From positions 62,001 to 126,000 of the IMG/VR virus record IMGVR_UViG_3300038415_000014: 64,000 bases of DNA. One strand, written 5' to 3'. Of this stretch, positions 1-64,000 are shown in pieces. Source of the DNA: a virus. Made by a program: the position numbers and the translations under genes. Position 1 is the stretch's first letter. Each line of letters opens with the position of its first letter. Under the pieces are notes generated by a model. The model was not told the DNA's origin, ran no database searches, and saw only the letters and a program-made list of their open reading frames with translations.

Positions 1-167
1 TTCACCTGGATGCTCGTGATGTACTTGCCTAGGTCGAATTTTCTTTTACAGCTCGGGCAGCCAATTAGATCGGTCTCTCCATTGATGAAGACCATAGCAT
101 CTGGCGCAATGGCTATTGTAGGCCTCAGATTAGGCTGGTAATTACCTTGGAATGGTCCGCGCGGCAT
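1..167 (-). CDS. Baseplate/tail structural protein, 3'-truncated by the window edge
   Basis: The ATG at 167 opens a frame that runs off the left edge; 55 codons are visible. A good ribosome site (AGGTGG about 10 nt upstream) lies in the 3' end of the preceding gene, whose stop is 3 bp away. The visible N-terminus has a CPSC pair followed by RKFDLGKYITSIQV, a pattern I associate with baseplate hub-type proteins of contractile-tailed phages, which carry a small zinc-binding element before beta strands. Its place directly after two baseplate-type genes supports this. The family assignment is a recollection of pattern, not a search result. Confidence 0.7.
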   Translation of the reverse strand, partial: MPRGPFQGNYQPNLRPTIAIAPDAMVFINGETDLIGCPSCKRKFDLGKYITSIQV

Positions 168-170
168 GAG

Positions 171-2285
171 TTAGGTACCACCTGTTGAGGGGTTACGAGC
201 ATCGAAGCTTGCAGCTTCAGTAGCATTGAGGGAGGCGTAGACCGAAGGATCTAGCCCTGGTGGTAGAGCTACTTGACCCCCTCCAGTGTTTGAAACCAAA
301 CTCTGATTGGAAGTTGTCGGTAGTGGCTGCACATTCTGCGCCGACTTGAGGACATTGAAGTCAGTTTCTGTAGGCCCATCCAGAAGGAATGTAGCCCTTA
401 CAGTGAATTCAATGTTGTATTCCAACGAGTATGGGGTAGTGTCCGCCTCGGTGACATTGAAACTATCAAACGATCCAATGTACAAGGTGTTGTCATAGTA
501 GATGTAGATCGACCCAACGAGTGACAATCTTGCCAGTAGGTTGTTCTTGATGGTTGTATCGTTGAAGGTGTTCACGAACAACCCACCGTTGTTCCTATAA
601 AGTAGGTACAAGCTCAAGAAGTTCTGGTAACTAGCTGAGTACTGACGAGCCACGCGCGTTAGACCAGGGCCACCACCTAGATTGTTTGGGTCCTTGCTAG
701 GTTGTGAGTCGATGGCAAAGAAGGCCGCGATCTTGCCCGAGAGGCTCATCTTGTCTTGTTGCTCACCCCAGTGTTCAATGATAGGGCCTTCTCGCGTGAA
801 GTTCCCATCCGAGACAACCCTCTCAGAGCTGATCTTGAAGCTAGCTGGGTTGACTAGGAGACGCAACGGAGGTGTAGTCCGCATGATGTCCAGGGCCAGA
901 GCAGTCATAGCCGCTTCAGCTTTCTGGGCATTCTGATATTGTTGACCGAGCTCGGTCTTGTTCAGGTCAACCCTATCGGCGGTCTTGTCGTCATTCTTCC
1001 GAGCTGCACTCGCGTTAGGTGAACCGTCGGTGTTCCAATCCCCATTGGAACCATCTTGAGGTTGGACCGCCTGGGCTAGCAATGGACAGTTAGCCCCATA
1101 GACAGAGCCAGAGTTGAACCGGTATTTATTCTGTGGAGTTAGACCCCTTCCACCATTGGTGCTAGACCCTGGAGACGTCATATCCATGTACTGAAACTGA
1201 GTCTGATTAAAGGCGCAACAATCAGGAGCACCTTTTGGGATGCCACTAGCATCACTTAGACTTACCCCTGTACCTTTCATACCATTCGCAACCTGGGACA
1301 AGTTAGCAGGGAACCCATCGTAATAACCCCTAACAGAAGCGGTGAAATACCCTGCTTGAGCCAAAGAGGTGATATACCCAAGGGCGTCCCCACTCTGAGC
1401 TGCAGTTACTGTATTTGGGCTATTAGTTACATGCCTGATGAAGGCCTGTGCTCCAGCTTGTGTGTTATCAAACGCCTTGTAGTAGTTGCCATCGGATGCC
1501 AAGTAACTAGGAGTGTTTGCTGGTGGGGTATTCCCATAATTGACCATATTCCCGAAGTTATTACTGTATGAGTTACCACTAGTCTCCCTGAGACACTGAG
1601 CAGTATAGAACTGAATCTCAGTTGGGGTAGGCTCAGTACCAGTCACAGCTCGATAAGCATCAGTCATAGTGCTGTAGAGTTGGGGTACAGAGAAGTGCGT
1701 CAGTCGGGCATCAGTGCTCTTAGGGTCTATAGGCGCTCCTGCTGGTGACTTGATACCCCCATTCAAGGCCCCAGATCCTTGATCTATTGAGTATCCAGCT
1801 GAAGTAATATATGGCCCACCTGCTGAACCACCAGGCCCCAAAGTCCCTCCAGCTGCTGTAGACTTGGGACCATTGAAGTCCAACTCCTGAGTTGGATACC
1901 CCTGAGTCGCGCCTATCGAGGCCGACCTGTCCAAAGTCTTTCCAGTGATATTCGCTGTAGGAGGGATGAGCCCAACCACGAATAGCTTTGGATTAGCTTT
2001 GGTCTGAGCTATCGGGATGAAGTCTTCGTTGAGATCCGAACTTAGCTCCAACGACGAGTGGAACCCCAAGAGCTGGTAGATGGCTGGACCGTAATAGTCA
2101 GCCGCTTGCTCTATCTGATTGATGACCCGAGACTGACCCCCTTTGAGTTGTGGGGGCAGTGGATTGGCATTTGAGCTGCCACTACTGACAGGGGCAAATG
2201 TCTTCCCCTGAGCCGTCGTAGGATCAGTCGGGGTGTTCCCCCAAAAGTCCAAGTAGCCCTGTGGATTTGCTTCATTCCCTGCCAT
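171..2285 (-). CDS. Baseplate protein with internal lysozyme-like domain
   Basis: 704 residues, ATG start. Residues about 195-340 look like a peptidoglycan hydrolase: a helix with a likely catalytic Glu near residue 232 (CLRETSGNS), then NNFGNM and a later GAQAFIRHV helix, as in glucosaminidase or transglycosylase folds of tail lysins. Residues about 470-660 form a second domain matching the whole next upstream protein (2296-3018): VNPASF, a Trp-Gly pair, LYRNNG, a YIGSF strand and a final FTV strand. The first 190 residues are Gly/Ser/Pro-rich linkers. Inferred role: a baseplate hub component that locally digests the cell wall at infection. The hydrolase assignment is moderate; the domain duplication is seen directly. 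Confidence 0.72.
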   Translation of the reverse strand: MAGNEANPQGYLDFWGNTPTDPTTAQGKTFAPVSSGSSNANPLPPQLKGGQSRVINQIEQAADYYGPAIYQLLGFHSSLELSSDLNEDFIPIAQTKANPKLFVVGLIPPTANITGKTLDRSASIGATQGYPTQELDFNGPKSTAAGGTLGPGGSAGGPYITSAGYSIDQGSGALNGGIKSPAGAPIDPKSTDARLTHFSVPQLYSTMTDAYRAVTGTEPTPTEIQFYTAQCLRETSGNSYSNNFGNMVNYGNTPPANTPSYLASDGNYYKAFDNTQAGAQAFIRHVTNSPNTVTAAQSGDALGYITSLAQAGYFTASVRGYYDGFPANLSQVANGMKGTGVSLSDASGIPKGAPDCCAFNQTQFQYMDMTSPGSSTNGGRGLTPQNKYRFNSGSVYGANCPLLAQAVQPQDGSNGDWNTDGSPNASAARKNDDKTADRVDLNKTELGQQYQNAQKAEAAMTALALDIMRTTPPLRLLVNPASFKISSERVVSDGNFTREGPIIEHWGEQQDKMSLSGKIAAFFAIDSQPSKDPNNLGGGPGLTRVARQYSASYQNFLSLYLLYRNNGGLFVNTFNDTTIKNNLLARLSLVGSIYIYYDNTLYIGSFDSFNVTEADTTPYSLEYNIEFTVRATFLLDGPTETDFNVLKSAQNVQPLPTTSNQSLVSNTGGGQVALPPGLDPSVYASLNATEAASFDARNPSTGGT

Positions 2286-2295
2286 GGTGATGCAC

Positions 2296-3018
2296 TCAAT
2301 CTACGTTAATAGGATTCCCAGGGGTACCAAGAGCCGGCTGAGCCACTGGACTTCCACTCGTAGGATTCAGCGCTCCGACCGTAGACCTGTTCGTGGATTG
2401 GAATTGAGCTGTCCTGAAGGGGACCAACTTCGCTGTCTGTGGGATCTGGTGAATGATTCTTTCGACCTTGAAGGTCCACGAGATCTTGAAAGCGAATGGA
2501 CTCTCCTCGGTCTCTTCAACCGAGAAGCTCCTAAAAGTTCCGACGTAAGTCCCACGATCGTACATCAAAAGTATCCACCCTTGAAGTACAATGGCCCCAT
2601 CAGGGTTGTACAAGCTGCCATTGTTCCTGTAGAGATCATACAGATCCCGGTAGCGATCCCAGGCAATGGTCCTTTGGCGCAGCAACGAAGACAACCCAGT
2701 GTAGAGATTGATAAATGCCCCTGTTGACTGTTCGCAAGAGACCTCAGTCAAGTCATCACCCCAATGCCACTCGATGTACCCACCTCGTGAGGGGGCTCTC
2801 TCGACCTTCTTGTTGAAGGTCTCATCAAAGCTCGATGGGTTCACATGCATGACTAGTGCATGTGGAAGGAGAGCCTTGTTGATATCAAAGGGTGTGGTAA
2901 CTTGGAAAGCTAGTGGGACATAGTGTTGGCGCGTATCTGCCCCATGGACATAGACAGGCTTACCCAACGGTTCAATGGGTGTGAAGTTCGATTGGTTAGC
3001 TGAAGGGATGTAAGCCAT
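2296..3018 (-). CDS. Baseplate / tail-end structural protein (gp53/LysM-type core)
   Basis: 240 residues. The ATG overlaps the tape-measure stop as TAATG, so translation is coupled. The core runs from HVNPSSF through GGYIEWHWGD and LYDLYRNNG to YVGTFRSFSVEE, a beta-rich pattern typical of the proteins between tape measure and baseplate hub in contractile systems (XkdP/gp53-like). The same core recurs at the C-terminus of the 704-residue downstream protein, so the two are paralogous. The C-terminal 40 residues are Ser/Pro/Gly-rich and probably disordered. No LysM motif is evident. The role is inferred from position and pattern. Confidence 0.7.
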   Translation of the reverse strand: MAYIPSANQSNFTPIEPLGKPVYVHGADTRQHYVPLAFQVTTPFDINKALLPHALVMHVNPSSFDETFNKKVERAPSRGGYIEWHWGDDLTEVSCEQSTGAFINLYTGLSSLLRQRTIAWDRYRDLYDLYRNNGSLYNPDGAIVLQGWILLMYDRGTYVGTFRSFSVEETEESPFAFKISWTFKVERIIHQIPQTAKLVPFRTAQFQSTNRSTVGALNPTSGSPVAQPALGTPGNPINVD

Positions 3019-6000
3019 TAGTTGAACTTCTCCCTACGCTTGTACTCGTGGACCCCCTGAGCAACAACACGTTTGAGGTGGTTGGCAAGATCAGACCCAC
3101 CAATACCATCGACATGGAGGTGAATGTCCCCACCACCACCGGCTCCCGCGGGTAGGATTCGCTCCCCACGCCCAATAGAAGTCAGACCCCCACCAGGAGC
3201 TGGGTTGATGTTGGCGAGTCCTCCATTGATCCCAGTGACAACACCTCCAGCGGCATGTCCAACAAGATTAGCCTGATTGTTAGCTTTAGCTTGGTCCTGT
3301 TGCTTCTGGAAGGCATCAGCCATGGTGTTGAGGCCACCAAATCCAGAGTCCTTCATCTTCTTCAGGGTGTCCGCTGGATTCTGTGAGGTGTAGAGCGCGT
3401 ACTCGAACAAGGCTCTCTGAGCACCCTTGTAGATTACCTCCTGATACTCACCCTTAAGCTGGACCTTGTCGAGCTTGATGCCCTTCATCCTCATGGCTTT
3501 CCACAAGTCTTGAAGGCTATTGACCACAGCACCACCTGTGAAGTCGACTTGGTCCATGACCGCATCGTTCATCTTCTGCTCATCAGGTAGTGTGGGTGGG
3601 GTAAAGAAACCACCACCAGCGGGGGTTGCTGTGGCTGCTGGCGATGTAGCTGCCGGAGGGGCAGCAACAGGGACTGCTGCCCCTCCGGTACCAGGGTTCT
3701 CACTCTTGGCTGCAGCTGCTTGTTGACCAGTCGGAGCGGATGCGGGTGACCCACCAATACCCTTCAAACCAGAGGCTTGGTCCATCACCGTGGTCCTACC
3801 GGTGGCCCCGGTGAACCAAAGAGCCATTTTAGAATAGAGATCGGCTTCAGCCTTATCACTTAAGCCCCCAGCTGCTATAGAGGAGCCAACCGACTTTCCA
3901 CTCGCTTGAGCACTCAGTATCCTCTCAGCATCACTACCACCTATGCCAGCTTCCTTAAGTGCGCTGGCCAGATCATCGGCAACCTTCCCTGTCAAAGAAT
4001 CTGCGCTGAAGGCCCCAGCTATACTAGACTTTTGAGCTTCCTTCTTGGCGAGATCGTCCGGGTTAGTAGAGTGAAGTAGGGCGTCAATACCCTTGGCTGT
4101 AGATGAACCTGCTAGAGCCCCCATGTACTTGCCAACATCACCTTGAGAAGTACCCCAAGCAGCGTTAACATCAGCATTCTTTGAGGCTAGGGCTTGCTCT
4201 CTGATGGCTGACTTCTTACCAGACTTGAAACTAAGAGTGTCAGCGATATCCATCATAACACCATAGATTCGGTTGTACAGGGCATCGAAGATCAAGTCTA
4301 GCTTACTGAGCATGTCCTGAGTTCGTTGACCCTGCTGCTCACCCATCTCACGCATAGCTTTGGCGTCTTTTTCAGCTTGAGTCATGTTAGCCTCGGCGTT
4401 TTTATCGTCGAGACTCTTCCACAACTCGTCTTCAGTCATAGACGCGACCTGGTTTTTCAGGTAGTTCTTGTCACTCAGGGCCGCCTTCTCGTCATACTTC
4501 TTTAGCTTCTTCAGGACTGCAATGACGTCTTTACTACTGTCAGGGTCGTCAATCGCCCCCTCCAAGTCGTTCTTCTGCTGCTCTATTGCTCGCTCAATCC
4601 CAACGAAGGCTTCAAGTTGTTCTTCGCCTCCAGCTGCCAAAATCGCTGCTTGATGCCCTCGAACTCCCTGAGTCGAAGCCTCGGTGAACGACTTAGCCCC
4701 ACCTATTCTTAGGCCAGCTTTTTGAGCCTTATAGGCAGCATAACCCCCTGCGGTCTCCGCTGCTTGAGCTGCTCCATAAGCCCCTTGTTTCGATTGTTTA
4801 GCGGCCATTTCCAACTTCTGGAAGGCTTCAATCATCGCCCCAGCACCTTGGATCTTGCCAGCCTTCTCAAGCTTCCTCATGCTCTGGCCACCAACCGTTT
4901 TACCAGACAACAAGGATCGGGCAGACTTCTCATCAAGACCTGTAGCATCAACAACCTTGGACACTAGGTCCTTCAACTGGCCACTGATGTCATCCTGAAT
5001 AGCCTTGATCGCTGCAGGACCCCCAAGAAGCATAGACTTCAAACGATCTTGAATTGACTTTCCTTTGAAGCCCTTAGCGAACTCGGTAAGGAACTTCTGA
5101 GCAGTTCGAGGGCTCATCACCTTCCCCAACTGACCAAGCATCTTGGTGGTCTCTCCAATTCTCACCCCATAGAGGGCAAGGTCCGAGGAAACCCCACGAA
5201 GCATCGCAAAGAACTTGTTCTGAGCAATACCTGAGTCCTCAGCAGCTCGACCAATCATGTCGAACTCTTTGCCTAGATCATTCAACCCAGCGCCCATCTG
5301 CTGCATCATCTCAGCCTGCATCTGGGCGATCTCTTCAACCGAGACACCAAACAAGCGCGAGTACACAATGGACTGCTTGGAGATGTCAGTATAGTGGCCA
5401 AAGCTGACGGTCAACTTCTTCAGAGTTATACCCTCACGCTCCAAGGTATTGATCACCTGTTGGTGATCCTTGGCTGTGGTCCCCATGCTGAGGTTCATTT
5501 GCAAGTCAGTGGTCTCATCACGTAACCTACGTAGAGACTTGTCCAAGTTGTTCATGCCGATTTCTACGTTTTTTCCACCATCGGCATAGGTGTCCCAAGT
5601 AGATGCCCCCTCCAACACGGTACGGTTCATTTCCTTGACCGCGGCATCGGCATCAAGGAATAGCTTTACCAGGGCAAACATGGCGCTCCCCAGCATGGGA
5701 CCAAGCTTGGCTAAGCTACCAAGCAGTGGACCAATTCCCTGCATAGCTTTGCCGATGCCTTTAACAGCACCGCCCATCTTGCCACCCATCTCGCCACCCT
5801 TTGCAGATACCCCAGCACCCTTGGCCATTGCCATCTTGGCGAAGCCTTTAAGAAGGCTCCCGGACACTCTCCCACCAGCCTTAGCTAGTCCGAAGATGTC
5901 CTTCCCAGCCATCGAGCCAACAGCATCCTTGAAGCCCTCGGCTAGCTCGGCCCCCGTCTTGTGGGACTTGATCCCCTCAATGAACTCCTTGGCTTGCCTA

Positions 6001-6515
6001 GCTTGATCCGTACGCTTGTCGAGGTCCGCCGATGCTCCAGAGGATATCAGTTTTCTACCAAAAGCACCCCTCTTCTTGGTATAGTCCCTTTGAGCAAGAC
6101 GAACCAACTTTGAGCTGGACTTCCTCTCTTGCTTGAGTTGCTCCTCTAGAGCCTGCCTCTGCTCTTTGTCAGAAGTCTTACGTAGCTTTCGCTCTAGTTT
6201 CTGAATCTTCAGGTGCTCCCTTGTCACAGTCTGAGTGAGGCCCTTGTAGGACTTACCCATGTCATGGAAGTCCTTGTCGAACTTCTTCCGCTGTTTAGGG
6301 GACATCGAAAAGGATATGGCTCTGAGGGTACTCCTTGAATGGACTAGTTGCTTGTTGAAGTCACGGAGTGACTTCGAGTCGAAGGCCTTGATTTGAAGCT
6401 TGCTACTGACAGTTTTCCTCAGCTGCTTGTCGATCTTGGAGATCGCGCCCATCGCCCTTCGAGTCTCAAGCTCGATATTGAACGCTAGCTCAATATTCTC
6501 GCGATCAGTAGCCAC
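3018..6515 (-). CDS. Tape measure protein
   Basis: 1165 residues, GTG start with a clear AGGAG site. The first 200 residues are Lys/Arg/Gln-rich coiled coil. A Gly/Ala/Met-rich hydrophobic segment follows (about 205-290, repeated KGxGxxMGGxMGG), then long alpha-helical regions, an Ala/Pro-rich linker near 960, and a Gly-rich tail with GERILPAG, a motif common near the C-terminus of tape measure proteins. It is the longest helical protein here and sits between paired chaperone-like genes and baseplate genes, as expected. By the usual 0.15 nm per residue rule, a tail of about 175 nm is predicted. It spans the tube lumen and may enter the host membrane at ejection. Confidence 0.93.
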   Translation of the reverse strand: MATDRENIELAFNIELETRRAMGAISKIDKQLRKTVSSKLQIKAFDSKSLRDFNKQLVHSRSTLRAISFSMSPKQRKKFDKDFHDMGKSYKGLTQTVTREHLKIQKLERKLRKTSDKEQRQALEEQLKQERKSSSKLVRLAQRDYTKKRGAFGRKLISSGASADLDKRTDQARQAKEFIEGIKSHKTGAELAEGFKDAVGSMAGKDIFGLAKAGGRVSGSLLKGFAKMAMAKGAGVSAKGGEMGGKMGGAVKGIGKAMQGIGPLLGSLAKLGPMLGSAMFALVKLFLDADAAVKEMNRTVLEGASTWDTYADGGKNVEIGMNNLDKSLRRLRDETTDLQMNLSMGTTAKDHQQVINTLEREGITLKKLTVSFGHYTDISKQSIVYSRLFGVSVEEIAQMQAEMMQQMGAGLNDLGKEFDMIGRAAEDSGIAQNKFFAMLRGVSSDLALYGVRIGETTKMLGQLGKVMSPRTAQKFLTEFAKGFKGKSIQDRLKSMLLGGPAAIKAIQDDISGQLKDLVSKVVDATGLDEKSARSLLSGKTVGGQSMRKLEKAGKIQGAGAMIEAFQKLEMAAKQSKQGAYGAAQAAETAGGYAAYKAQKAGLRIGGAKSFTEASTQGVRGHQAAILAAGGEEQLEAFVGIERAIEQQKNDLEGAIDDPDSSKDVIAVLKKLKKYDEKAALSDKNYLKNQVASMTEDELWKSLDDKNAEANMTQAEKDAKAMREMGEQQGQRTQDMLSKLDLIFDALYNRIYGVMMDIADTLSFKSGKKSAIREQALASKNADVNAAWGTSQGDVGKYMGALAGSSTAKGIDALLHSTNPDDLAKKEAQKSSIAGAFSADSLTGKVADDLASALKEAGIGGSDAERILSAQASGKSVGSSIAAGGLSDKAEADLYSKMALWFTGATGRTTVMDQASGLKGIGGSPASAPTGQQAAAAKSENPGTGGAAVPVAAPPAATSPAATATPAGGGFFTPPTLPDEQKMNDAVMDQVDFTGGAVVNSLQDLWKAMRMKGIKLDKVQLKGEYQEVIYKGAQRALFEYALYTSQNPADTLKKMKDSGFGGLNTMADAFQKQQDQAKANNQANLVGHAAGGVVTGINGGLANINPAPGGGLTSIGRGERILPAGAGGGGDIHLHVDGIGGSDLANHLKRVVAQGVHEYKRREKFN

Positions 6516-6518
6516 AGG

Positions 6519-7817
6519 TTATCTCCTAAACGGGGTTGCAGTAGGGCGAGGCGGGGGTAGAACCCTAATCTCAGAGGGGTCACGGGTGGTAGTACCCACC
6601 CCAGACGTTTGATAAGTGTTGTCACCTTGGTCCACATACTTGTTCAGGAAAGTCTCTAACCTCTCGTCAACCATCTCAGGGTAAACGATTCGCGAGGCGG
6701 CCGCTTGAGCGTTCAGTTGCTTCTTCCGCTTAACACGCTCCTCAACCTCGCTCTTGGTCAGACCCTGCATGTTGGTATCGGTCACATACGGGAGTGTGTT
6801 GTCCTTTCTCTTTTCCTCGTAAAGGGTCTTGAGCTTCTGCTGCCGTTCCTGTATCTGATCCCGTCTTCGTTGTTCTTCACGTGCAACAACCTCATCATGC
6901 CAATCGCGCTCCCCACGAAGGCTCTGCTCAAGCTGGGATGCCAACTCGTCTGAGGTTCGGGCTACCTTCAGGAAGTACCTTCCCTGTGTCTCAGCCTCTT
7001 CAGGGCTCTCATGAAGCAGCACTTGGCGGATGATCTTATCGCGCCTTTGAACTTTCTCCTCACGTTCCTTGACCCGTCGCTCCCTATCCTGGTTGTAGAT
7101 CTTGCGGATCTCTTTCCCAGCAAAGCATGAGCCAGTGAACTTAGCATTATCCCACTCACGCTCTGCTAAGTCTTTCAAGTCTTCATACTTATTGAGAGCT
7201 CTCCAAACGAGTTGTGCATAGTTTAGGCCAAGAATTTGAGTACCTGAAATTCCAGTACATGATGGGGACATCAAGTCTAGCCCGTCAAATTGCTTCCAAC
7301 GGTACCTGGAGTAACTCTCGACTTGGTAGGCTTCCGTGAGAGTCACAGCGTTCGAGGCTTTCTGGTTCACCTCGGACAAGTATTGGGTGATCTTGCTCTT
7401 GGCCCCTGCGGGGAGGGCAGCAAACATGTCTTCGAGCTGGGGTACCCATACATCCCTATCAGCAAGAATATTCTGCCCGTCGATCATGAACACTCCGTAG
7501 GCCATGAAGGCGCGGTAGTAGCGATCAATCGATTTCCCAGTGATGTCCCCTACGGGGCCTGACACCCACTGCAGGTACTCGAATTCCTTGTGATTAATCG
7601 ACTTGAAGACGAACTGGACACCATTGATGGTAGCTGGGAGGACGAGGAACCCCCTGAAGAGCAGACTCTCCACGTCACGGTAGATCCTAGGGTCTACCTC
7701 GGGTTCTTTCGGAGCAGTGATCCGAATGTTTTCGGGATCAACCTCTTCTGAGGCGACGGCTTCCTCGGCCCCCTCCACAAGTTGATTGATCCTGTCGTTG
7801 ATGGAGAGGTAACGCAT
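6519..7817 (-). CDS. Putative tail assembly chaperone, second of a pair
   Basis: 432 residues, ATG with GAGGG upstream. It lies directly before the tape measure gene, where the lambda G/GT-type chaperones lie. The N-terminal half is globular (SINHKEFEYLQW, then VFMIDGQNI), resembling DUF-type tail chaperones that read a head-domain loop; the second half, from about residue 240, is a highly charged Arg/Glu/Gln coiled coil. It is in the same frame as the preceding gene, separated only by TGA and one codon (see findings). Function is inferred from position; a minor structural role is possible. Confidence 0.65.
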   Translation of the reverse strand: MRYLSINDRINQLVEGAEEAVASEEVDPENIRITAPKEPEVDPRIYRDVESLLFRGFLVLPATINGVQFVFKSINHKEFEYLQWVSGPVGDITGKSIDRYYRAFMAYGVFMIDGQNILADRDVWVPQLEDMFAALPAGAKSKITQYLSEVNQKASNAVTLTEAYQVESYSRYRWKQFDGLDLMSPSCTGISGTQILGLNYAQLVWRALNKYEDLKDLAEREWDNAKFTGSCFAGKEIRKIYNQDRERRVKEREEKVQRRDKIIRQVLLHESPEEAETQGRYFLKVARTSDELASQLEQSLRGERDWHDEVVAREEQRRRDQIQERQQKLKTLYEEKRKDNTLPYVTDTNMQGLTKSEVEERVKRKKQLNAQAAASRIVYPEMVDERLETFLNKYVDQGDNTYQTSGVGTTTRDPSEIRVLPPPRPTATPFRR

Positions 7818-7820
7818 GGA

Positions 7821-8897
7821 TCAAACCCTCGGGGGTGATCGGTACCTTGGATTAACCCCCCCTACTGGTTTTCTATCCAAGATAGCCCCAAGGCTATTGG
7901 GGTCAGGTCTAGCTTGGCCACTTTGCACAGCAGGAGACGAGATAGGCATCCCAGGAACTGACTCGGCTACCCTAGTCGAACTCTGGACACTACGACCCCC
8001 ACTAGCGACTGGGTCCGCCTCCAGCGCTTCCAGCTCGCGCGACCTACGCATCACATCAGGTGACAATGGGATTGCGGGGGCTGCTGGCCTGACTACAACT
8101 TCTTCAGAAGGGGCTGCTCGGGTCACCGGTGGTGTTACTGGGACCGGTACACTGACCGGCATTTGATTCAAGGGGACTCTGGGCGGTCTCTGAGCTGAAG
8201 ACGAATCATAGTCCGCAACCTGAGCTGAGTACGTCTGGAGTGGCGCTACGGGACTCTCAGAGGAGGTTTCTGGGGCCACCCTCGATAGCCGCTGATCTAC
8301 CGACTCAAGTTCCTCTTTCGAACTTCTTGACAGATAGCCTGCGTCATTGAGCATTCTGCCTGCCAGCTCAAAGGGTATCTGCCCTTCAAGTTCCTTGACC
8401 TCTAAGAGCAAGCGTCGGAACTTGTCCTCTGGGGTCTCATCTGGGAGTCGGAACTCAATTCCATCAATAGCCAAGGCTTCAGCCTTGTCGAGTACGTCCC
8501 CAAACTTACGAAACGCAGTATCGATTGCCGGAATGGACCAAGATCTCAGGATGTAGTCAGCTACGAACTTATGCCGTTCGATAGCGATGGGCCTGAGCTG
8601 CTTGACACCATCTACCTCTTCTTCGCTCTCGACCTCGACGAAGTCATACTCTCGAAGACTCTCGCCATTGATCTCTATCAGAGATCGACACAGATGTCCC
8701 TCCCTGTAAGCCTTGGCGTAAGCCGCGTCTTCAAGGTCCGCGATCTCATCCAAGATGGCTTGATACTCGTCAGGCTGTAGGCTACGCAGTACGACTTCAC
8801 AACCGTCTATCGTGAACTTCTCTTCTGCTTCACCTACTCGCTGAGCCTTCTGAATCGCATCTTGAATCTTAGTTGCTTTTAGTCTTTTCGTTGCCAT
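7821..8897 (-). CDS. Putative tail assembly chaperone, first of a pair
   Basis: 358 residues, ATG with a GAGGTG ribosome site. It starts with a lysine-rich stretch and a small domain (FTIDGCEVVLRSLQPDEYQAI) that fits the N-terminal fold of tail chaperones. Residues 30-200 are acidic and helical; from about 210 the chain is Pro/Ser/Val-rich and likely disordered. Its position between tube and tape measure and its pairing with the next gene are the main evidence. It ends with TGA in the same frame as the next ATG. Confidence 0.62.
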   Translation of the reverse strand: MATKRLKATKIQDAIQKAQRVGEAEEKFTIDGCEVVLRSLQPDEYQAILDEIADLEDAAYAKAYREGHLCRSLIEINGESLREYDFVEVESEEEVDGVKQLRPIAIERHKFVADYILRSWSIPAIDTAFRKFGDVLDKAEALAIDGIEFRLPDETPEDKFRRLLLEVKELEGQIPFELAGRMLNDAGYLSRSSKEELESVDQRLSRVAPETSSESPVAPLQTYSAQVADYDSSSAQRPPRVPLNQMPVSVPVPVTPPVTRAAPSEEVVVRPAAPAIPLSPDVMRRSRELEALEADPVASGGRSVQSSTRVAESVPGMPISSPAVQSGQARPDPNSLGAILDRKPVGGVNPRYRSPPRV

Positions 8898-9114
8898 TCT
8901 CGCACCTCAATTGGTGTGAGAAGGACTGAGCGGGAGAACGGGGAAAAGTAATTTACATCTACATCCCAGCTAGAACTTATGATCTAGGCTCCACAAGTGG
9001 AGATTGGGTCAAAACTGATCTGAATCTAATCTGATTTTACTACATCTACATCCGTGTCCGCTGGTCCATCTCATCTATGCCTCGGAGATAACCATGTCTC
9101 AGAACCAAGCTATA
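8898..9114 (-). promoter_or_regulatory. Intergenic region with two copies of a GATGTAGATGTA element
   Basis: A 217-bp gap between the tube gene and the chaperone pair holds no gene. Read on the minus strand it has two copies of GGATGTAGATGTA about 91 bp apart (near 9041-9053 and 8951-8963), each followed by an A/T-rich stretch, and a small inverted repeat between them (8989-9002, arms CTCCAC/GTGGAG). Related elements lie in other gaps (about 34700, 54520). A phage-specific promoter or mRNA processing site is plausible but unproven. Confidence 0.35.
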
Positions 9115-9837
9115 TTACGGGAGCTGTCCAGTTATCGGCTGCGCTCCACCTGCAAACCTGAGAGAGTACCCAGCGCCGGCAGTACCACCACCACCTGGGG
9201 ACAGACCGGTGTCGATGAACTCTCCGTAGTTGGAGACTCCGTCGATGATGTCGGTCACTGTAACCGAGCTGTTCTCAGCCACGATAGAAGCGTCTGATGT
9301 GTAAGATACCGAGAAGCTGTTGAGCCAGCAACCCTCAAAGAACGTGAAAAGAGCCTTGATATCGTTGGTGTACATGTTGTTCACACCAGCGGGCTGAGTT
9401 GTTGCGTCCTTGGTCGCAATTGGGAGTCCAACGATGTCCTCTTTTGAGGAGAGCTCGCTGAACACGATCTCTTGCTTGATATCGAATGGCCATCGGTGAT
9501 GGCGCAACGACCTTGCAAGCCCTTCAACACCACCCTTGTACCCGAGTACTTGGAAAATGTTGACCGTGTACATCAAGGTACGATTCAAGGTCAGCGTCAT
9601 CGGCTCGGTGACACCAGGGACGAGTTCGGAGACCATGTCCCCGAAACCAACCCCACGCACCGGGTCAATTGTACGAGACTCGTCAAGACCAAATTCAGAG
9701 ACAGCACCTATCTGCTGAAACTTGTTCTTGCCGACCATGTAACCGTACACCTTATTTTTCTGCGATACTACGTACCGAGTGTTCGGAGCCGTCCCTTGCC
9801 TGTAAATGTAGGTATCGAGGTCACGCGGAGATCCCAT
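9115..9837 (-). CDS. Tail tube protein
   Basis: 240 residues. The preferred start is the ATG at 9837, preceded by TTGGAG with 7-nt spacing; a TTG two codons earlier is unlikely. The protein is beta-rich, with a central ELVPGVTEPMTLTLNRT strand pair and a late FEGCWLNSFSVSYTSDAS segment followed by SSVTVTDI. This strand layout is characteristic of gp19-like tail tube proteins of contractile tails. Size and position (between sheath and tape measure) agree. The last 30 residues are Gly-rich. Unusually, six to seven non-tail genes separate it from the sheath gene. Confidence 0.82.
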   Translation of the reverse strand: MGSPRDLDTYIYRQGTAPNTRYVVSQKNKVYGYMVGKNKFQQIGAVSEFGLDESRTIDPVRGVGFGDMVSELVPGVTEPMTLTLNRTLMYTVNIFQVLGYKGGVEGLARSLRHHRWPFDIKQEIVFSELSSKEDIVGLPIATKDATTQPAGVNNMYTNDIKALFTFFEGCWLNSFSVSYTSDASIVAENSSVTVTDIIDGVSNYGEFIDTGLSPGGGGTAGAGYSLRFAGGAQPITGQLP

Positions 9838-9839
9838 GA

Positions 9840-10568
9840 TCAAACTCCAATTCCATTTAGGTTAGACTGAATCCCTTGGATCACAAACTTGAAGAACGAA
9901 GGGTCCTTTGCCCCTTTCTTGGAGTTGCATGAACTACAAGAGGGGACGACATTCTCTTTTGAGTGGGGTCCACCCTTAGAGATTGGGATAACATGATCCA
10001 TGGTCAGCTTAGCGTCAGACCTTCCACAGTAGGCGCAACTATGGTTGAACTCTGATAGAACGGACAACCATTCTTCAGTTGTAAGAGTATTCGTAACTTT
10101 AGCTAGATCAGCTCGCCTCTTCTGCCACCAACCAGGATTTCTGAGCCTCCAAGATTTGACCTTCTCAGTCACCGCTTCTGGGTTCTTACTCTCCCAACGT
10201 GAGCAGATAACCCTCCACTCTTCTGAGTGACTTTTAACCCAACTCAAGAAGTTCTTGTAGGCTCTCTCCCTGTTGGCGTAATACCAAGCTGACGCTCGGT
10301 CTCTAGCAGCCTGTTTCTGATCTTCTGTTCTAGAAGTAACCGCCCAAGACTCCCTTTTCTTACGATTCAAGTCAGTTCTACGAGGGGTTGCATACAGTTT
10401 CTGCAAGTCAGCGCAGCACTTCCTACATGCCGCCTTCTTTCCAAACTTACCTCTTGCTTGATCACCAAATTCCCCGAGCATCTTGAGGTCTCCGCACTCT
10501 GAACATACCTTTCCACCCCCAAGCGGTACTTGAGTCTCGGCAGCTTGGAGAATGGTTCTCTGGAGCAT
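9840..10568 (-). CDS. HNH homing endonuclease
   Basis: 242 residues. An N-terminal treble-clef-like element (CSECG ... CRKCC) is followed by a basic helical middle rich in Trp and Arg, and a C-terminal HNH nuclease near residues 180-228: CAYCG, then MDHVIPISKGG, ENVVPSCSSCNSKKG. The His of MDH, the Asn of KEN and the paired Cys-x-x-Cys zinc ligands are all present. The ATG overlaps the upstream stop by one base (TAATG) and has no ribosome site of its own, suggesting translational coupling. HNH genes of this type are selfish free-standing elements between phage structural genes; it lies directly upstream of the tail tube gene. Confidence 0.9.
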   Translation of the reverse strand: MLQRTILQAAETQVPLGGGKVCSECGDLKMLGEFGDQARGKFGKKAACRKCCADLQKLYATPRRTDLNRKKRESWAVTSRTEDQKQAARDRASAWYYANRERAYKNFLSWVKSHSEEWRVICSRWESKNPEAVTEKVKSWRLRNPGWWQKRRADLAKVTNTLTTEEWLSVLSEFNHSCAYCGRSDAKLTMDHVIPISKGGPHSKENVVPSCSSCNSKKGAKDPSFFKFVIQGIQSNLNGIGV

Positions 10569-12046
10569 TAGGAGAAGTGAGTTTGGATCTTGTCAACCAT
10601 CCCAGACAGCTTACGTAGAGCTACGCTGAGAGATGGATCATCAAGGCTTGATGCCTCGATGAGGGTCGCCAATCTTGAGGCTATGATGTTCAAGTCTTTC
10701 TTGGCAATCTCGCCACCCTTCTTCGAACTTGCTTCGACGGTTCTCAGGGTAGACTCAACCTTGGACATCACTGAGTCAGCAATAGCCTCATTGATGAATG
10801 GGACATCCGCGGCAGCCAGCTTGTAATAGGTGTTGTTCTTGCTCTGATCCTTGCCAGCATAGGGATTCTCGACCTTCGTCGTCTTGGCAACCTCCTCAGA
10901 GGTACCTTCAACAGGGGCCGTACCCACATCAGCCTCGTCGGCTAACTTGTAGTAGGTGTCATTGTCGCTCAAGGGCTTGCCCTTGTACGGGTCATCAACC
11001 CCAGTAGCCTGAGCAACTGCAGGAGCAGGTCCAGAAACCTCCCCATCACCCTCAGCAGCCGTCTTGGTCTTCAGATCCCCATACTCACCATTACGGATGA
11101 CTTCCTCATATCTCTTCGCTAAACGATCAGCTAATGCTTTCTTGAGTTCCATGGGAAACATAGTCCTTGGGTTGGCTGAGAATTCACGTACATAGGCCTT
11201 GACCCCATCCTCAACCCAGTACATCCAGGCTTGAGGAGCCCTATCTGAGTTGTAATCACCAGACTCCATCTTCTTCTTCAGGTTGTTGATGACGGTCATT
11301 TTCTTGGAGTGCAACGAGCTCGTGTTCTCCATGAACAGTTCGAGGTCTTCAAGAACATCCTCGTCTACAGCCGCCTTAAGAGTCTTGCCAGCTACCTCCA
11401 TGAAAAGGTCGGAGGCAGTCGTGTGGAAGGTGGTTAGATCAGCCTCAGTGGCGCAACCGCAACCCTCAACCTTGGTTAGAGTTTCTTCAAGACTTGCCAG
11501 CTTGAAATAGAAGGCATGGTTGTCACTCTGCCCCTTGGGTTCCTTGCCAAGCTCTGACACAAGACGCTTCAAGGACTCAATTGAACCTTGAATCTGATCA
11601 TTGCTCTGAGAACCAGCGGCATGTTCTTTAGCTGTCTGCTCAATCAGAGCGATCTGACTTTCGAGCTCAGCAATCTGAGCTTTAATCGCTTCAGATTGAG
11701 TCTTTTCTGGGTCCATACTAGCGCCTTTACTTGGTTGCAGAGTCCCAGCAAGCGGGGCAATCACTGAAACAGTTGGGATAAACGGATCATCATAAGCCGC
11801 CCATCGTGCTCGCTTTGGTTTCAACATGTCCTCCAAAGCTGAGAGATCCACAGATATGATGGCCTGTTTGCTCTTGAGAAATGCATCAAGCGCACTTCGG
11901 CATTGGTATGATCCGCGTACTAGTGACGATACCAACTTGAGGACAGAAACAGACCCAAGATTGACCCTTCTTCCATCAGGAAGGTCAACATAATCTCGGA
12001 AACCATCAGTAGCTACTGTGACTAGGGATTGTTGAGGCATCTTCAT
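10568..12046 (-). CDS. Unknown protein with repeated YYKLA motifs
   Basis: I do not recognise the family. An upstream TTG at 12094 would give 508 residues; I prefer an ATG at 12046 or 12040 (about 490). The N-terminus is compact (DGFRDYVDLPDGRRVNL). Acidic helices and a coiled coil follow, then a Pro/Ala linker, then two near-identical units, DPYKGKPLSDNDTYYKLA and NPYAGKDQSKNNTYYKLA, with a third related motif (HAFYFKLA) further upstream. The end is helical. The KLA motifs resemble ones in head-module proteins here and may be protease sites or short binding peptides. A virion or internal protein is possible. Confidence 0.7.
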   Translation of the reverse strand: MKMPQQSLVTVATDGFRDYVDLPDGRRVNLGSVSVLKLVSSLVRGSYQCRSALDAFLKSKQAIISVDLSALEDMLKPKRARWAAYDDPFIPTVSVIAPLAGTLQPSKGASMDPEKTQSEAIKAQIAELESQIALIEQTAKEHAAGSQSNDQIQGSIESLKRLVSELGKEPKGQSDNHAFYFKLASLEETLTKVEGCGCATEADLTTFHTTASDLFMEVAGKTLKAAVDEDVLEDLELFMENTSSLHSKKMTVINNLKKKMESGDYNSDRAPQAWMYWVEDGVKAYVREFSANPRTMFPMELKKALADRLAKRYEEVIRNGEYGDLKTKTAAEGDGEVSGPAPAVAQATGVDDPYKGKPLSDNDTYYKLADEADVGTAPVEGTSEEVAKTTKVENPYAGKDQSKNNTYYKLAAADVPFINEAIADSVMSKVESTLRTVEASSKKGGEIAKKDLNIIASRLATLIEASSLDDPSLSVALRKLSGMVDKIQTHFS

Positions 12047-12096
12047 CCAAGCGCGAGTACTCAGGACCCAACTACACTTGGCGGATAACAACAAGA

Positions 12097-12246
12097 TTAC
12101 TCAAGCTCTAACTCTTCCCAGTCAGGTGGCGGGCATGGGATCGTATCGCTGGCAGAGTCTGGTTCAAGGTCAGCGTCATACTCGACAAGGGTGAAGTCCA
12201 AAGCCCTGGTGGTATCTGATGTAGTATCTTTAGTGATAAGACACAT
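12097..12246 (-). CDS. Small acidic hypothetical protein (49 aa)
   Basis: A short frame with ATG at 12246 and TAA at 12097 fills the gap between two genes. The product is 49 residues and strongly acidic, ending PDWEELELE. It starts 10 bp after the upstream stop, with no strong ribosome site, so it may rely on reinitiation. No family is recognised. Small acidic proteins of this kind can be inhibitors or DNA mimics, but nothing here shows that. Confidence 0.5.
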   Translation of the reverse strand: MCLITKDTTSDTTRALDFTLVEYDADLEPDSASDTIPCPPPDWEELELE

Positions 12247-12256
12247 TGGTCACTAA

Positions 12257-13102
12257 CTAGATCCCCAAAAATACTTTCAGCAGGTGGGATACTAGTACAT
12301 TAGTACCTACAGCAGGGGAATACACGAAATCACTCTCGTACTTCCACTCAGGAACCCCGCCAGATAGCGACTCAACCTCATTTAGAAAGGGTATGGACTT
12401 AGGTAAACTTTCCCAAGCTCGCTCATTTTTCCTGGAAGCTATCAGCTTGCGCCGACCTTCAACCTCGGGCCCCAGTAATACTCCTCGGAGGTGACCTTCA
12501 CGGTAAAGCACCTCCCAGGCGTCAAGTGTGAGATCCAATGCCTCAGCGAGTACGAACCCATTTGTCCCAACATCGAGTACCCTAACCTCGGGTGCGGACC
12601 CCCACAGGTTGGGAATTTTACCATCAGTCAGGTACTCCCCAGCCCACTGAACCATGATTGAGACTCGCTCACCGACCTCACGCTTGGTTAGGTTTGGTAT
12701 GAAAAACCGTGGAAATGCCTTAAAGAACCCGGATGTGATGGGGTCCAGGTGTGAAAGTAGTTGGGGCCCAAAACGATGAGCAAGATCCACTCCGTAGACC
12801 AGTCCAGGAGTAGCTGGTAGGATTAACAAGTCGCGCCTGAGGAACAAGGCTATCGCCAGGATAGTATCCGGGCCCCTAACTTCACGAGCTACGAATGTGA
12901 GTGGGAGCTTGGTTCCAATGATGAGGTCCTCAAACAGACGAGTAAGAGCTCCCGGAGAGAACTGGTCGAATCCCTCACCATGGTGCTCATAGATCCCAGG
13001 TCCTAGACTCTGAGGACTGACCCCTGTCTCAAAACAGACAGCCTCTGCACTAACAACAGGAGTTTCCGGACCAATGACGACCTGGAACTGTAGCTCTTCC
13101 AC
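12257..13102 (-). CDS. Unknown protein, possible metal-dependent hydrolase fold
   Basis: 281 residues, GTG start with a weak ribosome site. The N-terminus reads VVIGPETPVVSAEAV, then IYEHHGEGFDQF and a helix TILAIALFLRR. A beta strand followed by an HH-x-GF pattern recalls the DHH/MYG1-type phosphoesterase-like proteins, where His and Asp bind metal, but the likeness is short and I would not assign a reaction. The rest is alternating helices and strands with hydrophobic cores (FVYSPAVGTNVLVSHLL). It lies in the block between sheath and tube, after the helicase and the Cys-rich gene, with which it is probably co-transcribed. Confidence 0.7.
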   Translation of the reverse strand: MEELQFQVVIGPETPVVSAEAVCFETGVSPQSLGPGIYEHHGEGFDQFSPGALTRLFEDLIIGTKLPLTFVAREVRGPDTILAIALFLRRDLLILPATPGLVYGVDLAHRFGPQLLSHLDPITSGFFKAFPRFFIPNLTKREVGERVSIMVQWAGEYLTDGKIPNLWGSAPEVRVLDVGTNGFVLAEALDLTLDAWEVLYREGHLRGVLLGPEVEGRRKLIASRKNERAWESLPKSIPFLNEVESLSGGVPEWKYESDFVYSPAVGTNVLVSHLLKVFLGI

Positions 13103-13110
13103 CCAGGGGG

Positions 13111-13941
13111 CTACACCGAGTCATCCTCAAAGATGGAGGCAATGATGGGATCCACATCCGTAGCCTTCCACGAACTAGCCGTCTTGGCTACAACCGGAGG
13201 AGGCTCAGAACTCTTGCAGTTGCCTCCACAGGTGCATGTCCCTCCACAGGTGCACTCAGTATTCCCACAGGCTCCGTCACAGGCTAGCTTAGACTCAAAC
13301 ATCTCAGACTGAAGTGCTGCTCTGACTTGATCCCGGAGGATTGCGCGAACATCTACCGAGTCCGTCCCATCCTCGCTCGCGTATCGGCGCCCGAGCCCAT
13401 GGCCCAAGAGAGTCTCAATCACCTTGCTCGCTTCCTTGGAGGTGAGTGTTCTGACCTCACCCTCATCCACTGGCCATGATAGGTCAGTGTCCGTCCACTG
13501 CTCCTCAGAGGCCCCACGAGCTAGACTCAAGATGAACTTGACTTGCTTGTCCGAAGCGGTTGGTCCCTTGGAACCAGGTTCGGCGCCCCCTCGCTCATCC
13601 CAGTATTCAGCTTTCTCTTCATAGAGTTCGAGGTAGTCTTCGATCTTCTCCTGAAGAGAATTCTTCCAACTGTTGGTTCTTTTAACGATTGGGGCTTTTC
13701 CACTGACAAGAGGACGGTTTACCTTGGACCCGTAAAACTGTATTCGAATGGCGTCGTCACCAACGCCAGCCGCGCCACCCCAGGACTTGATTGAGGTCCA
13801 AACTCGAATGATCACAGTTGGACTCAGCTTCAAGTCGTAGTAGTACTCACTGTTCTGACTACCTTTCTCAGGGCGTAACGCGCGGAAAGCCCTCTTGAGG
13901 AAGGTCTCCATCTCGGTCAAAGAGATATCGACATAAGCCAT
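13111..13941 (-). CDS. Helicase-linked protein with DUF3072-like helices and a Cys cluster
   Basis: 276 residues, ATG with GAGGAG upstream, 3 bp after the helicase stop. Residues 1-115 are an alpha/beta domain (VIIRVWTSIKSWGG). Residues about 127-190 read TASDKQVKFILSLA ... LTSKEASKVIETLL, the two-helix pattern of DUF3072-like modules often attached to nucleic-acid enzymes. Residues about 225-250 hold a dense cysteine cluster (CDGACGN, CTCGG, CTCGGNC), a likely zinc or iron-sulphur site. Its position right after the UvrD-type helicase suggests a partner or DNA adaptor, which is inference. Confidence 0.75.
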   Translation of the reverse strand: MAYVDISLTEMETFLKRAFRALRPEKGSQNSEYYYDLKLSPTVIIRVWTSIKSWGGAAGVGDDAIRIQFYGSKVNRPLVSGKAPIVKRTNSWKNSLQEKIEDYLELYEEKAEYWDERGGAEPGSKGPTASDKQVKFILSLARGASEEQWTDTDLSWPVDEGEVRTLTSKEASKVIETLLGHGLGRRYASEDGTDSVDVRAILRDQVRAALQSEMFESKLACDGACGNTECTCGGTCTCGGNCKSSEPPPVVAKTASSWKATDVDPIIASIFEDDSV

Positions 13942-13944
13942 GGC

Positions 13945-16900
13945 TTAGAACTCCTCAACGAAAGCTGGTGTCCAAATCTGTGAGGTGGAGGCTTGAACGG
14001 TCACCTCTTCAGGGTGATCCAGACTAGCTTTCTGAACATTTTCCCCGGGTGCAAGCCCTGCATCAAAAACAAATGGGCTGATACCCTTATTCATCGGGCA
14101 GACCACTTCAAGATTGACCGCAGCCCGAGTGAGAGCCACATAGGCCAGGTTCCTCTCCGCCTTCATCCGAGCTGCTTCAGCAACTGGGTCAGGAGGGGGC
14201 TCGTCTTCCTTGAGCTTGCGCTCCATTGGGAATAGTCCCTTGGGCATAAGAACTGTTACGTTCTTCCACTGAGCCCCTTTGACTGAATGCACGGTTGATA
14301 ATGAGATTGCAGGTGGCTTCTCCCTGCGCACACCCGGATCAAGCTTCTGCTGATCTTTCTCCCACTTGTCAGGATCAATTCGAAGGGTCTCAGCAATCTT
14401 CGAATATCGACTCAGCTTGTCAACGAACCCCTGAGCCACGGAGGGGTCAGTTAGGTTAGCCTGATCATGCTCGTTTGGCTTGGATAGCGCAAAGAGGAAC
14501 TGTACTGCACCAAGCCCCTTGGCGGTTTGAGCCTTCTCTCTGGTAGGCATCAAGCCCTCTTCCCCAAGCTCAGGGGGTGGAACCGAGTCCTTATCATCCT
14601 CGTCCACATCATCTTCGTCATCTGAGAAGATGGCCACGTCATCTGTGATCTGTTGTCTCAAGGATGTAGTCTCGGTCACATTTCTACCAAGTGACCTATC
14701 CCAACTGATGACATTGGACTGCATGTTGTCGAGGACGTAGTTTAGTAGTTCCTCAGTGGGCTTATTTTCGCTGATGGCAGCTCGAAGATCTCTTACGTTC
14801 TCAGACATTCCCCGAAGGTTGGACTCCATCTCATCCACCCGGTTCTTGTACATCCACTCGCCCTTACGATTGTCACCCTTGGCGTATGAGATGATTCGGA
14901 GACGATGAGGCAGCTTCAACTTGTCGGCTAGGACTCGGACGTACCTGGACTCCAAAAGGAGATCCGGACGTACCGACTTCACATCCACTCGCTCCCGTCG
15001 AGCCACGTCATTGAGGGCTTCATCAACCGCCTTCTCGATGTCGTCAGTACTCAAGAAGAGAGCCCGGTCCGGCTTCATCAGAGCGGCAACGAGAGACTTC
15101 TTCATCTTCTCGTAGTCGTTACCCACGGCCAAGTCGATGAATCCCAGGACCGCGCGAGACTCGGGGGCCTCCAAGAAACCCTTCCCTCCGCGACGTATGT
15201 ATGGGATTTCATTGATGATACAAGCTGTTTCGACGTCATTCAACTCAGCATTGGTTCTGGCAAGTACCGCAAAGTTCTCCGCATCAGACCCCTCATCGAT
15301 CTCCCGTCGGTACCTGCCAATGGTCTCAATGGCCGCCTCAACGTTGTCCTCTGGAGTGGAGACCTGAATCGATGCTCGACCTCGGTCCTTGCGCGGGTCA
15401 GCCAGCGAAGCCACCACTGTCCCATCACTGTCATGGGCGATGAGAGCGTTGGCCGCTTCGACAATTTCTGGCTGACACCGATAGTTGGTGCGGATGTTCT
15501 TGGTAGTCCAACCCTCATCAAGTGCTTGAAACAACTCTGGTTTAGCACCACGGAATTGGTAGATGGCCTGCTTCTCGTCACCCACCATCCAGATCGACTT
15601 GTCCTTGGAATCCTGGGTGATCTGCTCAGACATCATCGCGAAGATCTGATGCTGAATGGTATTGAGGTCCTGTGCTTCGTCGACCAAGATGTGGTCGTAC
15701 ATGCCCTGAATGATCGACTTAGCTTTGGGGTCTCGTTTCAAAATATCCCGGAGGATCTTGAGCATATCGTCAAGATCCCCGAGGCGCTCGCCACCCTTAC
15801 GGTTCCGATTCATGAAGTTCGCATAGGGCTTAGAGTCTGTACAAGGGGGCCGCCATCCGGGGATGTCTCCCTTGAGTCCAAGGTACATCTCGTACCAGAT
15901 ACACGCCTGAGCTTCTGCTTTGGAGGTAACCGAGGCTTTCGCCTGTTCGAGGGTAACGTCGTTACCTCGCCAAGCATTGAGGAGCAGGCCAGCCTTCTTC
16001 GCCTTGGGAGGCTCTTCGACCCACTTTCTTGGGTACTTGTACATCGAGACCAAGGAGTCGGGTCCGCATTCGATCCACATATTCCGAATCGTTTGAGACA
16101 GACTTGCTGGGTTGATGCTCTTCACCCCTTTACCGGAAGGGGCAATGAGGCGCGGGGGGCGGAGCATGTCCTGCTCCTCCCGAGTACCAAAGCCAGGGGT
16201 GTCCCTGGTCCCAACAATGAGTTTCGCGAATAGCGAATGCATGGTCCCGACTTGGATTCCGGAGGCCCCACCACCAACCTTCTTGGCGATCCTTTCCTTC
16301 AGCTCCAGAGCGGCCTTACGGTTGAAGGAGCAGGCCATTACGCGTGCTGGATTGATCCTAGCTTCCTTCACCAAGTAGTCGATGCGCGCGACCAAAGTAG
16401 TACTCTTACCACTACCCGCGCCGGCAGATATCCTAACCCGGCCACCGGTAAGAGCTGCTGATCTTTGCTCCTCATCCAAATCCCGTAGGGGAATCGGGAT
16501 GTTCTGGATGAGACTGGGATCGCTGATAGCCGCTACAGCTGCCGCGGTCGCTATACCGACCACCTTGGATTCCTTCGGTGGCTCATCAGGCTGTTGGTTG
16601 ACTTCCAATGACTTTCGGGCCGCCTCGGTAGCATTGGCCTGAACCTTGTGAATCATCTCGGCTCTAGATTCCTGATCCACCTTAGTGGATTGGGCTCCAG
16701 TCTCCGCTACCTCTTTGATACTTGTGGACTTGATCTCCGGTGCGGCCGAGACTTCATTCGAGGCGCTATCCACCGGTGAGGGGGCAAATGTACCTGAGCC
16801 TGATTGCTTGGCAGCGGCATCTATCCAAGCACGCATCCGGATGTTGATCAACGGAATAGCGGAAAATACGTCAAGAGCCTTGTCCGCGTCTTCGAGCATC

Positions 16901-17331
16901 GAGGCTGCGATTGCAGTCTTAACTTGTCGAACATACTTGGGATTATCCAAGATGCCCTTGACCGTCTGAGTCCCACCCCTGGTGAGGATAGTCCTAAACT
17001 GCAGGGCCCGTCTGGCCGCTCCCGCCGGGTTGAAGACCTTCAGGTTCAGAGCCCGACGCAACATCGAGATCTGGGCTGGTTTAGTCAGATGGGTTTCGAG
17101 GTATTCCCGGTACTGGTCGATCTGAGTATCTGCCATCCGAAGAATCTTGAGGCCGCGCTTGATGAGCGCATCCTCAGTATCGTCAATCCCAGATGTCTCC
17201 TCGGCGTACCTCTGATAGGTGTCGAGGGCCAAGAGGAAGATGATGTACTCAGCTACCTGAAACTCACCGATCTCCAGATCATCATCTTCAGGCTCACTGA
17301 CTGCTAGCTTCAGCTGGATCGGGATTAGCAT
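13945..17331 (-). CDS. UvrD/PcrA-type superfamily 1 DNA helicase
   Basis: 1128 residues, ATG with AGGA site. The first 290 residues are a helical extension absent from ordinary UvrD, ending in an Ala/Ser/Glu linker. The helicase core then shows every SF1A motif in order: Walker A SAGAGSGKST (about 302), motif Ia CSFNRKAA, Walker B ILVDEAQD (about 550), motif III MVGDEKQAIYQFRG, motif IV IRTNYRC, motif V STVHSVKGAQWKNV and motif VI YVALTRA. An acidic insertion near residue 910 (DDEDDVDEDD) is unusual. It should unwind DNA 3'-5' using ATP in repair, recombination or replication. Finding it between the sheath and tube genes is odd; a virion-packaged role for the extension is possible but only a guess. 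Confidence 0.95.
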   Translation of the reverse strand: MLIPIQLKLAVSEPEDDDLEIGEFQVAEYIIFLLALDTYQRYAEETSGIDDTEDALIKRGLKILRMADTQIDQYREYLETHLTKPAQISMLRRALNLKVFNPAGAARRALQFRTILTRGGTQTVKGILDNPKYVRQVKTAIAASMLEDADKALDVFSAIPLINIRMRAWIDAAAKQSGSGTFAPSPVDSASNEVSAAPEIKSTSIKEVAETGAQSTKVDQESRAEMIHKVQANATEAARKSLEVNQQPDEPPKESKVVGIATAAAVAAISDPSLIQNIPIPLRDLDEEQRSAALTGGRVRISAGAGSGKSTTLVARIDYLVKEARINPARVMACSFNRKAALELKERIAKKVGGGASGIQVGTMHSLFAKLIVGTRDTPGFGTREEQDMLRPPRLIAPSGKGVKSINPASLSQTIRNMWIECGPDSLVSMYKYPRKWVEEPPKAKKAGLLLNAWRGNDVTLEQAKASVTSKAEAQACIWYEMYLGLKGDIPGWRPPCTDSKPYANFMNRNRKGGERLGDLDDMLKILRDILKRDPKAKSIIQGMYDHILVDEAQDLNTIQHQIFAMMSEQITQDSKDKSIWMVGDEKQAIYQFRGAKPELFQALDEGWTTKNIRTNYRCQPEIVEAANALIAHDSDGTVVASLADPRKDRGRASIQVSTPEDNVEAAIETIGRYRREIDEGSDAENFAVLARTNAELNDVETACIINEIPYIRRGGKGFLEAPESRAVLGFIDLAVGNDYEKMKKSLVAALMKPDRALFLSTDDIEKAVDEALNDVARRERVDVKSVRPDLLLESRYVRVLADKLKLPHRLRIISYAKGDNRKGEWMYKNRVDEMESNLRGMSENVRDLRAAISENKPTEELLNYVLDNMQSNVISWDRSLGRNVTETTSLRQQITDDVAIFSDDEDDVDEDDKDSVPPPELGEEGLMPTREKAQTAKGLGAVQFLFALSKPNEHDQANLTDPSVAQGFVDKLSRYSKIAETLRIDPDKWEKDQQKLDPGVRREKPPAISLSTVHSVKGAQWKNVTVLMPKGLFPMERKLKEDEPPPDPVAEAARMKAERNLAYVALTRAAVNLEVVCPMNKGISPFVFDAGLAPGENVQKASLDHPEEVTVQASTSQIWTPAFVEEF

Positions 17332-17388
17332 TGATTTCCTACGCTGTTGACGTACTACACTGATGGGTATTTCACAAGAGATTTATGA

Positions 17389-19011
17389 CTACTTGCCTGG
17401 GTCCAGGACTCCTTCATCAATCAGCCGCCCAAGAAGATAGTCCGGGTCCGCGTAGGGCTCGTCTTCTCGTACCAGGAAGTAGCGAAGAGTTGGATCGGAG
17501 TGAATGAGGTTCTCCTTGATCCGGTCACGCTCTTGGAGCGCGAAGAACTGAGCCTCGTCTTTGAAGTAGAAGTTGGGGAAGGTCCAGTGTTGGTAACCAT
17601 GGAACTCAACCACCAAGTTGAACTTAGGGAAATACCCATCATAACGGAAAGACCACCCTGTGATCGGGTTCACTGCCCACTTTGGGGACCACTCGACCTC
17701 GTAGGCCGCTCCACCCAGAACCTGGGATAGGTTCTCCAAACATAAAGCTTCTTGAATATGCTTCCTAGATACCTCTAGCCCATGACGTTCGCACTCACGC
17801 TTGATAGTCACGAAGGCATGGTCCAGTGCGGCCATCGCTCTCCCAACTGAGATCTTTCCGTTCTTGAGCTTGAATGAGCTGAGCAAGTCCTTGTCTAGTT
17901 GAATTAGATCAACGGACCTCCAGAACTTCGTTGACCGAATCTCCTTCATGGAGGTAGCTAGCTTTTCAGCGGCCCTTGCTATCGATGGATCTGTGTCCTT
18001 GGTATGCCCTAACTTCCAACCAGCAGAGTTAGACATATTTCTTTTAGTTTCTTCAGTCTTGACTCGAATTAGAGAGTTGAGAGCGATGACTTGGGTTCCA
18101 GGGAAGACCTTTTGGTACTCACCCTCTAATTCTGGATGGGCATTACGAATGTGACTCACCAAGCTCTCAGCACGGTAACCACAAGCTTGGCAAGTCACAT
18201 AGTCTAGGCCCTCCACAAGAGTAGACCACCGGAGTTCCTCATCCAACTCAATGCAATCAGGACATCTTGACTCATGCATCCCAGGAGCGAAGGTCAATCC
18301 TACAAGTCGAGGTTTATTGCATGAGGGGCATCGAATCTCCTTAGTCAGACCCTTGCGAGGATTCTCTTGGTGCTGACGAGTAGCGATCTCAGATCTTGCT
18401 GATTTTAGGTTTTCTGATTGGACTTCAGCATTGGAGAACTTAGCTCGATACTCAACAATACTCAGGCTATGTCCAGAAGACACATGACGATCAATTCGAA
18501 CACCACGATGTCCACAGATTAAGCATCGAACGAAGTCAACACCTTCTTCTTGTCCAGCCCATACTGAGTCTTCTTGGGCTTCTTGATACTTGTCGTGCTC
18601 TCTGTCGTCAACCTGGGCAAGGTGCATAGCCAAACCCTTGATCCCTACACATCCCTGGTTACAGACCGGGCAAGTCCTATCCACCCCTCGTTCAGACTCT
18701 GAGCAAGTAGCACACAGAAGCTTTGTTGAACGAGCTTTTCGAATAAGGTTGACCTGGATGGAAGCCCCGCATGATATACAAGACTCAGTAACCTTCCTGA
18801 CTTGGTAAGTTGAACCCTTCTTGGAATGCCCTACAGCTGCTGCAGCCTTTGATTGGAGTCTCTTACCCCTAGTATCGAAAGCTTCCTTACCAAACCACTC
18901 AACCCATTGCTTTCGGAGGGTATTCGGGCTCGTCTTGAGACGAGCTGCTACTGCCTTGAAAGGCTCTTCAGTGTCAAAGGCCTGATGCGCCAACGTCCTC
19001 TTGTCCGTCAT
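17389..19011 (-). CDS. Zinc-finger homing endonuclease with PD-(D/E)XK-like nuclease end
   Basis: 540 residues from the ATG at 19011. A TTG eight codons upstream also opens the frame, but it lies inside a promoter -10 element. An N-terminal helix-turn-helix (AARLKTSPNTLRKQWVEWFG) is followed by at least five zinc motifs: CISCG...CATC, CPVC, CLICG...H...H, CPSC...CPDC and CQACG...H...H. The C-terminus has YDGYFP, VVEFHGYQHW and a later FFALQERDRIKENL, the Asp, Glu-x-x-Gly-x-Gln-His and Lys pattern of Vsr/EDxHD-like nucleases in free-standing phage homing endonucleases. It interrupts the sheath-to-tube region and carries its own promoter. Confidence 0.82.
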   Translation of the reverse strand: MTDKRTLAHQAFDTEEPFKAVAARLKTSPNTLRKQWVEWFGKEAFDTRGKRLQSKAAAAVGHSKKGSTYQVRKVTESCISCGASIQVNLIRKARSTKLLCATCSESERGVDRTCPVCNQGCVGIKGLAMHLAQVDDREHDKYQEAQEDSVWAGQEEGVDFVRCLICGHRGVRIDRHVSSGHSLSIVEYRAKFSNAEVQSENLKSARSEIATRQHQENPRKGLTKEIRCPSCNKPRLVGLTFAPGMHESRCPDCIELDEELRWSTLVEGLDYVTCQACGYRAESLVSHIRNAHPELEGEYQKVFPGTQVIALNSLIRVKTEETKRNMSNSAGWKLGHTKDTDPSIARAAEKLATSMKEIRSTKFWRSVDLIQLDKDLLSSFKLKNGKISVGRAMAALDHAFVTIKRECERHGLEVSRKHIQEALCLENLSQVLGGAAYEVEWSPKWAVNPITGWSFRYDGYFPKFNLVVEFHGYQHWTFPNFYFKDEAQFFALQERDRIKENLIHSDPTLRYFLVREDEPYADPDYLLGRLIDEGVLDPGK

Positions 19012-19023
19012 GGTGTCCCAACC

Positions 19024-19051
19024 ACTATAGTACAAGAGGACGTTCTGTCAA
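19024..19051 (-). promoter_or_regulatory. Sigma70-like promoter for the zinc-finger endonuclease gene
   Basis: On the minus strand TTGACA (19046-19051) is followed after 16 bp by TATAGT (19024-19029), a near-consensus host-type promoter in the short gap after the sheath gene. Transcription should start about 5 nt before the ATG at 19011, giving an almost leaderless message. A 6-bp hairpin (AAGCAA/TTGCTT, 19050-19066) abuts the -35 box. Confidence 0.6.
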
Positions 19052-19099
19052 GCAATCTGTTTGCTTACGGGGTCTGACTTATCGAAAAACCTAATAATT

Positions 19100-22000
19100 T
19101 CAGATACTTGCGCGCAGATTGAATGTCAGGACCAAATAGAGCAATGGGAAGATTGGTTGATAGTACGCTTCAGCATCCAATGTAGTTGGGTCATTGGCAT
19201 CAACCGTAGCCGAGATGCCGGTGAAGGCAGCCACGATCTCTTGCTGAATCAACTGCTTGAAGAACGAAGTCAGGCTGACTTCAACCTCGTTGGTCCTCGT
19301 GGACAAGAACTTGGTACCCACGAAGGCATCGAGGATCGACCTGGAACCCTTGGACACGTAGTCCGCGATCTGGGTCACCGTCGGCAGCCTGGTCAGGACC
19401 GAGGTCATGTTGGTCGTGAGACCCTGACGAATCCTGATGATGGGCTGCAGGTCTTCGAGGACTGTGATACCAGCGACAGCCGTCTGATTGGCCTCGACCG
19501 GATCCATGATCCTCGGGATTCGAGTGAACCCTTGGATATGCCTGTGCGTGTACGGGGTGGCTACGTCGACCGCCGGTGAGCAAACCGCGCCTGCTACTGC
19601 AGCCGCGTAGAACGTACCGTCAACCAACGACTCGTAGGTGTTGCCCAACTCGTCGGTGAATGTGACCACACCTGAATCTGGGTAGAGCGCTACAATCCTT
19701 GAGCTGAAGAGGTTCCTTGCAACCGTCTGAGCTGAGGTCGGAGTAGTACCACTCGCGAAGCCAATCATGCCCATTCGCTCTGACTGGTTGCGAATGTTGC
19801 TCATGACTTCACAATGCTGGGTCAGATACGAGTAGACCGAAGTGTCCGTGCTGAGTGGTACGAGCACATCGGGCTTGATGTTTCCCGGCAGAGGAGTGGC
19901 CAAGCCTTGGATTGCCGCGATGAAGTCGGCAGCTGACCCTTGGTTTGTATTAGTGACCTTCTTGACCTGGGTGATGCCTACCAAGACTGCTCCGTTGAGG
20001 ATCGCCAGGTACGCAGCCAGGGTGACCCGGTTGGTAGAGTTGAGCTCACCGTAGTTGGCTTGGATGGTCTTGAACGTCGTGTAGATCTTCGACGAGAAGT
20101 CCTGCTTCATGTACAGGTAACTGATGTAGTAGTAGTCACCATTCGCAGGTTCCAACCCGCTTGGGTTGAAGGTCTGGACGTTGGCCGTATCGTTCACCCC
20201 AACACCAACGGTATTGGTGACGATGGTCTCCAACCCCGGGATGTAGTAGTACGGAACCCCTGGGTTGACCAAAAAGGTCTGGGAGATGACTAGGGTGAAG
20301 GTACCATTCGTTGCGTACGGGGTTGTAGGAGCCGTTGCACACGGTAGGATCGTGAACCTCAGACCTGTAACAGCATCCATGTAGGTCTGTCCCGGGATAC
20401 CGGTACCAGACGAACCATTCGGGTTCGAGGATGTTACTACGAAGTTGTTGGTTGCACTCTCACCATTGTCACCGGAGGTACCCGGTACGATCCCAGTCCC
20501 AGCAGTAGAGTTGAATGCCGAGTGAGTACCATCGACGAATCCAACACTTGAGGCTACTGCGCCCACCGTAAGTGACTCAATAGTCAGATAGGTCTGATTA
20601 TTGATAACATCCGGATAGGCTACACAACCATTCACATTGGGGGTCGGAGAACCAGACCACGAAGTGACCGCAAAGTTAGCTGTACCCATGAGGGCATCAA
20701 CAACCTCTTGGACGCTCACCAAGGTCTGACTGGCAGACTGACCCTCAGTATACCCTAGGACTGAGTTGGCAGTACCACCTTGGATCAGAACAGCTGACTG
20801 AGGTGAGTTGTTACTGCTGGTGATCCTGACCTTGTTCAGATTACCCAAGGTAGCATCTGAGGCTGCGCCTTGAGACGTGATAACCGAGGTGATCTGGCTC
20901 GCAATCACTCCAGCCGATTGCGATTGAATATCAACCGCAACAGTACCGGCGAAGGTTGTGTCAGGTACGATACTCAGAGAGGCAGTCGATGACGCTGTAA
21001 TAGTAAACGTAGTCGTCGTATTGACTGCTGTTTCAGTGACTCCACCGAATGACAGCGTTACCCCAGTAGTTCCTGAGGTAGGAACAACGGTAAGGGTTAC
21101 CGTGTATACTGCACCGATGATCGCTGCCATCGGATTGGTTAAGGCTGCTGTATTACCACTTGTATGGGTGAAGGTGGGGTAAGGCCCCGCCCAGCCAGTA
21201 CCTGTAACCCAACCTGTGGTAGGCGTTATCTCGTTGCTGAGGGTGACCTGGAAGTCAACTCCGTTGACCCTAACCTTGAACACATCGTTCAAGCCAGTGG
21301 TGATATTGAACGGACCTGGGATAGACCCGAGCAAAGTAGCTGGCTTGTTGATCGCACCTGGGGTTCCAGAAGCAGTCTGGAACGTGGTGAACCCGAGGAG
21401 AGTCTCCGCTGTACCCTGATCAATGGTGACACTACTCTTCTGGTCGAAACCACCAGGTAGTGATGCCGGAGTCGAGTATCCTCGAATCACGAAGAAGGTG
21501 CTGCTCGACCCAGGACCTGGGATTGGTGTAAACAGGTAATTAGGAGCCGTTCCTGAGAACGCGGCGTTGGCATCGATGACGCCATTGACTGCTGTTGCTA
21601 CCCCAGCTGGGGTAATCGTACCTGCAGACAACGAAACCGCGATAGCCACTCCGTCAATGGTGAGGTTGAGGGTAGCCCCTCCAACCGGTATGGTGATGTC
21701 CCCACCACTCAGTGGAACTTCCTGGCTCACCAAGTAAGCTCTGGCAGCTGAGCTCAACAGAGTAGTTACTGGGGTTCCATTGACATTGGTCCTCCAGGTA
21801 TCTGAGGCGCCACTGTAGAACGAATAGGGCTGGGCTCCTAGGTTCGTGTATACAGCATTACGGGCTACCGTTTGACCGAAGGTGACTGTGACAGTCTCAC
21901 TCACCGGGGTCCCACCAACATGCATGGCATCTGGGATCTGCTCGACTCCCCGCGGCCACTGAACGGTCTGAGTGAGACCTCCGCCCTTGGTTCCAAAACG

Positions 22001-23707
22001 AACTTGGTACAGACCTTTGTTGAACAGGGTCGAGAACACGTTGTACTGACCAACCCCAAGCGGTCCTGGAACCGTATTGGTGAGGATGTACGTGTCGTCT
22101 ACAATCCTGTTGTAATAGAAGGTGGCGTAGACATTCCAATCTGGTGGTAGCGCAGTCTTGAGGGTGATCTTCTGGTTGGGTCCGTCAACCGCGAGTACGG
22201 TTGCCGCCGGACGACCAAGAGCATCTTCAAGAGTCCTACCCACACGAGCCACAACGAGGTCGGGTCGGTTCGTGACCAGGTCCTGACGGTTGTTGGCAAC
22301 CGCGTTGAACAAGGACTGCCCAAGAACTGTGTCACGCCCGTTACCTGTTGTAGGAATCTCAGGTAGGAGGAACACGGTGTTGCTGACAACCGCCGGGACC
22401 ACCGTAGTGTCAACGAACGGGGCGCATTGTACTAAGTACAACTTGTCATCAACCAGGGTCGGAACAATCTGCGAGGAAGCGAAAGGTTCGGTCCCAGGAG
22501 TGTTCAAGGTCGAGGACACCGAGTAGCTAGTTCCCCAATGAACGATTGAGACGTCTGGGGTCGGGTTCACGACTACGAAGTCTTGGTTCTGGATGTAGTC
22601 TGAACGACCAGCGCTGATACCACAACGAATGACGCTCGTCACCAACGTGTTGGGGAGGTAGTCGAACGTATCCTGCCAAGTATTGGCCCAGTAGTTGATC
22701 GTGACCACGGAGCCAGGAGGGGGCGCCAGAGCCAGGGTAACAATGCCATTAGTCCCGTCTACTGCGGTCGGGATGACCTGGACATTGTTGACCTTGACCA
22801 CGACCTTAGAGGTGTCCGTGGTAGTGATGCCGCCAGAGGTTCCGTCTACGATGGGGCGTTGAAACACTCGGAACTGAGTATTGCCATTTGCAGATTGACC
22901 TGCAGACAACCCGAGGATGCCATTGATCGTCCCTGACCCGATACTCACTGAGGAGGCTGCTGTTAGGACCAGATGATTGAGACCTTCGTTGTCCGTAAAC
23001 ACCGAAGTCTGGAGTCCAACAATAGCAGCTGCGTCGATTTGATTCTTCAAGCTCAAAGCTGTTGAAGACCCAGCAATGAAAGTAACAGTCGTGGAGGACC
23101 CACCGTTCACTCCGACAATCAGAGTATCGTTGACACTCGCCACGATGACGAATGGCTCGAACCCTGGGGTCGTGATAGATGGGTTGACCGACGATACCTG
23201 AGCGGATACATCGTCCGTGAAGGCGGTGTCGCCTCGGTGAAAGTAATAGGTGACCCGGACTGTGTCCGTTGGTTGCGGGGGAACTTGAAGGGTGATCTCA
23301 CCCAAGGATCCAAGCACACTTCCAATAGCCACCGGGCTACCATTCACGGTCACGGTTACGGATCGAACATCATTAGTGACGCGGCCCATGCCTTGGCCGT
23401 CTACTATCGGGATGTTGCGAACTTGGAAGGTTACCCGAGTCCCATCATTTGCCCCAAGAACTGGGTTGTTGGGGTTCGTGTTGTCCACGATCCAGCGCAA
23501 GGTTACGTCTTCACTGACGATCTGTTCATCGAGCGTAGACGAAGAACCGCGCACCATTTCGAGGTCATCTTGCTCCAGCTCTTCCTGACCGACACCAATA
23601 ATGAATGGTAGTCGGAGGCCAGCAATGAGCGAAGCAACGTTTGCCTCGGTCAGAGTGCGGGAGTAAACACCTGGAGGAAGGTATGTCGCGAAAGGGCCGA
23701 AACTCAT
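19100..23707 (-). CDS. Tail sheath protein, unusually large
   Basis: 1535 residues, ATG with AGGAG site. The N-terminus (FGPFATYLPPGVYSRTL) and the C-terminal 380 residues are typical sheath: IQGFTRIPRIMDPVEAN, ITVLEDLQPIIRIRQGLTTN, a VSKGSRSILDAFVG helix and a final QPIFPLLYLVLTFNLR strand. Between them lie several hundred residues of Thr/Val/Gly-rich beta domains. One, at about 825-930 (from GWVTGTGWAGPYPTFTHTSG), is shared with the 372-residue protein at 34753-35871. T4 sheath is 659 residues, so this one is more than twice as long; the extra domains should stud the tail surface. It contracts to drive the tube into the cell. Identification is secure; the decoration role is inferred. Confidence 0.93.
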   Translation of the reverse strand: MSFGPFATYLPPGVYSRTLTEANVASLIAGLRLPFIIGVGQEELEQDDLEMVRGSSSTLDEQIVSEDVTLRWIVDNTNPNNPVLGANDGTRVTFQVRNIPIVDGQGMGRVTNDVRSVTVTVNGSPVAIGSVLGSLGEITLQVPPQPTDTVRVTYYFHRGDTAFTDDVSAQVSSVNPSITTPGFEPFVIVASVNDTLIVGVNGGSSTTVTFIAGSSTALSLKNQIDAAAIVGLQTSVFTDNEGLNHLVLTAASSVSIGSGTINGILGLSAGQSANGNTQFRVFQRPIVDGTSGGITTTDTSKVVVKVNNVQVIPTAVDGTNGIVTLALAPPPGSVVTINYWANTWQDTFDYLPNTLVTSVIRCGISAGRSDYIQNQDFVVVNPTPDVSIVHWGTSYSVSSTLNTPGTEPFASSQIVPTLVDDKLYLVQCAPFVDTTVVPAVVSNTVFLLPEIPTTGNGRDTVLGQSLFNAVANNRQDLVTNRPDLVVARVGRTLEDALGRPAATVLAVDGPNQKITLKTALPPDWNVYATFYYNRIVDDTYILTNTVPGPLGVGQYNVFSTLFNKGLYQVRFGTKGGGLTQTVQWPRGVEQIPDAMHVGGTPVSETVTVTFGQTVARNAVYTNLGAQPYSFYSGASDTWRTNVNGTPVTTLLSSAARAYLVSQEVPLSGGDITIPVGGATLNLTIDGVAIAVSLSAGTITPAGVATAVNGVIDANAAFSGTAPNYLFTPIPGPGSSSTFFVIRGYSTPASLPGGFDQKSSVTIDQGTAETLLGFTTFQTASGTPGAINKPATLLGSIPGPFNITTGLNDVFKVRVNGVDFQVTLSNEITPTTGWVTGTGWAGPYPTFTHTSGNTAALTNPMAAIIGAVYTVTLTVVPTSGTTGVTLSFGGVTETAVNTTTTFTITASSTASLSIVPDTTFAGTVAVDIQSQSAGVIASQITSVITSQGAASDATLGNLNKVRITSSNNSPQSAVLIQGGTANSVLGYTEGQSASQTLVSVQEVVDALMGTANFAVTSWSGSPTPNVNGCVAYPDVINNQTYLTIESLTVGAVASSVGFVDGTHSAFNSTAGTGIVPGTSGDNGESATNNFVVTSSNPNGSSGTGIPGQTYMDAVTGLRFTILPCATAPTTPYATNGTFTLVISQTFLVNPGVPYYYIPGLETIVTNTVGVGVNDTANVQTFNPSGLEPANGDYYYISYLYMKQDFSSKIYTTFKTIQANYGELNSTNRVTLAAYLAILNGAVLVGITQVKKVTNTNQGSAADFIAAIQGLATPLPGNIKPDVLVPLSTDTSVYSYLTQHCEVMSNIRNQSERMGMIGFASGTTPTSAQTVARNLFSSRIVALYPDSGVVTFTDELGNTYESLVDGTFYAAAVAGAVCSPAVDVATPYTHRHIQGFTRIPRIMDPVEANQTAVAGITVLEDLQPIIRIRQGLTTNMTSVLTRLPTVTQIADYVSKGSRSILDAFVGTKFLSTRTNEVEVSLTSFFKQLIQQEIVAAFTGISATVDANDPTTLDAEAYYQPIFPLLYLVLTFNLRASI

Positions 23708-23884
23708 GATAAATCTCCTGACTCAAATAGTCTGAACAGGTCTGATTTCGATTTGATCTTAGAAGTAGCCTGTCAAGGCTACCTAATAGATAGAACAGTG
23801 GTTCATCTGAGTCTGGATTTACATTTCATGCCCGGCCCTTAGAACCGGATGAACTTCTTAACTTTGACTACGCGGAACAAGACT
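23708..23884 (-). promoter_or_regulatory. Sheath upstream region with hairpins
   Basis: A 177-bp gap without a gene. On the minus strand it has an imperfect hairpin just after the zinc-ribbon gene (about 23827-23852, CCGG arms flanked by TCAT/ATGA) and a second 6-bp hairpin (23765-23782, GTAGCC/GGCTAC). Between them an ATGAAATGTAAATCC stretch loosely resembles the GATGTA element of other gaps. The layout fits termination of the neck operon and separate transcription of the sheath gene. Confidence 0.35.
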
Positions 23885-24322
23885 TTATTGGGCGGGCTTC
23901 CCTGGCTGTTGTCTTTCGATGTCCACAGCCAGATCTACAAGTTTTGCGCGAGCATCCAGTTGAGGCTGGCCCATTGCTGCATAATCTGTATAGCCGTCAC
24001 CATCTAGTCGCTCAAGAGCAGCACTCCCACCAACCTGCCTCACTTGCTTCTTGACTTTATCCCTCTCCCGATAAGTAGCCCATCGAGCCTCAGCACTTCT
24101 ACCGACTACCTTGTCTGCACTTGGGTAGTCTTGATCATGGACTCCTGAGTTAGCTGGGGCAGTACCACCAGCGGCGAACCCGAATCCGAAGGCTGACTTA
24201 TCAAACAGCCTAGGTGCTTCCTCCTTACATGAAGGGCATGGGTGAGTTGGGTGGTCCCCCATCTTCAAAGTACGGTCAAACCTAGTCGAGCATTGTTGAC
24301 ACTCGAAGGTGTAGCGAGGCAT
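23885..24322 (-). CDS. FmdB-type zinc-ribbon protein
   Basis: 145 residues, ATG with AAAGGGG site. The first 45 residues are a classic FmdB zinc ribbon: MPRYTFECQQC, then HPCPSC, giving two Cys-x-x-Cys knuckles, followed by RLFDKSAFGFGF. The rest is charged helix with a Gln-rich end. Phages often carry such small ribbons in head and neck operons with no known function. A second zinc ribbon lies at 45121-45537. It is the last gene before the sheath. Confidence 0.75.
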   Translation of the reverse strand: MPRYTFECQQCSTRFDRTLKMGDHPTHPCPSCKEEAPRLFDKSAFGFGFAAGGTAPANSGVHDQDYPSADKVVGRSAEARWATYRERDKVKKQVRQVGGSAALERLDGDGYTDYAAMGQPQLDARAKLVDLAVDIERQQPGKPAQ

Positions 24323-24334
24323 ATTGAACCCCTT

Positions 24335-25498
24335 TCATCCGATCCGTTCGTAATTTGCATTTCGCCCAGGTATAGTGGGCGTAGTATTGAAGAAAAGTGA
24401 AGCTTGTGAGAGAGCTTGGATGCTTGGGGTTCCATCCGACTTCGTGTATGCCGACACTTTACTGATCGTGTACGGTATCGGGATATGCATCTCCCAGTCA
24501 GATTGAATCTGAACTGTCATCGAGGAATTGTAGTAGTACAACTCGGCGGAGTCATCGTAGATCTCTTCTGACTCACCACCCATCGAAGTATCCATCACTT
24601 CGAGGCCCTCAAAGGACAGAGCGCTACGCTTCTCTCCCCAGAGGTACATGAGCACTAGGTCAGCGATCTCCTCCGACTGCATTGGGTCCCGAGAGATCAC
24701 ATCGAGGTCGAATGATATATCGAACCGTCCACCATAGGCTTGCGCGGTCTCTACTCGATCCGAGTACACGACGATGGCTTGCTTGTCACCAGTCTTGCCC
24801 CTCTTACCAAAGGCGAGTACCACACCAGGAAGGGTCTTCCAGTCCGCCATGTTCCAAGCCCACCTGATAGGACCAATCGAGGGGGCCGCATACCGGTATC
24901 CAGCTGTGACTATGGTCCCAGGGAAGAAACCACTCTTGAAAGTGATCTCTTGGTTAGCATAGTCAACAGTATAGTCTGAACCCTCAACAAGCAATTGGTT
25001 TCGGTTCGCCCACAACCTCAGGGTTCCTTGGACGGGCTGATTCTGGATAGCGGCTGAGATTACAACTCCAGATTGAGTTTGAATGATTGGCTCATCGTTA
25101 ACCGTCAGAAGAGGGTCAATGATGAACTCCCCAAACTCCCCAGGCATTGTAGGGGCCGAAAGACACTCTATATAGTAGACCCCAGCGGGGATAGGCATCC
25201 CCCCGCACTCCTTGACCTTGTTCAGATCCTCTCTGACCCACTCAAGTAAGTAGGCTGGCTCATTGTAGTACGTCAACATGACGTGGCTCTCAATGGTTCC
25301 AAGGAAGTTCTGAGGGGATACTTGAACCTTGTTCGCAGAGGACCCCTTCACCACGATGCCATACTGAGGTCGCTCGTCAAAGGCAAATCGATTCTGTATA
25401 AACGGTACGATCTTTTCGAAGACAGGATGCCTAGAAAAGCTGTCCTGCAACTCAAGTATGAGCCGGCGCTTCAACGAGGATATCAGGTAGAAGTACAT
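24335..25498 (-). CDS. Neck/tail-terminator-like structural protein
   Basis: 387 residues. The ATG overlaps the stop of the actin-like gene (ATGA). The first 120 residues look like a small helical domain (RRLILELQDSFSRHP); a beta sandwich follows (WANRNQLLVEGSDYTVDYANQEITF), then a segment with RFDISFDLDVISRDPMQSEEIADLVLMYLWG. A helix plus strands of this kind, two genes before the sheath, is where tail terminator (gp15/gp3-like) or head-tail joining proteins lie. I infer a ring protein capping the tail or joining it to the neck. I do not recognise the exact family. Confidence 0.62.
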   Translation of the reverse strand: MYFYLISSLKRRLILELQDSFSRHPVFEKIVPFIQNRFAFDERPQYGIVVKGSSANKVQVSPQNFLGTIESHVMLTYYNEPAYLLEWVREDLNKVKECGGMPIPAGVYYIECLSAPTMPGEFGEFIIDPLLTVNDEPIIQTQSGVVISAAIQNQPVQGTLRLWANRNQLLVEGSDYTVDYANQEITFKSGFFPGTIVTAGYRYAAPSIGPIRWAWNMADWKTLPGVVLAFGKRGKTGDKQAIVVYSDRVETAQAYGGRFDISFDLDVISRDPMQSEEIADLVLMYLWGEKRSALSFEGLEVMDTSMGGESEEIYDDSAELYYYNSSMTVQIQSDWEMHIPIPYTISKVSAYTKSDGTPSIQALSQASLFFNTTPTIPGRNANYERIG

Positions 25499-26517
25499 CA
25501 GTCCTTGTACTCATGGCCAGCGAGAACCAACAACCCATCGGCTACCGCATCCAAAGGTCGCTCAACCCTGAATACCTTCGAGATTGGGATTGGGAATCCC
25601 TTCTTCCTGATGGTGTTGAACTCCTCATTGAACACATCCATGAAGCCACCGGCTAAAGAAGTACCTCCAGAGACAACTAGGGGTATCTCATCCAAGTGAT
25701 CGTTTTGCTCTTGCTTGACTCTCTCAGAGATCTTCTCTAGACAATGACGGATCATCGTCCTGACATATAAGGATATTGCTTCAAGATCAGCATTTCCAAC
25801 CGGTGGAGTTGCGAGGTTGAACCCACCCTTCTCTTTCAGGGTACACATCCTCGCCGCTGTTGACCCGACTGCCTTTGCTGAGTGCAGGTCAACCCAGTCA
25901 CCACCACCTCGGGCGATGGAGAAGTTCAATCCCTTGATGCCATAAGAGGCAAGGGCCACATTGCACAAACCTGACCCAAACGAAATAGCTAACCCAGAAA
26001 ACTCAGTGTCAAAGCACTGAGAGTAGATGATGGCCATAGCCTCATTCGTGGACTGAGCCTTGTAACCAAGTCTAGTGATGATCTGATTGAACGAGTTTTC
26101 ATGGAACTTTACATCCTGATCCGGAAGGTCAATGGGGTCAGCTGGAACACTGTAGAAGCAGGGCTCATCCTTGCACGCCGGCTTACCTAATACGTTCTCG
26201 ATTAGGTTGTTGAGGACATGCTGAGCCTTTATGGCTCCTGGAGAGATCAATCCCTTGGAGAGGGGCCGCTTGACCTCCTGCTTGAACAAGTTTGCCATTT
26301 GGAAAGACTTGTCCCCGATGACTACGACTTCGCTTTGCTCCGGGAACTCTACGAAGGTGATGTTACTCATCTTCAGAGTCTTTTCATTCTCGGCATCAAT
26401 CTCGATATAGGCGTCTTTGACCCTCTTGTGATCGATCCCACCACTCTCATCGTACCTAGCGGCTACGAAGTTCATGGTACCTACATCCAAGCCTACTCCT
26501 AATGACTTATCTGACAT
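25498..26517 (-). CDS. Actin-like ATPase (ParM/Alp type)
   Basis: 339 residues from the ATG at 26517, preceded by AAGGAA; an ATG six codons upstream has no ribosome site. The phosphate-1 loop is VGLDVGTMNF (about 7-16). The phosphate-2 region is SFGSGLCNVALASYG, where the usual Asp is not evident. The adenosine motif is VSGGTSLAGGF near residue 280, followed by the expected EVERPLDAVADGLLVLAG-like helix (here RVERPLDAVADG). This order defines the actin/Hsp70/ParM superfamily, and the length fits ParM or MreB-like filament formers. It lies in a neck-gene operon between the Dps-like gene and the terminator-like gene. Filament formation, segregation of phage DNA or a chaperone-like role are all possible. 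Confidence 0.82.
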   Translation of the reverse strand: MSDKSLGVGLDVGTMNFVAARYDESGGIDHKRVKDAYIEIDAENEKTLKMSNITFVEFPEQSEVVVIGDKSFQMANLFKQEVKRPLSKGLISPGAIKAQHVLNNLIENVLGKPACKDEPCFYSVPADPIDLPDQDVKFHENSFNQIITRLGYKAQSTNEAMAIIYSQCFDTEFSGLAISFGSGLCNVALASYGIKGLNFSIARGGGDWVDLHSAKAVGSTAARMCTLKEKGGFNLATPPVGNADLEAISLYVRTMIRHCLEKISERVKQEQNDHLDEIPLVVSGGTSLAGGFMDVFNEEFNTIRKKGFPIPISKVFRVERPLDAVADGLLVLAGHEYKD

Positions 26518-26551
26518 CTGGGTATTCCTTTTCATCTAATTTGATTGGGTT

Positions 26552-27253
26552 TTATGTTAATCGCTGTCTAAGGAGGTAGAGGTGACCCTCATGCTTGTCT
26601 TCGATGCCGGCCAACATGTTGTCGACACCCCGAGACAGGTCTCCCCTCTCCTTCATAACCTTGGCGATCTCAGTCATACAAGCCATGAACTCACTCTCAG
26701 CTAAAAGACTGACTTCAAGGTATGCTTTCGGGTTCTCACCCCCAGGGTTGGCTACTCCATCCCCACAGAACTTCTTGACGATGTGAGCTACGATGCAGCT
26801 CTGAAGACCTGGATGCATCTTGTCCAGTGGGACTCCGGTCCCTACAGCCTTCTCTGCCACCCCGTCTATATCCTCAGCGGTCTGATTGTACAGGCGCTCA
26901 AACAAGAGGTGGTCAGCGAAGTAGGTCTCACCGTAGGTCAACCAATGGTGGTACTGGTGGATGGTGGCGAGCGCCTTCAGGAAGACAAGAGCTGTGGGAA
27001 GCCCGTAACCAACCCCATGAGCCATCTTGGCAGCAGTCGCCACCAAGGACCTTGTCGAGGCTTGCTTGTCTAGGCGAACCTTCATTCCAGGAAGGTAGGG
27101 CGGTCCGTGGAAGAATGGGTTGTATGAAGACGGGTCCTGCCAAATGACGAAGGTCGCATCATCCGGAGGAGTACCCGGGTTGCTGACCCCTGGGTGATCC
27201 GGGGTCGGTGAGAAGGAAGGGTCCATCCCAGCAGTCTTCCAACGCGGGTCCAT
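26552..27253 (-). CDS. dps: Dps-family ferritin
   Basis: 233 residues from the ATG at 27253, which overlaps the upstream stop (TAATG) and has an AGGA site. The first 85 residues are a Pro-rich extension. From residue 88 a four-helix ferritin-like protein begins. The helix YHHWLTYGETYFADHLLFER and the following DIDGVAEKAVG reproduce the Dps ferroxidase spacing: His103, His115 (+12), Glu119 (+16, Asp in E. coli Dps), Asp130 (+27) and Glu134 (+31). It should oxidise and store iron, and may bind DNA. Dps in a virion structural operon is unusual; the product may protect phage DNA or be carried in the particle. Confidence 0.85.
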   Translation of the reverse strand: MDPRWKTAGMDPSFSPTPDHPGVSNPGTPPDDATFVIWQDPSSYNPFFHGPPYLPGMKVRLDKQASTRSLVATAAKMAHGVGYGLPTALVFLKALATIHQYHHWLTYGETYFADHLLFERLYNQTAEDIDGVAEKAVGTGVPLDKMHPGLQSCIVAHIVKKFCGDGVANPGGENPKAYLEVSLLAESEFMACMTEIAKVMKERGDLSRGVDNMLAGIEDKHEGHLYLLRQRLT

Positions 27254-28119
27254 TAGGCTTTTCCTAGGCGTTGTTCTAGTTGTTTGGCTACAATGGTACA
27301 TTCTTTGGCCAAACCAAGTATCTCTGGCTGTACCTCGGTCATCACGAAGGTCGGGTCTTCAGTGTGACCAACCCCGATCTGTTGCATCCTCTTTGAGCGC
27401 TGTTCGCACTCCTTCAAAGCCTTGATAATCTTGTCGTACTGCTCTTTGAGAGCCTTAATCGCTGGGTGATCCTCACCCTCTTTGATGATCTCAGCTGCTA
27501 ACTCCCATTGTTCCTGAGAGGTCGCGCTCTTGGCTACTGGTGTTGGAACAGCAGACTTCTTCGGTACGTTGTAGTTCACCTCGAACTGAGCTGTATCCTT
27601 GAGGCGTTCCGCGAGTTCCTCTGGACCCATACCCTCATCCTGAAGTGTGGTAGCAAAAGCTGGGTCGTACCCTTTGGCTGACAACATAGTCTGCATTTCT
27701 TGAAGGAACTTACTTGCAGGATCTGGGGCTACCTCCAACTTCAGCTCTTTGCCCACCTGACTCAGAGTGAACCTCTGAGGCTTGGCCGGGAACGTCTTGC
27801 CAGTGAACGGGGACTTGACCGTACCGGTCAACCGCTGATCACAGTAGAAGTCCCTGCCCTCGGGGTCCACATAGCGCCAGAGGGACCCTTTAATCTTGGC
27901 ATCCCCAGCCCGAAGCTCTTTGCCAATGTCACTCAGAGATTGACGAATCGGCTTTGGGGTGAAAGCCCTACCGGTGAACGGAGAGCGAATCGTACTCGTA
28001 ATGCGCTCCGAGAGATAGAACACGATCCCTTCGGTGTCCACATACTTCCAAAGTATTGCGGCAGCTATCTTCTCAACGATGGACCCTACCCGATTTAGAA
28101 GTCTGTCCTTGGCGCTCAT
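27253..28119 (-). CDS. Unknown protein with two tandem 50-residue repeats
   Basis: 288 residues from the ATG at 28119 (GGAG upstream); a TTG two codons earlier also opens the frame. Two tandem repeats span about 25-75 and 82-132: LWKYVDTEGIVFYL ... IRSPFTGRAFTPKP ... LSDIGKELR and LWRYVDPEGRDFYC ... VKSPFTGKTFPAKP ... LSQVGKELK. The C-terminal half is helical and charged, with a KSATS segment and a coiled coil. No known family is recognised. Tight coupling to dps downstream suggests shared regulation. Confidence 0.75.
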   Translation of the reverse strand: MSAKDRLLNRVGSIVEKIAAAILWKYVDTEGIVFYLSERITSTIRSPFTGRAFTPKPIRQSLSDIGKELRAGDAKIKGSLWRYVDPEGRDFYCDQRLTGTVKSPFTGKTFPAKPQRFTLSQVGKELKLEVAPDPASKFLQEMQTMLSAKGYDPAFATTLQDEGMGPEELAERLKDTAQFEVNYNVPKKSAVPTPVAKSATSQEQWELAAEIIKEGEDHPAIKALKEQYDKIIKALKECEQRSKRMQQIGVGHTEDPTFVMTEVQPEILGLAKECTIVAKQLEQRLGKA

Positions 28120-28153
28120 GGTCAATCTCCGTAACTGTCAGATCCTAAGTACA

Positions 28154-28822
28154 TTAACTACGCTTCCCCTTGCGTAAGTTCTGGAGTGCTTTGCCCGCGG
28201 CCTGTGCAGCGCTCCCGTCAACCTTGTCCTCTTTAACGACCATCTTCTTGGTGGGACCGAAGGTTGGAACAAAGACCGGTATATCTTCTTCCACTGCTGG
28301 CTTAGTCGGAAGTACCTCACTCGAACTAGCTTGGATCACAACCCTACTCGGAAGGTTATCGATCTTGCTCAGAATTGTGGACAACTTTGAGTCTTCCTCT
28401 TTGAGCTTTGTAATCTCGGTTCGAAGTTGGTTACTCTCTGCCAATAACCTGCCGCATTCAGCACGAGATTCCCCTAGATCTCTAGTCAGCCTCTGAACCT
28501 CAGCGGATGAAGCCATCAACTCGACCATGGCTTTTTGAATTGTGGCCCTCAGCTCTACCAACTCAGTTGAGTCAGGTGGTGATTCAACTGATCCCTCGTG
28601 TTCACTTTTCGGCTGAGTCGATAGGGTGCTATCCAACCTTGGGTTTGAATCAAGCTTGATGATACGCTTTTGAGACATGAACCTGCCCAAGTCTCGCGAG
28701 TCACAGGCTAGGTTACCTGGAATCGTAATCGGACGCCCTCGTGGTACACTAAAGTGTATATCCTCGATGACTAGATCCTCTCTAACGGCTTGAACAATCA
28801 TATCGCCTTGGCTCGGAGTCAT
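28154..28822 (-). CDS. Coiled-coil hypothetical protein
   Basis: 222 residues. The ATG overlaps the upstream stop (ATGA). The N-terminus is a small domain with VIEDIHFSVPRGRPITIPG, then a Ser/Pro linker, a long coiled coil at about 85-155 (LRATIQKAMVELMASSAEVQ) and a Lys-rich C-terminus. The N-terminal strands resemble short structural proteins that dock on the neck. Function unknown. Confidence 0.72.
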   Translation of the reverse strand: MTPSQGDMIVQAVREDLVIEDIHFSVPRGRPITIPGNLACDSRDLGRFMSQKRIIKLDSNPRLDSTLSTQPKSEHEGSVESPPDSTELVELRATIQKAMVELMASSAEVQRLTRDLGESRAECGRLLAESNQLRTEITKLKEEDSKLSTILSKIDNLPSRVVIQASSSEVLPTKPAVEEDIPVFVPTFGPTKKMVVKEDKVDGSAAQAAGKALQNLRKGKRS

Positions 28823-29325
28823 GACATTCTGATCACTTTCTTAGCTGCATTTTTAGCGGCCATCGCAACCTCAGACACGATGGCCTTTCTGATTTGGGTC
28901 TTGGCTTCCTTCTTTGCCTTCTCAATGAAGTCGTAAGGTGGACGTCCTGGGTGTATCCACTTTCCGTCTTTCATCGATTTGATGGTCGCCGATCTGAAGA
29001 TTAACTCACCTTGTTCAGTGATAATAGGAATAGGAGCCCGAGCCTTGGTCAACCACCTCATTTGACCCTTGCGCTGTCCTCTCATCAAGTGTGTGAAAGC
29101 AGGGTGCTTAGAGTAAAATGTAATCGATGAGGGCCCGGTCTCTACCATGAGGGACTTGGAGAGAGCTTTCTTGGCTCGATCTGAAAAGGTGGATTGGACC
29201 AGCTTGTCCCGTAACCTACGAAGTACACTATGCTTTACCCGATTCAGGGCATTATCCGGACTAGCCCCCAAGCCTCGAAGGAGGGGCTTACCGTAGAGAG
29301 AGGCTAGCTTGTATTCTTGAGCCAT
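28819..29325 (-). CDS. Head-tail joining protein, HK97-gp10-like
   Basis: 168 residues, strongly basic. It has an N-terminal helix (ALNRVKHSVLRRLRDKLVQS), a central beta hairpin (SITFYSKHPAF), then GKWIHPGRPPYDFIEKAKKEAK. The HPG-x-x-x-x-FIEKA motif before a last helix is a hallmark of gp10/neck-type tail completion proteins. Position between neck-type structural genes agrees. It probably sits at the head-to-tail interface. Confidence 0.72.
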   Translation of the reverse strand: MAQEYKLASLYGKPLLRGLGASPDNALNRVKHSVLRRLRDKLVQSTFSDRAKKALSKSLMVETGPSSITFYSKHPAFTHLMRGQRKGQMRWLTKARAPIPIITEQGELIFRSATIKSMKDGKWIHPGRPPYDFIEKAKKEAKTQIRKAIVSEVAMAAKNAAKKVIRMS

Positions 29326-29327
29326 TA

Positions 29328-30677
29328 TCAGTAGTTAGAGTTCTTCCAAGCCAAAGTGCGCCCTCGGTACTGGCGTTCCTTCGGAGTATTGGGATCATCT
29401 GTGATGCGCTCGGAGGCTTCATACTCAGGGCCACTCGGGGCAAACTGGGTTGCCGCAAACTTGATGGGGTTGCCCACAGGGACTTGATACCGAATGTCCT
29501 TCTCGTCGAAACAGTTGATTGTAAAGTGCTGTTGTAGGACTGTCCCACGATTCGAGGGCCTTCTCACAGCTCCGATACTGTAACGGTCCCCATCAATCTT
29601 CAGGATGAAGTCCCTCTGGTTGAGGATCGGTTGCGGGCCTGTGAAGACTTCATACGAGGTAGCTACTGTCCGTCCTGACTCGACCTGGGTTATCTTGACC
29701 TCTGCATCAGGTGGGGCAATGAGGATCTCGTAGGGTCCCTCGTAGCCGCCGATTATCCCAGTCGCGTAGCACTTCAGACAATCCCCCAGGGGTTGCTTGT
29801 GGGTCTGGTCATAGCAAGGGCATTGAATACCAACGACCTTCTGTAGGTAGACCTTCACGCGCTCGCCACCCTGTTCGAGAATCCAACGGTTGCGTCGAAT
29901 TGCTTCCCTCCAGTAGTTGTCGAGCTTCTCGACCTCCAGAGTGTTGGTAGCCGTAGCGTGCGCTAGAGGGGTCTCCACCAGGCTATCAGGGGTCGCTTCA
30001 GCCCAATTGCTCGTGACAGGGTAGCCCACGGTTGTGACTCGATAGAAGATACGCTGAGCTAGGTCCGTCTTCACGAGATCCCTCGTGTACCGATAGGTAC
30101 ACGTTACCCGACTCGTGGAAGTCGGGATCACTGGGATGATGTTCTTCTGGAGAGCGGTATCCATGTAGACGTGGGCGTCGATCTCGATTTCCCCAGTCTG
30201 CCCGTTCACCCAGAAAACCTTGGCCTCTACCCCATCCACGTAGACCCTGACTTCATGCGGGCTGTTGGTTGGGATTCCACGAGCTGCCTCTCCTACGATG
30301 GGGTACCTGTCTGTCTTGAACACATAGCGCGGCCCATCCTGCCCAGTAGCCTGAGTCCCAAAGAGGATGAACGAGTCCGTGACGTCTTCTTCGATTATCA
30401 GCTCGTTATCGGTCTGGTCCTGCCAAAAAGTTGATCCAATGGGGAGTTCTGTGATCCTCTTGTAGGGGCCAAACTCTGAATCAAAGCTACGATAGACGTT
30501 GACCCCCAACAGCTTGAATCGGCTATTCAACATGAGGATAGATGGGTCATCCCATTGGAGGTTGATAATCCCAACTAACCCACTCGACATGAACAGATTC
30601 AACGGCGGAGCTGGCCAAGGGATCTTGGTCAGCTCCGTAAGTCCCGGCGTCCTGTCACGATTGCTCACATCCGCCAT
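29328..30677 (-). CDS. Neck/virion protein with Ig-like and zinc elements
   Basis: 449 residues, ATG with GAGGA site. Residues about 25-110 form a fibronectin-type-III-like fold (INLQWDD ... LGVNVYRSFDSEFGPYKRI). Beta strands with VYVDGVEAKV follow, then near residue 285-315 a four-cysteine zinc element (CPCYDQTHKQ ... CLKCYATG), and a C-terminal domain with DFILKIDGDRYSIGAV. The Cys-x-Cys ... Cys-x-x-Cys-x-x-Gly arrangement recurs in head-completion or neck proteins of several large phages. A structural role at the neck is inferred from position. Confidence 0.72.
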   Translation of the reverse strand: MADVSNRDRTPGLTELTKIPWPAPPLNLFMSSGLVGIINLQWDDPSILMLNSRFKLLGVNVYRSFDSEFGPYKRITELPIGSTFWQDQTDNELIIEEDVTDSFILFGTQATGQDGPRYVFKTDRYPIVGEAARGIPTNSPHEVRVYVDGVEAKVFWVNGQTGEIEIDAHVYMDTALQKNIIPVIPTSTSRVTCTYRYTRDLVKTDLAQRIFYRVTTVGYPVTSNWAEATPDSLVETPLAHATATNTLEVEKLDNYWREAIRRNRWILEQGGERVKVYLQKVVGIQCPCYDQTHKQPLGDCLKCYATGIIGGYEGPYEILIAPPDAEVKITQVESGRTVATSYEVFTGPQPILNQRDFILKIDGDRYSIGAVRRPSNRGTVLQQHFTINCFDEKDIRYQVPVGNPIKFAATQFAPSGPEYEASERITDDPNTPKERQYRGRTLAWKNSNY

Positions 30678-30735
30678 GTTGAGTAGTCCTCACTAAGGGC
30701 TCCCAATAAGGTGAAGTTTGAGCATGCTACCTGAA

Positions 30736-31074
30736 TCAACCCACAGGGGTGTTCGGCGCCGATTGACCCGACCTGATACTATCAAGCTCAGCTTGAGTGA
30801 GGGCCTTGAGTTGTCCTGTAGCTGAGTCAATCGAAACCGGTTGATTCGGAGACAACCCACGCTCAATGAGAACCCTCTCGAACAACTTCTGGCGCTCGTT
30901 ATCAATCGCACTGGCTGAACGGATCAATTTGACCCTCTCCAGCTCAATGTCCAACAAGCGGTCACCTACTCGAAGACGAGACTCGTTGAGTAAGTTGAAT
31001 CGACCCTTGGTCTCGTCATCGACTGGGTCATCTATAGTAAGTCGCTTCTTCTCTGGGTCAATCTGGGTATCCAT
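30736..31074 (-). CDS. Small hypothetical protein
   Basis: 112 residues from the ATG at 31074, with GGGAG upstream; a TTG 13 codons earlier is less likely. It is charged and helical (LRVGDRLLDIELERVKLIRSA), with a C-terminus PNQPVSIDSATGQLKALTQAE. No recognised domain. Its place between neck genes suggests a minor virion or assembly role. Confidence 0.62.
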   Translation of the reverse strand: MDTQIDPEKKRLTIDDPVDDETKGRFNLLNESRLRVGDRLLDIELERVKLIRSASAIDNERQKLFERVLIERGLSPNQPVSIDSATGQLKALTQAELDSIRSGQSAPNTPVG

Positions 31075-31118
31075 CTGAATATCTCCCGAAACGGTAACAG
31101 TCACTTCCAACAAGTAGA

Positions 31119-31334
31119 TTAGTCAGGGCATCCTGCGCACCCTCTACGGATGATGTAGGAAATGGAAGGGGCTTGGTCTGGTACTAATTGCAGAACCCCA
31201 TTGACAAACCTGAGTTTGACCAATCTAGCCCCTCTTAGCTTCAACTTGTCGGTACCTTCATTGACTGCACTCAAGCACTTACCAAGGTCATCCGGTAACA
31301 GCACTTCATTGCACTCAAAGGGTACTGGGAACAC
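31119..31334 (-). CDS. Small hypothetical protein (71 aa)
   Basis: GTG start at 31334 with a weak ribosome site; an in-frame stop lies just upstream. The product is 71 residues with a beta-like segment (ARLVKLRFVNGVLQLVP) and a C-terminal RRGCAGCPD, a Cys-x-x-Cys pair that may bind metal. It neatly fills the space between two genes, which is the main reason to accept it. Confidence 0.5.
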   Translation of the reverse strand: MFPVPFECNEVLLPDDLGKCLSAVNEGTDKLKLRGARLVKLRFVNGVLQLVPDQAPSISYIIRRGCAGCPD

Positions 31335-31368
31335 GAGTGAGTATACACCAAGAGTAGTCGTTCACTCA

Positions 31369-32262
31369 CTACACCCCTAGGAACTTTGAAGGGGCTAGAA
31401 CACCTCGTCCCACGTAAGGACCAAAGCTCGACCTGATACCAGCCCCGTACTTGGGCTGCTGTAAGCCCTTGATGTATTTCACGGTAGCCTTGGCGCGCTC
31501 TAGCTGCTTGTCGAATTGATCAGCAGCCCCTTGCTTCAAGGACTCATACTTGCTTGACTTGTCCAAGTTCAAACTGACCCCACCAATGGAGTAATCGAAC
31601 TCGTCAGCGATCCAATTGGCTTGGAGAGCCCCAATGGCATGAACCTGAGCCCCCATTAGAAGAAGGGTTCTCCACTCAGGCCGTTGCTGCATCAAGTGAT
31701 CTACATGATTGAATGGGGTTCGAGGAGGAGCTGCAATAACCATGTCCAAAGCAAAGTCTATGAATTGAGCAAGCTCTTCACTTTCCCAGATGTAACCAAA
31801 GACCTTGCTAAATTGGTCGATAGTCTCTTCGTGGGCTGGAGGGCGGAACTTGTAGTTCCGGTCCGGGTTCGCATCTCGGAGCATGAACCTCAAGTTTTTG
31901 ATTAGCTCAATCTGGTAACCTGAGAAGAAGTCGTTGGGTGTCGCCACCTCACGATCCTGGATGTTGAACTCTTGCACCACCGACTGAAGAGGACCACCCA
32001 GCATCTCGCGCATGGTCCACCGGACTCGATAGTCTCCAATGTTAGCATCGAGTGGGACAACCAAGCTAACGAAGTACTCACCTATGGAGGAGTTGACCGG
32101 GATCCTCCTCTGGGGGCCAACGAGCACCTCTTGCCCAGTGGTATTGTCGTAGATGGCGTAGTTGATCTCTGCCGCATTGACAGGGTGGCCAGAGGAGTTG
32201 GTCAAGAAGATGTTCAGATCACTACGACCCAGTTGCTGACCTCTTAGAAACGAAGTTCCCAT
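31369..32262 (-). CDS. Virion structural protein with N-terminal Ig-like domain
   Basis: 297 residues, ATG with GAGGGTGG site. The first 100 residues are a beta sandwich (RSDLNIFLTNSSGHPV ... GPQRRIPVNSSIGEYFV ... YRVRWTMREMLGGPL) shared with the next upstream protein (32266-32754). Residues 110-290 are helical (YQIELIKNLRFMLRDANPD ... WRTLLLMGAQVHAIGALQ). A beta sandwich with a helical C-terminal half, in this operon, suggests a neck or connector component. No specific family is named. Confidence 0.75.
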   Translation of the reverse strand: MGTSFLRGQQLGRSDLNIFLTNSSGHPVNAAEINYAIYDNTTGQEVLVGPQRRIPVNSSIGEYFVSLVVPLDANIGDYRVRWTMREMLGGPLQSVVQEFNIQDREVATPNDFFSGYQIELIKNLRFMLRDANPDRNYKFRPPAHEETIDQFSKVFGYIWESEELAQFIDFALDMVIAAPPRTPFNHVDHLMQQRPEWRTLLLMGAQVHAIGALQANWIADEFDYSIGGVSLNLDKSSKYESLKQGAADQFDKQLERAKATVKYIKGLQQPKYGAGIRSSFGPYVGRGVLAPSKFLGV

Positions 32263-32265
32263 GTA

Positions 32266-32754
32266 TCACCACCCTCTGGAATTTGCGCAACCACAAGGGT
32301 TAGGCCTGCAGCACCACCGGCAAAAGGGTCGAATGCCCTCATCATGCTCTCCACCTCTCCGACCCATCATTCCTACTCCAGGAGGAAAATACTGAGCAGT
32401 GTCGAATACTTCGAACCCAAACTGCTCTTCCATAAGCGGTCCTTGAAAATACTCCTGAAGTACCCAATTCACGAACCACTGTCCTGGCTGCCCACACTCA
32501 CCGGCGCAGCCCGTGACATAATACTCCCCCAGGGCCGCTTGAACTGGAACTCGATGGCAACAACCAGCGATAAGAGGGTGATGGGGAACCGCCGGACGGT
32601 CCTCGTAGTGCTTCTTTGGTTGGTAAAGGAGAGTGTACCTGACGCTATGAGGGTCAAGTGGGTTACCAGCAGTGTCGGTGATGTAGATGGGCAGATCCCC
32701 GCGCTGGAACGGGTGACCCCATTTGAACACACCTGGACTGGACTTAACTATCAT
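32266..32754 (-). CDS. Ig-like structural protein with a Cys-rich tail
   Basis: 162 residues. The ATG lies inside the end of the upstream gene (11-bp overlap). The N-terminal 115 residues are a beta sandwich paralogous to that of the downstream 297-residue protein: RGDLPIYITDTAGNPL, HRVPVQAALGEYYV, FVNWVLQEYFQGPL. The C-terminus has CRWCCRPNPCGC, a likely metal site or disulphide cluster. The duplication seems local and old. Confidence 0.75.
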   Translation of the reverse strand: MIVKSSPGVFKWGHPFQRGDLPIYITDTAGNPLDPHSVRYTLLYQPKKHYEDRPAVPHHPLIAGCCHRVPVQAALGEYYVTGCAGECGQPGQWFVNWVLQEYFQGPLMEEQFGFEVFDTAQYFPPGVGMMGRRGGEHDEGIRPFCRWCCRPNPCGCANSRGW

Positions 32755-33157
32755 CCTTACCTACGGGTCCGACAAATGAAACCTTCAAGCCTCCGCCAGG
32801 GGGCTCGATTCCCGTCCCAGAGTGCACATCGTAATCCTGTCCGAGAACCTGAAGCGCGGGCGGGTAACTCAACAGGAGTCGCCAATACCCTGTAGCATTA
32901 GGACGCCATCTGATTCCGTACAACCCGGTAGAGGTCGGATCAAAGTAGACCTGCCCAGAGGTTACCTGAGAATCAAGTACCCCATCACCCGACACGAGGG
33001 GCCAAGAGAGAACATTGTTCTCGTAATAGACTTCCAGCTCCAATTGAGAGTGGATCAGATCTGTGACTCGGGTATATCCGTCACTCACCTCAAAGAACTG
33101 AGCCAGGTCGTACACGACCTGGTTGTTGTATACGAGCCGTCCTCTAGTCGTTTGCAT
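32744..33157 (-). CDS. Ig-like neck protein, paralogue A
   Basis: 137 residues, ATG at 33157. It begins with strands (RGRLVYNNQVVYDLAQFF), then carries the segment LSWPLVSGDGVLDSQVTSGQ, followed by GLYGIRWRPNATGYWRLLLS. This matches the adjacent upstream protein at 33190-33843 almost position for position. It is a single Ig-like beta sandwich, probably a surface or neck component. No enzyme motifs are visible. Confidence 0.75.
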   Translation of the reverse strand: MQTTRGRLVYNNQVVYDLAQFFEVSDGYTRVTDLIHSQLELEVYYENNVLSWPLVSGDGVLDSQVTSGQVYFDPTSTGLYGIRWRPNATGYWRLLLSYPPALQVLGQDYDVHSGTGIEPPGGGLKVSFVGPVGKDDS

Positions 33158-33189
33158 GTCATTGGATAGCTTCTAACAAATGTTCCTGA

Positions 33190-33843
33190 CTACCTCTTGA
33201 TGAATGACGCACGTATACCAGATGAGACTGGAACGAACGTTGGCAAAGCCACATCATAAGCCAGAGACACCGCTTGGTCATACAATGGATAGGTAAGGAG
33301 AATCCGCCATGAACCAATCACATTGGGGAAGAACCGAACCGTGTAGAACCCACTCAGGAATTCAGTCCAATACACTTGCCCTGCAGTGACTTGAAGATCT
33401 TGAACAGTCGCCCCATTCACCAACGGCCAGCTCACCTGAGACCCATTGAAGAACAACTTCAGGTTCAAGTCAGCTACGGTGACTCCTTGCGAGCGGGTCT
33501 TACCATCAGGCCTGAAGAAGTCCACCTGGTCGAGCACCAGCCTACTGACGTTGACATTCCTACTCGGAGGCTGATACCGGATCGGAGATTGAACCCCAAG
33601 ACTGACTGTTGGCTCTGGTACTAGCCCTGAGGATCCATCAAATCGTGCGCGAGCAGTATACTTGACCCCCGCATGGGCTGAGAACGAGGAAGAGCCCACC
33701 AGGTTGGTTCTTCCAGCATACTTGACCCTAGCATGAGCTGAGAAGGATGATGACCCTCCTAGACCTATTGCAAATGCTTCAGAAGCATGTGTGTCTAGAG
33801 AGGAGCTACCCGATAAAACAACACTCAGATCAATCAAAGCCAT
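33190..33843 (-). CDS. Ig-like neck protein, paralogue B, with Ser-rich repeats
   Basis: 217 residues, ATG with GAGGG site. The N-terminal 80 residues contain short repeats around GSSSFSAHARVKY (copies near 29, 50 and a degenerate one near 72), a pattern found in extended phage fibre or whisker segments. The C-terminal half (VSWPLVNGATVQDLQVTAGQ, then GFYTVRFFPNVIGSWRILLT) is the domain shared with the next gene. A virion surface protein is likely. Confidence 0.75.
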   Translation of the reverse strand: MALIDLSVVLSGSSSLDTHASEAFAIGLGGSSSFSAHARVKYAGRTNLVGSSSFSAHAGVKYTARARFDGSSGLVPEPTVSLGVQSPIRYQPPSRNVNVSRLVLDQVDFFRPDGKTRSQGVTVADLNLKLFFNGSQVSWPLVNGATVQDLQVTAGQVYWTEFLSGFYTVRFFPNVIGSWRILLTYPLYDQAVSLAYDVALPTFVPVSSGIRASFIKR

Positions 33844-33882
33844 TGGTCACCCTCGGAAATCACCCCGTTGGGTACTCAATGA

Positions 33883-34293
33883 TTAGGTCTCGTTGACAAT
33901 GACTGCGCCAATTGCGAACGAAACCTGGTCACCTATGCCGACAATCTTTTGGACAGCCAAGGGTCCCTCGTAAAGCATTGTACCGATACCGAGGGTAGCA
34001 ACATCCATAACACCCGCCCAACCGATGGTACCCCAAGCGCCGACTGCAACGGAGTAGGTGATTGCAACGGAGTTCGAAACCGAACCACTGGCAATTGTAC
34101 CCCAAGTCAGAGCCTGCCGAGCATAGTCACCCGAGGTTGGGACTACTTCACCTGTGATGATCCCAGATACTGTTGGGTCTGTCGTGAAGAGAGCGAGGTA
34201 TACAGTGGCTGGCCAAGAATAGCCGAACTGAGCATTGTTCTTCAGAACCCTATCAAGGACCGAGTTTGCCAATGTGGTGGTCTTTGCAGCCAT
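33883..34293 (-). CDS. Phage structural protein of the LALFTxxP fibre family
   Basis: 136 residues, ATG with AGGAG site. It opens NSVLDRVLKNN, then VYLALFTTDPTVSG, GDYARQALTWGTIA and a C-terminal GDQVSFAIGAVIV. This matches a widespread small beta protein of tailed phages, in which a helix is followed by LALFT-x-x-P and YARQ, usually annotated as a tail fibre or decoration component. Location on the virion is inferred. Confidence 0.78.
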   Translation of the reverse strand: MAAKTTTLANSVLDRVLKNNAQFGYSWPATVYLALFTTDPTVSGIITGEVVPTSGDYARQALTWGTIASGSVSNSVAITYSVAVGAWGTIGWAGVMDVATLGIGTMLYEGPLAVQKIVGIGDQVSFAIGAVIVNET

Positions 34294-34396
34294 TTCGGTG
34301 TCTCCTACCTATTACCCTAGGACAAGTGATCTCTGACCTGCTACCAACAGAAGCATCAATAGATTGTTGGCGGAAGGCCGTGCTCACCCAAACGGC

Positions 34397-34657
34397 TCAA
34401 GAAGCGGTCATGTGGCAGATCGACTTTAATGATTTCACGTTGTTCGCGTAAGGTTGGGCAGATACCTTGGCAGTGTTGTTGAACCAACCCACTTTCAACT
34501 CCTCGATATTTGCAATCGAGGTGTCGAAGACGAAGAACATCCGATTCCCAGATTCTCGGTCCGTACGCTTCAGCGGAACTCCAGCAGTCTGCAAATAAGC
34601 AGCGAAGTACAAGTCCGCGGTACGAAATTCCTTAGAACCATTCTCTTTAGCTGACAT
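34397..34657 (-). CDS. Small DUF5659-like protein
   Basis: 86 residues, ATG with GAGG site. The sequence KEFRTADLYFAAYLQTAGVPL, followed by NRMFFVFDTS and a late NNVKSLKS, matches the pattern of DUF5659, a small alpha/beta protein common in phages and archaeal viruses, of unknown role. It is the first gene after a transcription-terminator-like hairpin (34711-34733) and probably starts a transcription unit. Confidence 0.72.
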   Translation of the reverse strand: MSAKENGSKEFRTADLYFAAYLQTAGVPLKRTDRESGNRMFFVFDTSIANIEELKVGWFNNTAKVSAQPYANNVKSLKSICHMTAS

Positions 34658-34710
34658 TTATGCCTCATTTGGGATCTGAATTTTATGTGAAATCTGGGTA
34701 TACATCTAAG

Positions 34711-34733
34711 CAGGCCCGACTCGCGCCGGGCCT
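34711..34733 (-). terminator. Hairpin terminator with adjacent GATGTATA element
   Basis: Inverted repeat AGGCCCG ... CGGGCCT with a loop of about 9 nt, lying just after the 372-residue structural gene. It lacks a U-tract. Directly downstream on the minus strand is CTTAGATGTATACCC, which could start transcription of the next unit. Confidence 0.55.
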
Positions 34734-34752
34734 GAGGAGGACATGAGGACAA

Positions 34753-35871
34753 TTACAGAGCGTACTTGTTGGAGATCATGTCGTTAACTTCGACAATGAC
34801 CCAAGTCTTGCCAGTGGTCGGGACGGTCGGAATGGTTGCCGTCGCGGCAATGAGCGAAGCCGGGACAACAATCGAGGTGTCCGAGATAGTACCACCAGCA
34901 GCCAAGATTTGAGCACTAGTGATACGTCGACCACCAAGACCACTGATGATCACGGTTGAGGTATAGAGACCATACCCTAGCAAGCCACCTGAGGCGCCAT
35001 TGATGGTAAGGCTACCTGAGAGGGACAGGCTGGTGATGACCGGAGTCAAGACCGTGTAGAGACTGGTTGATGTCGAGGAGGCATTCACATCTTGAACGAC
35101 CTGGATGGCTTGCCCTGCTGACGCCGGAGGGTGATTGAGGTCACCTCTTGAGTCAGGACAGAAGCTCGAAGACAGATATCCGTGAATAGAACCAGCCAGG
35201 AAGCTCTTCTTGACCGAGTCAGTCTCCACGAAGTGGTAACCGAGCATGTTCTGAAGGGCAACTACCTGAGCGTTGGAGGCGCCAGCTAGCCCTATGATAG
35301 CCTTGATGGCCGTCGCAGAGATGTCTATTGTGGGGACCGGAGTACCCCCGGCGTAACTGGGAACCGTGGCCGTGATCAGAGTAGCTGCAACCTCCACCGC
35401 CACACTGACTGAAATGGTACCATTGAAGTCAGTTGTTGGGGTGACAGCCAGGGTGGCTGTGGTGGAAGCAGCAAATGTAACTGAAGTGGTTCCGGAGATA
35501 GCACCAGTAGTCCCACCACCAAAGGTAGCCGTCACGGTACCAGCAGTACTGCCAGTGATTGTGATGGTTAGGGTGTAGACCTGAAGAGCTACAGCGGCCA
35601 AGGTGTTGGTTAGAGCTGTAGTATTCCCAGTATTGTGGGTAAAGGAGTTGTAAGTCCCTGTCCACCCAGTAGCGGTCCACCCAGTCGACTTGAGGAGCTG
35701 GTTGAGCCCCTGAGCATCCAAGTACTTCTGAATGTTGGTTCGGTTCGGACGAGAGACATACCTGGTCTGTCCCTTAGGAGACTCAGTTGTCGGATTGTTC
35801 TGCGAAGTCGATTCGACGTCCGAAATGAAAAGAGGGTTCTTGATATCGCTTCGGATAACTACTAGAAACAT
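34753..35871 (-). CDS. Virion protein with carbohydrate-binding-like and IPT-like domains
   Basis: 372 residues, ATG with a strong AGGAGG site. Residues 61-160 (TGWTATGWTGTYNSFTHNTG onwards) form a beta module also found in the tail sheath (residues 825-930 there); the GW, FTH and GNT-x-ALTN signature resembles CBM-type jelly rolls. Residues 160-250 are helical. Residues about 265-372 hold an IPT/TIG-like fold (SLTINGASGGLLGYGLYTS, DTSIVVPASLIA) akin to the repeats in the next upstream structural protein. A surface-exposed, possibly glycan-binding or glycosylated role is inferred. Confidence 0.78.
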   Translation of the reverse strand: MFLVVIRSDIKNPLFISDVESTSQNNPTTESPKGQTRYVSRPNRTNIQKYLDAQGLNQLLKSTGWTATGWTGTYNSFTHNTGNTTALTNTLAAVALQVYTLTITITGSTAGTVTATFGGGTTGAISGTTSVTFAASTTATLAVTPTTDFNGTISVSVAVEVAATLITATVPSYAGGTPVPTIDISATAIKAIIGLAGASNAQVVALQNMLGYHFVETDSVKKSFLAGSIHGYLSSSFCPDSRGDLNHPPASAGQAIQVVQDVNASSTSTSLYTVLTPVITSLSLSGSLTINGASGGLLGYGLYTSTVIISGLGGRRITSAQILAAGGTISDTSIVVPASLIAATATIPTVPTTGKTWVIVEVNDMISNKYAL

Positions 35872-35886
35872 TGAGTCCTCCTGAAC

Positions 35887-36252
35887 TTAGACCGGCTGCA
35901 AATGGCCACGAGCTTGATCAATCTTGAGGTAGCGTAGGATGTTGCCGTAAACGGTATAGAAGTCCGCTACCGCTTGGCCAAAGGCAAGCTGATTAGCCAA
36001 GCGAACATACTTTGCACGTCGAAGGATGAACTCAAGATGACGTACACTCTTCAGGTAAAAGGCGGCCCTCTCAAGAGTCTTGAACTCTTCTTCGGAAGCC
36101 TTCACGAGTGAGTAGCGCTGGTTCATATCCTTGACGAGCTTCTGAGTTTGAATAGGTAAAAACAGATGCTTGGGACGCCAAACGTTGTCAATCCTCTGGA
36201 AATCTCCTGTGGTCTCCTGATCCAGGATCTTGATGAGATTTGGCGTCCCCAC
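35887..36252 (-). CDS. Small helical hypothetical protein
   Basis: 121 residues, GTG start immediately after an in-frame TAA; the ribosome site is weak and the frame begins 8 bp past the upstream stop, so reinitiation is likely. It is almost entirely helical (LERAAFYLKSVRHLEFILRR, then LANQLAFGQAVADFYTVYGN). It sits between two beta-rich surface proteins, so an assembly or chaperone role is possible. No family recognised. Confidence 0.68.
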   Translation of the reverse strand: MGTPNLIKILDQETTGDFQRIDNVWRPKHLFLPIQTQKLVKDMNQRYSLVKASEEEFKTLERAAFYLKSVRHLEFILRRAKYVRLANQLAFGQAVADFYTVYGNILRYLKIDQARGHLQPV

Positions 36253-36259
36253 TTAGCAC

Positions 36260-37798
36260 TCATGACGAAGTTAGAGCCACAGCGGGAGTTGACGTGTGTG
36301 TGTTCGCTGTAACTGCTGCTGAATCGACGGTTATGGCGATCCCAGACGGAAGGGCCGCAACTGGAATGACAATCGAGGTTGCAGTGAACGTGGTGAAGCT
36401 GGTAGCCGCTACAGTACCCGCATGAGTCCCAGTGATAGCTACTGTGGTCAGATTCGGCAGAACCGAGAGGAACCCTGTACCGGTCAGGGTCAGGATTCCA
36501 GCAGCAAAGACTGCCTTGCTGACCGTAGGAGTTGCTAGGGTTGCAGTCATCGTGTAGGCTGCAGTCGTCATAGCATCAGCTGTAACCGCCACAGTGCTCG
36601 TCCCGATGGTGAGAACCGGTAGTAACGAAGCCGGGACAACAATCGAAGTAGCACCAACGCTTCCACCAGCTGTTGTGATCTGAGAAGAAGTCAGGGTTAC
36701 AGTAGTCGCCCCAACGACGGTCACCGAGGTCACATCCGGAGCCAAGGAGAGGAAATTGGTACCACCGATGGTTAGGTTGCCTGTACCACCGGCATCGACT
36801 ACGCCGGTCGCGATAGTCGGAGTCGCAGAGGTGATCAGAACAGCTGTAGAGGTCGTAGAATCAGCTGTAACCGATACTGTTGTGGTTCCGACTGCAATAG
36901 TCGGGAGCAAACTCGCCGGGATGACAATCGAGGTGTCGGCAAAACTTCCTCCACCTGCAGCAGCAATAGCAGCAGCCGTGAGAACCGTCGATCCTACTGT
37001 CACCGTTGACAGATCCGGAGCCAGCGAAACGAAGTGAGTACCAGTAAGGGTCAAAACTCCGGTACTGACTACAATCACCGCGGTAGTGATGGTCGGAGCC
37101 GCAGAGGTGATCAGAGCCGTAGCTGACTTGTTGTTTGCATTGACCGTCACAGTTGTCGTTCTGACCGCAATGGTTGGAAGTAAACCAACCGGAATGACAA
37201 TCGAGGTTGCAGTAAAAGTTCCTCCTGCCCCTGTGATGGTAGCCGAGGAGAGCGTTGTGGTACCAATCTTCACCGAGGATACATCCGGGGATACCGAGAG
37301 GAATGTAGTACCAGTGATGGTCAGAGCTTCTGGACTAACCACAATAACTGCTGAGCTAATTACCGGAGCTACTGTAAGGGTAGGGTCTATTGTAGTCACG
37401 GTGATGAGGGGATAGGTTGCATGCCCAGCAATTGTACTAGCTAAAGCTGCAATGACTCCATGATCCTGACTCAATAGAACCCTGTCCGAAAGGTTCACAT
37501 CAATGTACCCAGGAACTGTGGTGCTATGAACCCCACCGGGTAGGATCTCCCATAGTGGGATGTAACACTTTTGCTTCGGATAGTTAACTTCAGGGAGAGT
37601 ACTGGAGTCACGCCCTGCAGTACTACCATCTCTTCGATAACTGGCTGGGGCCAACTTACCGCCCGCGACTAGTACAGGGCTGCCATTGACCCTAGCCCTA
37701 ACCAGCCCACATCTTGCAGATTTGTTGGGGAGTCCATCGTCAATATCACTGACGAGGATAGAACCTGAAATAGTCTGGTTATGGATGAGCCTCAGCAT
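36260..37798 (-). CDS. Virion surface protein with four IPT/TIG-like repeats
   Basis: 512 residues, ATG with AGGAG site. The first 140 residues are a distinct domain (PGYIDVNLSDRVLLSQDHGV). Residues about 145-510 are four tandem units of roughly 90, each built as LTITGTTFLSVSPDVSSV, then TATSIVIPVGLLPTI and TTTVTVNANN; copies 2-4 differ in detail but keep LTLTGT and TSIV[IV]P. These are Ig-like IPT/TIG folds as in bacterial adhesins and phage surface proteins. Thr and Ser are abundant, making it a fitting acceptor for the glycosyltransferase encoded divergently next door. The acceptor role is inference. Confidence 0.82.
   Translation of the reverse strand: MLRLIHNQTISGSILVSDIDDGLPNKSARCGLVRARVNGSPVLVAGGKLAPASYRRDGSTAGRDSSTLPEVNYPKQKCYIPLWEILPGGVHSTTVPGYIDVNLSDRVLLSQDHGVIAALASTIAGHATYPLITVTTIDPTLTVAPVISSAVIVVSPEALTITGTTFLSVSPDVSSVKIGTTTLSSATITGAGGTFTATSIVIPVGLLPTIAVRTTTVTVNANNKSATALITSAAPTITTAVIVVSTGVLTLTGTHFVSLAPDLSTVTVGSTVLTAAAIAAAGGGSFADTSIVIPASLLPTIAVGTTTVSVTADSTTSTAVLITSATPTIATGVVDAGGTGNLTIGGTNFLSLAPDVTSVTVVGATTVTLTSSQITTAGGSVGATSIVVPASLLPVLTIGTSTVAVTADAMTTAAYTMTATLATPTVSKAVFAAGILTLTGTGFLSVLPNLTTVAITGTHAGTVAATSFTTFTATSIVIPVAALPSGIAITVDSAAVTANTHTSTPAVALTSS
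36263..37366 (-). repeat. Four tandem about 270-bp coding repeats (IPT-like modules)
   Basis: The four Ig-like units of the 512-residue protein are visible at DNA level as diverged direct repeats, for example the recurring coding of TSIVIP followed by LLPTIAV. Divergence shows old duplication under selection rather than recent expansion. Confidence 0.7.
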
Positions 37799-38092
37799 CT
37801 AACAGCTCCTAGCTAGTGAGTGGACAGGGTTCAATGGGATAAGCCCTATAAGAAGATCAACCGGGGACCAACTCGCCGGAAGGAGTTCAGTCAAGCTGTC
37901 CTTGGTCATACTGCTGTAGGGCATAAAGAAAAACTCAAGCCAACGCTGGGGTGCAATAAGTGACCAGTTTTCACTAGGTCACGGGTCCTCAGATACTCTA
38001 GTGGCCTGTCGGTGTTTGCAGGTCTACGGGCCTATTTAGAAAGATAGCCATCCTTCTAGCTGATAATAGGTGACTTAGGTGTAGGAGTAGCC
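37799..38092. promoter_or_regulatory. Divergent intergenic region
   Basis: A 294-bp gap between the minus-strand IPT-repeat gene and the plus-strand glycosyltransferase, the only divergent junction here; both transcription units must start in or near it. It has a 6-bp hairpin (GTGACC/GGTCAC, 37960-37982), a GATAAT that could be a -10 box (38061-38066) without a convincing -35, and an AGGAG ribosome site 5 nt before the ATG at 38093. No gene is seen in it. Confidence 0.5.
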
Positions 38093-41000
38093 ATGACTAT
38101 TGCTGGCATCAGAGTCCTCACCATCGGAAAGACATTCAGTCTACCCCACAATGTCGCGCATATCGAAGGTACAACCCACCTACTCGAAACAATCGCCACC
38201 TTTAGACCAGATGTCATAGTCACCCCCGAGTATGTACCAGGAGCGCTCACTCAGGCTTGCCACGAGTTGAGGAAACGGTGGATCCATGTTCCGCCTGACG
38301 TGTCCGCTGAGGAGCTTTGTTCACTAGTCGAGGGATGCTACTCGTTCAACCTTTGGACTGAGAATCAATTCGCAAAAGATCACCCGATGGTCTCTGTATA
38401 TACCCCTACTCATGACTCAGGAGACTACCTGCAGGATACATTCCAGTCGCTGCGAGGTCAGACCTATGCCAACTGGGAATGGGTTGTCGTAGATGACCAC
38501 TCCTCAGACAAGACCTGGGCCAGGCTCCAAGAGTTCGCAGCCCAGGATTACCGAGTTCGACCATTCCAAAGTGGTATGCACCTAGGTAAAATAGGTGCAC
38601 TCAAAGACCTGACTACCAGACTCTGCAGGGGAAAGTACCTTGTTGAACTAGACCACGACGATATGCTTACAGAAACAGCTTTGGATGAGGTAAAGAATGC
38701 CTTCGAAGCTCACCCTGATGTTGGTATGGTTTACACAAATAGTGCTTCGTTCTATGAGAACGGGAACCCTCAACGATTCTCAGGATCACCATGGGATGAT
38801 CCCAATAGGTACCGCGAGGTTGAGTACCACGGGCGAAAGTACTTGGAGTGCAGCAACCCGAATATTTATGATCGATTTGGACCACATTTCACTCAGGTAT
38901 TCGGTTGGTTCCTCACAGTAGGCCCCCACCACATCCGGGCGTTTCGAGCAGACACCTTCCGCCAGCTGGGAGGCTACAACCCAGAGCTACCTATCGCGGA
39001 TGACTGGGACCTGTATGCCAGGTTCTTCCTAGAGTCTAAGTGCTTCCACATAGACAAGCTCCTGTACTTGTATCGGTACCGAGATGGTTTTGGCAATGTT
39101 ACCTTCCAACGCCTCCAGTCCATTCAAGACCACTTGGCCCTAGGTCGAAACCACTACGTTGAAAGATTCAGGAGGAAGAACGAGGAGCTACTGGCTAGCC
39201 AAACCCCTGTCTTCGTGGTCAACGACCCAACACCAAAACCTTGCCCAGATGAGAGCCCATCCGCCAGTATCTCATTCGTTGTTCTAGATGCCACTGGCAA
39301 GGATAACGCGGTTGACTGCCTGAAGAGCCTGAAGCTCTATGCCCCTGATGCAGAGATTATCCTAGTCGAGAATGGTTGTGATTCAAAAGCTCGAAAAGAG
39401 GCTCATACTGCTCTGACAAGCTCTCATAACCTTGGGTTCGGAGCTGGATGCAACTTAGGTGCTAGTGCGGCCACCCGTCCGTACTTGTGCTTCATTAATG
39501 ATGATGCAGCCCTCGTGGACGCGGAGACTATCCCAAAGCTCCTAGTTGCTGCCAAGATGAATGCCATTGCTGGGGCCTACTCGGACCGGGCAAAGCCTCC
39601 TCAAGGAGACTGGTCACCTGAGTCAGCACCAAAGGCGGACCAAGTTCTACCCATGGTAGCCGGGCTCTGCATGGTGATGTCCAAGAGCCTGTTTGACTCT
39701 CTCGGAGGGTTTGACCCACGCTTCTTGACCTGGGAGGATGATGACCTCTGTGTCAGGGCTAGACGCCGAGGGGCGAGCTGTGTAGCTGTCGGAGGAACCT
39801 TCGTTCATCACAAGGGTCACCAGACCTTCGAGGCCATGAAGCTCGACCATGTGGCGGTCGAGGACAAGAACCATAGGCTATTCAACCTAAAGCACCCAAA
39901 GATCAAGATCATTGCCATTGCCAAGAATGAGGAGAACTGCATTGTCGAGTTCTTCAAGCAGTTCGAGTCAATCACACACGATTGGTACATGCTCGACACG
40001 GGCTCGACAGACAGAACAATAGAACTGGCTGATTCTATTGGAGTTAGAGTGGAATCTGCTCCGTTCGTGGACTTTGCCACTACCCGCAACCAAGCTTTGA
40101 ATACCTTTGACCCAAAGGAGTGTTGGACTGACTCAGAAGGTAGCTGGGTTATCATGCTCGACCCTGACGAGCGCTTGGACAAGCAAACCATCGCTGCCAT
40201 CCCTGAACTGATCTTCAACAGGCGTATCGTCTCGCAGAGCGCGTTTGATACTTATCTTGCACCCCTGACCGCTGTATACCCAGACGGAAGTAGAAAAGAA
40301 TTTGTAGCCAAGCCATTCCTTTTCAAGAACAACAGCACCTCCAAATGGGTTTTCAAGGTTCATGAGAAGTGGGTAACTGAGGACCATTGCTCGTGTCATG
40401 GTCAATGCGCGATAGTCACCAACGCACTCATCGAGCATCGGATTGAGTTCCACACAGGCAAGCATCGCGATGGGGCCGAAGACCTGTACTCCAGGTTGAT
40501 GTCCGAGGAGCCCTACTTCCAAGACCCAGAGTACAAGGCCAAGATGCGTGAGGATCATCCCATACTCGACTATGATCACACGGATGACCCTCGGATAGCC
40601 AAGATCCAAGCGGGTCCACTGGTCAGCGTGGTAATCCCAACGTACAAGAGAACAGACTTACTAAGAAAAGCCGTACTCTCTGCCCTAACTCAATCGTACA
40701 AGACGCTGGAAGTCATTATTGTTGGGGATCACTGTCCAGAGTTGGATTCGGCTGCGTTCGACGTGAGTCCCTACTCAGAAGAGCCACGAGTCAGGGTCAT
40801 CAATCTGGCAGAGAACCATGGGGCTGGTGGAGCAGAGCCCAGGAACATAGCCATCAACCTAGCTACCGGGCAGTACATCGCCTATCTGGATGATGACAAC
40901 ACCTGGGCGAAAGACCACGTGAGCAACTTGCTGACTACCATCTTGGCGGAGAAGTCTGTCTGGGGTTGGTCGTCGATGATGGTCAATGGGGTCGACCTGA

Positions 41001-42061
41001 ACTTCGATCGGCTTGAGCGTGGTAAGATTGACACCTCGTGTGTCATTCACCACAAGAGCCTAATCCAGAAGCATGGGGTTTGGAAGCCAAGAACCGAGGC
41101 AAACTATTGGCATGACTACGAGTTGTTCTCACGCTGGAGAAAAGAGCCTCAGACGGTAACTGGATACCCGTCAGTCAGCTATAATGCGAGTGCTTCTGGG
41201 CAAGGAGCCTTCCTGGCTAGCCTGACATCTTCAGACCAAGTCACTGACCTACCATTTGAACCTTCTGCTGCGATACCCCCTGAACCAAACCTACTGACCA
41301 TCGGCATCCTGAGTCTGGAATCCCGTGCTGATATGCTCAGCAAGTTGCTACAGGAGCTTGAGCGCCAACAAGCGACTCTACCCTCCTCTAACTCCGTAAA
41401 GATCGTACTTGAGGTGGACAATGGGGATGCCACTGTTGGGGGCAAGCGTCAGAAGATCATAAACGAGTGCAGTACTGAGTACTTGTGTTTTGTAGATGAT
41501 GATGACCTGGTAGAACCAACCTACCTGCAGTCAGTCCTACGGGCTCTCAAGGGCAAACCTGACTGTGTCACATTCAAGGGCATAGTCACCACTGACAACC
41601 ATAACCCCGAGCAGTTCCGCTTGTCCTTGCACTACCCAGCAGGAGCTTGGTCCAAGGATGCTCAGGGGACTCACATGAGGACCCCGAACCATCTGTGTCC
41701 AATGAAGATTGAGATAATGAGGAAAGTGACCTACCGAGACATTACCTCATATGAGGATGCTCTCTGGGGCATGTGGATCCACCCACTCCTGCATAGTCAA
41801 TGCCATATTGACGAGGTCTTGTACCACTACCGATACAGCCCAACCGGGTCAGAAGCAGCCAAGAGAGCACCGAAGCTCATTCCAGGGAAGCTGTTTGAGC
41901 TAGGGGCAGACGGGCTCTTCTATGACTTGAATGGAAAGTCCTACGCCCCCGAGAAGGCTCTTGAGATACTCAACGACCTGATTGGTGCGACCAGACCCCA
42001 GGATGTGACTGCCTTCACACTACGATACCCTGTTCTGTTCAAAGAACTACCAAAGCCCTAG
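38093..42061 (+). CDS. Five-domain GT-A glycosyltransferase
   Basis: 1322 residues, the only plus-strand gene. After a 95-residue N-terminal domain, five GT-A units follow, each with a nucleotide-sugar strand and an acidic metal motif: unit 1 at about 98 (VSVYTPTHD ... LDHDD at 187); unit 2 at about 392 (FVVLDATG ... FINDDA, then TWEDDDLC); unit 3 at about 602 (KIIAIAKNEEN ... MLDPDE); unit 4 at about 841 (VSVVIPTYKR ... YLDDDN); unit 5 at about 1065 (TIGILSLESR ... FVDDDD). Units 1, 2 and 4 look like GT2. All five keep DxD-type residues, so all may be active. They should transfer sugars in steps, most plausibly onto the flanking Ser/Thr/Asn-rich virion fibres. The 3' end overlaps the convergent gene by 4 bp. 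Confidence 0.93.
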   Translation: MTIAGIRVLTIGKTFSLPHNVAHIEGTTHLLETIATFRPDVIVTPEYVPGALTQACHELRKRWIHVPPDVSAEELCSLVEGCYSFNLWTENQFAKDHPMVSVYTPTHDSGDYLQDTFQSLRGQTYANWEWVVVDDHSSDKTWARLQEFAAQDYRVRPFQSGMHLGKIGALKDLTTRLCRGKYLVELDHDDMLTETALDEVKNAFEAHPDVGMVYTNSASFYENGNPQRFSGSPWDDPNRYREVEYHGRKYLECSNPNIYDRFGPHFTQVFGWFLTVGPHHIRAFRADTFRQLGGYNPELPIADDWDLYARFFLESKCFHIDKLLYLYRYRDGFGNVTFQRLQSIQDHLALGRNHYVERFRRKNEELLASQTPVFVVNDPTPKPCPDESPSASISFVVLDATGKDNAVDCLKSLKLYAPDAEIILVENGCDSKARKEAHTALTSSHNLGFGAGCNLGASAATRPYLCFINDDAALVDAETIPKLLVAAKMNAIAGAYSDRAKPPQGDWSPESAPKADQVLPMVAGLCMVMSKSLFDSLGGFDPRFLTWEDDDLCVRARRRGASCVAVGGTFVHHKGHQTFEAMKLDHVAVEDKNHRLFNLKHPKIKIIAIAKNEENCIVEFFKQFESITHDWYMLDTGSTDRTIELADSIGVRVESAPFVDFATTRNQALNTFDPKECWTDSEGSWVIMLDPDERLDKQTIAAIPELIFNRRIVSQSAFDTYLAPLTAVYPDGSRKEFVAKPFLFKNNSTSKWVFKVHEKWVTEDHCSCHGQCAIVTNALIEHRIEFHTGKHRDGAEDLYSRLMSEEPYFQDPEYKAKMREDHPILDYDHTDDPRIAKIQAGPLVSVVIPTYKRTDLLRKAVLSALTQSYKTLEVIIVGDHCPELDSAAFDVSPYSEEPRVRVINLAENHGAGGAEPRNIAINLATGQYIAYLDDDNTWAKDHVSNLLTTILAEKSVWGWSSMMVNGVDLNFDRLERGKIDTSCVIHHKSLIQKHGVWKPRTEANYWHDYELFSRWRKEPQTVTGYPSVSYNASASGQGAFLASLTSSDQVTDLPFEPSAAIPPEPNLLTIGILSLESRADMLSKLLQELERQQATLPSSNSVKIVLEVDNGDATVGGKRQKIINECSTEYLCFVDDDDLVEPTYLQSVLRALKGKPDCVTFKGIVTTDNHNPEQFRLSLHYPAGAWSKDAQGTHMRTPNHLCPMKIEIMRKVTYRDITSYEDALWGMWIHPLLHSQCHIDEVLYHYRYSPTGSEAAKRAPKLIPGKLFELGADGLFYDLNGKSYAPEKALEILNDLIGATRPQDVTAFTLRYPVLFKELPKP

Positions 42062-42732
42062 AAGTCACACCCAAAAAGTACAGAGTTACCTGGTCCAGCA
42101 CCCCCGTACGGAGCTATGGATGCTATTACCTCAGCGGCAAGTGTGAAGTTTGGACTACTGTTCCAACCAGCATTATTAATGCCAGGGGTTGTAGTAGTAG
42201 TTAGACCGCCTGCACCGGCTATGTTGCTTGATGAGGGGTTGGTTAGCATTGAAGTGTAAATAGGTGTCAATGTAGTACCTGGAGTCACACCTACAAAGTC
42301 AAAGAGCCAAGCATTAGCAGCAATAGTGGTGATAGTCGTAGCTATGCTAGCAGCGGAGGCCGCGGTAACTGATTTAGTAACTCCTGGAGCTGTTTGAGCA
42401 GCTCCAAGTAGCGAGATAGAACCCCCTCCAGTATAAGTTGTGGACCCAGACGAAGTTACGATGATGTTATAGGTTCCAGAGGCTGGAAGTTGTGACTCTA
42501 GTGCATAATAGATTGCTACTAGCAGACCAGTGCTACTTAGTACAGAAACAGCTAAGCTTAGGGTTACACTATTATTGTAAGTTACCTGATTCAAGGTTGG
42601 ACCTGAACCAGCCATAACAGTACCAACCAAAAGGATGCGATTGTTGCCAGACGCGCCAATGGTATGACTAAAAGTCACCTGGTTGCTTGTAACAGCAGAA
42701 CCAGCACTAGAATAATCGTAGCTTAGGGCCAA
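42058..42732 (-). CDS. Beta-rich fibre or adhesin-like protein
   Basis: 224 residues, TTG start at 42732, 4 bp after the upstream stop; no ATG lies near. The sequence begins SYDYSSAGSAVTSNQVTFSH, then RILLVGTVMAG, LNQVTYNNSVTLSLA and a YNIIVTSSG strand. This is the pattern of a small jelly-roll or Ig-like family found in phage tail-fibre gene groups. It is rich in Ser, Thr and Ala, with little charge, and ends NSVLFGCDF. It converges on the glycosyltransferase gene. A surface location is inferred. Confidence 0.75.
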   Translation of the reverse strand: MALSYDYSSAGSAVTSNQVTFSHTIGASGNNRILLVGTVMAGSGPTLNQVTYNNSVTLSLAVSVLSSTGLLVAIYYALESQLPASGTYNIIVTSSGSTTYTGGGSISLLGAAQTAPGVTKSVTAASAASIATTITTIAANAWLFDFVGVTPGTTLTPIYTSMLTNPSSSNIAGAGGLTTTTTPGINNAGWNSSPNFTLAAEVIASIAPYGGAGPGNSVLFGCDF

Positions 42733-42736
42733 AGAA

Positions 42737-43330
42737 TTAACCTATCTTAGCAATGCACAACCTAGCCCGACGACAGTGTACAGTCACGGCCCCGACATTC
42801 TTGTATTGCAATAGTAGGGTTACCGTGGCCCCATCGACCACAGTAAAAGGTACCACTACACTGAATACATGCGGAACCGCTTGTTCCCAAGAGTCTTCAT
42901 ACAAGGCAGAACCATTGTATGATAGCAAAGCATCACTGAAGGTGCTGGCTACGAGTGTATCCAAGAAATGCTCACAATCCAAAGTTCCAAGATAGGTACC
43001 AGCAGGCAAGGGGCCTGCATTGAGGGTTAGTTTAGTCACATAAGCACTACCAGAGGTAGTGGTGTCCGAGGTATCCGTTGCCTGCACCAACGTGGAGCCG
43101 AATACAGCACCTGTATGAGCGGCCACGACCGCATTCAGGGCGGTGATATCAGAAGCCGACAACTCACCAGTAAACGTGAGAACGACTGCGGATCCAGTTA
43201 GCTGAGGTTGGCCTGCTAATGGAACACTCAAACTTGCCGCTACGATCTGAGCAGCTAGAACTGGTGAGTTCACTACGTGATTGGGAAACTCTGTGAGTTG
43301 GTAGGTTTCGGTAGAAGTCAGTGAAGGCAT
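42737..43330 (-). CDS. Fibre-associated beta protein
   Basis: 197 residues, ATG with AGGAGA site. A helical N-terminal stretch (FPNHVVNSPVLAAQIVAA) precedes strands, and a C-terminal sandwich (VFSVVVPFTVVDGATVTLLL) ends in CRRARLCIAKIG. It lies between the collagen-like fibre and another beta protein in a fibre operon. I infer a fibre accessory or tip protein. No family is recognised firmly. Confidence 0.7.
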   Translation of the reverse strand: MPSLTSTETYQLTEFPNHVVNSPVLAAQIVAASLSVPLAGQPQLTGSAVVLTFTGELSASDITALNAVVAAHTGAVFGSTLVQATDTSDTTTSGSAYVTKLTLNAGPLPAGTYLGTLDCEHFLDTLVASTFSDALLSYNGSALYEDSWEQAVPHVFSVVVPFTVVDGATVTLLLQYKNVGAVTVHCRRARLCIAKIG

Positions 43331-43339
43331 GTGATTCTC

Positions 43340-44413
43340 CTAGGGTGCAAATGCTTTAGAGATAACTGCGTAGATCTGGGACCCGTTGTAGTAGATAGCC
43401 ACTATATCCTGAGACCCATTGGGTGTGCTTAAGACTAAATTAGTAGCCTTGCCTCCAGGAGCCCATACAGCTGTTGGCCATGTTAGGATTCGGCTACCTG
43501 TACCGTCTTGTACGACACGCAAAATGTAGTTACCTACCCCGGGGAAGGTGATCCCTGTGATAGTAACGCTCCCTCCGAGCAAGACCATCTGCTTTTGACC
43601 ATTCGAGAAGGAGATGGCAAAGTTAGACGTGACAGCTGTACCACTGTTGATTTGATACTCTGCCGAAAACGCGACATATACCTCACCTGTTGCTGTTGTC
43701 GGGAAGTTGCCTTGGAAGCCTTGGTTGCCTTGCCACCCTTGAGCGCCTTGCCATCCCTGATTGCCTTGGTTACCCTGGTTTCCTTGCCAACCTTGCCAAC
43801 CTTGATTGCCTTGGACGCCCTGGACTCCGGTTGATCCAATAGCGCCCTGGAAGCCTTGGTTGCCTTGATTACCTTGTCGGCCCTGCTGGCCTTGGACGCC
43901 CTGGATCCCTTGGACTCCCTGGGTACCTTGCCATCCTTGGTTGCCTTGATTCCCTTGCCAGCCCTGAGATCCGACAAGGCCCTGGTTGCCTTGCCATCCT
44001 TGAACGCCTTGACCTCCGACGTTCCCTTGGTTGCCCTGCCAGCCCTGGGGGCCCTGCCAACCTTGATTACCTTGGTTGCCTTGCCAGCCCTGAGGGCCCT
44101 GATCCCCCAGCGCACCTTGCCAACCTTGGTTGCCTTGATTACCCTGGTTGCCTTGCCAACCCTGAGGGCCCTGGACTCCCGTCCCCTGCCATCCTTGGTT
44201 GCCTTGGTTGCCTTGATTCCCTTGCCAACCCTGAGCACCCTGAGGGCCCTGGATCCCGGTTCCCTGCCAACCTTGATTACCTTGGTTGCCGGTTGATCCG
44301 ACATCTCCCTGATACCCCTGATTGCCTTGAGTTCCGGTTAATCCGGTGAGACCTTGGTTGCCTTGCCAACCTTGGTTGCCTTGGTCTCCTTTCAGGTTGT
44401 TGACAAGATACAC
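43340..44413 (-). CDS. Collagen-like fibre protein rich in Trp and Gln
   Basis: 357 residues, GTG start with a GGGAGG site. Residues 9-237 are about 75 Gly-X-Y triplets, dominated by GNQ and GWQ (GNQGWQGNQG); two places read GT-GIQ and GT-GVQ, each one residue short. Proline is almost absent apart from GPQ. The last 120 residues are a beta-rich cap (FPGVGNYILRVVQDGTGSR, LTWPTAVW) of the kind that ends phage fibre trimers. It should form a triple-helical fibre. Tryptophan at X positions is unusual for collagen and may serve stacking or glycan contact. Confidence 0.88.
   Translation of the reverse strand: MYLVNNLKGDQGNQGWQGNQGLTGLTGTQGNQGYQGDVGSTGNQGNQGWQGTGIQGPQGAQGWQGNQGNQGNQGWQGTGVQGPQGWQGNQGNQGNQGWQGALGDQGPQGWQGNQGNQGWQGPQGWQGNQGNVGGQGVQGWQGNQGLVGSQGWQGNQGNQGWQGTQGVQGIQGVQGQQGRQGNQGNQGFQGAIGSTGVQGVQGNQGWQGWQGNQGNQGNQGWQGAQGWQGNQGFQGNFPTTATGEVYVAFSAEYQINSGTAVTSNFAISFSNGQKQMVLLGGSVTITGITFPGVGNYILRVVQDGTGSRILTWPTAVWAPGGKATNLVLSTPNGSQDIVAIYYNGSQIYAVISKAFAP
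43712..44389 (-). repeat. Coding minisatellite of the collagen-like fibre
   Basis: A 9- and 18-bp periodic array encoding GNQ and GWQ triplets. On the plus strand it reads as repeated CCTTGGTTGCCTTGCCA units. Such arrays expand and contract by slippage, so fibre length may vary between isolates. Confidence 0.8.
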
Positions 44414-44446
44414 TCACGCCTCCCGCCAGGTTAAACCGACTGTGAA

Positions 44447-45124
44447 TTAGCGTGGGTTTGCGTATGTGAACTGGCAGGAGAACGCGCAGGTAGCTCCCGA
44501 ACCTCGAATCCAGAAAGAGGAGACAATACCTTCGAATCCGATACTCTCTTGGCTTGATGCTTGACCTGGAACAACAATTTCAGGGCCACCTTCCTGAAAA
44601 GCCACATACAAGTTCACACTAGTACTCAGATTCCTAACTCTGAAGTTAGACATCTGCCGCGGGAGGTCAATCTGTAGCGAATCGGTGATCGAAGATCCAG
44701 ACGGAGCTGTAGAGTTAAACCCAGCTTGTTCATTACCTACAAACGGCGGAAGGACTAGCGTAGGTGCGCTTGGGGCTGGGTTACTAGCAAACTCACTGCC
44801 ACTTGCGTCAACATAGACTAGCTTCAACCAGAAGTGACTTGTATCTGGTATTGGGTGAGCAAGAAGGCTTGACGACGGCTTTAGGAGAAGCTGTACGTTA
44901 TTACCAGGTTGAATAGGGTTCTGAGGTCCGGCGACTGCTGGATCAACAAATCCAGTATTAGTAACGGTAATTATCTCAGCTGGGGCTGTGAAGTTGGGAT
45001 CATCGTCTGTATCAGTATAAAAGCGATACTTCAGTACGCCGGTCTTTTGAAAGTCCAACAAGGGCGTTACTAGATGAATGAAGCCTGGCTTGCGTCGTAG
45101 GATTGAGAAGAGGCGTCCGCTCAT
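44447..45124 (-). CDS. Virion structural protein, beta-rich
   Basis: 225 residues; ATG overlaps the upstream stop (ATGA), with an AGGTGG site. It opens SGRLFSILRRKPGFIHLVTP, followed by strands LKYRFYTDTDDDPNF and, after a Pro-rich linker, a second sandwich (DSLQIDLPRQMSNFRVRNLS). It sits next to the collagen-like fibre and is probably part of the same appendage. No family named. Confidence 0.7.
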   Translation of the reverse strand: MSGRLFSILRRKPGFIHLVTPLLDFQKTGVLKYRFYTDTDDDPNFTAPAEIITVTNTGFVDPAVAGPQNPIQPGNNVQLLLKPSSSLLAHPIPDTSHFWLKLVYVDASGSEFASNPAPSAPTLVLPPFVGNEQAGFNSTAPSGSSITDSLQIDLPRQMSNFRVRNLSTSVNLYVAFQEGGPEIVVPGQASSQESIGFEGIVSSFWIRGSGATCAFSCQFTYANPR

Positions 45125-45537
45125 GATGTCACCACCTGTGGGCTTTTGACAAGAGGATCATAGGTCGACGCAGAGGCATCACCTTTTTCCTTCCGAGCTA
45201 GTTCTTGAGCCTCTCTCCAAGTACCAGTCTCTTCGCCCTTGTAGTTAGGTTGAAGACTAGCCTTGAACACGTGGTCTTTCTCCTTCTTAGCAACCTCTTC
45301 GCGACGCTTCTTTCGATAAGCGTTTTCTTTGATGGACTTCGTAGCCCACCCACCGGACTCTCCTTCTTTCAGGATGAATCCAAGGTTACCAGGAGCGAAA
45401 CCAATCTTAGCCTCAAGACCACAATTGCTGCAGGTTAGAGTCTTCTCCCCTGCTTGTACTGCATCATAGTCGGCATAGGAGAGCCGTCGGTCTTTGCTAG
45501 TTCCACATTCGAGACAGTCAATTTTGTAGGTGGGCAT
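45121..45537 (-). CDS. Zinc-ribbon protein
   Basis: 138 residues from the ATG at 45537, with a GAGGA site; a GTG five codons upstream is less likely. MPTYKIDCLECG ... LTCSNCG makes a zinc ribbon related to FmdB, followed by the conserved IGFAPGNLGF and a basic coil (YRKKRREEVAKKEKDH). It resembles the 145-residue ribbon at 23885-24322. Role unknown; perhaps a small assembly or regulatory factor. Confidence 0.72.
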   Translation of the reverse strand: MPTYKIDCLECGTSKDRRLSYADYDAVQAGEKTLTCSNCGLEAKIGFAPGNLGFILKEGESGGWATKSIKENAYRKKRREEVAKKEKDHVFKASLQPNYKGEETGTWREAQELARKEKGDASASTYDPLVKSPQVVTS

Positions 45538-45552
45538 GACTTCCTCATACAC

Positions 45553-46407
45553 CTACTTGCCCTTTTTCTTGACTGGTATGGACCACCCGCGAACTTTGGA
45601 CATCACAGCTGCAACATGCTTGCAAACCCTATTGATTCGCGCTGGGTCTTTGATATCAGGTGTGGATGCTGTACCCGTGGGTCTTCCATCAAGATACTTC
45701 TCACCCTTGGCGTGGTATTCTGAACCCAACCACCTCCATGCCTTGCACGAACACGAGAAATTAACTTCCATCTTGGCAATGGCAGTCATGTTCCCCTTTC
45801 GGGCCGCCTTGAGCTTGACCATCTTGGGTCCATGACCACAATCCACCGAAAAGATCCACCTGAGGTTAGGAACGTCAGCTCTCTTGGTGACAGCCACACA
45901 AGTGGCTGCCCGTTGAGTCACCTGTGGATTCAAACCCTGTTCAATCTCAGAAAGCTTCGAGGCTATTCGTACCGGGGCTTCGAAGGATACCGGAGCCTCA
46001 TGAGCGCACTTGAGTAGCCAGAGCTGGGCCACATTCTCAACCATCGCAGCGTTATGACGATTGGGAATGCCATCTCGGTATGGATACCTAGTGATGGAAT
46101 CATCATCTACGTGAGGGCCTGGGCGTCGATAGGTAGGCCTAGCGTACTGGTGGTCCCTCTCATCCGGCTTGGTCTGGTCCTTCAGCAAGTCGTCTGCTTT
46201 ATCACGACGATACATCGACTCGTCTTTGATGTCAGGCTTACGCTCATCCTCTTCCGATGGCTTCGAGAAGGTCGAGGTCCCCGGGATGTCAGGGTCCAAT
46301 CCAACTCCCTTCTCGGAAGGACCACCCCCAGGGAGCCCAGACTCAGCCACTGGAGAACCTCCAGCTGCTGGCCCGTACGGGGGTCGAAGAACGAGAGGTT
46401 GGATCAT
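45553..46407 (-). CDS. SWIM-type zinc finger protein
   Basis: 284 residues, ATG at 46407. The first 110 residues are Pro/Gly/Asp-rich and disordered. A globular domain follows at about 120-200. Near residues 215-265 lie FSCSCKAW and RVCKHVAAVM, giving the Cys-x-Cys ... Cys-x-His ligand set of SWIM fingers, which bind DNA or proteins. A segment like this between CxC and CKH recurs in large-phage proteins of unknown role. It may be a virion-associated DNA-binding protein, but there is no direct evidence. Confidence 0.72.
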   Translation of the reverse strand: MIQPLVLRPPYGPAAGGSPVAESGLPGGGPSEKGVGLDPDIPGTSTFSKPSEEDERKPDIKDESMYRRDKADDLLKDQTKPDERDHQYARPTYRRPGPHVDDDSITRYPYRDGIPNRHNAAMVENVAQLWLLKCAHEAPVSFEAPVRIASKLSEIEQGLNPQVTQRAATCVAVTKRADVPNLRWIFSVDCGHGPKMVKLKAARKGNMTAIAKMEVNFSCSCKAWRWLGSEYHAKGEKYLDGRPTGTASTPDIKDPARINRVCKHVAAVMSKVRGWSIPVKKKGK

Positions 46408-46411
46408 GCGC

Positions 46412-47077
46412 TCACTTCGCGAAGTCGGTTACAGGCCTCAGCATATTTATCTTTTCAGCGGCATGCATCACAGCCTCTGATGCTGGCCAAGGTCCGTTTT
46501 CAGGCTCCAACTGACCTAGAGCCGTAGACATACTGTGGAGCGCTGAGAAGAAGTACCTCTTTGGGTTTTTGGGGTTCTTTCTAGCAAGCTTCAAAGAGGC
46601 AATCGCGGTATCAACCTCTAATTGATACCGTTCGAGCAACTCCTTATCAAGAGCAGCAGACTTGAAGTTGTCCTTGTGCTCGTCGTGCATCTCCTTCCAC
46701 TTCTTGGAGTCTGACTCACCCATATTCTGAGTCGGGTCCGCTGGCTTCCCCTCCTCAAACCGACTCCGACGAGCTTCTTCCGTAGCGAAGATGTTCCAAC
46801 GTGCATTGTTCATGAGCTTACCTTTGAGGGATCGAGGAACACTTTTGGGGATCTTGTGGGATGCTTCGGTGAGTTTACTTGCAACCTCGGTGAGACCAAG
46901 GTTTTGGAACATCATGCCTAGGGTTTGGACCGCGGTTGCCGTGTTCAAGAAGACCATCTGCCAACTATCAGACTTTGCAGAACTAGCAGCATCATCAAGC
47001 ATCCTAATAGCGTGCTTGAGGTTATCTTGGACCAGCTCAGACTTATCTGGGCTGACTGCGGCTTCGACAACGGTCAT
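46412..47077 (-). CDS. Helical hypothetical protein
   Basis: 221 residues. The ATG overlaps the stop of the GIY-YIG gene (ATGA). Helices dominate (AIRMLDDAASSAKSD, MMFQNLGLTEVASKLTEAS), with a central NNARWNIFATEEARRSR segment. No catalytic motif. It was probably adjacent to the 297-residue gene before the endonuclease entered. Confidence 0.7.
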   Translation of the reverse strand: MTVVEAAVSPDKSELVQDNLKHAIRMLDDAASSAKSDSWQMVFLNTATAVQTLGMMFQNLGLTEVASKLTEASHKIPKSVPRSLKGKLMNNARWNIFATEEARRSRFEEGKPADPTQNMGESDSKKWKEMHDEHKDNFKSAALDKELLERYQLEVDTAIASLKLARKNPKNPKRYFFSALHSMSTALGQLEPENGPWPASEAVMHAAEKINMLRPVTDFAK

Positions 47078-47946
47078 GAGACCCCCAGAGTAGCTTGAGC
47101 CTTTCTGGCTTTCTTTTCAGCTTGGTATCTTCGATTCTGATCACGACGTTTGGCTCGTTGGAGTCGAACTTTGAGTGGTAAACTGGCATCCCTTGCAACA
47201 GCTCTTGCTGATGCAATGGCTCGCCCCTTACGCAGCCCCTCAAGGTTTGCCCTCTGCCATTCAGGGTCTTCATGCTGGATACGAAGTTGTTCTAGGTTAG
47301 CCTTACGCCACTCAGGATCAGATAGCTTTCTCTGAGCTGCTTTTGAACATGCTTCGATGTAATCAAGGTCTTCAGCCCTTCTCCTAGCTCCCTCAGCCAC
47401 GTTCTTGCGCCAGCTCAGGTCTGCAGTTCGTTTATGAACCCCTTCTCTTAGCTTCTCTTGACACTCAGGGTCTTCAGATCTTCTTCTAGCCGCCTCGACC
47501 ACATTCTTATGCCACTCAGGAGTTGCAGAACGCCTACGAGAGCCTTCTGAACATGCCCTATGCCAATTAGGGTCTGCCTTTCTCTTACTGGCTCCTCGCA
47601 TCAACTTATCACGAGCTTCTGGAACAGAAAAGTCAACACCCTCACCACCGTTAGTTAGGTTGTACCCGTTTGGTACAGTACAACTATGAGATGCAATCTG
47701 AGCAACTTCAAACTTCAACATCTCCTCGACTGTAGACGCGGTTTCAAGACACTCAATCTTGAAGTTGCTAGCTCCATACTTTCGAATAGCTCGATGAAGG
47801 GCTAGAGGAGGATTACTTTTCTTTGCTAGACTCAAGTGCTGAGCCCATCGATGCCTAATGGATACCCTGGTACAACCGACATACCTCTTCCCGTTCACGA
47901 GATTCGTGATTAGGTAGACATACCCAGTAAAAGCAGTGGAATCCAT
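47074..47946 (-). CDS. GIY-YIG homing endonuclease with seven 17-residue repeats
   Basis: 290 residues, ATG at 47946. The nuclease domain occupies residues 1-105: GYVYLITNLVNGKRYVG gives the GIY and YIG-equivalent strands, with Arg31/Arg33 and catalytic Glu80 (KFEVAQIASH). Residues 124-242 are seven exact-length 17-residue repeats of form [AE]DPxWxxxxxEGxRRRx, as in NUMOD3-type DNA-binding helices; each probably reads a few base pairs of the target. A basic tail follows. It is a free-standing selfish element, coupled to the next gene by an ATGA overlap. Confidence 0.9.
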   Translation of the reverse strand: MDSTAFTGYVYLITNLVNGKRYVGCTRVSIRHRWAQHLSLAKKSNPPLALHRAIRKYGASNFKIECLETASTVEEMLKFEVAQIASHSCTVPNGYNLTNGGEGVDFSVPEARDKLMRGASKRKADPNWHRACSEGSRRRSATPEWHKNVVEAARRRSEDPECQEKLREGVHKRTADLSWRKNVAEGARRRAEDLDYIEACSKAAQRKLSDPEWRKANLEQLRIQHEDPEWQRANLEGLRKGRAIASARAVARDASLPLKVRLQRAKRRDQNRRYQAEKKARKAQATLGVS

Positions 47947-47969
47947 GAAGCTACTACACCAGATCTATA

Positions 47970-48863
47970 TTACTGATGCTTATCTTTTACGACGGACTTA
48001 TTTTTCTCCCACTGGTCTGCTATTTCCTGTAGATCTTCTTCACTGAGTGACGGATTCGCAGACTTAAAACCTTTCATCACTTCCTCCCTGGAGTTAGCCT
48101 GGATGGGTCCCATCGCTTCAAGGGCCTGCTGGGCTGTCTGAGACATGGCCATCAGAACCCGGTGAAGCCTCAATCTAGCAACTTCTGGGGGGATGCGAGC
48201 TGCCTGGACCTCATCAGCGATCCGGCGAAGGGCGGTTGCGATATGACTGGTGGACGCGGCTCTGAACATGGATGCTCTCTTTCCTTTGGGTGGTATCGAA
48301 GAAGGATGCCTGATCTTACTCAGGGCCTTATTAGCGAGTTCCTGAATATCCTTAGCTTTCCCCTGTAGTGGGGCTGGCAAAGAACTCTTGAGGTGAGCTA
48401 CCTCAAGTAAAAGATCCTCTAAACTGTTGGTGATGTCATTGACATCGCGAATGTTCAACTCTGCAGCCATCTTCTGAGCATTTTCAGGTCGAGGCTGAAT
48501 GAATGGAGACCTACGGTCGATCTGACGTAGGCGAGTATTACGAAGCACGTCTTCCAGCTCCTCTACCTTCTCGGGCTTGAGCTGGGACTTCAACTCTTCA
48601 TAGTCCAACCGAGAAGCTGCCAGCGCTGTGGCAGCCAGAGCCTTGTCAAGTTTGAACAATGAGTCTGGTATCCCATAGATGGTATCCCCCGCAATCTCGT
48701 AGAAGTGGTCTCGGCTCGGGGAGGTAGATATCAGGCGGACTGCCTGACTAACGAACTTCTTGAGCTGCTCACAACGAAGGCGGGCGTCAGTGAGCTCTTC
48801 CATTATGTAAATGAGAGCTCCTCCCTCTTTGTGAATGGTACCCGTCTGGTTGTCGTTGTCCAT
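47970..48863 (-). CDS. Helical hypothetical protein after a strong hairpin
   Basis: 297 residues from the ATG at 48863; no ribosome site separates it from the hairpin 9 nt upstream, so the internal Met at about residue 21 (MEELTDARLRC) may be the real start. The protein is mostly amphipathic helix (LDYEELKSQLKPEKVEELED; ATALRRIADEVQAAR) with no known motif. It lies downstream of head-associated genes and may be a minor head protein. Confidence 0.68.
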   Translation of the reverse strand: MDNDNQTGTIHKEGGALIYIMEELTDARLRCEQLKKFVSQAVRLISTSPSRDHFYEIAGDTIYGIPDSLFKLDKALAATALAASRLDYEELKSQLKPEKVEELEDVLRNTRLRQIDRRSPFIQPRPENAQKMAAELNIRDVNDITNSLEDLLLEVAHLKSSLPAPLQGKAKDIQELANKALSKIRHPSSIPPKGKRASMFRAASTSHIATALRRIADEVQAARIPPEVARLRLHRVLMAMSQTAQQALEAMGPIQANSREEVMKGFKSANPSLSEEDLQEIADQWEKNKSVVKDKHQ

Positions 48864-48872
48864 CGAACAGAA

Positions 48873-48912
48873 GAAGCTACAAGAGGACTAACGATCACCC
48901 TCTTGTAGCTTC
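48873..48912 (-). terminator. 14-bp perfect hairpin
   Basis: Arms GAAGCTACAAGAGG and CCTCTTGTAGCTTC with a 12-nt loop, between the stop of the 431-residue gene and the next start. There is no U-tract on the minus strand, so it could be a terminator, an mRNA processing or stability element, or a translation block. Confidence 0.6.
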
Positions 48913-48940
48913 ACATTGATGCACTAGATGCGAGAGTAAC

Positions 48941-50236
48941 TCAGCTCTGGAATACCTCTGGGAACTCTTCAATGAGGATCTTCTTGAAGTCATCGCTCTC
49001 AGCAGCGAAGACGGCCCTGATGATGTCAGGGCGAGTTTCATAGTTCAGGCGAATCATTGCCAAACGACGCTTCCAATGGTCGGAGAAGTTGTAGTCCATC
49101 GGGAAGTCCTTGCAGATGGCCTGGGCGACTATCCTACGGTAGTCAGCGGTTCCATCACTTTCGATACGAGACTTTGGCTCGTCACCGGGAAGCATCGACG
49201 TCTGCTGAGGTACGGACTCCGCCTTAGCTTGCTGGTGGAACCCAGTCTTCGGGCCATTGGTGGTCCTGAAGGTGATACCCTCTTGCTCGATGACGGACTC
49301 TCTAGCCGGTCCGTCTGACCCTGAAGCATCGTATACCTCGGTCCCGCCACCAGAGGTGACCCCGACCGAGATCCCCTCAACAGTCTTCGTCTGGGTAGGA
49401 GCAACCTTCCCTACAATGGGTGAACCAGACGCGCTGACCATTCGAGCCTTGGGCTGTGGAGTAGGATCTGACCGTTTCATACCCGGCTGGTTCCTACTCG
49501 CCAGGTTACTGGTAACCGCTGGTGGAGGAACATACCCTGGGGTCCTACTCTGAATGTCATCAAGACGAGCAGCCTTCTCAGCTTTATAGATCGCTTGATC
49601 CTCAGGGCTCATCCTGGCTAATAGCTCCTCCTCAGTGATACCCTCACCAGGTTGGATCTTGACCAGCTCAGCGTCTCGGATGGCTGTACCAACCGTGTTG
49701 GGGGTCACCTGAAGACCGGTCTTAGCCGCAGTCTTGAAGGTTCTAGGGACTTCTTGCCCGAACTCTGCCCCTCCAATGATGTCACTACTAGTACCGCGAG
49801 CAACGTAGGCCCCCGCGCGCCCTTGAGATTGTCGAACCTCGTTGGTCCTCTGTTGGGCTGCATGAGTCCTAGCCGAGCTACTCATTACTACTCGCTCGTC
49901 AGATTCAACAGTAACAATGGCATTCCTCTTTGGCGGAGAGAGTGGGTTTGTACCTAGGTCATTCGCAGCACGAACCCCAATGTTTGCCGAAGGGGCTGCT
50001 TGTGGGGCTGCCTCTGGGTCATAAACCTCAGCTGGGACAATCCAACCCATTCGAATCGCGCCCCTCAGAGTGGGGAGTATGAATCGGTTGCCATCAATCT
50101 CGACATTGGTCCCATCGAACAGGATCTCCATCCCGTCGTACACACTATGATTGGTCCCCCCTAGAGCAAACGACTTCGTCGAGATGAAGCGCTGCATTTT
50201 ACCTGGTACAAATCTGATCTGAGTCTGTAGTTCCAT
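48941..50236 (-). CDS. Head-associated protein of unknown function
   Basis: 431 residues, ATG with GGGAG site. The N-terminus (SFALGGTNHSVYDGMEILFDGTNVE) leads into FILPTLRGAIRMGWIVP, a pattern I associate with uncharacterised proteins encoded near the capsid genes of large phages. The middle (70-350) is disordered, Ser/Thr/Pro-rich; it contains FKTAAKTG, one of several KTA-type motifs in this module. The C-terminus is a compact helical domain (YNFSDHWKRRLAMIRLNYET). No enzyme motif. Confidence 0.72.
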   Translation of the reverse strand: MELQTQIRFVPGKMQRFISTKSFALGGTNHSVYDGMEILFDGTNVEIDGNRFILPTLRGAIRMGWIVPAEVYDPEAAPQAAPSANIGVRAANDLGTNPLSPPKRNAIVTVESDERVVMSSSARTHAAQQRTNEVRQSQGRAGAYVARGTSSDIIGGAEFGQEVPRTFKTAAKTGLQVTPNTVGTAIRDAELVKIQPGEGITEEELLARMSPEDQAIYKAEKAARLDDIQSRTPGYVPPPAVTSNLASRNQPGMKRSDPTPQPKARMVSASGSPIVGKVAPTQTKTVEGISVGVTSGGGTEVYDASGSDGPARESVIEQEGITFRTTNGPKTGFHQQAKAESVPQQTSMLPGDEPKSRIESDGTADYRRIVAQAICKDFPMDYNFSDHWKRRLAMIRLNYETRPDIIRAVFAAESDDFKKILIEEFPEVFQS

Positions 50237-50292
50237 CTTGGTCTCCCATAGGGTAGGTTTACCCAGTTACCTATAGGGGGCCTATAAACGAC

Positions 50293-50793
50293 TTATCGAT
50301 GGTTGACAGATTTGATGCAGAACTCACATGAGGATTTCGGCTTGTTCTTATGCCACCTCAGATGTGTATAGTATCGCCCGCGACTAGAGATTTCTTGCGA
50401 GCTAATACGAGATACACTCTTGCCTCGGAGTACTGATTTTTCCCCAAAGTACTCATATGGTAGTGGCCCTCCAAATTCCCAGAGGAGTATCTCCTCTATC
50501 CTCTGGAAGCCAAGGCTCTCTCGACAACGATTGATCAGGTCAAGCCCATCGCGGGAGATCCTAAAGAACTCTCGACCAAGGGTTATCTGATCTGCTTTCA
50601 GCAACTCATGAACATAGCTCTTGGACGCCTTGGTCCAAGCGAGTAGCGCTACGCTACGGAACGTACCCCTCTTAATGTTGATTAGCCCCTTAGTAATGCA
50701 ACTACTAGACGTGACCTTGACTACATTCGGCTCAACTAGAACGAAGTAGGTTCCCTTACAAGATGGGGCGGGCAGGTCTACAATGATTCCCAT
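50293..50793 (-). CDS. Unknown protein with a C-terminal Cys-x-x-Cys
   Basis: 166 residues, ATG at 50793, in its own small unit flanked by a hairpin upstream (50808-50851) and another downstream (50272-50286). An N-terminal alpha/beta region (KGTYFVLVEPNVVKVTSSSC) precedes helices, then YYTHLRWHKNKPKSSCEFC and a terminal His. The basic, aromatic C-terminus with Cys-x-x-Cys could bind nucleic acid. I do not recognise it; a mobile or regulatory gene is possible, as its compact, hairpin-bounded layout resembles that of the LAGLIDADG cassette. Confidence 0.65.
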   Translation of the reverse strand: MGIIVDLPAPSCKGTYFVLVEPNVVKVTSSSCITKGLINIKRGTFRSVALLAWTKASKSYVHELLKADQITLGREFFRISRDGLDLINRCRESLGFQRIEEILLWEFGGPLPYEYFGEKSVLRGKSVSRISSQEISSRGRYYTHLRWHKNKPKSSCEFCIKSVNHR

Positions 50794-50807
50794 CGATGTT
50801 AAGCCAC

Positions 50808-50851
50808 TAGGTGTCGTGGGTTAACCGAGAAGGCAAGACCCACGACACCTA
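50808..50851 (-). terminator. 13-bp perfect hairpin after the HU-like gene
   Basis: Arms TAGGTGTCGTGGG and CCCACGACACCTA with an 18-nt loop, 12 bp past the HU-like stop codon. No U-tract on the minus strand. Confidence 0.6.
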
Positions 50852-50862
50852 CCGATGAAAGA

Positions 50863-51216
50863 TCACTTCTTGGCGGTCTTCTTTGCCTTGGGGGCAGCCG
50901 GTGTCTTCGGGGTTGCAGCAACCACGCCGACTTCCACCTTGATGGCCTTGAGGAAACGCGCCTTCAGCTTCTTGGACGGTGGCTTGGCAGCAACGAGCAT
51001 CTCTTTGCCCGTGGACGGGTTACGAGCTTTGCGCTCTGCCTTGGCCGGTACATTCACAAGAGCGAACTTTACGACGCCTGGGAGTACGAACTTCTTGTCC
51101 TTCTTCAGGCTCCTGGCGGCAACGGTGTTAAGGGCAGTCAAGAACCCCTTAACATGGGACTTGGTGGTACCTTCCATCTCAGCAGCAACAGCCGCAATCA
51201 GTTCCGTCTTAGTCAT
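50863..51216 (-). CDS. HU-like DNA-binding protein with Lys/Ala/Pro tail
   Basis: 117 residues from the ATG at 51216 (AGAAGGA site, 10-nt spacing). The body has the HU/IHF layout: two N-terminal helices (MTKTELIAAVAAEMEG), a sheet with FVLPGVVKFALVNV, and the DNA-gripping arm KARNPSTGKEM, equivalent to the conserved R-x-x-RNPxTG of HU. After a final helix it ends in a lysine, alanine and proline tail (PKTPAAPKAKKTAKK), as in histone H1-like bacterial proteins. It should bend or compact DNA. Encoded among head genes, it may act in genome packaging or in the infected cell. Confidence 0.9.
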   Translation of the reverse strand: MTKTELIAAVAAEMEGTTKSHVKGFLTALNTVAARSLKKDKKFVLPGVVKFALVNVPAKAERKARNPSTGKEMLVAAKPPSKKLKARFLKAIKVEVGVVAATPKTPAAPKAKKTAKK

Positions 51217-51329
51217 ATCTAATATTCCTTCTGATTTGGGTTTTTCGCGGAAGGAACACTCTCCACTCCGTCTACTGGGGATAACTACACCGCCAATGAG
51301 TGATTCATCGGGGTGGTAGAGAAATAAAT

Positions 51330-51788
51330 CTAGGACCCCTCTGCGAGCCCTTCGGCAGGTGGATCTGAGCCTGCCCACAAGTCGGTTAGTTCTACTTGTG
51401 GGTGGGATGTGATAGTCAACATAGCCTGTTGAGCAAAAGCGGTATCCTCCTCGCGAGACCTAAGGAAACATTCTACTCTGGCCTGGACTTCATCATAGGC
51501 TGCTGCCAAAGCCAGTTCCTCAGTGTGGGCCTCTCCTTTGAACTCCTGACTAAACACGTTCTCGAAGACATTAGGAGCGGCGTCACTTTCGGTACCCTGA
51601 TCAAGGATACTCAAGTCACCGGTGTATCGGTCCCCCGATAACTTGACGGTTACTTCCCAAGTAGAGCCAGCTGGAAGCTCCTCGACAGGGCTACTTTTGA
51701 AAGTGAAGGTAACTGTTGTCAGAGCATTGCGATTGATCGCCTTACCATAGATGTGAAGGGCCTCGGAAATGGTAGCTAGGATGCTCAT
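51330..51788 (-). CDS. Small hypothetical protein
   Basis: 152 residues from the ATG at 51788; a start at 51845 would lie inside a hairpin. Beta strands (LTTVTFTFKSSPVEEL, STWEVTVKLSGDRYTG) precede a helix (EELALAAAYDEVQARVECFL) and an acidic end. It resembles small alpha/beta accessory proteins; no specific family. It lies between the LAGLIDADG cassette and the HU-like gene. Confidence 0.65.
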   Translation of the reverse strand: MSILATISEALHIYGKAINRNALTTVTFTFKSSPVEELPAGSTWEVTVKLSGDRYTGDLSILDQGTESDAAPNVFENVFSQEFKGEAHTEELALAAAYDEVQARVECFLRSREEDTAFAQQAMLTITSHPQVELTDLWAGSDPPAEGLAEGS

Positions 51789-51817
51789 GCACCCTGAGTA
51801 CACCGGAAGTAAGAGGC

Positions 51818-51859
51818 GACAGGACCCAAGGGGATAGAAATCCACCCTTGGGTCCTGTC
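51818..51859 (-). terminator. 15-bp perfect hairpin closing the LAGLIDADG cassette
   Basis: Arms GACAGGACCCAAGGG and CCCTTGGGTCCTGTC with a 12-nt loop, 10 bp after the endonuclease stop codon. It is the longest perfect stem seen in the window and marks the downstream edge of the endonuclease unit. Confidence 0.65.
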
Positions 51860-51869
51860 TCAGCTGTGG

Positions 51870-52817
51870 TCATGGTTCTTTATCGCGCGAGGGGCGCCCA
51901 ACCACCCGCTCATGCTCGATACCGTGCTTCTTCAGGTGACGGTTGATAGTGGATGCACCTACCCCAGTTAGTTTGGCCATCCTTCGAATCGGTACTCCTT
52001 GGGAAGCCATCTGACGAAGAGGCTCCTCAGGAGCCTTCTCACGAACTTGATAGTGTGGACCTTGAAAACCGAAGTTCAACTTGTAGTGCATGAACTCAGG
52101 CATGTGAGGCTTGACCAAGGAAATGAAGAGATGGGCTTGGTCCTCGCCCTCGAAGATGAACTGACCTGTACTGCCTTGACCAGGAGCCCATCGAGGTTTG
52201 AGGCTGAACTTACGAAAAGTGGTCTGTGCAACCTCTCTACTTTCTGGCTTCATACCGAAAGTGATGACGGGCCACCATGCGGCTGATCCGTCATCCATGA
52301 ACCAAATAGCGAGGGCGATGGCATCAACCAAGTCAACCACCTGAGATTGAAGCTGCTTGGGTCCGGGTTCTGGGTAAAACAACTCATGCCATGGGAGCAT
52401 GGTTGCGTGCGAAACGGTCTCAAATCGCCACCCCTCGTACTCTTCATCCTGAAGAGTCCAAGTTACAGGACGCAACCCTAACTGAACCCAAGGTCCCCAC
52501 TCCTTGCTCTTCCACTCCAAGTACTCTCTCTGATCCTCAGCGTGGTTCTCCATGTAGCGAGCGACATGAGTGCTCTTTGAGATCCTGCCGTCCCCAAGCA
52601 TTGAACCAACAAGAACAGATCGAAGCCGACCTTCAATAGGTAACACATCGTGTCGCTCGGTTCGACATAGAGTCTCGATCCCCCAACGATGCCTCCATCG
52701 ACGGATATGCTTCAGTGGACACCCTACCTGAGCAGCAATCTCAGAGTCCGTAAGCTTGGTCTCCAAATACAGAGTTCGTAATTCAGCTTCAGAGATGGGG
52801 CATGGTACAAGCTTCAT
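51870..52817 (-). CDS. LAGLIDADG homing endonuclease
   Basis: 315 residues from the ATG at 52817; a TTG 11 codons upstream coincides with a -35 promoter box. An N-terminal helix-turn-helix (LTDSEIAAQVGCPLKHIRRW) precedes two LAGLIDADG helices: LVGSMLGDG (about 69) and LAIWFMDDG (about 169), each ending in the acidic catalytic residue. A second helix-turn-helix (IRRMAKLTGVGASTINRHL) ends the protein. Two DNA-binding domains flanking a LAGLIDADG pair fit an autonomous homing endonuclease. It lies between the capsid gene and the following head genes, with its own promoter and a closing hairpin. Confidence 0.9.
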   Translation of the reverse strand: MKLVPCPISEAELRTLYLETKLTDSEIAAQVGCPLKHIRRWRHRWGIETLCRTERHDVLPIEGRLRSVLVGSMLGDGRISKSTHVARYMENHAEDQREYLEWKSKEWGPWVQLGLRPVTWTLQDEEYEGWRFETVSHATMLPWHELFYPEPGPKQLQSQVVDLVDAIALAIWFMDDGSAAWWPVITFGMKPESREVAQTTFRKFSLKPRWAPGQGSTGQFIFEGEDQAHLFISLVKPHMPEFMHYKLNFGFQGPHYQVREKAPEEPLRQMASQGVPIRRMAKLTGVGASTINRHLKKHGIEHERVVGRPSRDKEP

Positions 52818-52822
52818 GCTGT

Positions 52823-52850
52823 ACAGTACCACTAAGCTTTGAGGTGTCAA
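52823..52850 (-). promoter_or_regulatory. Sigma70-like promoter giving a leaderless endonuclease message
   Basis: On the minus strand TTGACA (52845-52850), 16 bp, then TACTGT (52823-52828); the ATG begins 5 nt after the -10 box, at the expected start point, so the message would be leaderless. It lies just past the capsid-gene hairpin. Confidence 0.6.
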
Positions 52851-52882
52851 TGATTAGGCTCAATATGGAGCATTAAAGAGGA

Positions 52883-52912
52883 AGGCCGGGAGTCCTTTCG
52901 GAAACCCGGCCT
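52883..52912 (-). terminator. Terminator-like hairpin after the major capsid gene
   Basis: Arms AGGCCGGG and CCCGGCCT, loop about 14 nt, 23 bp after the capsid stop, followed on the minus strand by a pyrimidine-rich TTCCTCTTT. This fits a rho-independent terminator. Confidence 0.65.
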
Positions 52913-52935
52913 ACACTCAATTCAGCCTATTAGGC

Positions 52936-53808
52936 TCAGACTCGTGTTACCACTAGCCTGGTGAGGCCCCGGGGGTTGAAGGCCCCAATGCCCACGTTCT
53001 CAAAACAAGAGAAACCGATTGTCCGGGCTTTCGGGTCGTCAGCCGACAGAACCGTCAGCTCAGTTCGAACCGGGAACCTGCCGAAGTTCTCGGGCTCCGA
53101 AGCGATGTAAACGAATCCGGCGGGGACCAACCTGCTCGTGATGATCTGGGCTCCCCATAGGGTTGCCTGGAGACCAGTCTTGAGTAGGACAGCCTGGCTC
53201 TCGATGTCTAGGATGTCACGACCGAACTTGCGGATGTCCGCGTAGTCCGTCGCGTTCATGTAGATACGAGCGACCCTAAGGTCGTGACGCTCTACCTCAG
53301 CAAAGGCATCCGCGAGGATGCTTTGGCTGATTGGAGCCACGACGTTGAGGTCGGGGTTCGTCTGACCTGGGAGGGTGTCGAAGCCGGAAACCGCGATCGA
53401 GTCAAGGACTGCGAACACGCGCTCATCTTCAGCGGCCTGGATCTGGGCTTTCGCCAAGTCCTGAGCGCGTTCGATGAGATCGAATCGGCGTTCCTTGATC
53501 TGAGTGAGGGGGATCTCGGGGTTCGAGGCAAGCTCGAACAACGGGAAAATTACGCGACGAGGTTTCTGTATGGCAAGTATGTTCTCACCCTCTTCACCAA
53601 CCACGTAGGCGGTGACGTCGGGATCCTTGTCATAGATGGGGAGAGCCCCGTCTGGGAGTTGTTCAACTAAGAAGGTCTTGCGACCCACAGCTGTGTAGTC
53701 CCTGCGGAGACGCAGAGGCTGAATCATCGAGGCGGCAAGCTTGGCTCGGCCAGCTGCGGTCTTGATGTACTCGGAGATGATCTGCTGCTTGATGTCGTTG
53801 CTAACCAC
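52936..53808 (-). CDS. Major capsid protein (HK97-like fold)
   Basis: 290 residues, GTG start with an AAAGG site. It has the layout of HK97-fold capsids: a helical N-terminus, an E-loop-like region (LRLRRDYTAVGRKTFLVEQL), a central spine helix (DLIERAQDLAKAQIQAAEDERV), then ARIYMNATDYADIRKFG and the P-domain/A-domain strands ending IGAFNPRGLTRLVVTRV. Its position after protease, scaffold-like and decoration-like genes is decisive. It is short for the family. The N-terminus holds KTAAG and KLAAS, possible maturation cleavage sites. Confidence 0.85.
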   Translation of the reverse strand: MVSNDIKQQIISEYIKTAAGRAKLAASMIQPLRLRRDYTAVGRKTFLVEQLPDGALPIYDKDPDVTAYVVGEEGENILAIQKPRRVIFPLFELASNPEIPLTQIKERRFDLIERAQDLAKAQIQAAEDERVFAVLDSIAVSGFDTLPGQTNPDLNVVAPISQSILADAFAEVERHDLRVARIYMNATDYADIRKFGRDILDIESQAVLLKTGLQATLWGAQIITSRLVPAGFVYIASEPENFGRFPVRTELTVLSADDPKARTIGFSCFENVGIGAFNPRGLTRLVVTRV

Positions 53809-53837
53809 GGTAGTCTACCTTTCTAAGGGTTTTAGCC

Positions 53838-54473
53838 TCAGATCCTCATATCCAGGATCAACATGGGGGTGGTGGCATCGACAGCTGCCTTGAGAACACC
53901 AACGACCGTGGCAGTACCACTAAAGCCGTTTACTGTTTCCATGGCGTCAGCGAGGACGTTAGTGATCAACCCATTTACAGAAGCGTAAAGGAGATCACCA
54001 GGTGTATAGGTGATGAGGTTTCCCTTGGAAGCACCTAGTTGGACCTGAGTTTCGTAGACAGTCAGACCTACGCAAGACCCAGAGCCACAAACGTACGGGC
54101 CACGACCTGATGCTGGACCAGGTGTATTCTCGTAGGCATTTCCTGCTGCATCATTCAAGAAGATGCCAAGAGGGCGAAGGCCAGTTCCATAGCCTGAGGG
54201 AGGATCTCCTGGGCTGCTGGCGACGGGTCCACCAACCACGTTGTTGCCAGCGGCAGGACGTGTGAAGGCGATTGACCCTCCCAAAACACCAGTCTTCGTG
54301 ATGCCTGAGAGTGTAGTGCTTTTTTCTGACGAGCCCGTTACGACTGGAGGATTCAGTTGAGTGAAGGAGTCGCCCGTGAGGACACCCACGCTGTTGCGGG
54401 TGACGACATGGAACAACTGAACTCGACTACTGGTTTCCTTAAAGTCGCCCGAGCTTTGACCGTTCATGGACAT
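53838..54473 (-). CDS. Capsid decoration-like protein
   Basis: 211 residues, ATG with an AGGA site. It is Gly/Ser/Thr/Val-rich with little charge (SIAFTRPAAGNNVVGG, YGTGLRPLGIFLNDAAGN, LITYTPGDLLYASVNG). A beta-rich protein of about 20 kDa directly before the capsid gene is the usual position for a lambda gpD-like or similar decoration protein. A GATGTAGATG element and a terminator-like hairpin lie upstream, so it may begin the capsid transcription unit. Confidence 0.7.
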   Translation of the reverse strand: MSMNGQSSGDFKETSSRVQLFHVVTRNSVGVLTGDSFTQLNPPVVTGSSEKSTTLSGITKTGVLGGSIAFTRPAAGNNVVGGPVASSPGDPPSGYGTGLRPLGIFLNDAAGNAYENTPGPASGRGPYVCGSGSCVGLTVYETQVQLGASKGNLITYTPGDLLYASVNGLITNVLADAMETVNGFSGTATVVGVLKAAVDATTPMLILDMRI

Positions 54474-54561
54474 ATTTGAAATATTCCTGTTGGGTTAAAG
54501 GAGAGCTAACTTCATTCATCTACATCTAGGCAGTCACTGAAGACTGAGAGTTCTCTAGGAG

Positions 54562-54583
54562 GGGGGTCACTTGCGTAACCCCC
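54562..54583 (-). terminator. Hairpin after the scaffold-like gene
   Basis: GGGGGT/ACCCCC stem with a 10-nt loop, 15 bp after the stop codon, followed on the minus strand by CCTAGATGTAGATGAATG about 40 bp further. Confidence 0.5.
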
Positions 54584-54597
54584 TTACCTATGAGGAC

Positions 54598-56121
54598 TCA
54601 TTGATCCGTTCGCATACCGAACGCTTCACGTACGTCTGGAGCTGAGTTCCAGAGACTGGAGAGATCGGCGCCTTGTGAGGAAGCAGTTCGGTTTGATCCA
54701 CCAATCTGACTAACGCCAGCTGTTGGACGAGTTCCGACGGTCCTCATTGAAGCAGTTCGAGTGACGTGAGCTTGCTTCTGTTGCTGCTGCCCTTGATCCT
54801 GGTCTTGCTGACCAGCGGCTTCCTGAGCATTCTTGTATTCAGGGTTGCTTGCAAACAACTGACGAAGGGTGTCGTCTTCCTCTGGAGAGAGTTGGACTTC
54901 GCCAACATCCATACTTGGGGTGTCCAACTGGATGTCCATGTCAGCCACTGGCTCGATCTGACCCTGCTCGGCGAGCATCTGGTCGATCTCACTATTGCCC
55001 TGCTGCTGATACTGAGCTTGTTGCTGCTGCATCTGAGCCAAGCACTGTTGCGCAGCCTGAATCGGGTCCTGACCCTGTTGCATGGCTTGCTGAACCGCTT
55101 GCGCGACCTGCTGAGCCTGCGACTGTTGCTGCATCTGAGCCTGTTGCTGTTGCTGACCGGCTTGCTGTTGCTGACCGGCTTGCTGCTGCTGAGTCTGAGC
55201 CTGTTGCTGCTGCTGACCAGCCTGTTGCTGCTGCTGAGATTGAGCCAACTGCTGTTGAATCTGCTGAGCCTGCTGAAGCAACTGAGCGAGCTGTTGCTGC
55301 ATACCTTGCTGCTGCATCTCGGCTTGCTTCTGCTGACCCTGATCCTGTTGCTGCTGGTCTTGTTGAGCTTGCTTCTGCTGTTGCTGGCCCTGGTCCTGCT
55401 GACCCTGGTCTTGCTGAGCTTGCTTCTGCTGTTGCTGACCCTGATCCTGCTGACCCTGATCCTGCTGAGCTGACTTCTGCTGACCCTTGTCATCGTCCTT
55501 CTTGCCAGCTGCCTCGTCCTTCTTCTTCTGAATGTTCTCAAGGAACTGAGGTGGGATCTTACCAGCTTGTACCTGCTGACCCTGTTGCTGCTGATCCTGC
55601 TGGGCAGCTTGTACCTGTTGCTGCTGATCCTGCTGATCCTGCTGGGCTGCCTGTACCTGCTGCTGCTGATCCTGCTGATCCTGATCCTGAGCTGCGAGGC
55701 GAGTGTAGGTAGCCATCACCTCAGTATCGGGTAGATACATGAGGGAGAACCCCTGGTCCTCGATTTCGACTGGAGAAGCGGTCTTGGGTAGCATCTTGCG
55801 GGCGATTGCCACGCAAAGAGCTGCCTTCTTCGTAATGACTTCTTCAGTAGCCGTTTTCTCGGCGTGGTTGAAAGTATCTCCCCTCATCTCAGGCATGCCG
55901 ATCTCGTTCCGTCGCACCTGGCCATTGGCATACTCGGCTTCCCAAGTACCAGCGGCTGGGTGAACATCTTCAGCAAAATCCGAAGGGTTACCAATGACAT
56001 AATCATCGGCAGCGGGCTGCTGATTGACGTGATCTTGATTCATCAGATAGGGGTCGGCAACTTTCAAACCAGCCCTCTTGGCGATTGCATTTACGTTCCA
56101 AGTTGAGCGCTCACGAGGCAT
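54598..56121 (-). CDS. Glutamine-rich scaffold-like protein
   Basis: 507 residues from the ATG at 56121, with AAGGA at good spacing; an ATG 11 codons upstream (56154) has no ribosome site. After 150 ordinary residues a tract of about 230 is dominated by Gln with Asp, Ala and Lys (QQDQGQQQQKQAQQ-type), followed by an acidic segment (DVGEVQLSPEEDDTLRQL) and a short C-terminal domain (SSLWNSAPDVREAFG). Scaffolding proteins are typically low-complexity and acidic, and lie between protease and capsid genes, as here. KTA and RTAS motifs, possible protease sites, flank the tract. The tract is prion-like in composition, which hints at phase separation during assembly. Confidence 0.75.
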   Translation of the reverse strand: MPRERSTWNVNAIAKRAGLKVADPYLMNQDHVNQQPAADDYVIGNPSDFAEDVHPAAGTWEAEYANGQVRRNEIGMPEMRGDTFNHAEKTATEEVITKKAALCVAIARKMLPKTASPVEIEDQGFSLMYLPDTEVMATYTRLAAQDQDQQDQQQQVQAAQQDQQDQQQQVQAAQQDQQQQGQQVQAGKIPPQFLENIQKKKDEAAGKKDDDKGQQKSAQQDQGQQDQGQQQQKQAQQDQGQQDQGQQQQKQAQQDQQQQDQGQQKQAEMQQQGMQQQLAQLLQQAQQIQQQLAQSQQQQQAGQQQQQAQTQQQQAGQQQQAGQQQQQAQMQQQSQAQQVAQAVQQAMQQGQDPIQAAQQCLAQMQQQQAQYQQQGNSEIDQMLAEQGQIEPVADMDIQLDTPSMDVGEVQLSPEEDDTLRQLFASNPEYKNAQEAAGQQDQDQGQQQQKQAHVTRTASMRTVGTRPTAGVSQIGGSNRTASSQGADLSSLWNSAPDVREAFGMRTDQ

Positions 56122-56163
56122 GGAGGAGATCCTTTCCTTAGTTCGAGAAGCCATATAAGAACT

Positions 56164-59088
56164 TCATCGAAGTCCGAGAGAGAACAATTTACCTTTGGTG
56201 ACCAATTGAACCATCTCAGAGTTAGTGAGGGTTCGGCCCAGTACCTCACGACAAGCCGCAAGGTAACTATCTACATCTGGATATGAGGCCGTCCCGCCTA
56301 GAGCGATCACGGTCCTATAAATTCGAGCATCGCCCGCCATTGAGGATTTCTTTTCGGTCCTCTCTATGAGGCGATTCATGACGAGAATTTCTCGCCCTGA
56401 GAATCTATTTGCTTTGCCTACAGCTTCCCACCCACCCATGTCATGCAGGATCAACCCTGCTAGAACACTTCTAGCTTTGGATGGGTCTTTAACGTTGGCT
56501 AGTACCATTTTAGATCGCTCACGCCACTTGGCGTAACGTAGAGCTGACTTGATAAGAGATTCATTGGACCTATTCTCGTCCAAGGTACTCTCCTCTCCCT
56601 TGTCGGAGTCGGAGATGTCTTTCTTGACCTTGTTAGTGACCTCGTCGACCAGAGAATGGTACAAATCATTGATGACTTGTTTGAAGGGTCGTGTTGAATC
56701 CTCAGTAGATGGAGTAGAGGAAGGTGAGCCCCCCATTTCAGATTGACCAGGGAAATCCTGCTGAGCAGAATTGATCCGAGCCCTGGGTGCGTCTTTAATC
56801 TGTTGTAGACGCGACCTGTGAGCCTCAGCAGCCCGAGCGGTACCCGAGAATGGTGGGGGTACGCGAAGGGCTCCTAGCGATGGACCGTCGTGCAGATACG
56901 CTAGGTAGTCAGCAGGCTTGGCTACAGCTCCAACCCCAATGGGGGCGAGGCGAGCGGCCTTCTGCATGAGGTTAGGGTCGAAGACCTCTGTGGGTCGCAT
57001 GTACGCGACCTGAATCTTGTGGCGGGCGGCCTCAGCCAACTCGGCTGTCTTCGGGTCGAGGATGGACCTTAATACAGCTCCGGAGAATGCCGGGTGTGCT
57101 ACCCATGAGCCCTCTATGAACTTGACGGACCCGGGTTCCTTGGTGATGTGCCCGCAAAGCTCAGCTATCTTGCGACGCTGACCCTTGGCATCGAGGAACC
57201 AGTTGCCTTTCTCATACTTGATGTGACGGCATAACTGGGTTTCATCCTCGGCTACGTTGCCACACTTGGTACAGATGGTGAAGCTGACGTGGCAATTCCC
57301 AACAGCTACCCCACCAACCTGGTAGGAATGATCCTCTTCCACCTCTATGTTGTAAACGGCCCCTTCATACTGGAAGGGTTCAATACCAGTGATGGGGAAG
57401 ATCACAATATCATCAAGAACACGTAAATGGCGATCGTGTACCTGAGTCGGAGCCTTTGCGCAAACCCCAAGCAATGGATCTGAGGCTGACTTTGAGAACA
57501 TCAGATTGAAATGAGCTAGTTTCCCAGTATCTGGGTGACGAATAGACTCACCATTAACAACGGCCACCTCAATCGTAGAAGCCCCACCCCCAAAAAAACA
57601 CTCAATTCTAGCTGGCAGGTCACATTGGATTGCTAGAAGATGAAGCTGACAAATCAGGTCGTAAGAGGTCGTAGTACCAGCTACTGAACCACTTACCTGG
57701 AGACCGCCATCACCATTCAACCAAGCCCCTAGTATATTTCTGTGGGACTCCGCTGACCACTGCATAGCCTCTGAACTCAGATGCTTCCGATGACTATACT
57801 CACCACCATGCTTTTTGAACCAGGATACTAGATTCTTCCCAGTGACATGAACAACACAGGTACATCGATCAACTCTGTCCTGAACCCATGGGATACAGCC
57901 AGGGAAAGATTCTTTGAGTAGCTGAACTGTCTCTTCAACTAGGGTCAACCTCTCAGTCAGGGAGAAGTTGAACTGAACCTCTACAGGATTACCTCTCTTC
58001 TTTAGAAAAGAACCCTCAGCCAAAAAGTACCCGAGAAGTCTCGCCCGAGCTACCCCAGGGTCCCCAACCACCTCTGTAGAGAGCTTTGGGAATACAACGT
58101 AATCCCCAACCTGGAGTTCATCTGATCTAAGCTTTTCAATCTTTAGCGAGGATATCTCTTCAAGCTGACGTTTTCGATCCCTGGCCTCTTCAATAGAGTA
58201 GCTACCGTTAGGATTCAGGACACGAAGCTGATGCCCAACCCTAAACCTCTTAGTCATTCTACGAACTGGGTCACGGTCACTCACTTCCAAAGTCTGACCA
58301 CAACCACAAGCACAAGTCCTAGATGGACGTACTACGTAGAACGGGTGGTTATCTGTAGTGGGTATTGCATCTGGTATCCCAACTACTTTGATACGACGCA
58401 TCCCCCACTTACCGATGTGTATCTGCTGATTCAGGACTTCACGGGATCTACCCTTGTGAGTCAGAACCATCTCCCCAGGCATAACATCTTTGATTGAAAC
58501 CCGCCGACCATCTGCCAAAGTAACGGGGGCTTCTGGTAAGAAGCAACCCATACTCAAAGTACTGAGCTGGCCACTCGTGATAGCTTCAATGAGAGACTTG
58601 TGCTTGCGGTCGGTCGCAATGAGAATGTCAACGTAGACGGACTCCCCGATGTCCCGAGCGGCGGCGTCAATGATCTTGCCCTTGGACAGCTCTGGGATCT
58701 GGATGTGCTCGACGTAGTTCTCACCACCTATGAAGGTACGGAAGGACGCGAGTAGTAGCTTGCGCTCCCAACAGTCCTGGTTGTTGTTAACATACTTGGC
58801 TGTACCCGTAGTTACATAGAAATCCGGGAACTGCCTATTAATCTGAAGTCCATCAAACATCTGGTTACCAGTAGGCAACCCAGGCTTCTCGGTATCCACC
58901 GAGGCAATGATGGTACAATGACTTAGGAGGTACTGGGCAGGGTCATACTGTTGAAGTATGATCTGAGACGCTCTCCGTACCTCGAAGGTAGGGGCAGGGG
59001 CGAAAGCCTTCGAACGAACATCGTCCCACCCAGCTTGAGTGATAACTGGGTTCGTAAATGTAGCTTTGGCGTACTTGGAGAAACCCAT
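56164..59088 (-). CDS. Prohead protease interrupted by an intein
   Basis: 974 residues from the ATG at 59088 (AGGGG site, TAATG overlap). Residues 1-181 and 599-974 are the extein: an N-terminal protease-like domain (FDGLQINRQFPDFYV), the junction LSMG/CHVSFTICTKCGN, zinc-type CTKCGN and LCRHIKYEKGN, LCGHITKEPGSVKF, then an S/T-rich linker and helical tail. The spacing and the GHxT and CxH pairs fit capsid-maturation proteases of large myoviruses. Residues 182-598 are an intein. The protease should degrade scaffold and trim head proteins during expansion. It works only after splicing, unless the intein is tolerated. Confidence 0.82.
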   Translation of the reverse strand: MGFSKYAKATFTNPVITQAGWDDVRSKAFAPAPTFEVRRASQIILQQYDPAQYLLSHCTIIASVDTEKPGLPTGNQMFDGLQINRQFPDFYVTTGTAKYVNNNQDCWERKLLLASFRTFIGGENYVEHIQIPELSKGKIIDAAARDIGESVYVDILIATDRKHKSLIEAITSGQLSTLSMGCFLPEAPVTLADGRRVSIKDVMPGEMVLTHKGRSREVLNQQIHIGKWGMRRIKVVGIPDAIPTTDNHPFYVVRPSRTCACGCGQTLEVSDRDPVRRMTKRFRVGHQLRVLNPNGSYSIEEARDRKRQLEEISSLKIEKLRSDELQVGDYVVFPKLSTEVVGDPGVARARLLGYFLAEGSFLKKRGNPVEVQFNFSLTERLTLVEETVQLLKESFPGCIPWVQDRVDRCTCVVHVTGKNLVSWFKKHGGEYSHRKHLSSEAMQWSAESHRNILGAWLNGDGGLQVSGSVAGTTTSYDLICQLHLLAIQCDLPARIECFFGGGASTIEVAVVNGESIRHPDTGKLAHFNLMFSKSASDPLLGVCAKAPTQVHDRHLRVLDDIVIFPITGIEPFQYEGAVYNIEVEEDHSYQVGGVAVGNCHVSFTICTKCGNVAEDETQLCRHIKYEKGNWFLDAKGQRRKIAELCGHITKEPGSVKFIEGSWVAHPAFSGAVLRSILDPKTAELAEAARHKIQVAYMRPTEVFDPNLMQKAARLAPIGVGAVAKPADYLAYLHDGPSLGALRVPPPFSGTARAAEAHRSRLQQIKDAPRARINSAQQDFPGQSEMGGSPSSTPSTEDSTRPFKQVINDLYHSLVDEVTNKVKKDISDSDKGEESTLDENRSNESLIKSALRYAKWRERSKMVLANVKDPSKARSVLAGLILHDMGGWEAVGKANRFSGREILVMNRLIERTEKKSSMAGDARIYRTVIALGGTASYPDVDSYLAACREVLGRTLTNSEMVQLVTKGKLFSLGLR
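57295..58545 (-). mobile_element. Intein with LAGLIDADG endonuclease domain
   Basis: A 417-residue intein inside the prohead protease. Block A starts at Cys1 (CFLPEAPVTLADGRRV); block B has TTDNHPFYV with the Thr and His; the endonuclease has LLGYFLAEGSF and ILGAWLNGDGGL; block F has YNIEVEEDHSYQV; the end is VAVGN followed by Cys+1. Penultimate Gly replaces the usual His. A CxCGC element lies near residue 78 of the intein. Self-splicing plus homing is predicted. Confidence 0.92.
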
Positions 59089-59819
59089 TAGGTGGCCCCT
59101 ACTCCAAACCATTGATGAGGTTCACCACTGGGTCCCAGCACAGAGACAGGATCAATGATGTACAAGCATTTGGGACAAGCGAAGACCTTATGGCGAGCGC
59201 CCTCCTGCATTCTGTAGGTAGAACGTCTCATCCGGTTCGAGCACTTGGGACATGAGGGGCGACCCGCCTTGATGTCCTGAGTCGTAGCTCGATACTGCCT
59301 GTTCTGGGATATCCAGTAAGCGGCAGACTTCTGAAGGTGACCTTGGATTCGAAGCTCACCCGCATTATGTGCAAACGAATAGAACTTGGCTACCTCTGTT
59401 CGGAGGGCATCATCATCCACGTTGGGGTAAAGAGCGCGATAGAGGTTATCATATGCGATGACCTCGCTCGCGCCCTTATGCCAATGTTTGGCCAGATCTA
59501 CATAGATCGAGGGCTGGAACTGCTTACTCCAGAGGGAATTTGAGGAAGCTTCCTTCCTAGCCCTCTCGATTTCTACAGTCATGTAGCTTTGATCAAACTG
59601 AGGAGGCAAGTACTTGATGAACTTAGGTGACACCCTAACAATGTCATCCGGAAACACGCGCTCGTTACCGAATGGCCATTGGACATCGAGTACGCCAAGA
59701 CCCTTGTGGACGGCGGTGACCGTACCAACATAGGGAGAGAGATCCCCATCGATGACGTCGATCTTTTGGACCACATCACCTTGGTTGAACTCTTTTGTTA
59801 GCTTCCAATAGTCGATCAT
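59088..59819 (-). CDS. Head-associated protein with KOW-like and zinc-ribbon domains
   Basis: 243 residues from the ATG at 59819, which overlaps the endonuclease stop (ATGA); a GTG six codons upstream is less likely. Residues about 15-60 read GDVVQKIDVIDG ... YVGTVTAVHKGLGVLDVQWP, an SH3/KOW-like barrel. A helical middle follows, and the C-terminus carries CPKCSNRMRR ... VFACPKCLYI, a four-Cys zinc ribbon. Both are nucleic-acid or protein contact modules. Its coupling to the protease gene suggests an assembly function. Confidence 0.72.
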   Translation of the reverse strand: MIDYWKLTKEFNQGDVVQKIDVIDGDLSPYVGTVTAVHKGLGVLDVQWPFGNERVFPDDIVRVSPKFIKYLPPQFDQSYMTVEIERARKEASSNSLWSKQFQPSIYVDLAKHWHKGASEVIAYDNLYRALYPNVDDDALRTEVAKFYSFAHNAGELRIQGHLQKSAAYWISQNRQYRATTQDIKAGRPSCPKCSNRMRRSTYRMQEGARHKVFACPKCLYIIDPVSVLGPSGEPHQWFGVGAT

Positions 59820-60292
59820 TGAAACCCGTCCCGCCACCTATTCAAGTAGGTGATAGCTGAGGTCAACAGCTCAACATCATCCTTGGCGTTACCAAGCACT
59901 CGATTACAACGGTTATGAATCAATCCTCTAACGCACTTCCCGCAAGACCCGTATCCAGGGCAACAGTTCTGATCATGGTCAATAGTGACGGACATCGGCT
60001 TCTGACCCCTTGGAAGCATTGGTTTTCCGCACATAAGGCATAAACCACCTTGTTTCTCCCAAAGGGCATTGAAGTCGACATTGTAGTTAGTATTGCGCTT
60101 GATCCGTAGATACTTGGTAGGGTCTGCCGACTGCCAATTACAAACACGCTTGGACTCACACGATTTGCAGGCGGCTACTAAACCATCCTTGTTCCTGGAG
60201 TCCCTTGTGAAGTCATCCGGGACGACCTTATCCAAACCACAGACGGAACACGCCTTGGTTGGTTTCTGGTCTGCTCCAAGATGGGTATCCAT
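59816..60292 (-). CDS. Endonuclease VII-like HNH homing endonuclease
   Basis: 158 residues from the ATG at 60292 (AAGGA site). An N-terminal zinc knuckle (CSVCGLDKVVPDDF ... CKSCESKR) leads to the nuclease: CLMCGKPML, VTIDHDQNC, RGLIHNRCNRVLGNAKD. The DH, the Asn of HNRCN and the Cys pairs match the endonuclease VII (T4 gp49) fold used by many phage homing endonucleases. As a true Holliday-junction resolvase it would be useful, but the extra zinc knuckle and its position between head genes point to a selfish element. Confidence 0.88.
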   Translation of the reverse strand: MDTHLGADQKPTKACSVCGLDKVVPDDFTRDSRNKDGLVAACKSCESKRVCNWQSADPTKYLRIKRNTNYNVDFNALWEKQGGLCLMCGKPMLPRGQKPMSVTIDHDQNCCPGYGSCGKCVRGLIHNRCNRVLGNAKDDVELLTSAITYLNRWRDGFQ

Positions 60293-60303
60293 CACTTAGG
60301 TCC

Positions 60304-61383
60304 TTACGGAGCGAGAGGGCGACCGGTGGTGGACTTGCCAGTTTCTACCGCCTGGCTCTGATCATCCTTGAACAAGCTCATGTACTGGTTCTCGTCGGCA
60401 TCCGTCTGGATGGGAGCCATCGGAGCATTGAAGGTATCCATGTAGCTCTCATCTGAGTCCTTCTGGAGAACCTTGGCTTGCTTGAGAACATGGACCTGGC
60501 GCTTGAACATACTTTCGGGTCCGTAAGCATGGAACTCGACCTCGTCAGCAACCTTGTCGATCTCATTGACGACAGCTCGGGCCGCTTCAAAGTTCATCCC
60601 CCACTTTTCATGGTTATCCTGGATGACCTGAGCAATACGGTCTAGACGAGCAAGAACTTTGCTGGCTTCTTCCTGAGCAAACTTAGCAGTCATGTCATTT
60701 CCCTCTGGGGTTCTAGTTGAGGATTCGTGTACCGTTAGTAGGGGATTTGTTTGAGTTTCCCCCGCTAACTTAGCTAAAAGCATGTTGTATAGGTCTGCAT
60801 TCACTACAGCGCTGTAACGACCGTCCCCTGCAGATCGAATGGCTAGATCTAAGGCAGCTCGAAATCGAGCATCGGGGACCATTCCCTCAATCGCCTTTGA
60901 TAGGACTGATTGCTTTAGCCACTCTCGCGCGGAGGCAAGAAGAAGATCATAGTCCTTTGCAGTCAAGTCCCGAACAGCACCTTGTTCCCACCCAACATAA
61001 GGTGCGAACCCTTCATGACCTGCGGGATATGGCTCAATACCGTGATACATTGAGGTCCTTTGGGGTTGTTGGTCAGAGTCGTTTATCAGCATGGATGCAT
61101 CCACCTGTGCTTTGACCAAGGGATAAGAAGAATAGGGGTTGGTTTCCTGAGCCCTGACGGCTTGCTGAACCAGCCTACGAAAGTTCTTCGCTGACCCACC
61201 AATTTCCCTTCGATTCTTTGATAGATCCTTGTCGCTCTTGCTCAAGTCTGGATCTCGTTCAGCATCCATCTGCTCTCGACGTCGGTCGTGACGAGGAGGC
61301 TTGTCCTTTGGCAAGGGATGGACGAGGCGTTCAACCTCTTCATCCTCACGCTCGTGGAGCTCCTTGGTGCTTGTAACTTCCAT
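60304..61383 (-). CDS. Unknown head-module protein
   Basis: 359 residues, ATG at 61383. A charged N-terminus (EVERLVHPLPKDKPPRHD) precedes a helical body and a coiled region (ARLDRIAQVIQDNHEKWG). Near the C-terminus YMDTFNAPM and YMSLFKDD repeat a Tyr-Met-x-x-Phe motif, and the tail is disordered. It follows the portal gene, where a portal-associated or internal head protein would sit. No family named. Confidence 0.7.
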   Translation of the reverse strand: MEVTSTKELHEREDEEVERLVHPLPKDKPPRHDRRREQMDAERDPDLSKSDKDLSKNRREIGGSAKNFRRLVQQAVRAQETNPYSSYPLVKAQVDASMLINDSDQQPQRTSMYHGIEPYPAGHEGFAPYVGWEQGAVRDLTAKDYDLLLASAREWLKQSVLSKAIEGMVPDARFRAALDLAIRSAGDGRYSAVVNADLYNMLLAKLAGETQTNPLLTVHESSTRTPEGNDMTAKFAQEEASKVLARLDRIAQVIQDNHEKWGMNFEAARAVVNEIDKVADEVEFHAYGPESMFKRQVHVLKQAKVLQKDSDESYMDTFNAPMAPIQTDADENQYMSLFKDDQSQAVETGKSTTGRPLAP

Positions 61384-61407
61384 AACCTGTTTTGGTCAGA
61401 CCCTATC

Positions 61408-61429
61408 TAGTCCGAACCCAAAAGGACTA
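61408..61429 (-). terminator. Hairpin after the portal gene
   Basis: TAGTCC/GGACTA arms with a 10-nt loop, 7 bp past the portal stop codon, in the 53-bp gap before the next gene. A weak terminator or attenuator. Confidence 0.4.
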
Positions 61430-61436
61430 TTGGAGG

Positions 61437-63242
61437 TTAGAACCTAGACTCAGGTTCCTGAGGTGCTTCAGTCTTCTTCAGGTGAAGGTAATCAGCAATC
61501 TTCTTTGATACGTCAGTTTCTTCTACCAGTTTACGACCTACCTCACCGTAGATGCCTCTCATCACCTCATTGAACGTTGCATCGTTCACGGTGAACATGT
61601 CCCTCTCAAGCTTTTCCTTGGTATCCATTGGATCAATATTGAAAAGCTCAAGGATCACATCAATACTGATGCTCCCCTTCTGATAGAGATTGAACAGAGC
61701 ATCAAAGGTATCCTGCGAATCACGGAGAGCCAATCGAGTGAAGCTGAGACGTGGGTATAAGACAACCTCGTTGCCCCATTCATCCTCTTCAACGAAACCC
61801 TTTCTACGGGCGACTGGTTTGAATAGGTACTTCTCAACATATTCCTGAATCATCTCTCTGAAGAGCAAGTACCTAGTGTTGAGAACTTCGAGTTTTACAC
61901 GGTCACCAGAGAACGTTGACTCACCATTGAGTAGTGACTCTGTCACCCCAAGACCAGCAAACATTTGCTTGTCTGTGATCTCGTATTCGGTAGACAAGTC
62001 CAAAAGACGGTCACGCGCTCCGATATCCTCCCAGTGGACCTCGTAGTTCGTGATGATGCTGTAGTCAGGATCAACCAGAGACAAGTCAACTTGCTCACGT
62101 AGGTCCTCGACGTCCAACTCAGACAACCCCTCACCCCAGATGAGGCGCTTGGGGGTCATTGCACGGGTAGCAATAAGAGTCTGGGCCTGACGGAGCTTCT
62201 CTCTATAGTAGAGGGTCCGGAGACACCTATCGAGGATGCTGGCGCCCAAGTCCTCCCCAGCACCCCTTCGAGCTGCTAGGTGGTAACAGAATGAACCCTC
62301 ATCAGGGTCAGTACCTAAGGGGATCAACTTGCCGGATTCGATGTATTCACGTACCTCGGCCGGTATCTCTTCGACCATCTCCTGGGCGCGCTCATCACCG
62401 GCCTTGGCCTGAGTGAATAGAACCTTGTCCCGGTCACTAGGGATCAACTCGATTCGAGTCTTGTCCGTGAACGAGAAAGTTGTAAGCTTTACCTGGTCAA
62501 CGGGGAGGATGACCAGCTTGGACCACCCCTTGTAGTGCTTCTGGTAGTAAGCCAGGTCGCGCTCTTCATGGTCATCATAGGGCGAGACAACCTCTTCATC
62601 GGTTTCCGTACCTGAGCCGTCCTCATTAAGGACAGCCTTCGGGCGCCTCTCAACTCGGTTCCCGATATCGACCGGGATGTCAACGGATGAATCCTCAGCG
62701 AACAAGAACACGTTACCATCCAGCCAATAGTGGTGAACAGCCGTGATTAGTCGCTTGAAAAGATCAACCTTGTCACACATCCGCTCGAAGTAATCGAGGA
62801 TGTATTTTCCGTAGTTGTCCGCGCTCTTGAAACCCTGCGGACAAGTCCGAGGACGGGGGGTTGCCAACCTGACCTTTGATAGCGGCAACTCAGTGTGAAT
62901 GTCGATAGCTTGACCAACAAGTGGATCTGAGTTGTAAAAGTGGCGGTAAATCTCCCTCTTCTCTCGGAGGGACTGGGGTAGCTCAAGAAAGTCAGTGGAT
63001 AGCTGAGGAGAGAAGAACGAGCTTACTCCAGAGAGAGCAGTATTGGTTCCGGCGCCCGTGGGTACTGGGCCTCCATAGTTGCCCATCCCGCTCATATTCG
63101 AGGTACGAATACGCCGAGCTAGACGTTCCTTCTCGGTCAAGTTGGTGAACTTACCCTTTGCGGCGTAGGGGGCATACTGCCTACTGGTAGAGCTCCACGG
63201 AGGGGTGAACCCGCTCGGAGGAACATTGGTAAATCTAGCCAT
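61437..63242 (-). CDS. Portal protein
   Basis: 601 residues; the ATG overlaps the upstream stop (TAATG). The first 80 residues are extended and basic. The body has the portal layout: SLREKREIYRHFYNSDPLVGQAIDI, a beta wing (KLVILPVDQVKLTTFSFTD), a helix LRTLYYREKLRQAQTLIATRA, IIWGE-like LIWGEG, then DKQMFAGLGVTESLLNGESTF, a hallmark of portals of large myoviruses, and a helical C-terminal crown. The portal forms a twelve-part ring at the packaging vertex and gates DNA entry and exit. Confidence 0.92.
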   Translation of the reverse strand: MARFTNVPPSGFTPPWSSTSRQYAPYAAKGKFTNLTEKERLARRIRTSNMSGMGNYGGPVPTGAGTNTALSGVSSFFSPQLSTDFLELPQSLREKREIYRHFYNSDPLVGQAIDIHTELPLSKVRLATPRPRTCPQGFKSADNYGKYILDYFERMCDKVDLFKRLITAVHHYWLDGNVFLFAEDSSVDIPVDIGNRVERRPKAVLNEDGSGTETDEEVVSPYDDHEERDLAYYQKHYKGWSKLVILPVDQVKLTTFSFTDKTRIELIPSDRDKVLFTQAKAGDERAQEMVEEIPAEVREYIESGKLIPLGTDPDEGSFCYHLAARRGAGEDLGASILDRCLRTLYYREKLRQAQTLIATRAMTPKRLIWGEGLSELDVEDLREQVDLSLVDPDYSIITNYEVHWEDIGARDRLLDLSTEYEITDKQMFAGLGVTESLLNGESTFSGDRVKLEVLNTRYLLFREMIQEYVEKYLFKPVARRKGFVEEDEWGNEVVLYPRLSFTRLALRDSQDTFDALFNLYQKGSISIDVILELFNIDPMDTKEKLERDMFTVNDATFNEVMRGIYGEVGRKLVEETDVSKKIADYLHLKKTEAPQEPESRF

Positions 63243-63736
63243 TAGGGTAACTCCTCGCCATACAAGTCATCAATATCCGAAGTCGTTGTCTCCACTAGGC
63301 CCTGACTCACTAGGTCAACTTCCTCACTAGACATTGGTGGTATCCCATAAAGGGCTTCCAAAGGGTCTTTTCTGGCTTCGTGGGCTTTCTGCTTATCAGC
63401 CTCAACTCTAGCCAAACGTTGACTTTCTAACTGCCTTTGTCGGTTCCTATCCTCTGCATCACGAGAGACCACTGTCAGGATTCTATTTTCAACCCCAGCA
63501 GTTCGACGAGCAGCCTGGAATACCATCCCGGAGAAGCGCTTTCCTGAGTTGGCAATCGAGATGTACGAATAAGACGACTCATCCGCCATCCGCCTAGCCT
63601 TAGCGTAAAGGGTGGCATAGACCTCATTCAACTGTGCAGAATGATCCACCATCAGGTCACGAATACTGACAGCCTCTTCGCAAAGCTCTTCGATGCTCAT
63701 CTGAGCTGCTGGTTTTGAGGGCTGGTTAGAGGGCAT
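63242..63736 (-). CDS. Small helical head-module protein
   Basis: 164 residues, ATG at 63736, coupled to the portal by a TAATG overlap. It is helical and charged (IRDLMVDHSAQLNEVYATLY; RLARVEADKQKAHEARKDP) with an acidic end. Small genes just before portal often encode terminase-linked or assembly factors, but no motif shows it here. Confidence 0.7.
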   Translation of the reverse strand: MPSNQPSKPAAQMSIEELCEEAVSIRDLMVDHSAQLNEVYATLYAKARRMADESSYSYISIANSGKRFSGMVFQAARRTAGVENRILTVVSRDAEDRNRQRQLESQRLARVEADKQKAHEARKDPLEALYGIPPMSSEEVDLVSQGLVETTTSDIDDLYGEELP

Positions 63737-63739
63737 GGT

Positions 63740-63979
63740 CTAGATTGACGTTTGAAGACCTAAGTAATAACTGTTCAATACCTTGGGGATCTGAGCTACA
63801 AAGCCAACGAAGAAACCTGGTGCTAAAGGGTCATGAGTAATGGTCAATTCGTCTTCGTTAGTGAAGAAACCTCTCTTCGAGAAGTAAACAAGATCACCGC
63901 AGTGGTAAACTATAGGGACTAGAGGTCCTCCACCAGTACGTGACGCATAAGTATATTGTTCATAGGTGCTAGTGGACAT
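63740..63979 (-). CDS. Small protein at the window edge
   Basis: The best start is the ATG at 63979, with TAGGG upstream, giving 79 residues; an in-frame ATG at the window edge means a longer form cannot be excluded. The product has beta strands (GPLVPIVYHCGDLVYFSKRG, FFVGFVAQIPKVL). Looks like a small structural domain. No family recognised. Confidence 0.6.
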   Translation of the reverse strand: MSTSTYEQYTYASRTGGGPLVPIVYHCGDLVYFSKRGFFTNEDELTITHDPLAPGFFVGFVAQIPKVLNSYYLGLQTSI

Positions 63980-64000
63980 GAGAGCCCTACCGCTCATCAT

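Follow-up and report, generated by a model that had tools for sequence, protein, structure and literature searches.

A polydomain glycosyltransferase beside a collagen-like fibre gene in a jumbo phage and its probable role in fibre glycosylation

What does a phage make with five glycosyltransferase (GT) domains on one polypeptide, and which molecule receives the product? We asked this of a gene in a 64,000-nt stretch of viral DNA (positions 62,001 to 126,000 of IMG/VR record IMGVR_UViG_3300038415_000014), hereafter the window. The gene (38093..42061, + strand) has an ATG start, encodes 1322 aa and is conserved in the related loci L002, L003 and L004. The original prediction, made from the sequence, held that five GT-A domains with acidic motifs lie in this protein, that the gene opposes all others, and that the enzyme glycosylates the fibres of its own virion.

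A five-domain glycosyltransferase in a structural module

Every other plausible large gene of the window lies on the − strand, leaving the GT gene alone on the + strand as predicted. It sits inside a jumbo-phage structural module that is read from the opposite strand and holds the genes for the major capsid protein (phrog_2522; 52936..53808, −; 84% identical to that of LR745208, a 485-kb phage, and 37% to that of Bacillus phage G) and the portal protein (phrog_16240 by match; 61437..63242, −). The same inverted orientation with the same neighbours recurs in L004, a 512-kb record, and in L002. Searching for a sigma-70 promoter or a terminator that would explain the inverted strand, we found no more than chance predicts, and the 294 bp upstream of the gene, between it and its divergent neighbour (37799..38092), contain no sigma-70-like promoter.

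To the left, a Ser/Thr-rich repeat protein (36260..37798, −; 29% S+T) is divergent from the GT gene and marks the border of the locus; it occurs in all relatives for which this part of the locus is covered. Composition and relatives also define a second Ser/Thr-rich protein (34753..35871, −; 27% S+T) as a conserved neighbour. To the right, a small protein that is Ser/Thr-rich by composition (42058..42732, −; 28% S+T) is convergent with the GT gene, overlapping it by 4 bp. It is followed by a small structural-type protein of 197 aa (42737..43330, −), whose homologue stands beside the fibre in G571 (L462) and, as a weak match, in G574 (L465). Both small genes are missing from the L004 locus. Next comes a collagen-like fibre gene (43340..44413, −; 357 aa; PF01391, 1.2e-34), the sole collagen gene in the 183.5-kb record, and the relatives' loci place the right border at a 225-aa protein (44447..45124, −). 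The collagen-like and Ser/Thr-rich neighbours of the original prediction are real, the latter by composition (22-29% S+T); its "IPT" protein and its "carbohydrate-binding-like" possible reader of the glycan found no support in Pfam or PHROGs.

The Pfam search returned five separate PF00535 stretches in the 1322-aa protein (E = 3.9e-65; 219 bits against a cut-off of 23.3), which places it in GT2. Each stretch carries its predicted acidic DxD-type motif: LDHDD at residue 186, INDDA at 468, LDPDE at 689, LDDDN at 932 and VDDDD at 1134. An N-terminal domain of ~97 aa (38093..38383, as all the domains on the + strand) has no Pfam name and is conserved in every polydomain relative and in the stand-alone L018. 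D1 (38384..39217; LDHDD) belongs to a family linked to collagen-like genes. D2 (39248..39898; INDDA, an NDD form of the motif) is possibly rhamnosyltransferase-like, judging from weak matches (TIGR01556 in L017), and had no match in the PDB by sequence. D3 (39899..40600; LDPDE, with a conserved VHEK) resembles GmaR (PDB 22ao, E 3e-5) and, in L017, SunS; the substrates of GmaR and SunS are proteins or peptides. D4 (40610..41260; LDDDN) has invariant DDD and HD residues, its nearest models being TuaG/PglI-like. D5 (41282..42058; VDDDD, which reads VDDND in L004) is of the phrog_14775 family, common to actinobacteriophage GTs; it matches the PDB marginally by sequence and is absent or moved in relatives. 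A recent tandem duplication of one domain was ruled out, the domains being at most ~30% identical over the longer aligned parts, with D2 and D3 matching the others weakly.

Comparing the window protein with that of L004, we find purifying selection on every GT domain (dN/dS 0.03-0.10, ratios that are approximate at the high dS of 1.1-2.0). The key residues of D1, D3 and D4 are invariant among the relatives. Judged by its sequence, the polydomain GT is a real, conserved protein. Its domain order is rearranged among 13 related viral loci, which show N-D1-D2-D3-D4-D5, an order without D5, one with D5 second, and versions with extra GT and methyltransferase domains.

When the two halves of the protein were modelled by AlphaFold2, both matched GT2 structures in Foldseek (E 3e-15 and 2e-17). 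The models are of moderate quality only (pLDDT 73 and 71). The predicted fold is borne out for the halves; confidence is low in the C-terminal half of D5 (pLDDT < 50 over residues 556-668 of the second-half model). The best matches are two-domain polymerases, 8vh8 and 2z86. They would suit an enzyme that polymerises a repeat polysaccharide, like the two-domain hyaluronan, chondroitin and heparosan synthases, for later binding to virion or host. However, identity is 12-16%, and as far as the models go it is the common GT-A fold that produces the match; a chain of five dissimilar domains, in which D5 comes, goes or changes place between relatives, also suits a defined oligosaccharide more than a repeat of two sugars. 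We regard polymerisation as very improbable.

The D1 family and collagen-like genes

We scored a collagen-like ORF as at least 15 consecutive G-X-Y triplets within ~10 kb of a D1-family gene, after de-duplicating clusters. Such an ORF was present in 40 of the 72 clusters; the remaining 32 had none in the stretch covered, many of their contigs being short. Control loci gave 0/80 for the major capsid protein and 1/80 for D5-like GTs, the single case being L004 itself. On bacterial chromosomes, D1 was linked to collagen in 11 of 13 GTDB loci. Eight further Paenibacillaceae genomes agreed: wherever D1 lies inside a contig, as in seven of them, a collagen gene is no more than ~6 kb away (a 5-kb limit catches collagens in 2/8, and five more lie at 5-6 kb). 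One of these D1 clusters also encodes a second GT2, a DegT aminotransferase, a PglD-type acetyltransferase and a methyltransferase.

The linked collagens tend to carry Gln at the Y position, with medians of 0.67 in bacteria and 0.61 in viruses; the unlinked collagens from these genomes reach 0.07 and the Paenibacillaceae controls 0.12 (Mann-Whitney p = 5e-5 and 3e-8). A strict GXQ rule was dropped, as L009, L011, L020, L097 and L099 have D1-linked collagens of other types. In the fibre of this phage, the Gly-X-Y region (residues 9-237; 43703..44389, −) has Gln at Y in 84% of triplets and Thr in 5%, which is not the GXT pattern of an SgtA/BclA3-like acceptor. The GXQ region holds 8 Thr and 3 Ser in total, so standard O-linkage within the repeat would be sparse. 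The collagen linked to D1 in L021 has a repeat of almost only Gly-Ala-Gln, with no Ser/Thr at Y, and for this reason we considered a sugar on Gln itself.

A bolder reading follows these lines. D1 would found an undescribed GT family dedicated to collagen, with members in phages and in bacteria from several phyla; the family would recognise triple helices of Gly-X-Gln repeats and perhaps put the sugar on Gln itself. Phages would have made it part of a reshuffled multi-domain assembly line in which the outer domains are swapped, cassette-fashion, along with the stalk of the fibre. We hold this as speculation and doubt that it is right in full.

Linkage to fibre genes rather than replication genes also bears on DNA as the acceptor. 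Phage GTs often modify DNA with hypermodified bases, and a weak match to PF20691 (TET-associated GT; E = 0.0096) points the same way. That match scores 16.3 bits, under the curated cut-off of 27.5, and no base-modifying gene is seen beside the GT. We give DNA glycosylation next to no credence.

Fibre swaps in relatives and the choice of acceptor

Neither this record nor that of the 512-kb relative has a PF00535 protein besides the GT, or a collagen gene besides the GT's neighbour. All eight polydomain-GT virus records searched contain a collagen gene. Among 17 records with a capsid protein at least 89% identical, the GT is found in none and collagen in three, so that three relatives have collagen without the polydomain GT. 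G574 has a collagen of the Gly-X-Thr type, and its equivalent slot is filled by a GT4, two methyltransferases, a sulfotransferase and a GT2-GT2-TPR protein containing a D3-type domain. In G571 a beta-helix stalk bears this same fibre tip, and there is no GT.

These replacements bear on whether the GT might instead remodel a surface polysaccharide of the host, by O-antigen-type conversion or for superinfection exclusion. Such a role has been proposed for GTs near fibres in the host-recognition regions of pelagimyophages (PMC7029224), and the GT2 domains resemble the polysaccharide enzymes TuaG, PglI, WcaA and the heparosan and chondroitin synthases. Yet a hydropathy scan found no transmembrane segment (highest 19-residue mean 1.3), unlike in membrane-bound synthases or GtrB-type enzymes. 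The gene lies in a virion structural module, and it accompanies one fibre stalk type and is lost or replaced with that stalk in relatives of near-identical capsid. Host-surface remodelling appears quite improbable to us.

Another virion protein could carry the glycan. The acceptors might be the Ser/Thr-rich repeat proteins (34753-37798) or the capsid, the collagen linkage reflecting a shared position in the fibre module. The Ser/Thr-rich neighbours would be abundant potential O-glycan acceptors, both left-hand ones (34753-35871 and 36260-37798) are kept in the GT carriers L002 and L004, and D5 shares its GT family with actinobacteriophages such as Che8, whose capsids are described as glycosylated in what PMC11256854 relates of them. 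But the Ser/Thr-rich border proteins also occur in relatives without this GT (L460, L462-L465), D1 is linked to collagen on bacterial chromosomes with no evident phage fibre module, and D5-like GTs, which are phage genes too, lack the linkage. Acceptors of this kind seem unlikely, if less so than host polysaccharide.

The predicted action on the phage's own fibres is supported by the D1-collagen linkage in unrelated phages and bacteria, by co-presence and co-absence, and by cassette swapping; among the acceptors first proposed, it is the collagen-like fibre that gains specific support. Genetic linkage suggests this acceptor and is not proof of acceptance.

Proposed function and known systems

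We propose that the polydomain GT is probably a soluble, modular "assembly-line" enzyme which, during infection, assembles a short oligosaccharide on the collagen-like fibre of its own phage. All five GT-A (GT2) domains would have a metal and nucleotide site of their own and would work on a single acceptor. A protein-directed domain, either D3 (GmaR/SunS-like) or D1 (of the collagen-linked family), would start the chain and the remaining domains would extend it, drawing on sugar nucleotides that we assume the host supplies. As a part of this reading, and with the confidence we place in it as a whole, D5 and the insert that separates D1 from D2 serve as exchangeable modules, which would vary the outer sugars among phages. 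We infer that every domain is catalytic, that the fibre is the acceptor and that the virion bears a glycan, as well as the sugars and their order.

If right, this proposal would show how one gene can place a defined oligosaccharide on the fibre of a phage, with natural domain swaps serving as assembly-line mutants. It would name a function for a widespread phage and bacterial GT2 family annotated merely as "glycosyltransferase", explain why GTs accompany phage collagen-like fibres, and make it possible to test directly what the glycans on fibres are for, be it stability, host recognition or fibre protection.

Among known enzymes, K4CP (2z86) and PmHS2 (8vh8) also have tandem GT-A domains in one chain; their two domains alternate to make a repeat polymer. 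GmaR, the likeness of D3, is a flagellin glycosyltransferase and also a gene regulator in Listeria, with a single GT domain versus five here. Mimivirus reportedly has a bifunctional collagen-modifying enzyme that glycosylates the virus's own collagen. That enzyme works via lysyl hydroxylation, whereas the phage collagen is Gln-rich and the phage GT has no hydroxylase domain.

Multidomain virus GTs are known from chlorovirus PBCV-1, namely A111/114R and A064R (PMC7826918). To each of the three domains of A111/114R its authors assign one sugar of the capsid glycan core (PMC7826918). Like the phage GT, A111/114R carries several GT domains on one virus-encoded polypeptide; it differs in coming from a virus of a eukaryotic alga, in having three domains rather than five and in having the major capsid protein as acceptor, a comparison made by description. 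Mycobacteriophages such as Che8 are reported to glycosylate their own capsid and tail proteins with phage-encoded GTs (Freeman et al. 2023, as related in PMC11256854 and PMC12619734). They resemble our phage in encoding GTs, whose counterpart here has a putative role on the virion, and they share the family of D5; in these accounts the acceptors are capsid and tail tube with no collagen fibre, and no multi-domain chain is reported.

In Clostridioides difficile, SgtA puts GlcNAc on Thr of the collagen repeats of BclA3 (PMC7157674). There too a GT2-like protein-GT gene directly adjoins a collagen-like gene, as 38093-42061 and 43340-44413 are placed here. SgtA, however, combines one GT domain with TPRs, which are absent behind the GT domains in the Pfam result for the polydomain GT, and it acts on GPT repeats of a bacterial spore. 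The GT2-GT2-TPR gene beside the Gly-X-Thr collagen of G574 looks closer to SgtA-BclA3 than the window's enzyme does. In the open-licence literature we found no description of a phage collagen fibre paired with a glycosyltransferase. The "new type of virion glycosylation" of the original prediction was nevertheless too strong a term, given the three-domain virus GTs (PMC7826918), phage virion glycosylation and SgtA/BclA3 (PMC7157674). The polydomain GT would be a variation on two established themes, multidomain GTs encoded by viruses and the glycosylation of collagen.

The glycosyltransferase gene and its phage lineage

The original prediction placed five glycosyltransferase domains in one polypeptide, encoded on the opposite strand to all other genes. 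We confirm an ORF at 38093-42061 (+) that starts with ATG and encodes 1322 aa (hereafter GT), while every other plausible large gene of the window lies on the - strand. Pfam shows five separate PF00535 stretches (E = 3.9e-65), named D1-D5 in order, behind an N-terminal region of ~97 aa (N). The five predicted acidic motifs are located at residues 186, 468, 689, 932 and 1134. Modeling GT in two halves by AlphaFold2, we obtained moderate models (pLDDT 73 and 71), in which the C-terminal half of D5 is of low confidence. Foldseek matched both halves to GT2 enzymes, with two-domain heparosan and chondroitin synthases at the top, followed by SpsA, TarP, RmlT and WrtF.

Five domains in a single chain are also found in three related loci, L002 (76%), L003 (62%) and L004 (82%; from a 512-kb record). 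The surrounding gene order is kept in L004 and L002, and GT is likewise on the opposite strand there. Comparing the window with L004, we obtained dN/dS of 0.03-0.10 per domain; dS is high and the values are thus rough, yet far from neutral.

Domain-to-domain comparison rejected the idea that D1-D5 are recent copies of one another. D1 is nearest by sequence to chondroitin synthase and SpsA, D2 gave no match in a PDB sequence search, and D4 matches PglI/TuaG-like enzymes. D3 matches GmaR, and the D3 of a related locus (L017) matches the SunS peptide-glycosyltransferase model; both GmaR and SunS have proteins or peptides as substrates. D5 is a member of phrog_14775 and of the GT family found in phages of Mycobacterium and Gordonia. 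In an alignment of 11 sequences, D3 and D4 do not vary at their metal and catalytic-region positions.

The window, positions 62001-126000 of a 183.5-kb IMG/VR record, is a structural module that encodes the portal protein (61437-63242), the major capsid protein (52936-53808) and a protein weakly matching a maturation protease (56164-59112). We assign it to a jumbo-phage lineage because its capsid protein shares 84% identity with that of an uncultured phage of 485 kb, 47% with that of Tunturiibacter phage Tunturi_5 and 37% with that of Bacillus phage G. In a set of 80 contigs, some of them 230-510 kb long, the capsid protein shows 89-99% identity and the adjoining genes are very different. Three endonuclease-type genes of different families lie between the structural genes: HNH/endonuclease VII (9840-10568), a homing endonuclease with a GIY-YIG-type match (47074-47946) and LAGLIDADG/HNH (51870-52850).

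Linkage of D1 to Gly-X-Gln collagens

The collagen-like fibre (43340-44413, -) is the proposed target of GT, and we reached it through the D1 family. Clustering D1 loci at 85% identity gave 72 clusters, and the control sets used the same flank setting. A collagen-like ORF was present in 40 of the 72 clusters (window counted), mostly within ~3 kb, compared with 0/80 capsid-protein loci and 1/80 D5-like GT loci, the single positive being L004. The Fisher p value (3.5e-17) should be read as "large" and not literally, as the clusters are phylogenetically non-independent. Ten D4 loci were positive for collagen, eight of them polydomain contigs or similar.

The link extends beyond phage fibre regions, because 11 of 13 D1 loci from bacterial or archaeal genomes carry a collagen gene. 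In a fresh set of 8 further D1-bearing Paenibacillaceae genomes (among 201), collagen lay <5 kb from D1 in 2 and at 5-6 kb in 5, and the remaining D1 sat at a contig edge. The locus of one of these genomes (L410, 959-6215) encodes, besides the D1 GT and another GT2, a methyltransferase, a DegT aminotransferase and a PglD-type acetyltransferase. This gene content is that of a locus for making and attaching a sugar. This and similar Paenibacillaceae loci form an uncharacterised cluster with a Gly-X-Gln collagen gene 5-6 kb off.

The Y position of the linked repeats is rich in Gln: 0.84 in the window's collagen, 0.71 in L004, medians of 0.61 (viral) and 0.67 (bacterial) over the linked collagens, and 0.85-0.99 in seven linked Paenibacillaceae collagens. 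Unlinked collagens showed medians of 0.07 (same genomes) and 0.12 (Paenibacillaceae controls; Mann-Whitney, linked versus unlinked, p = 5e-5 and 3e-8). Since exceptions exist among the linked collagens, this is an enrichment and not a rule. In bacterial collagens, Y is usually Thr (PMC8968730). The window's repeat region holds 8 Thr and 3 Ser among its 229 residues. The repeat of another linked collagen (L021) is nearly pure Gly-Ala-Gln, which would leave as acceptor either Gln or the domains outside the repeat.

Exchange of domains and of fibre-locus enzymes

Reading domain orders with profiles built here, we found N-D1-D2-D3-D4-D5 in the window, L002, L003 and L004, N-D1-D2-D3-D4 in L005, L017, L030, L031 and L035, and N-D1-D5-D2-D3-D4 in L008 and L034. 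L033 has a stretch without assigned domain between N-D1 and D3-D4, L018 has a stand-alone N-D1, and contig ends cut off L006 and L007. In L002, a second gene adjoining GT ends in a D5-type domain. N-D1 and D3-D4 form a constant frame; the C terminus and the region separating these two parts are exchangeable. The 1650-aa protein of L032 (9947-14896) carries a GT, a methyltransferase and a GT between D1 and D2-D3-D4, apparently six GT domains and one methyltransferase in one chain. A stand-alone D1-type GT occurs in a 735-kb phage record (LR756501; L016, 7713-9170). The contig of L017, where the four-domain relative accompanies a Gly-X-Gln collagen gene, is binned as a Lokiarchaeota genome and could be a virus or misbinned.

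In both the window's record and the 512-kb relative, the sole PF00535 protein is the polydomain GT and the sole collagen gene is its neighbour. Collagen was present in 8/8 polydomain-GT records searched. Of 17 records that share the capsid protein at ≥89% identity, and that may be fragments, none had a GT of the window's kind, though the same query finds the gene in the window's record, and only 3 had any collagen.

At the syntenic locus of a 416-kb relative (G574), the collagen is Gly-X-Thr (Y = Thr 0.93-0.98). A cassette (L465, 12390-16574) lies between this fibre and the border gene that G574 shares with the window. It encodes a GT4, a sulfotransferase, two methyltransferases and a protein of GT2-GT2-TPR architecture; the second GT domain of this protein resembles D3. 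A sulfotransferase is unusual in a phage fibre locus. The syntenic locus of a 437-kb relative (G571; L462, 1850-4195) has neither collagen nor GT; its fibre has a C-terminal tip 66% identical to the window's collagen protein on a right-handed beta-helix stalk. Thus, the glycan enzymes change along with the stalk type.

A proposed route of fibre glycosylation

We propose that GT works in the host cytoplasm, adding sugars to the collagen-like fibre ahead of assembly, and that host nucleotide sugars would be the donors. D3 would be the best candidate for the initiator on two grounds: its relatives GmaR and SunS modify proteins or peptides, and it is the part that recurs in the G574 cassette. D1 is a rival initiator, since it is the part that tracks collagen genes. 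D2, D4 and D5 would extend the chain, with D5 as its variable end.

Multi-domain viral GTs are already known (PMC7826918), as are phage virion glycosylation and collagen glycosylation, each separately. Among open-licence papers, we found no account of a five-domain phage enzyme, its shuffling or its association with Gly-X-Gln collagens. The proposed collagen glycosylation step has its experimental precedent in SgtA of C. difficile, whose gene adjoins bclA3 and which in vitro adds GlcNAc to Thr residues in collagen repeats (PMC7157674).
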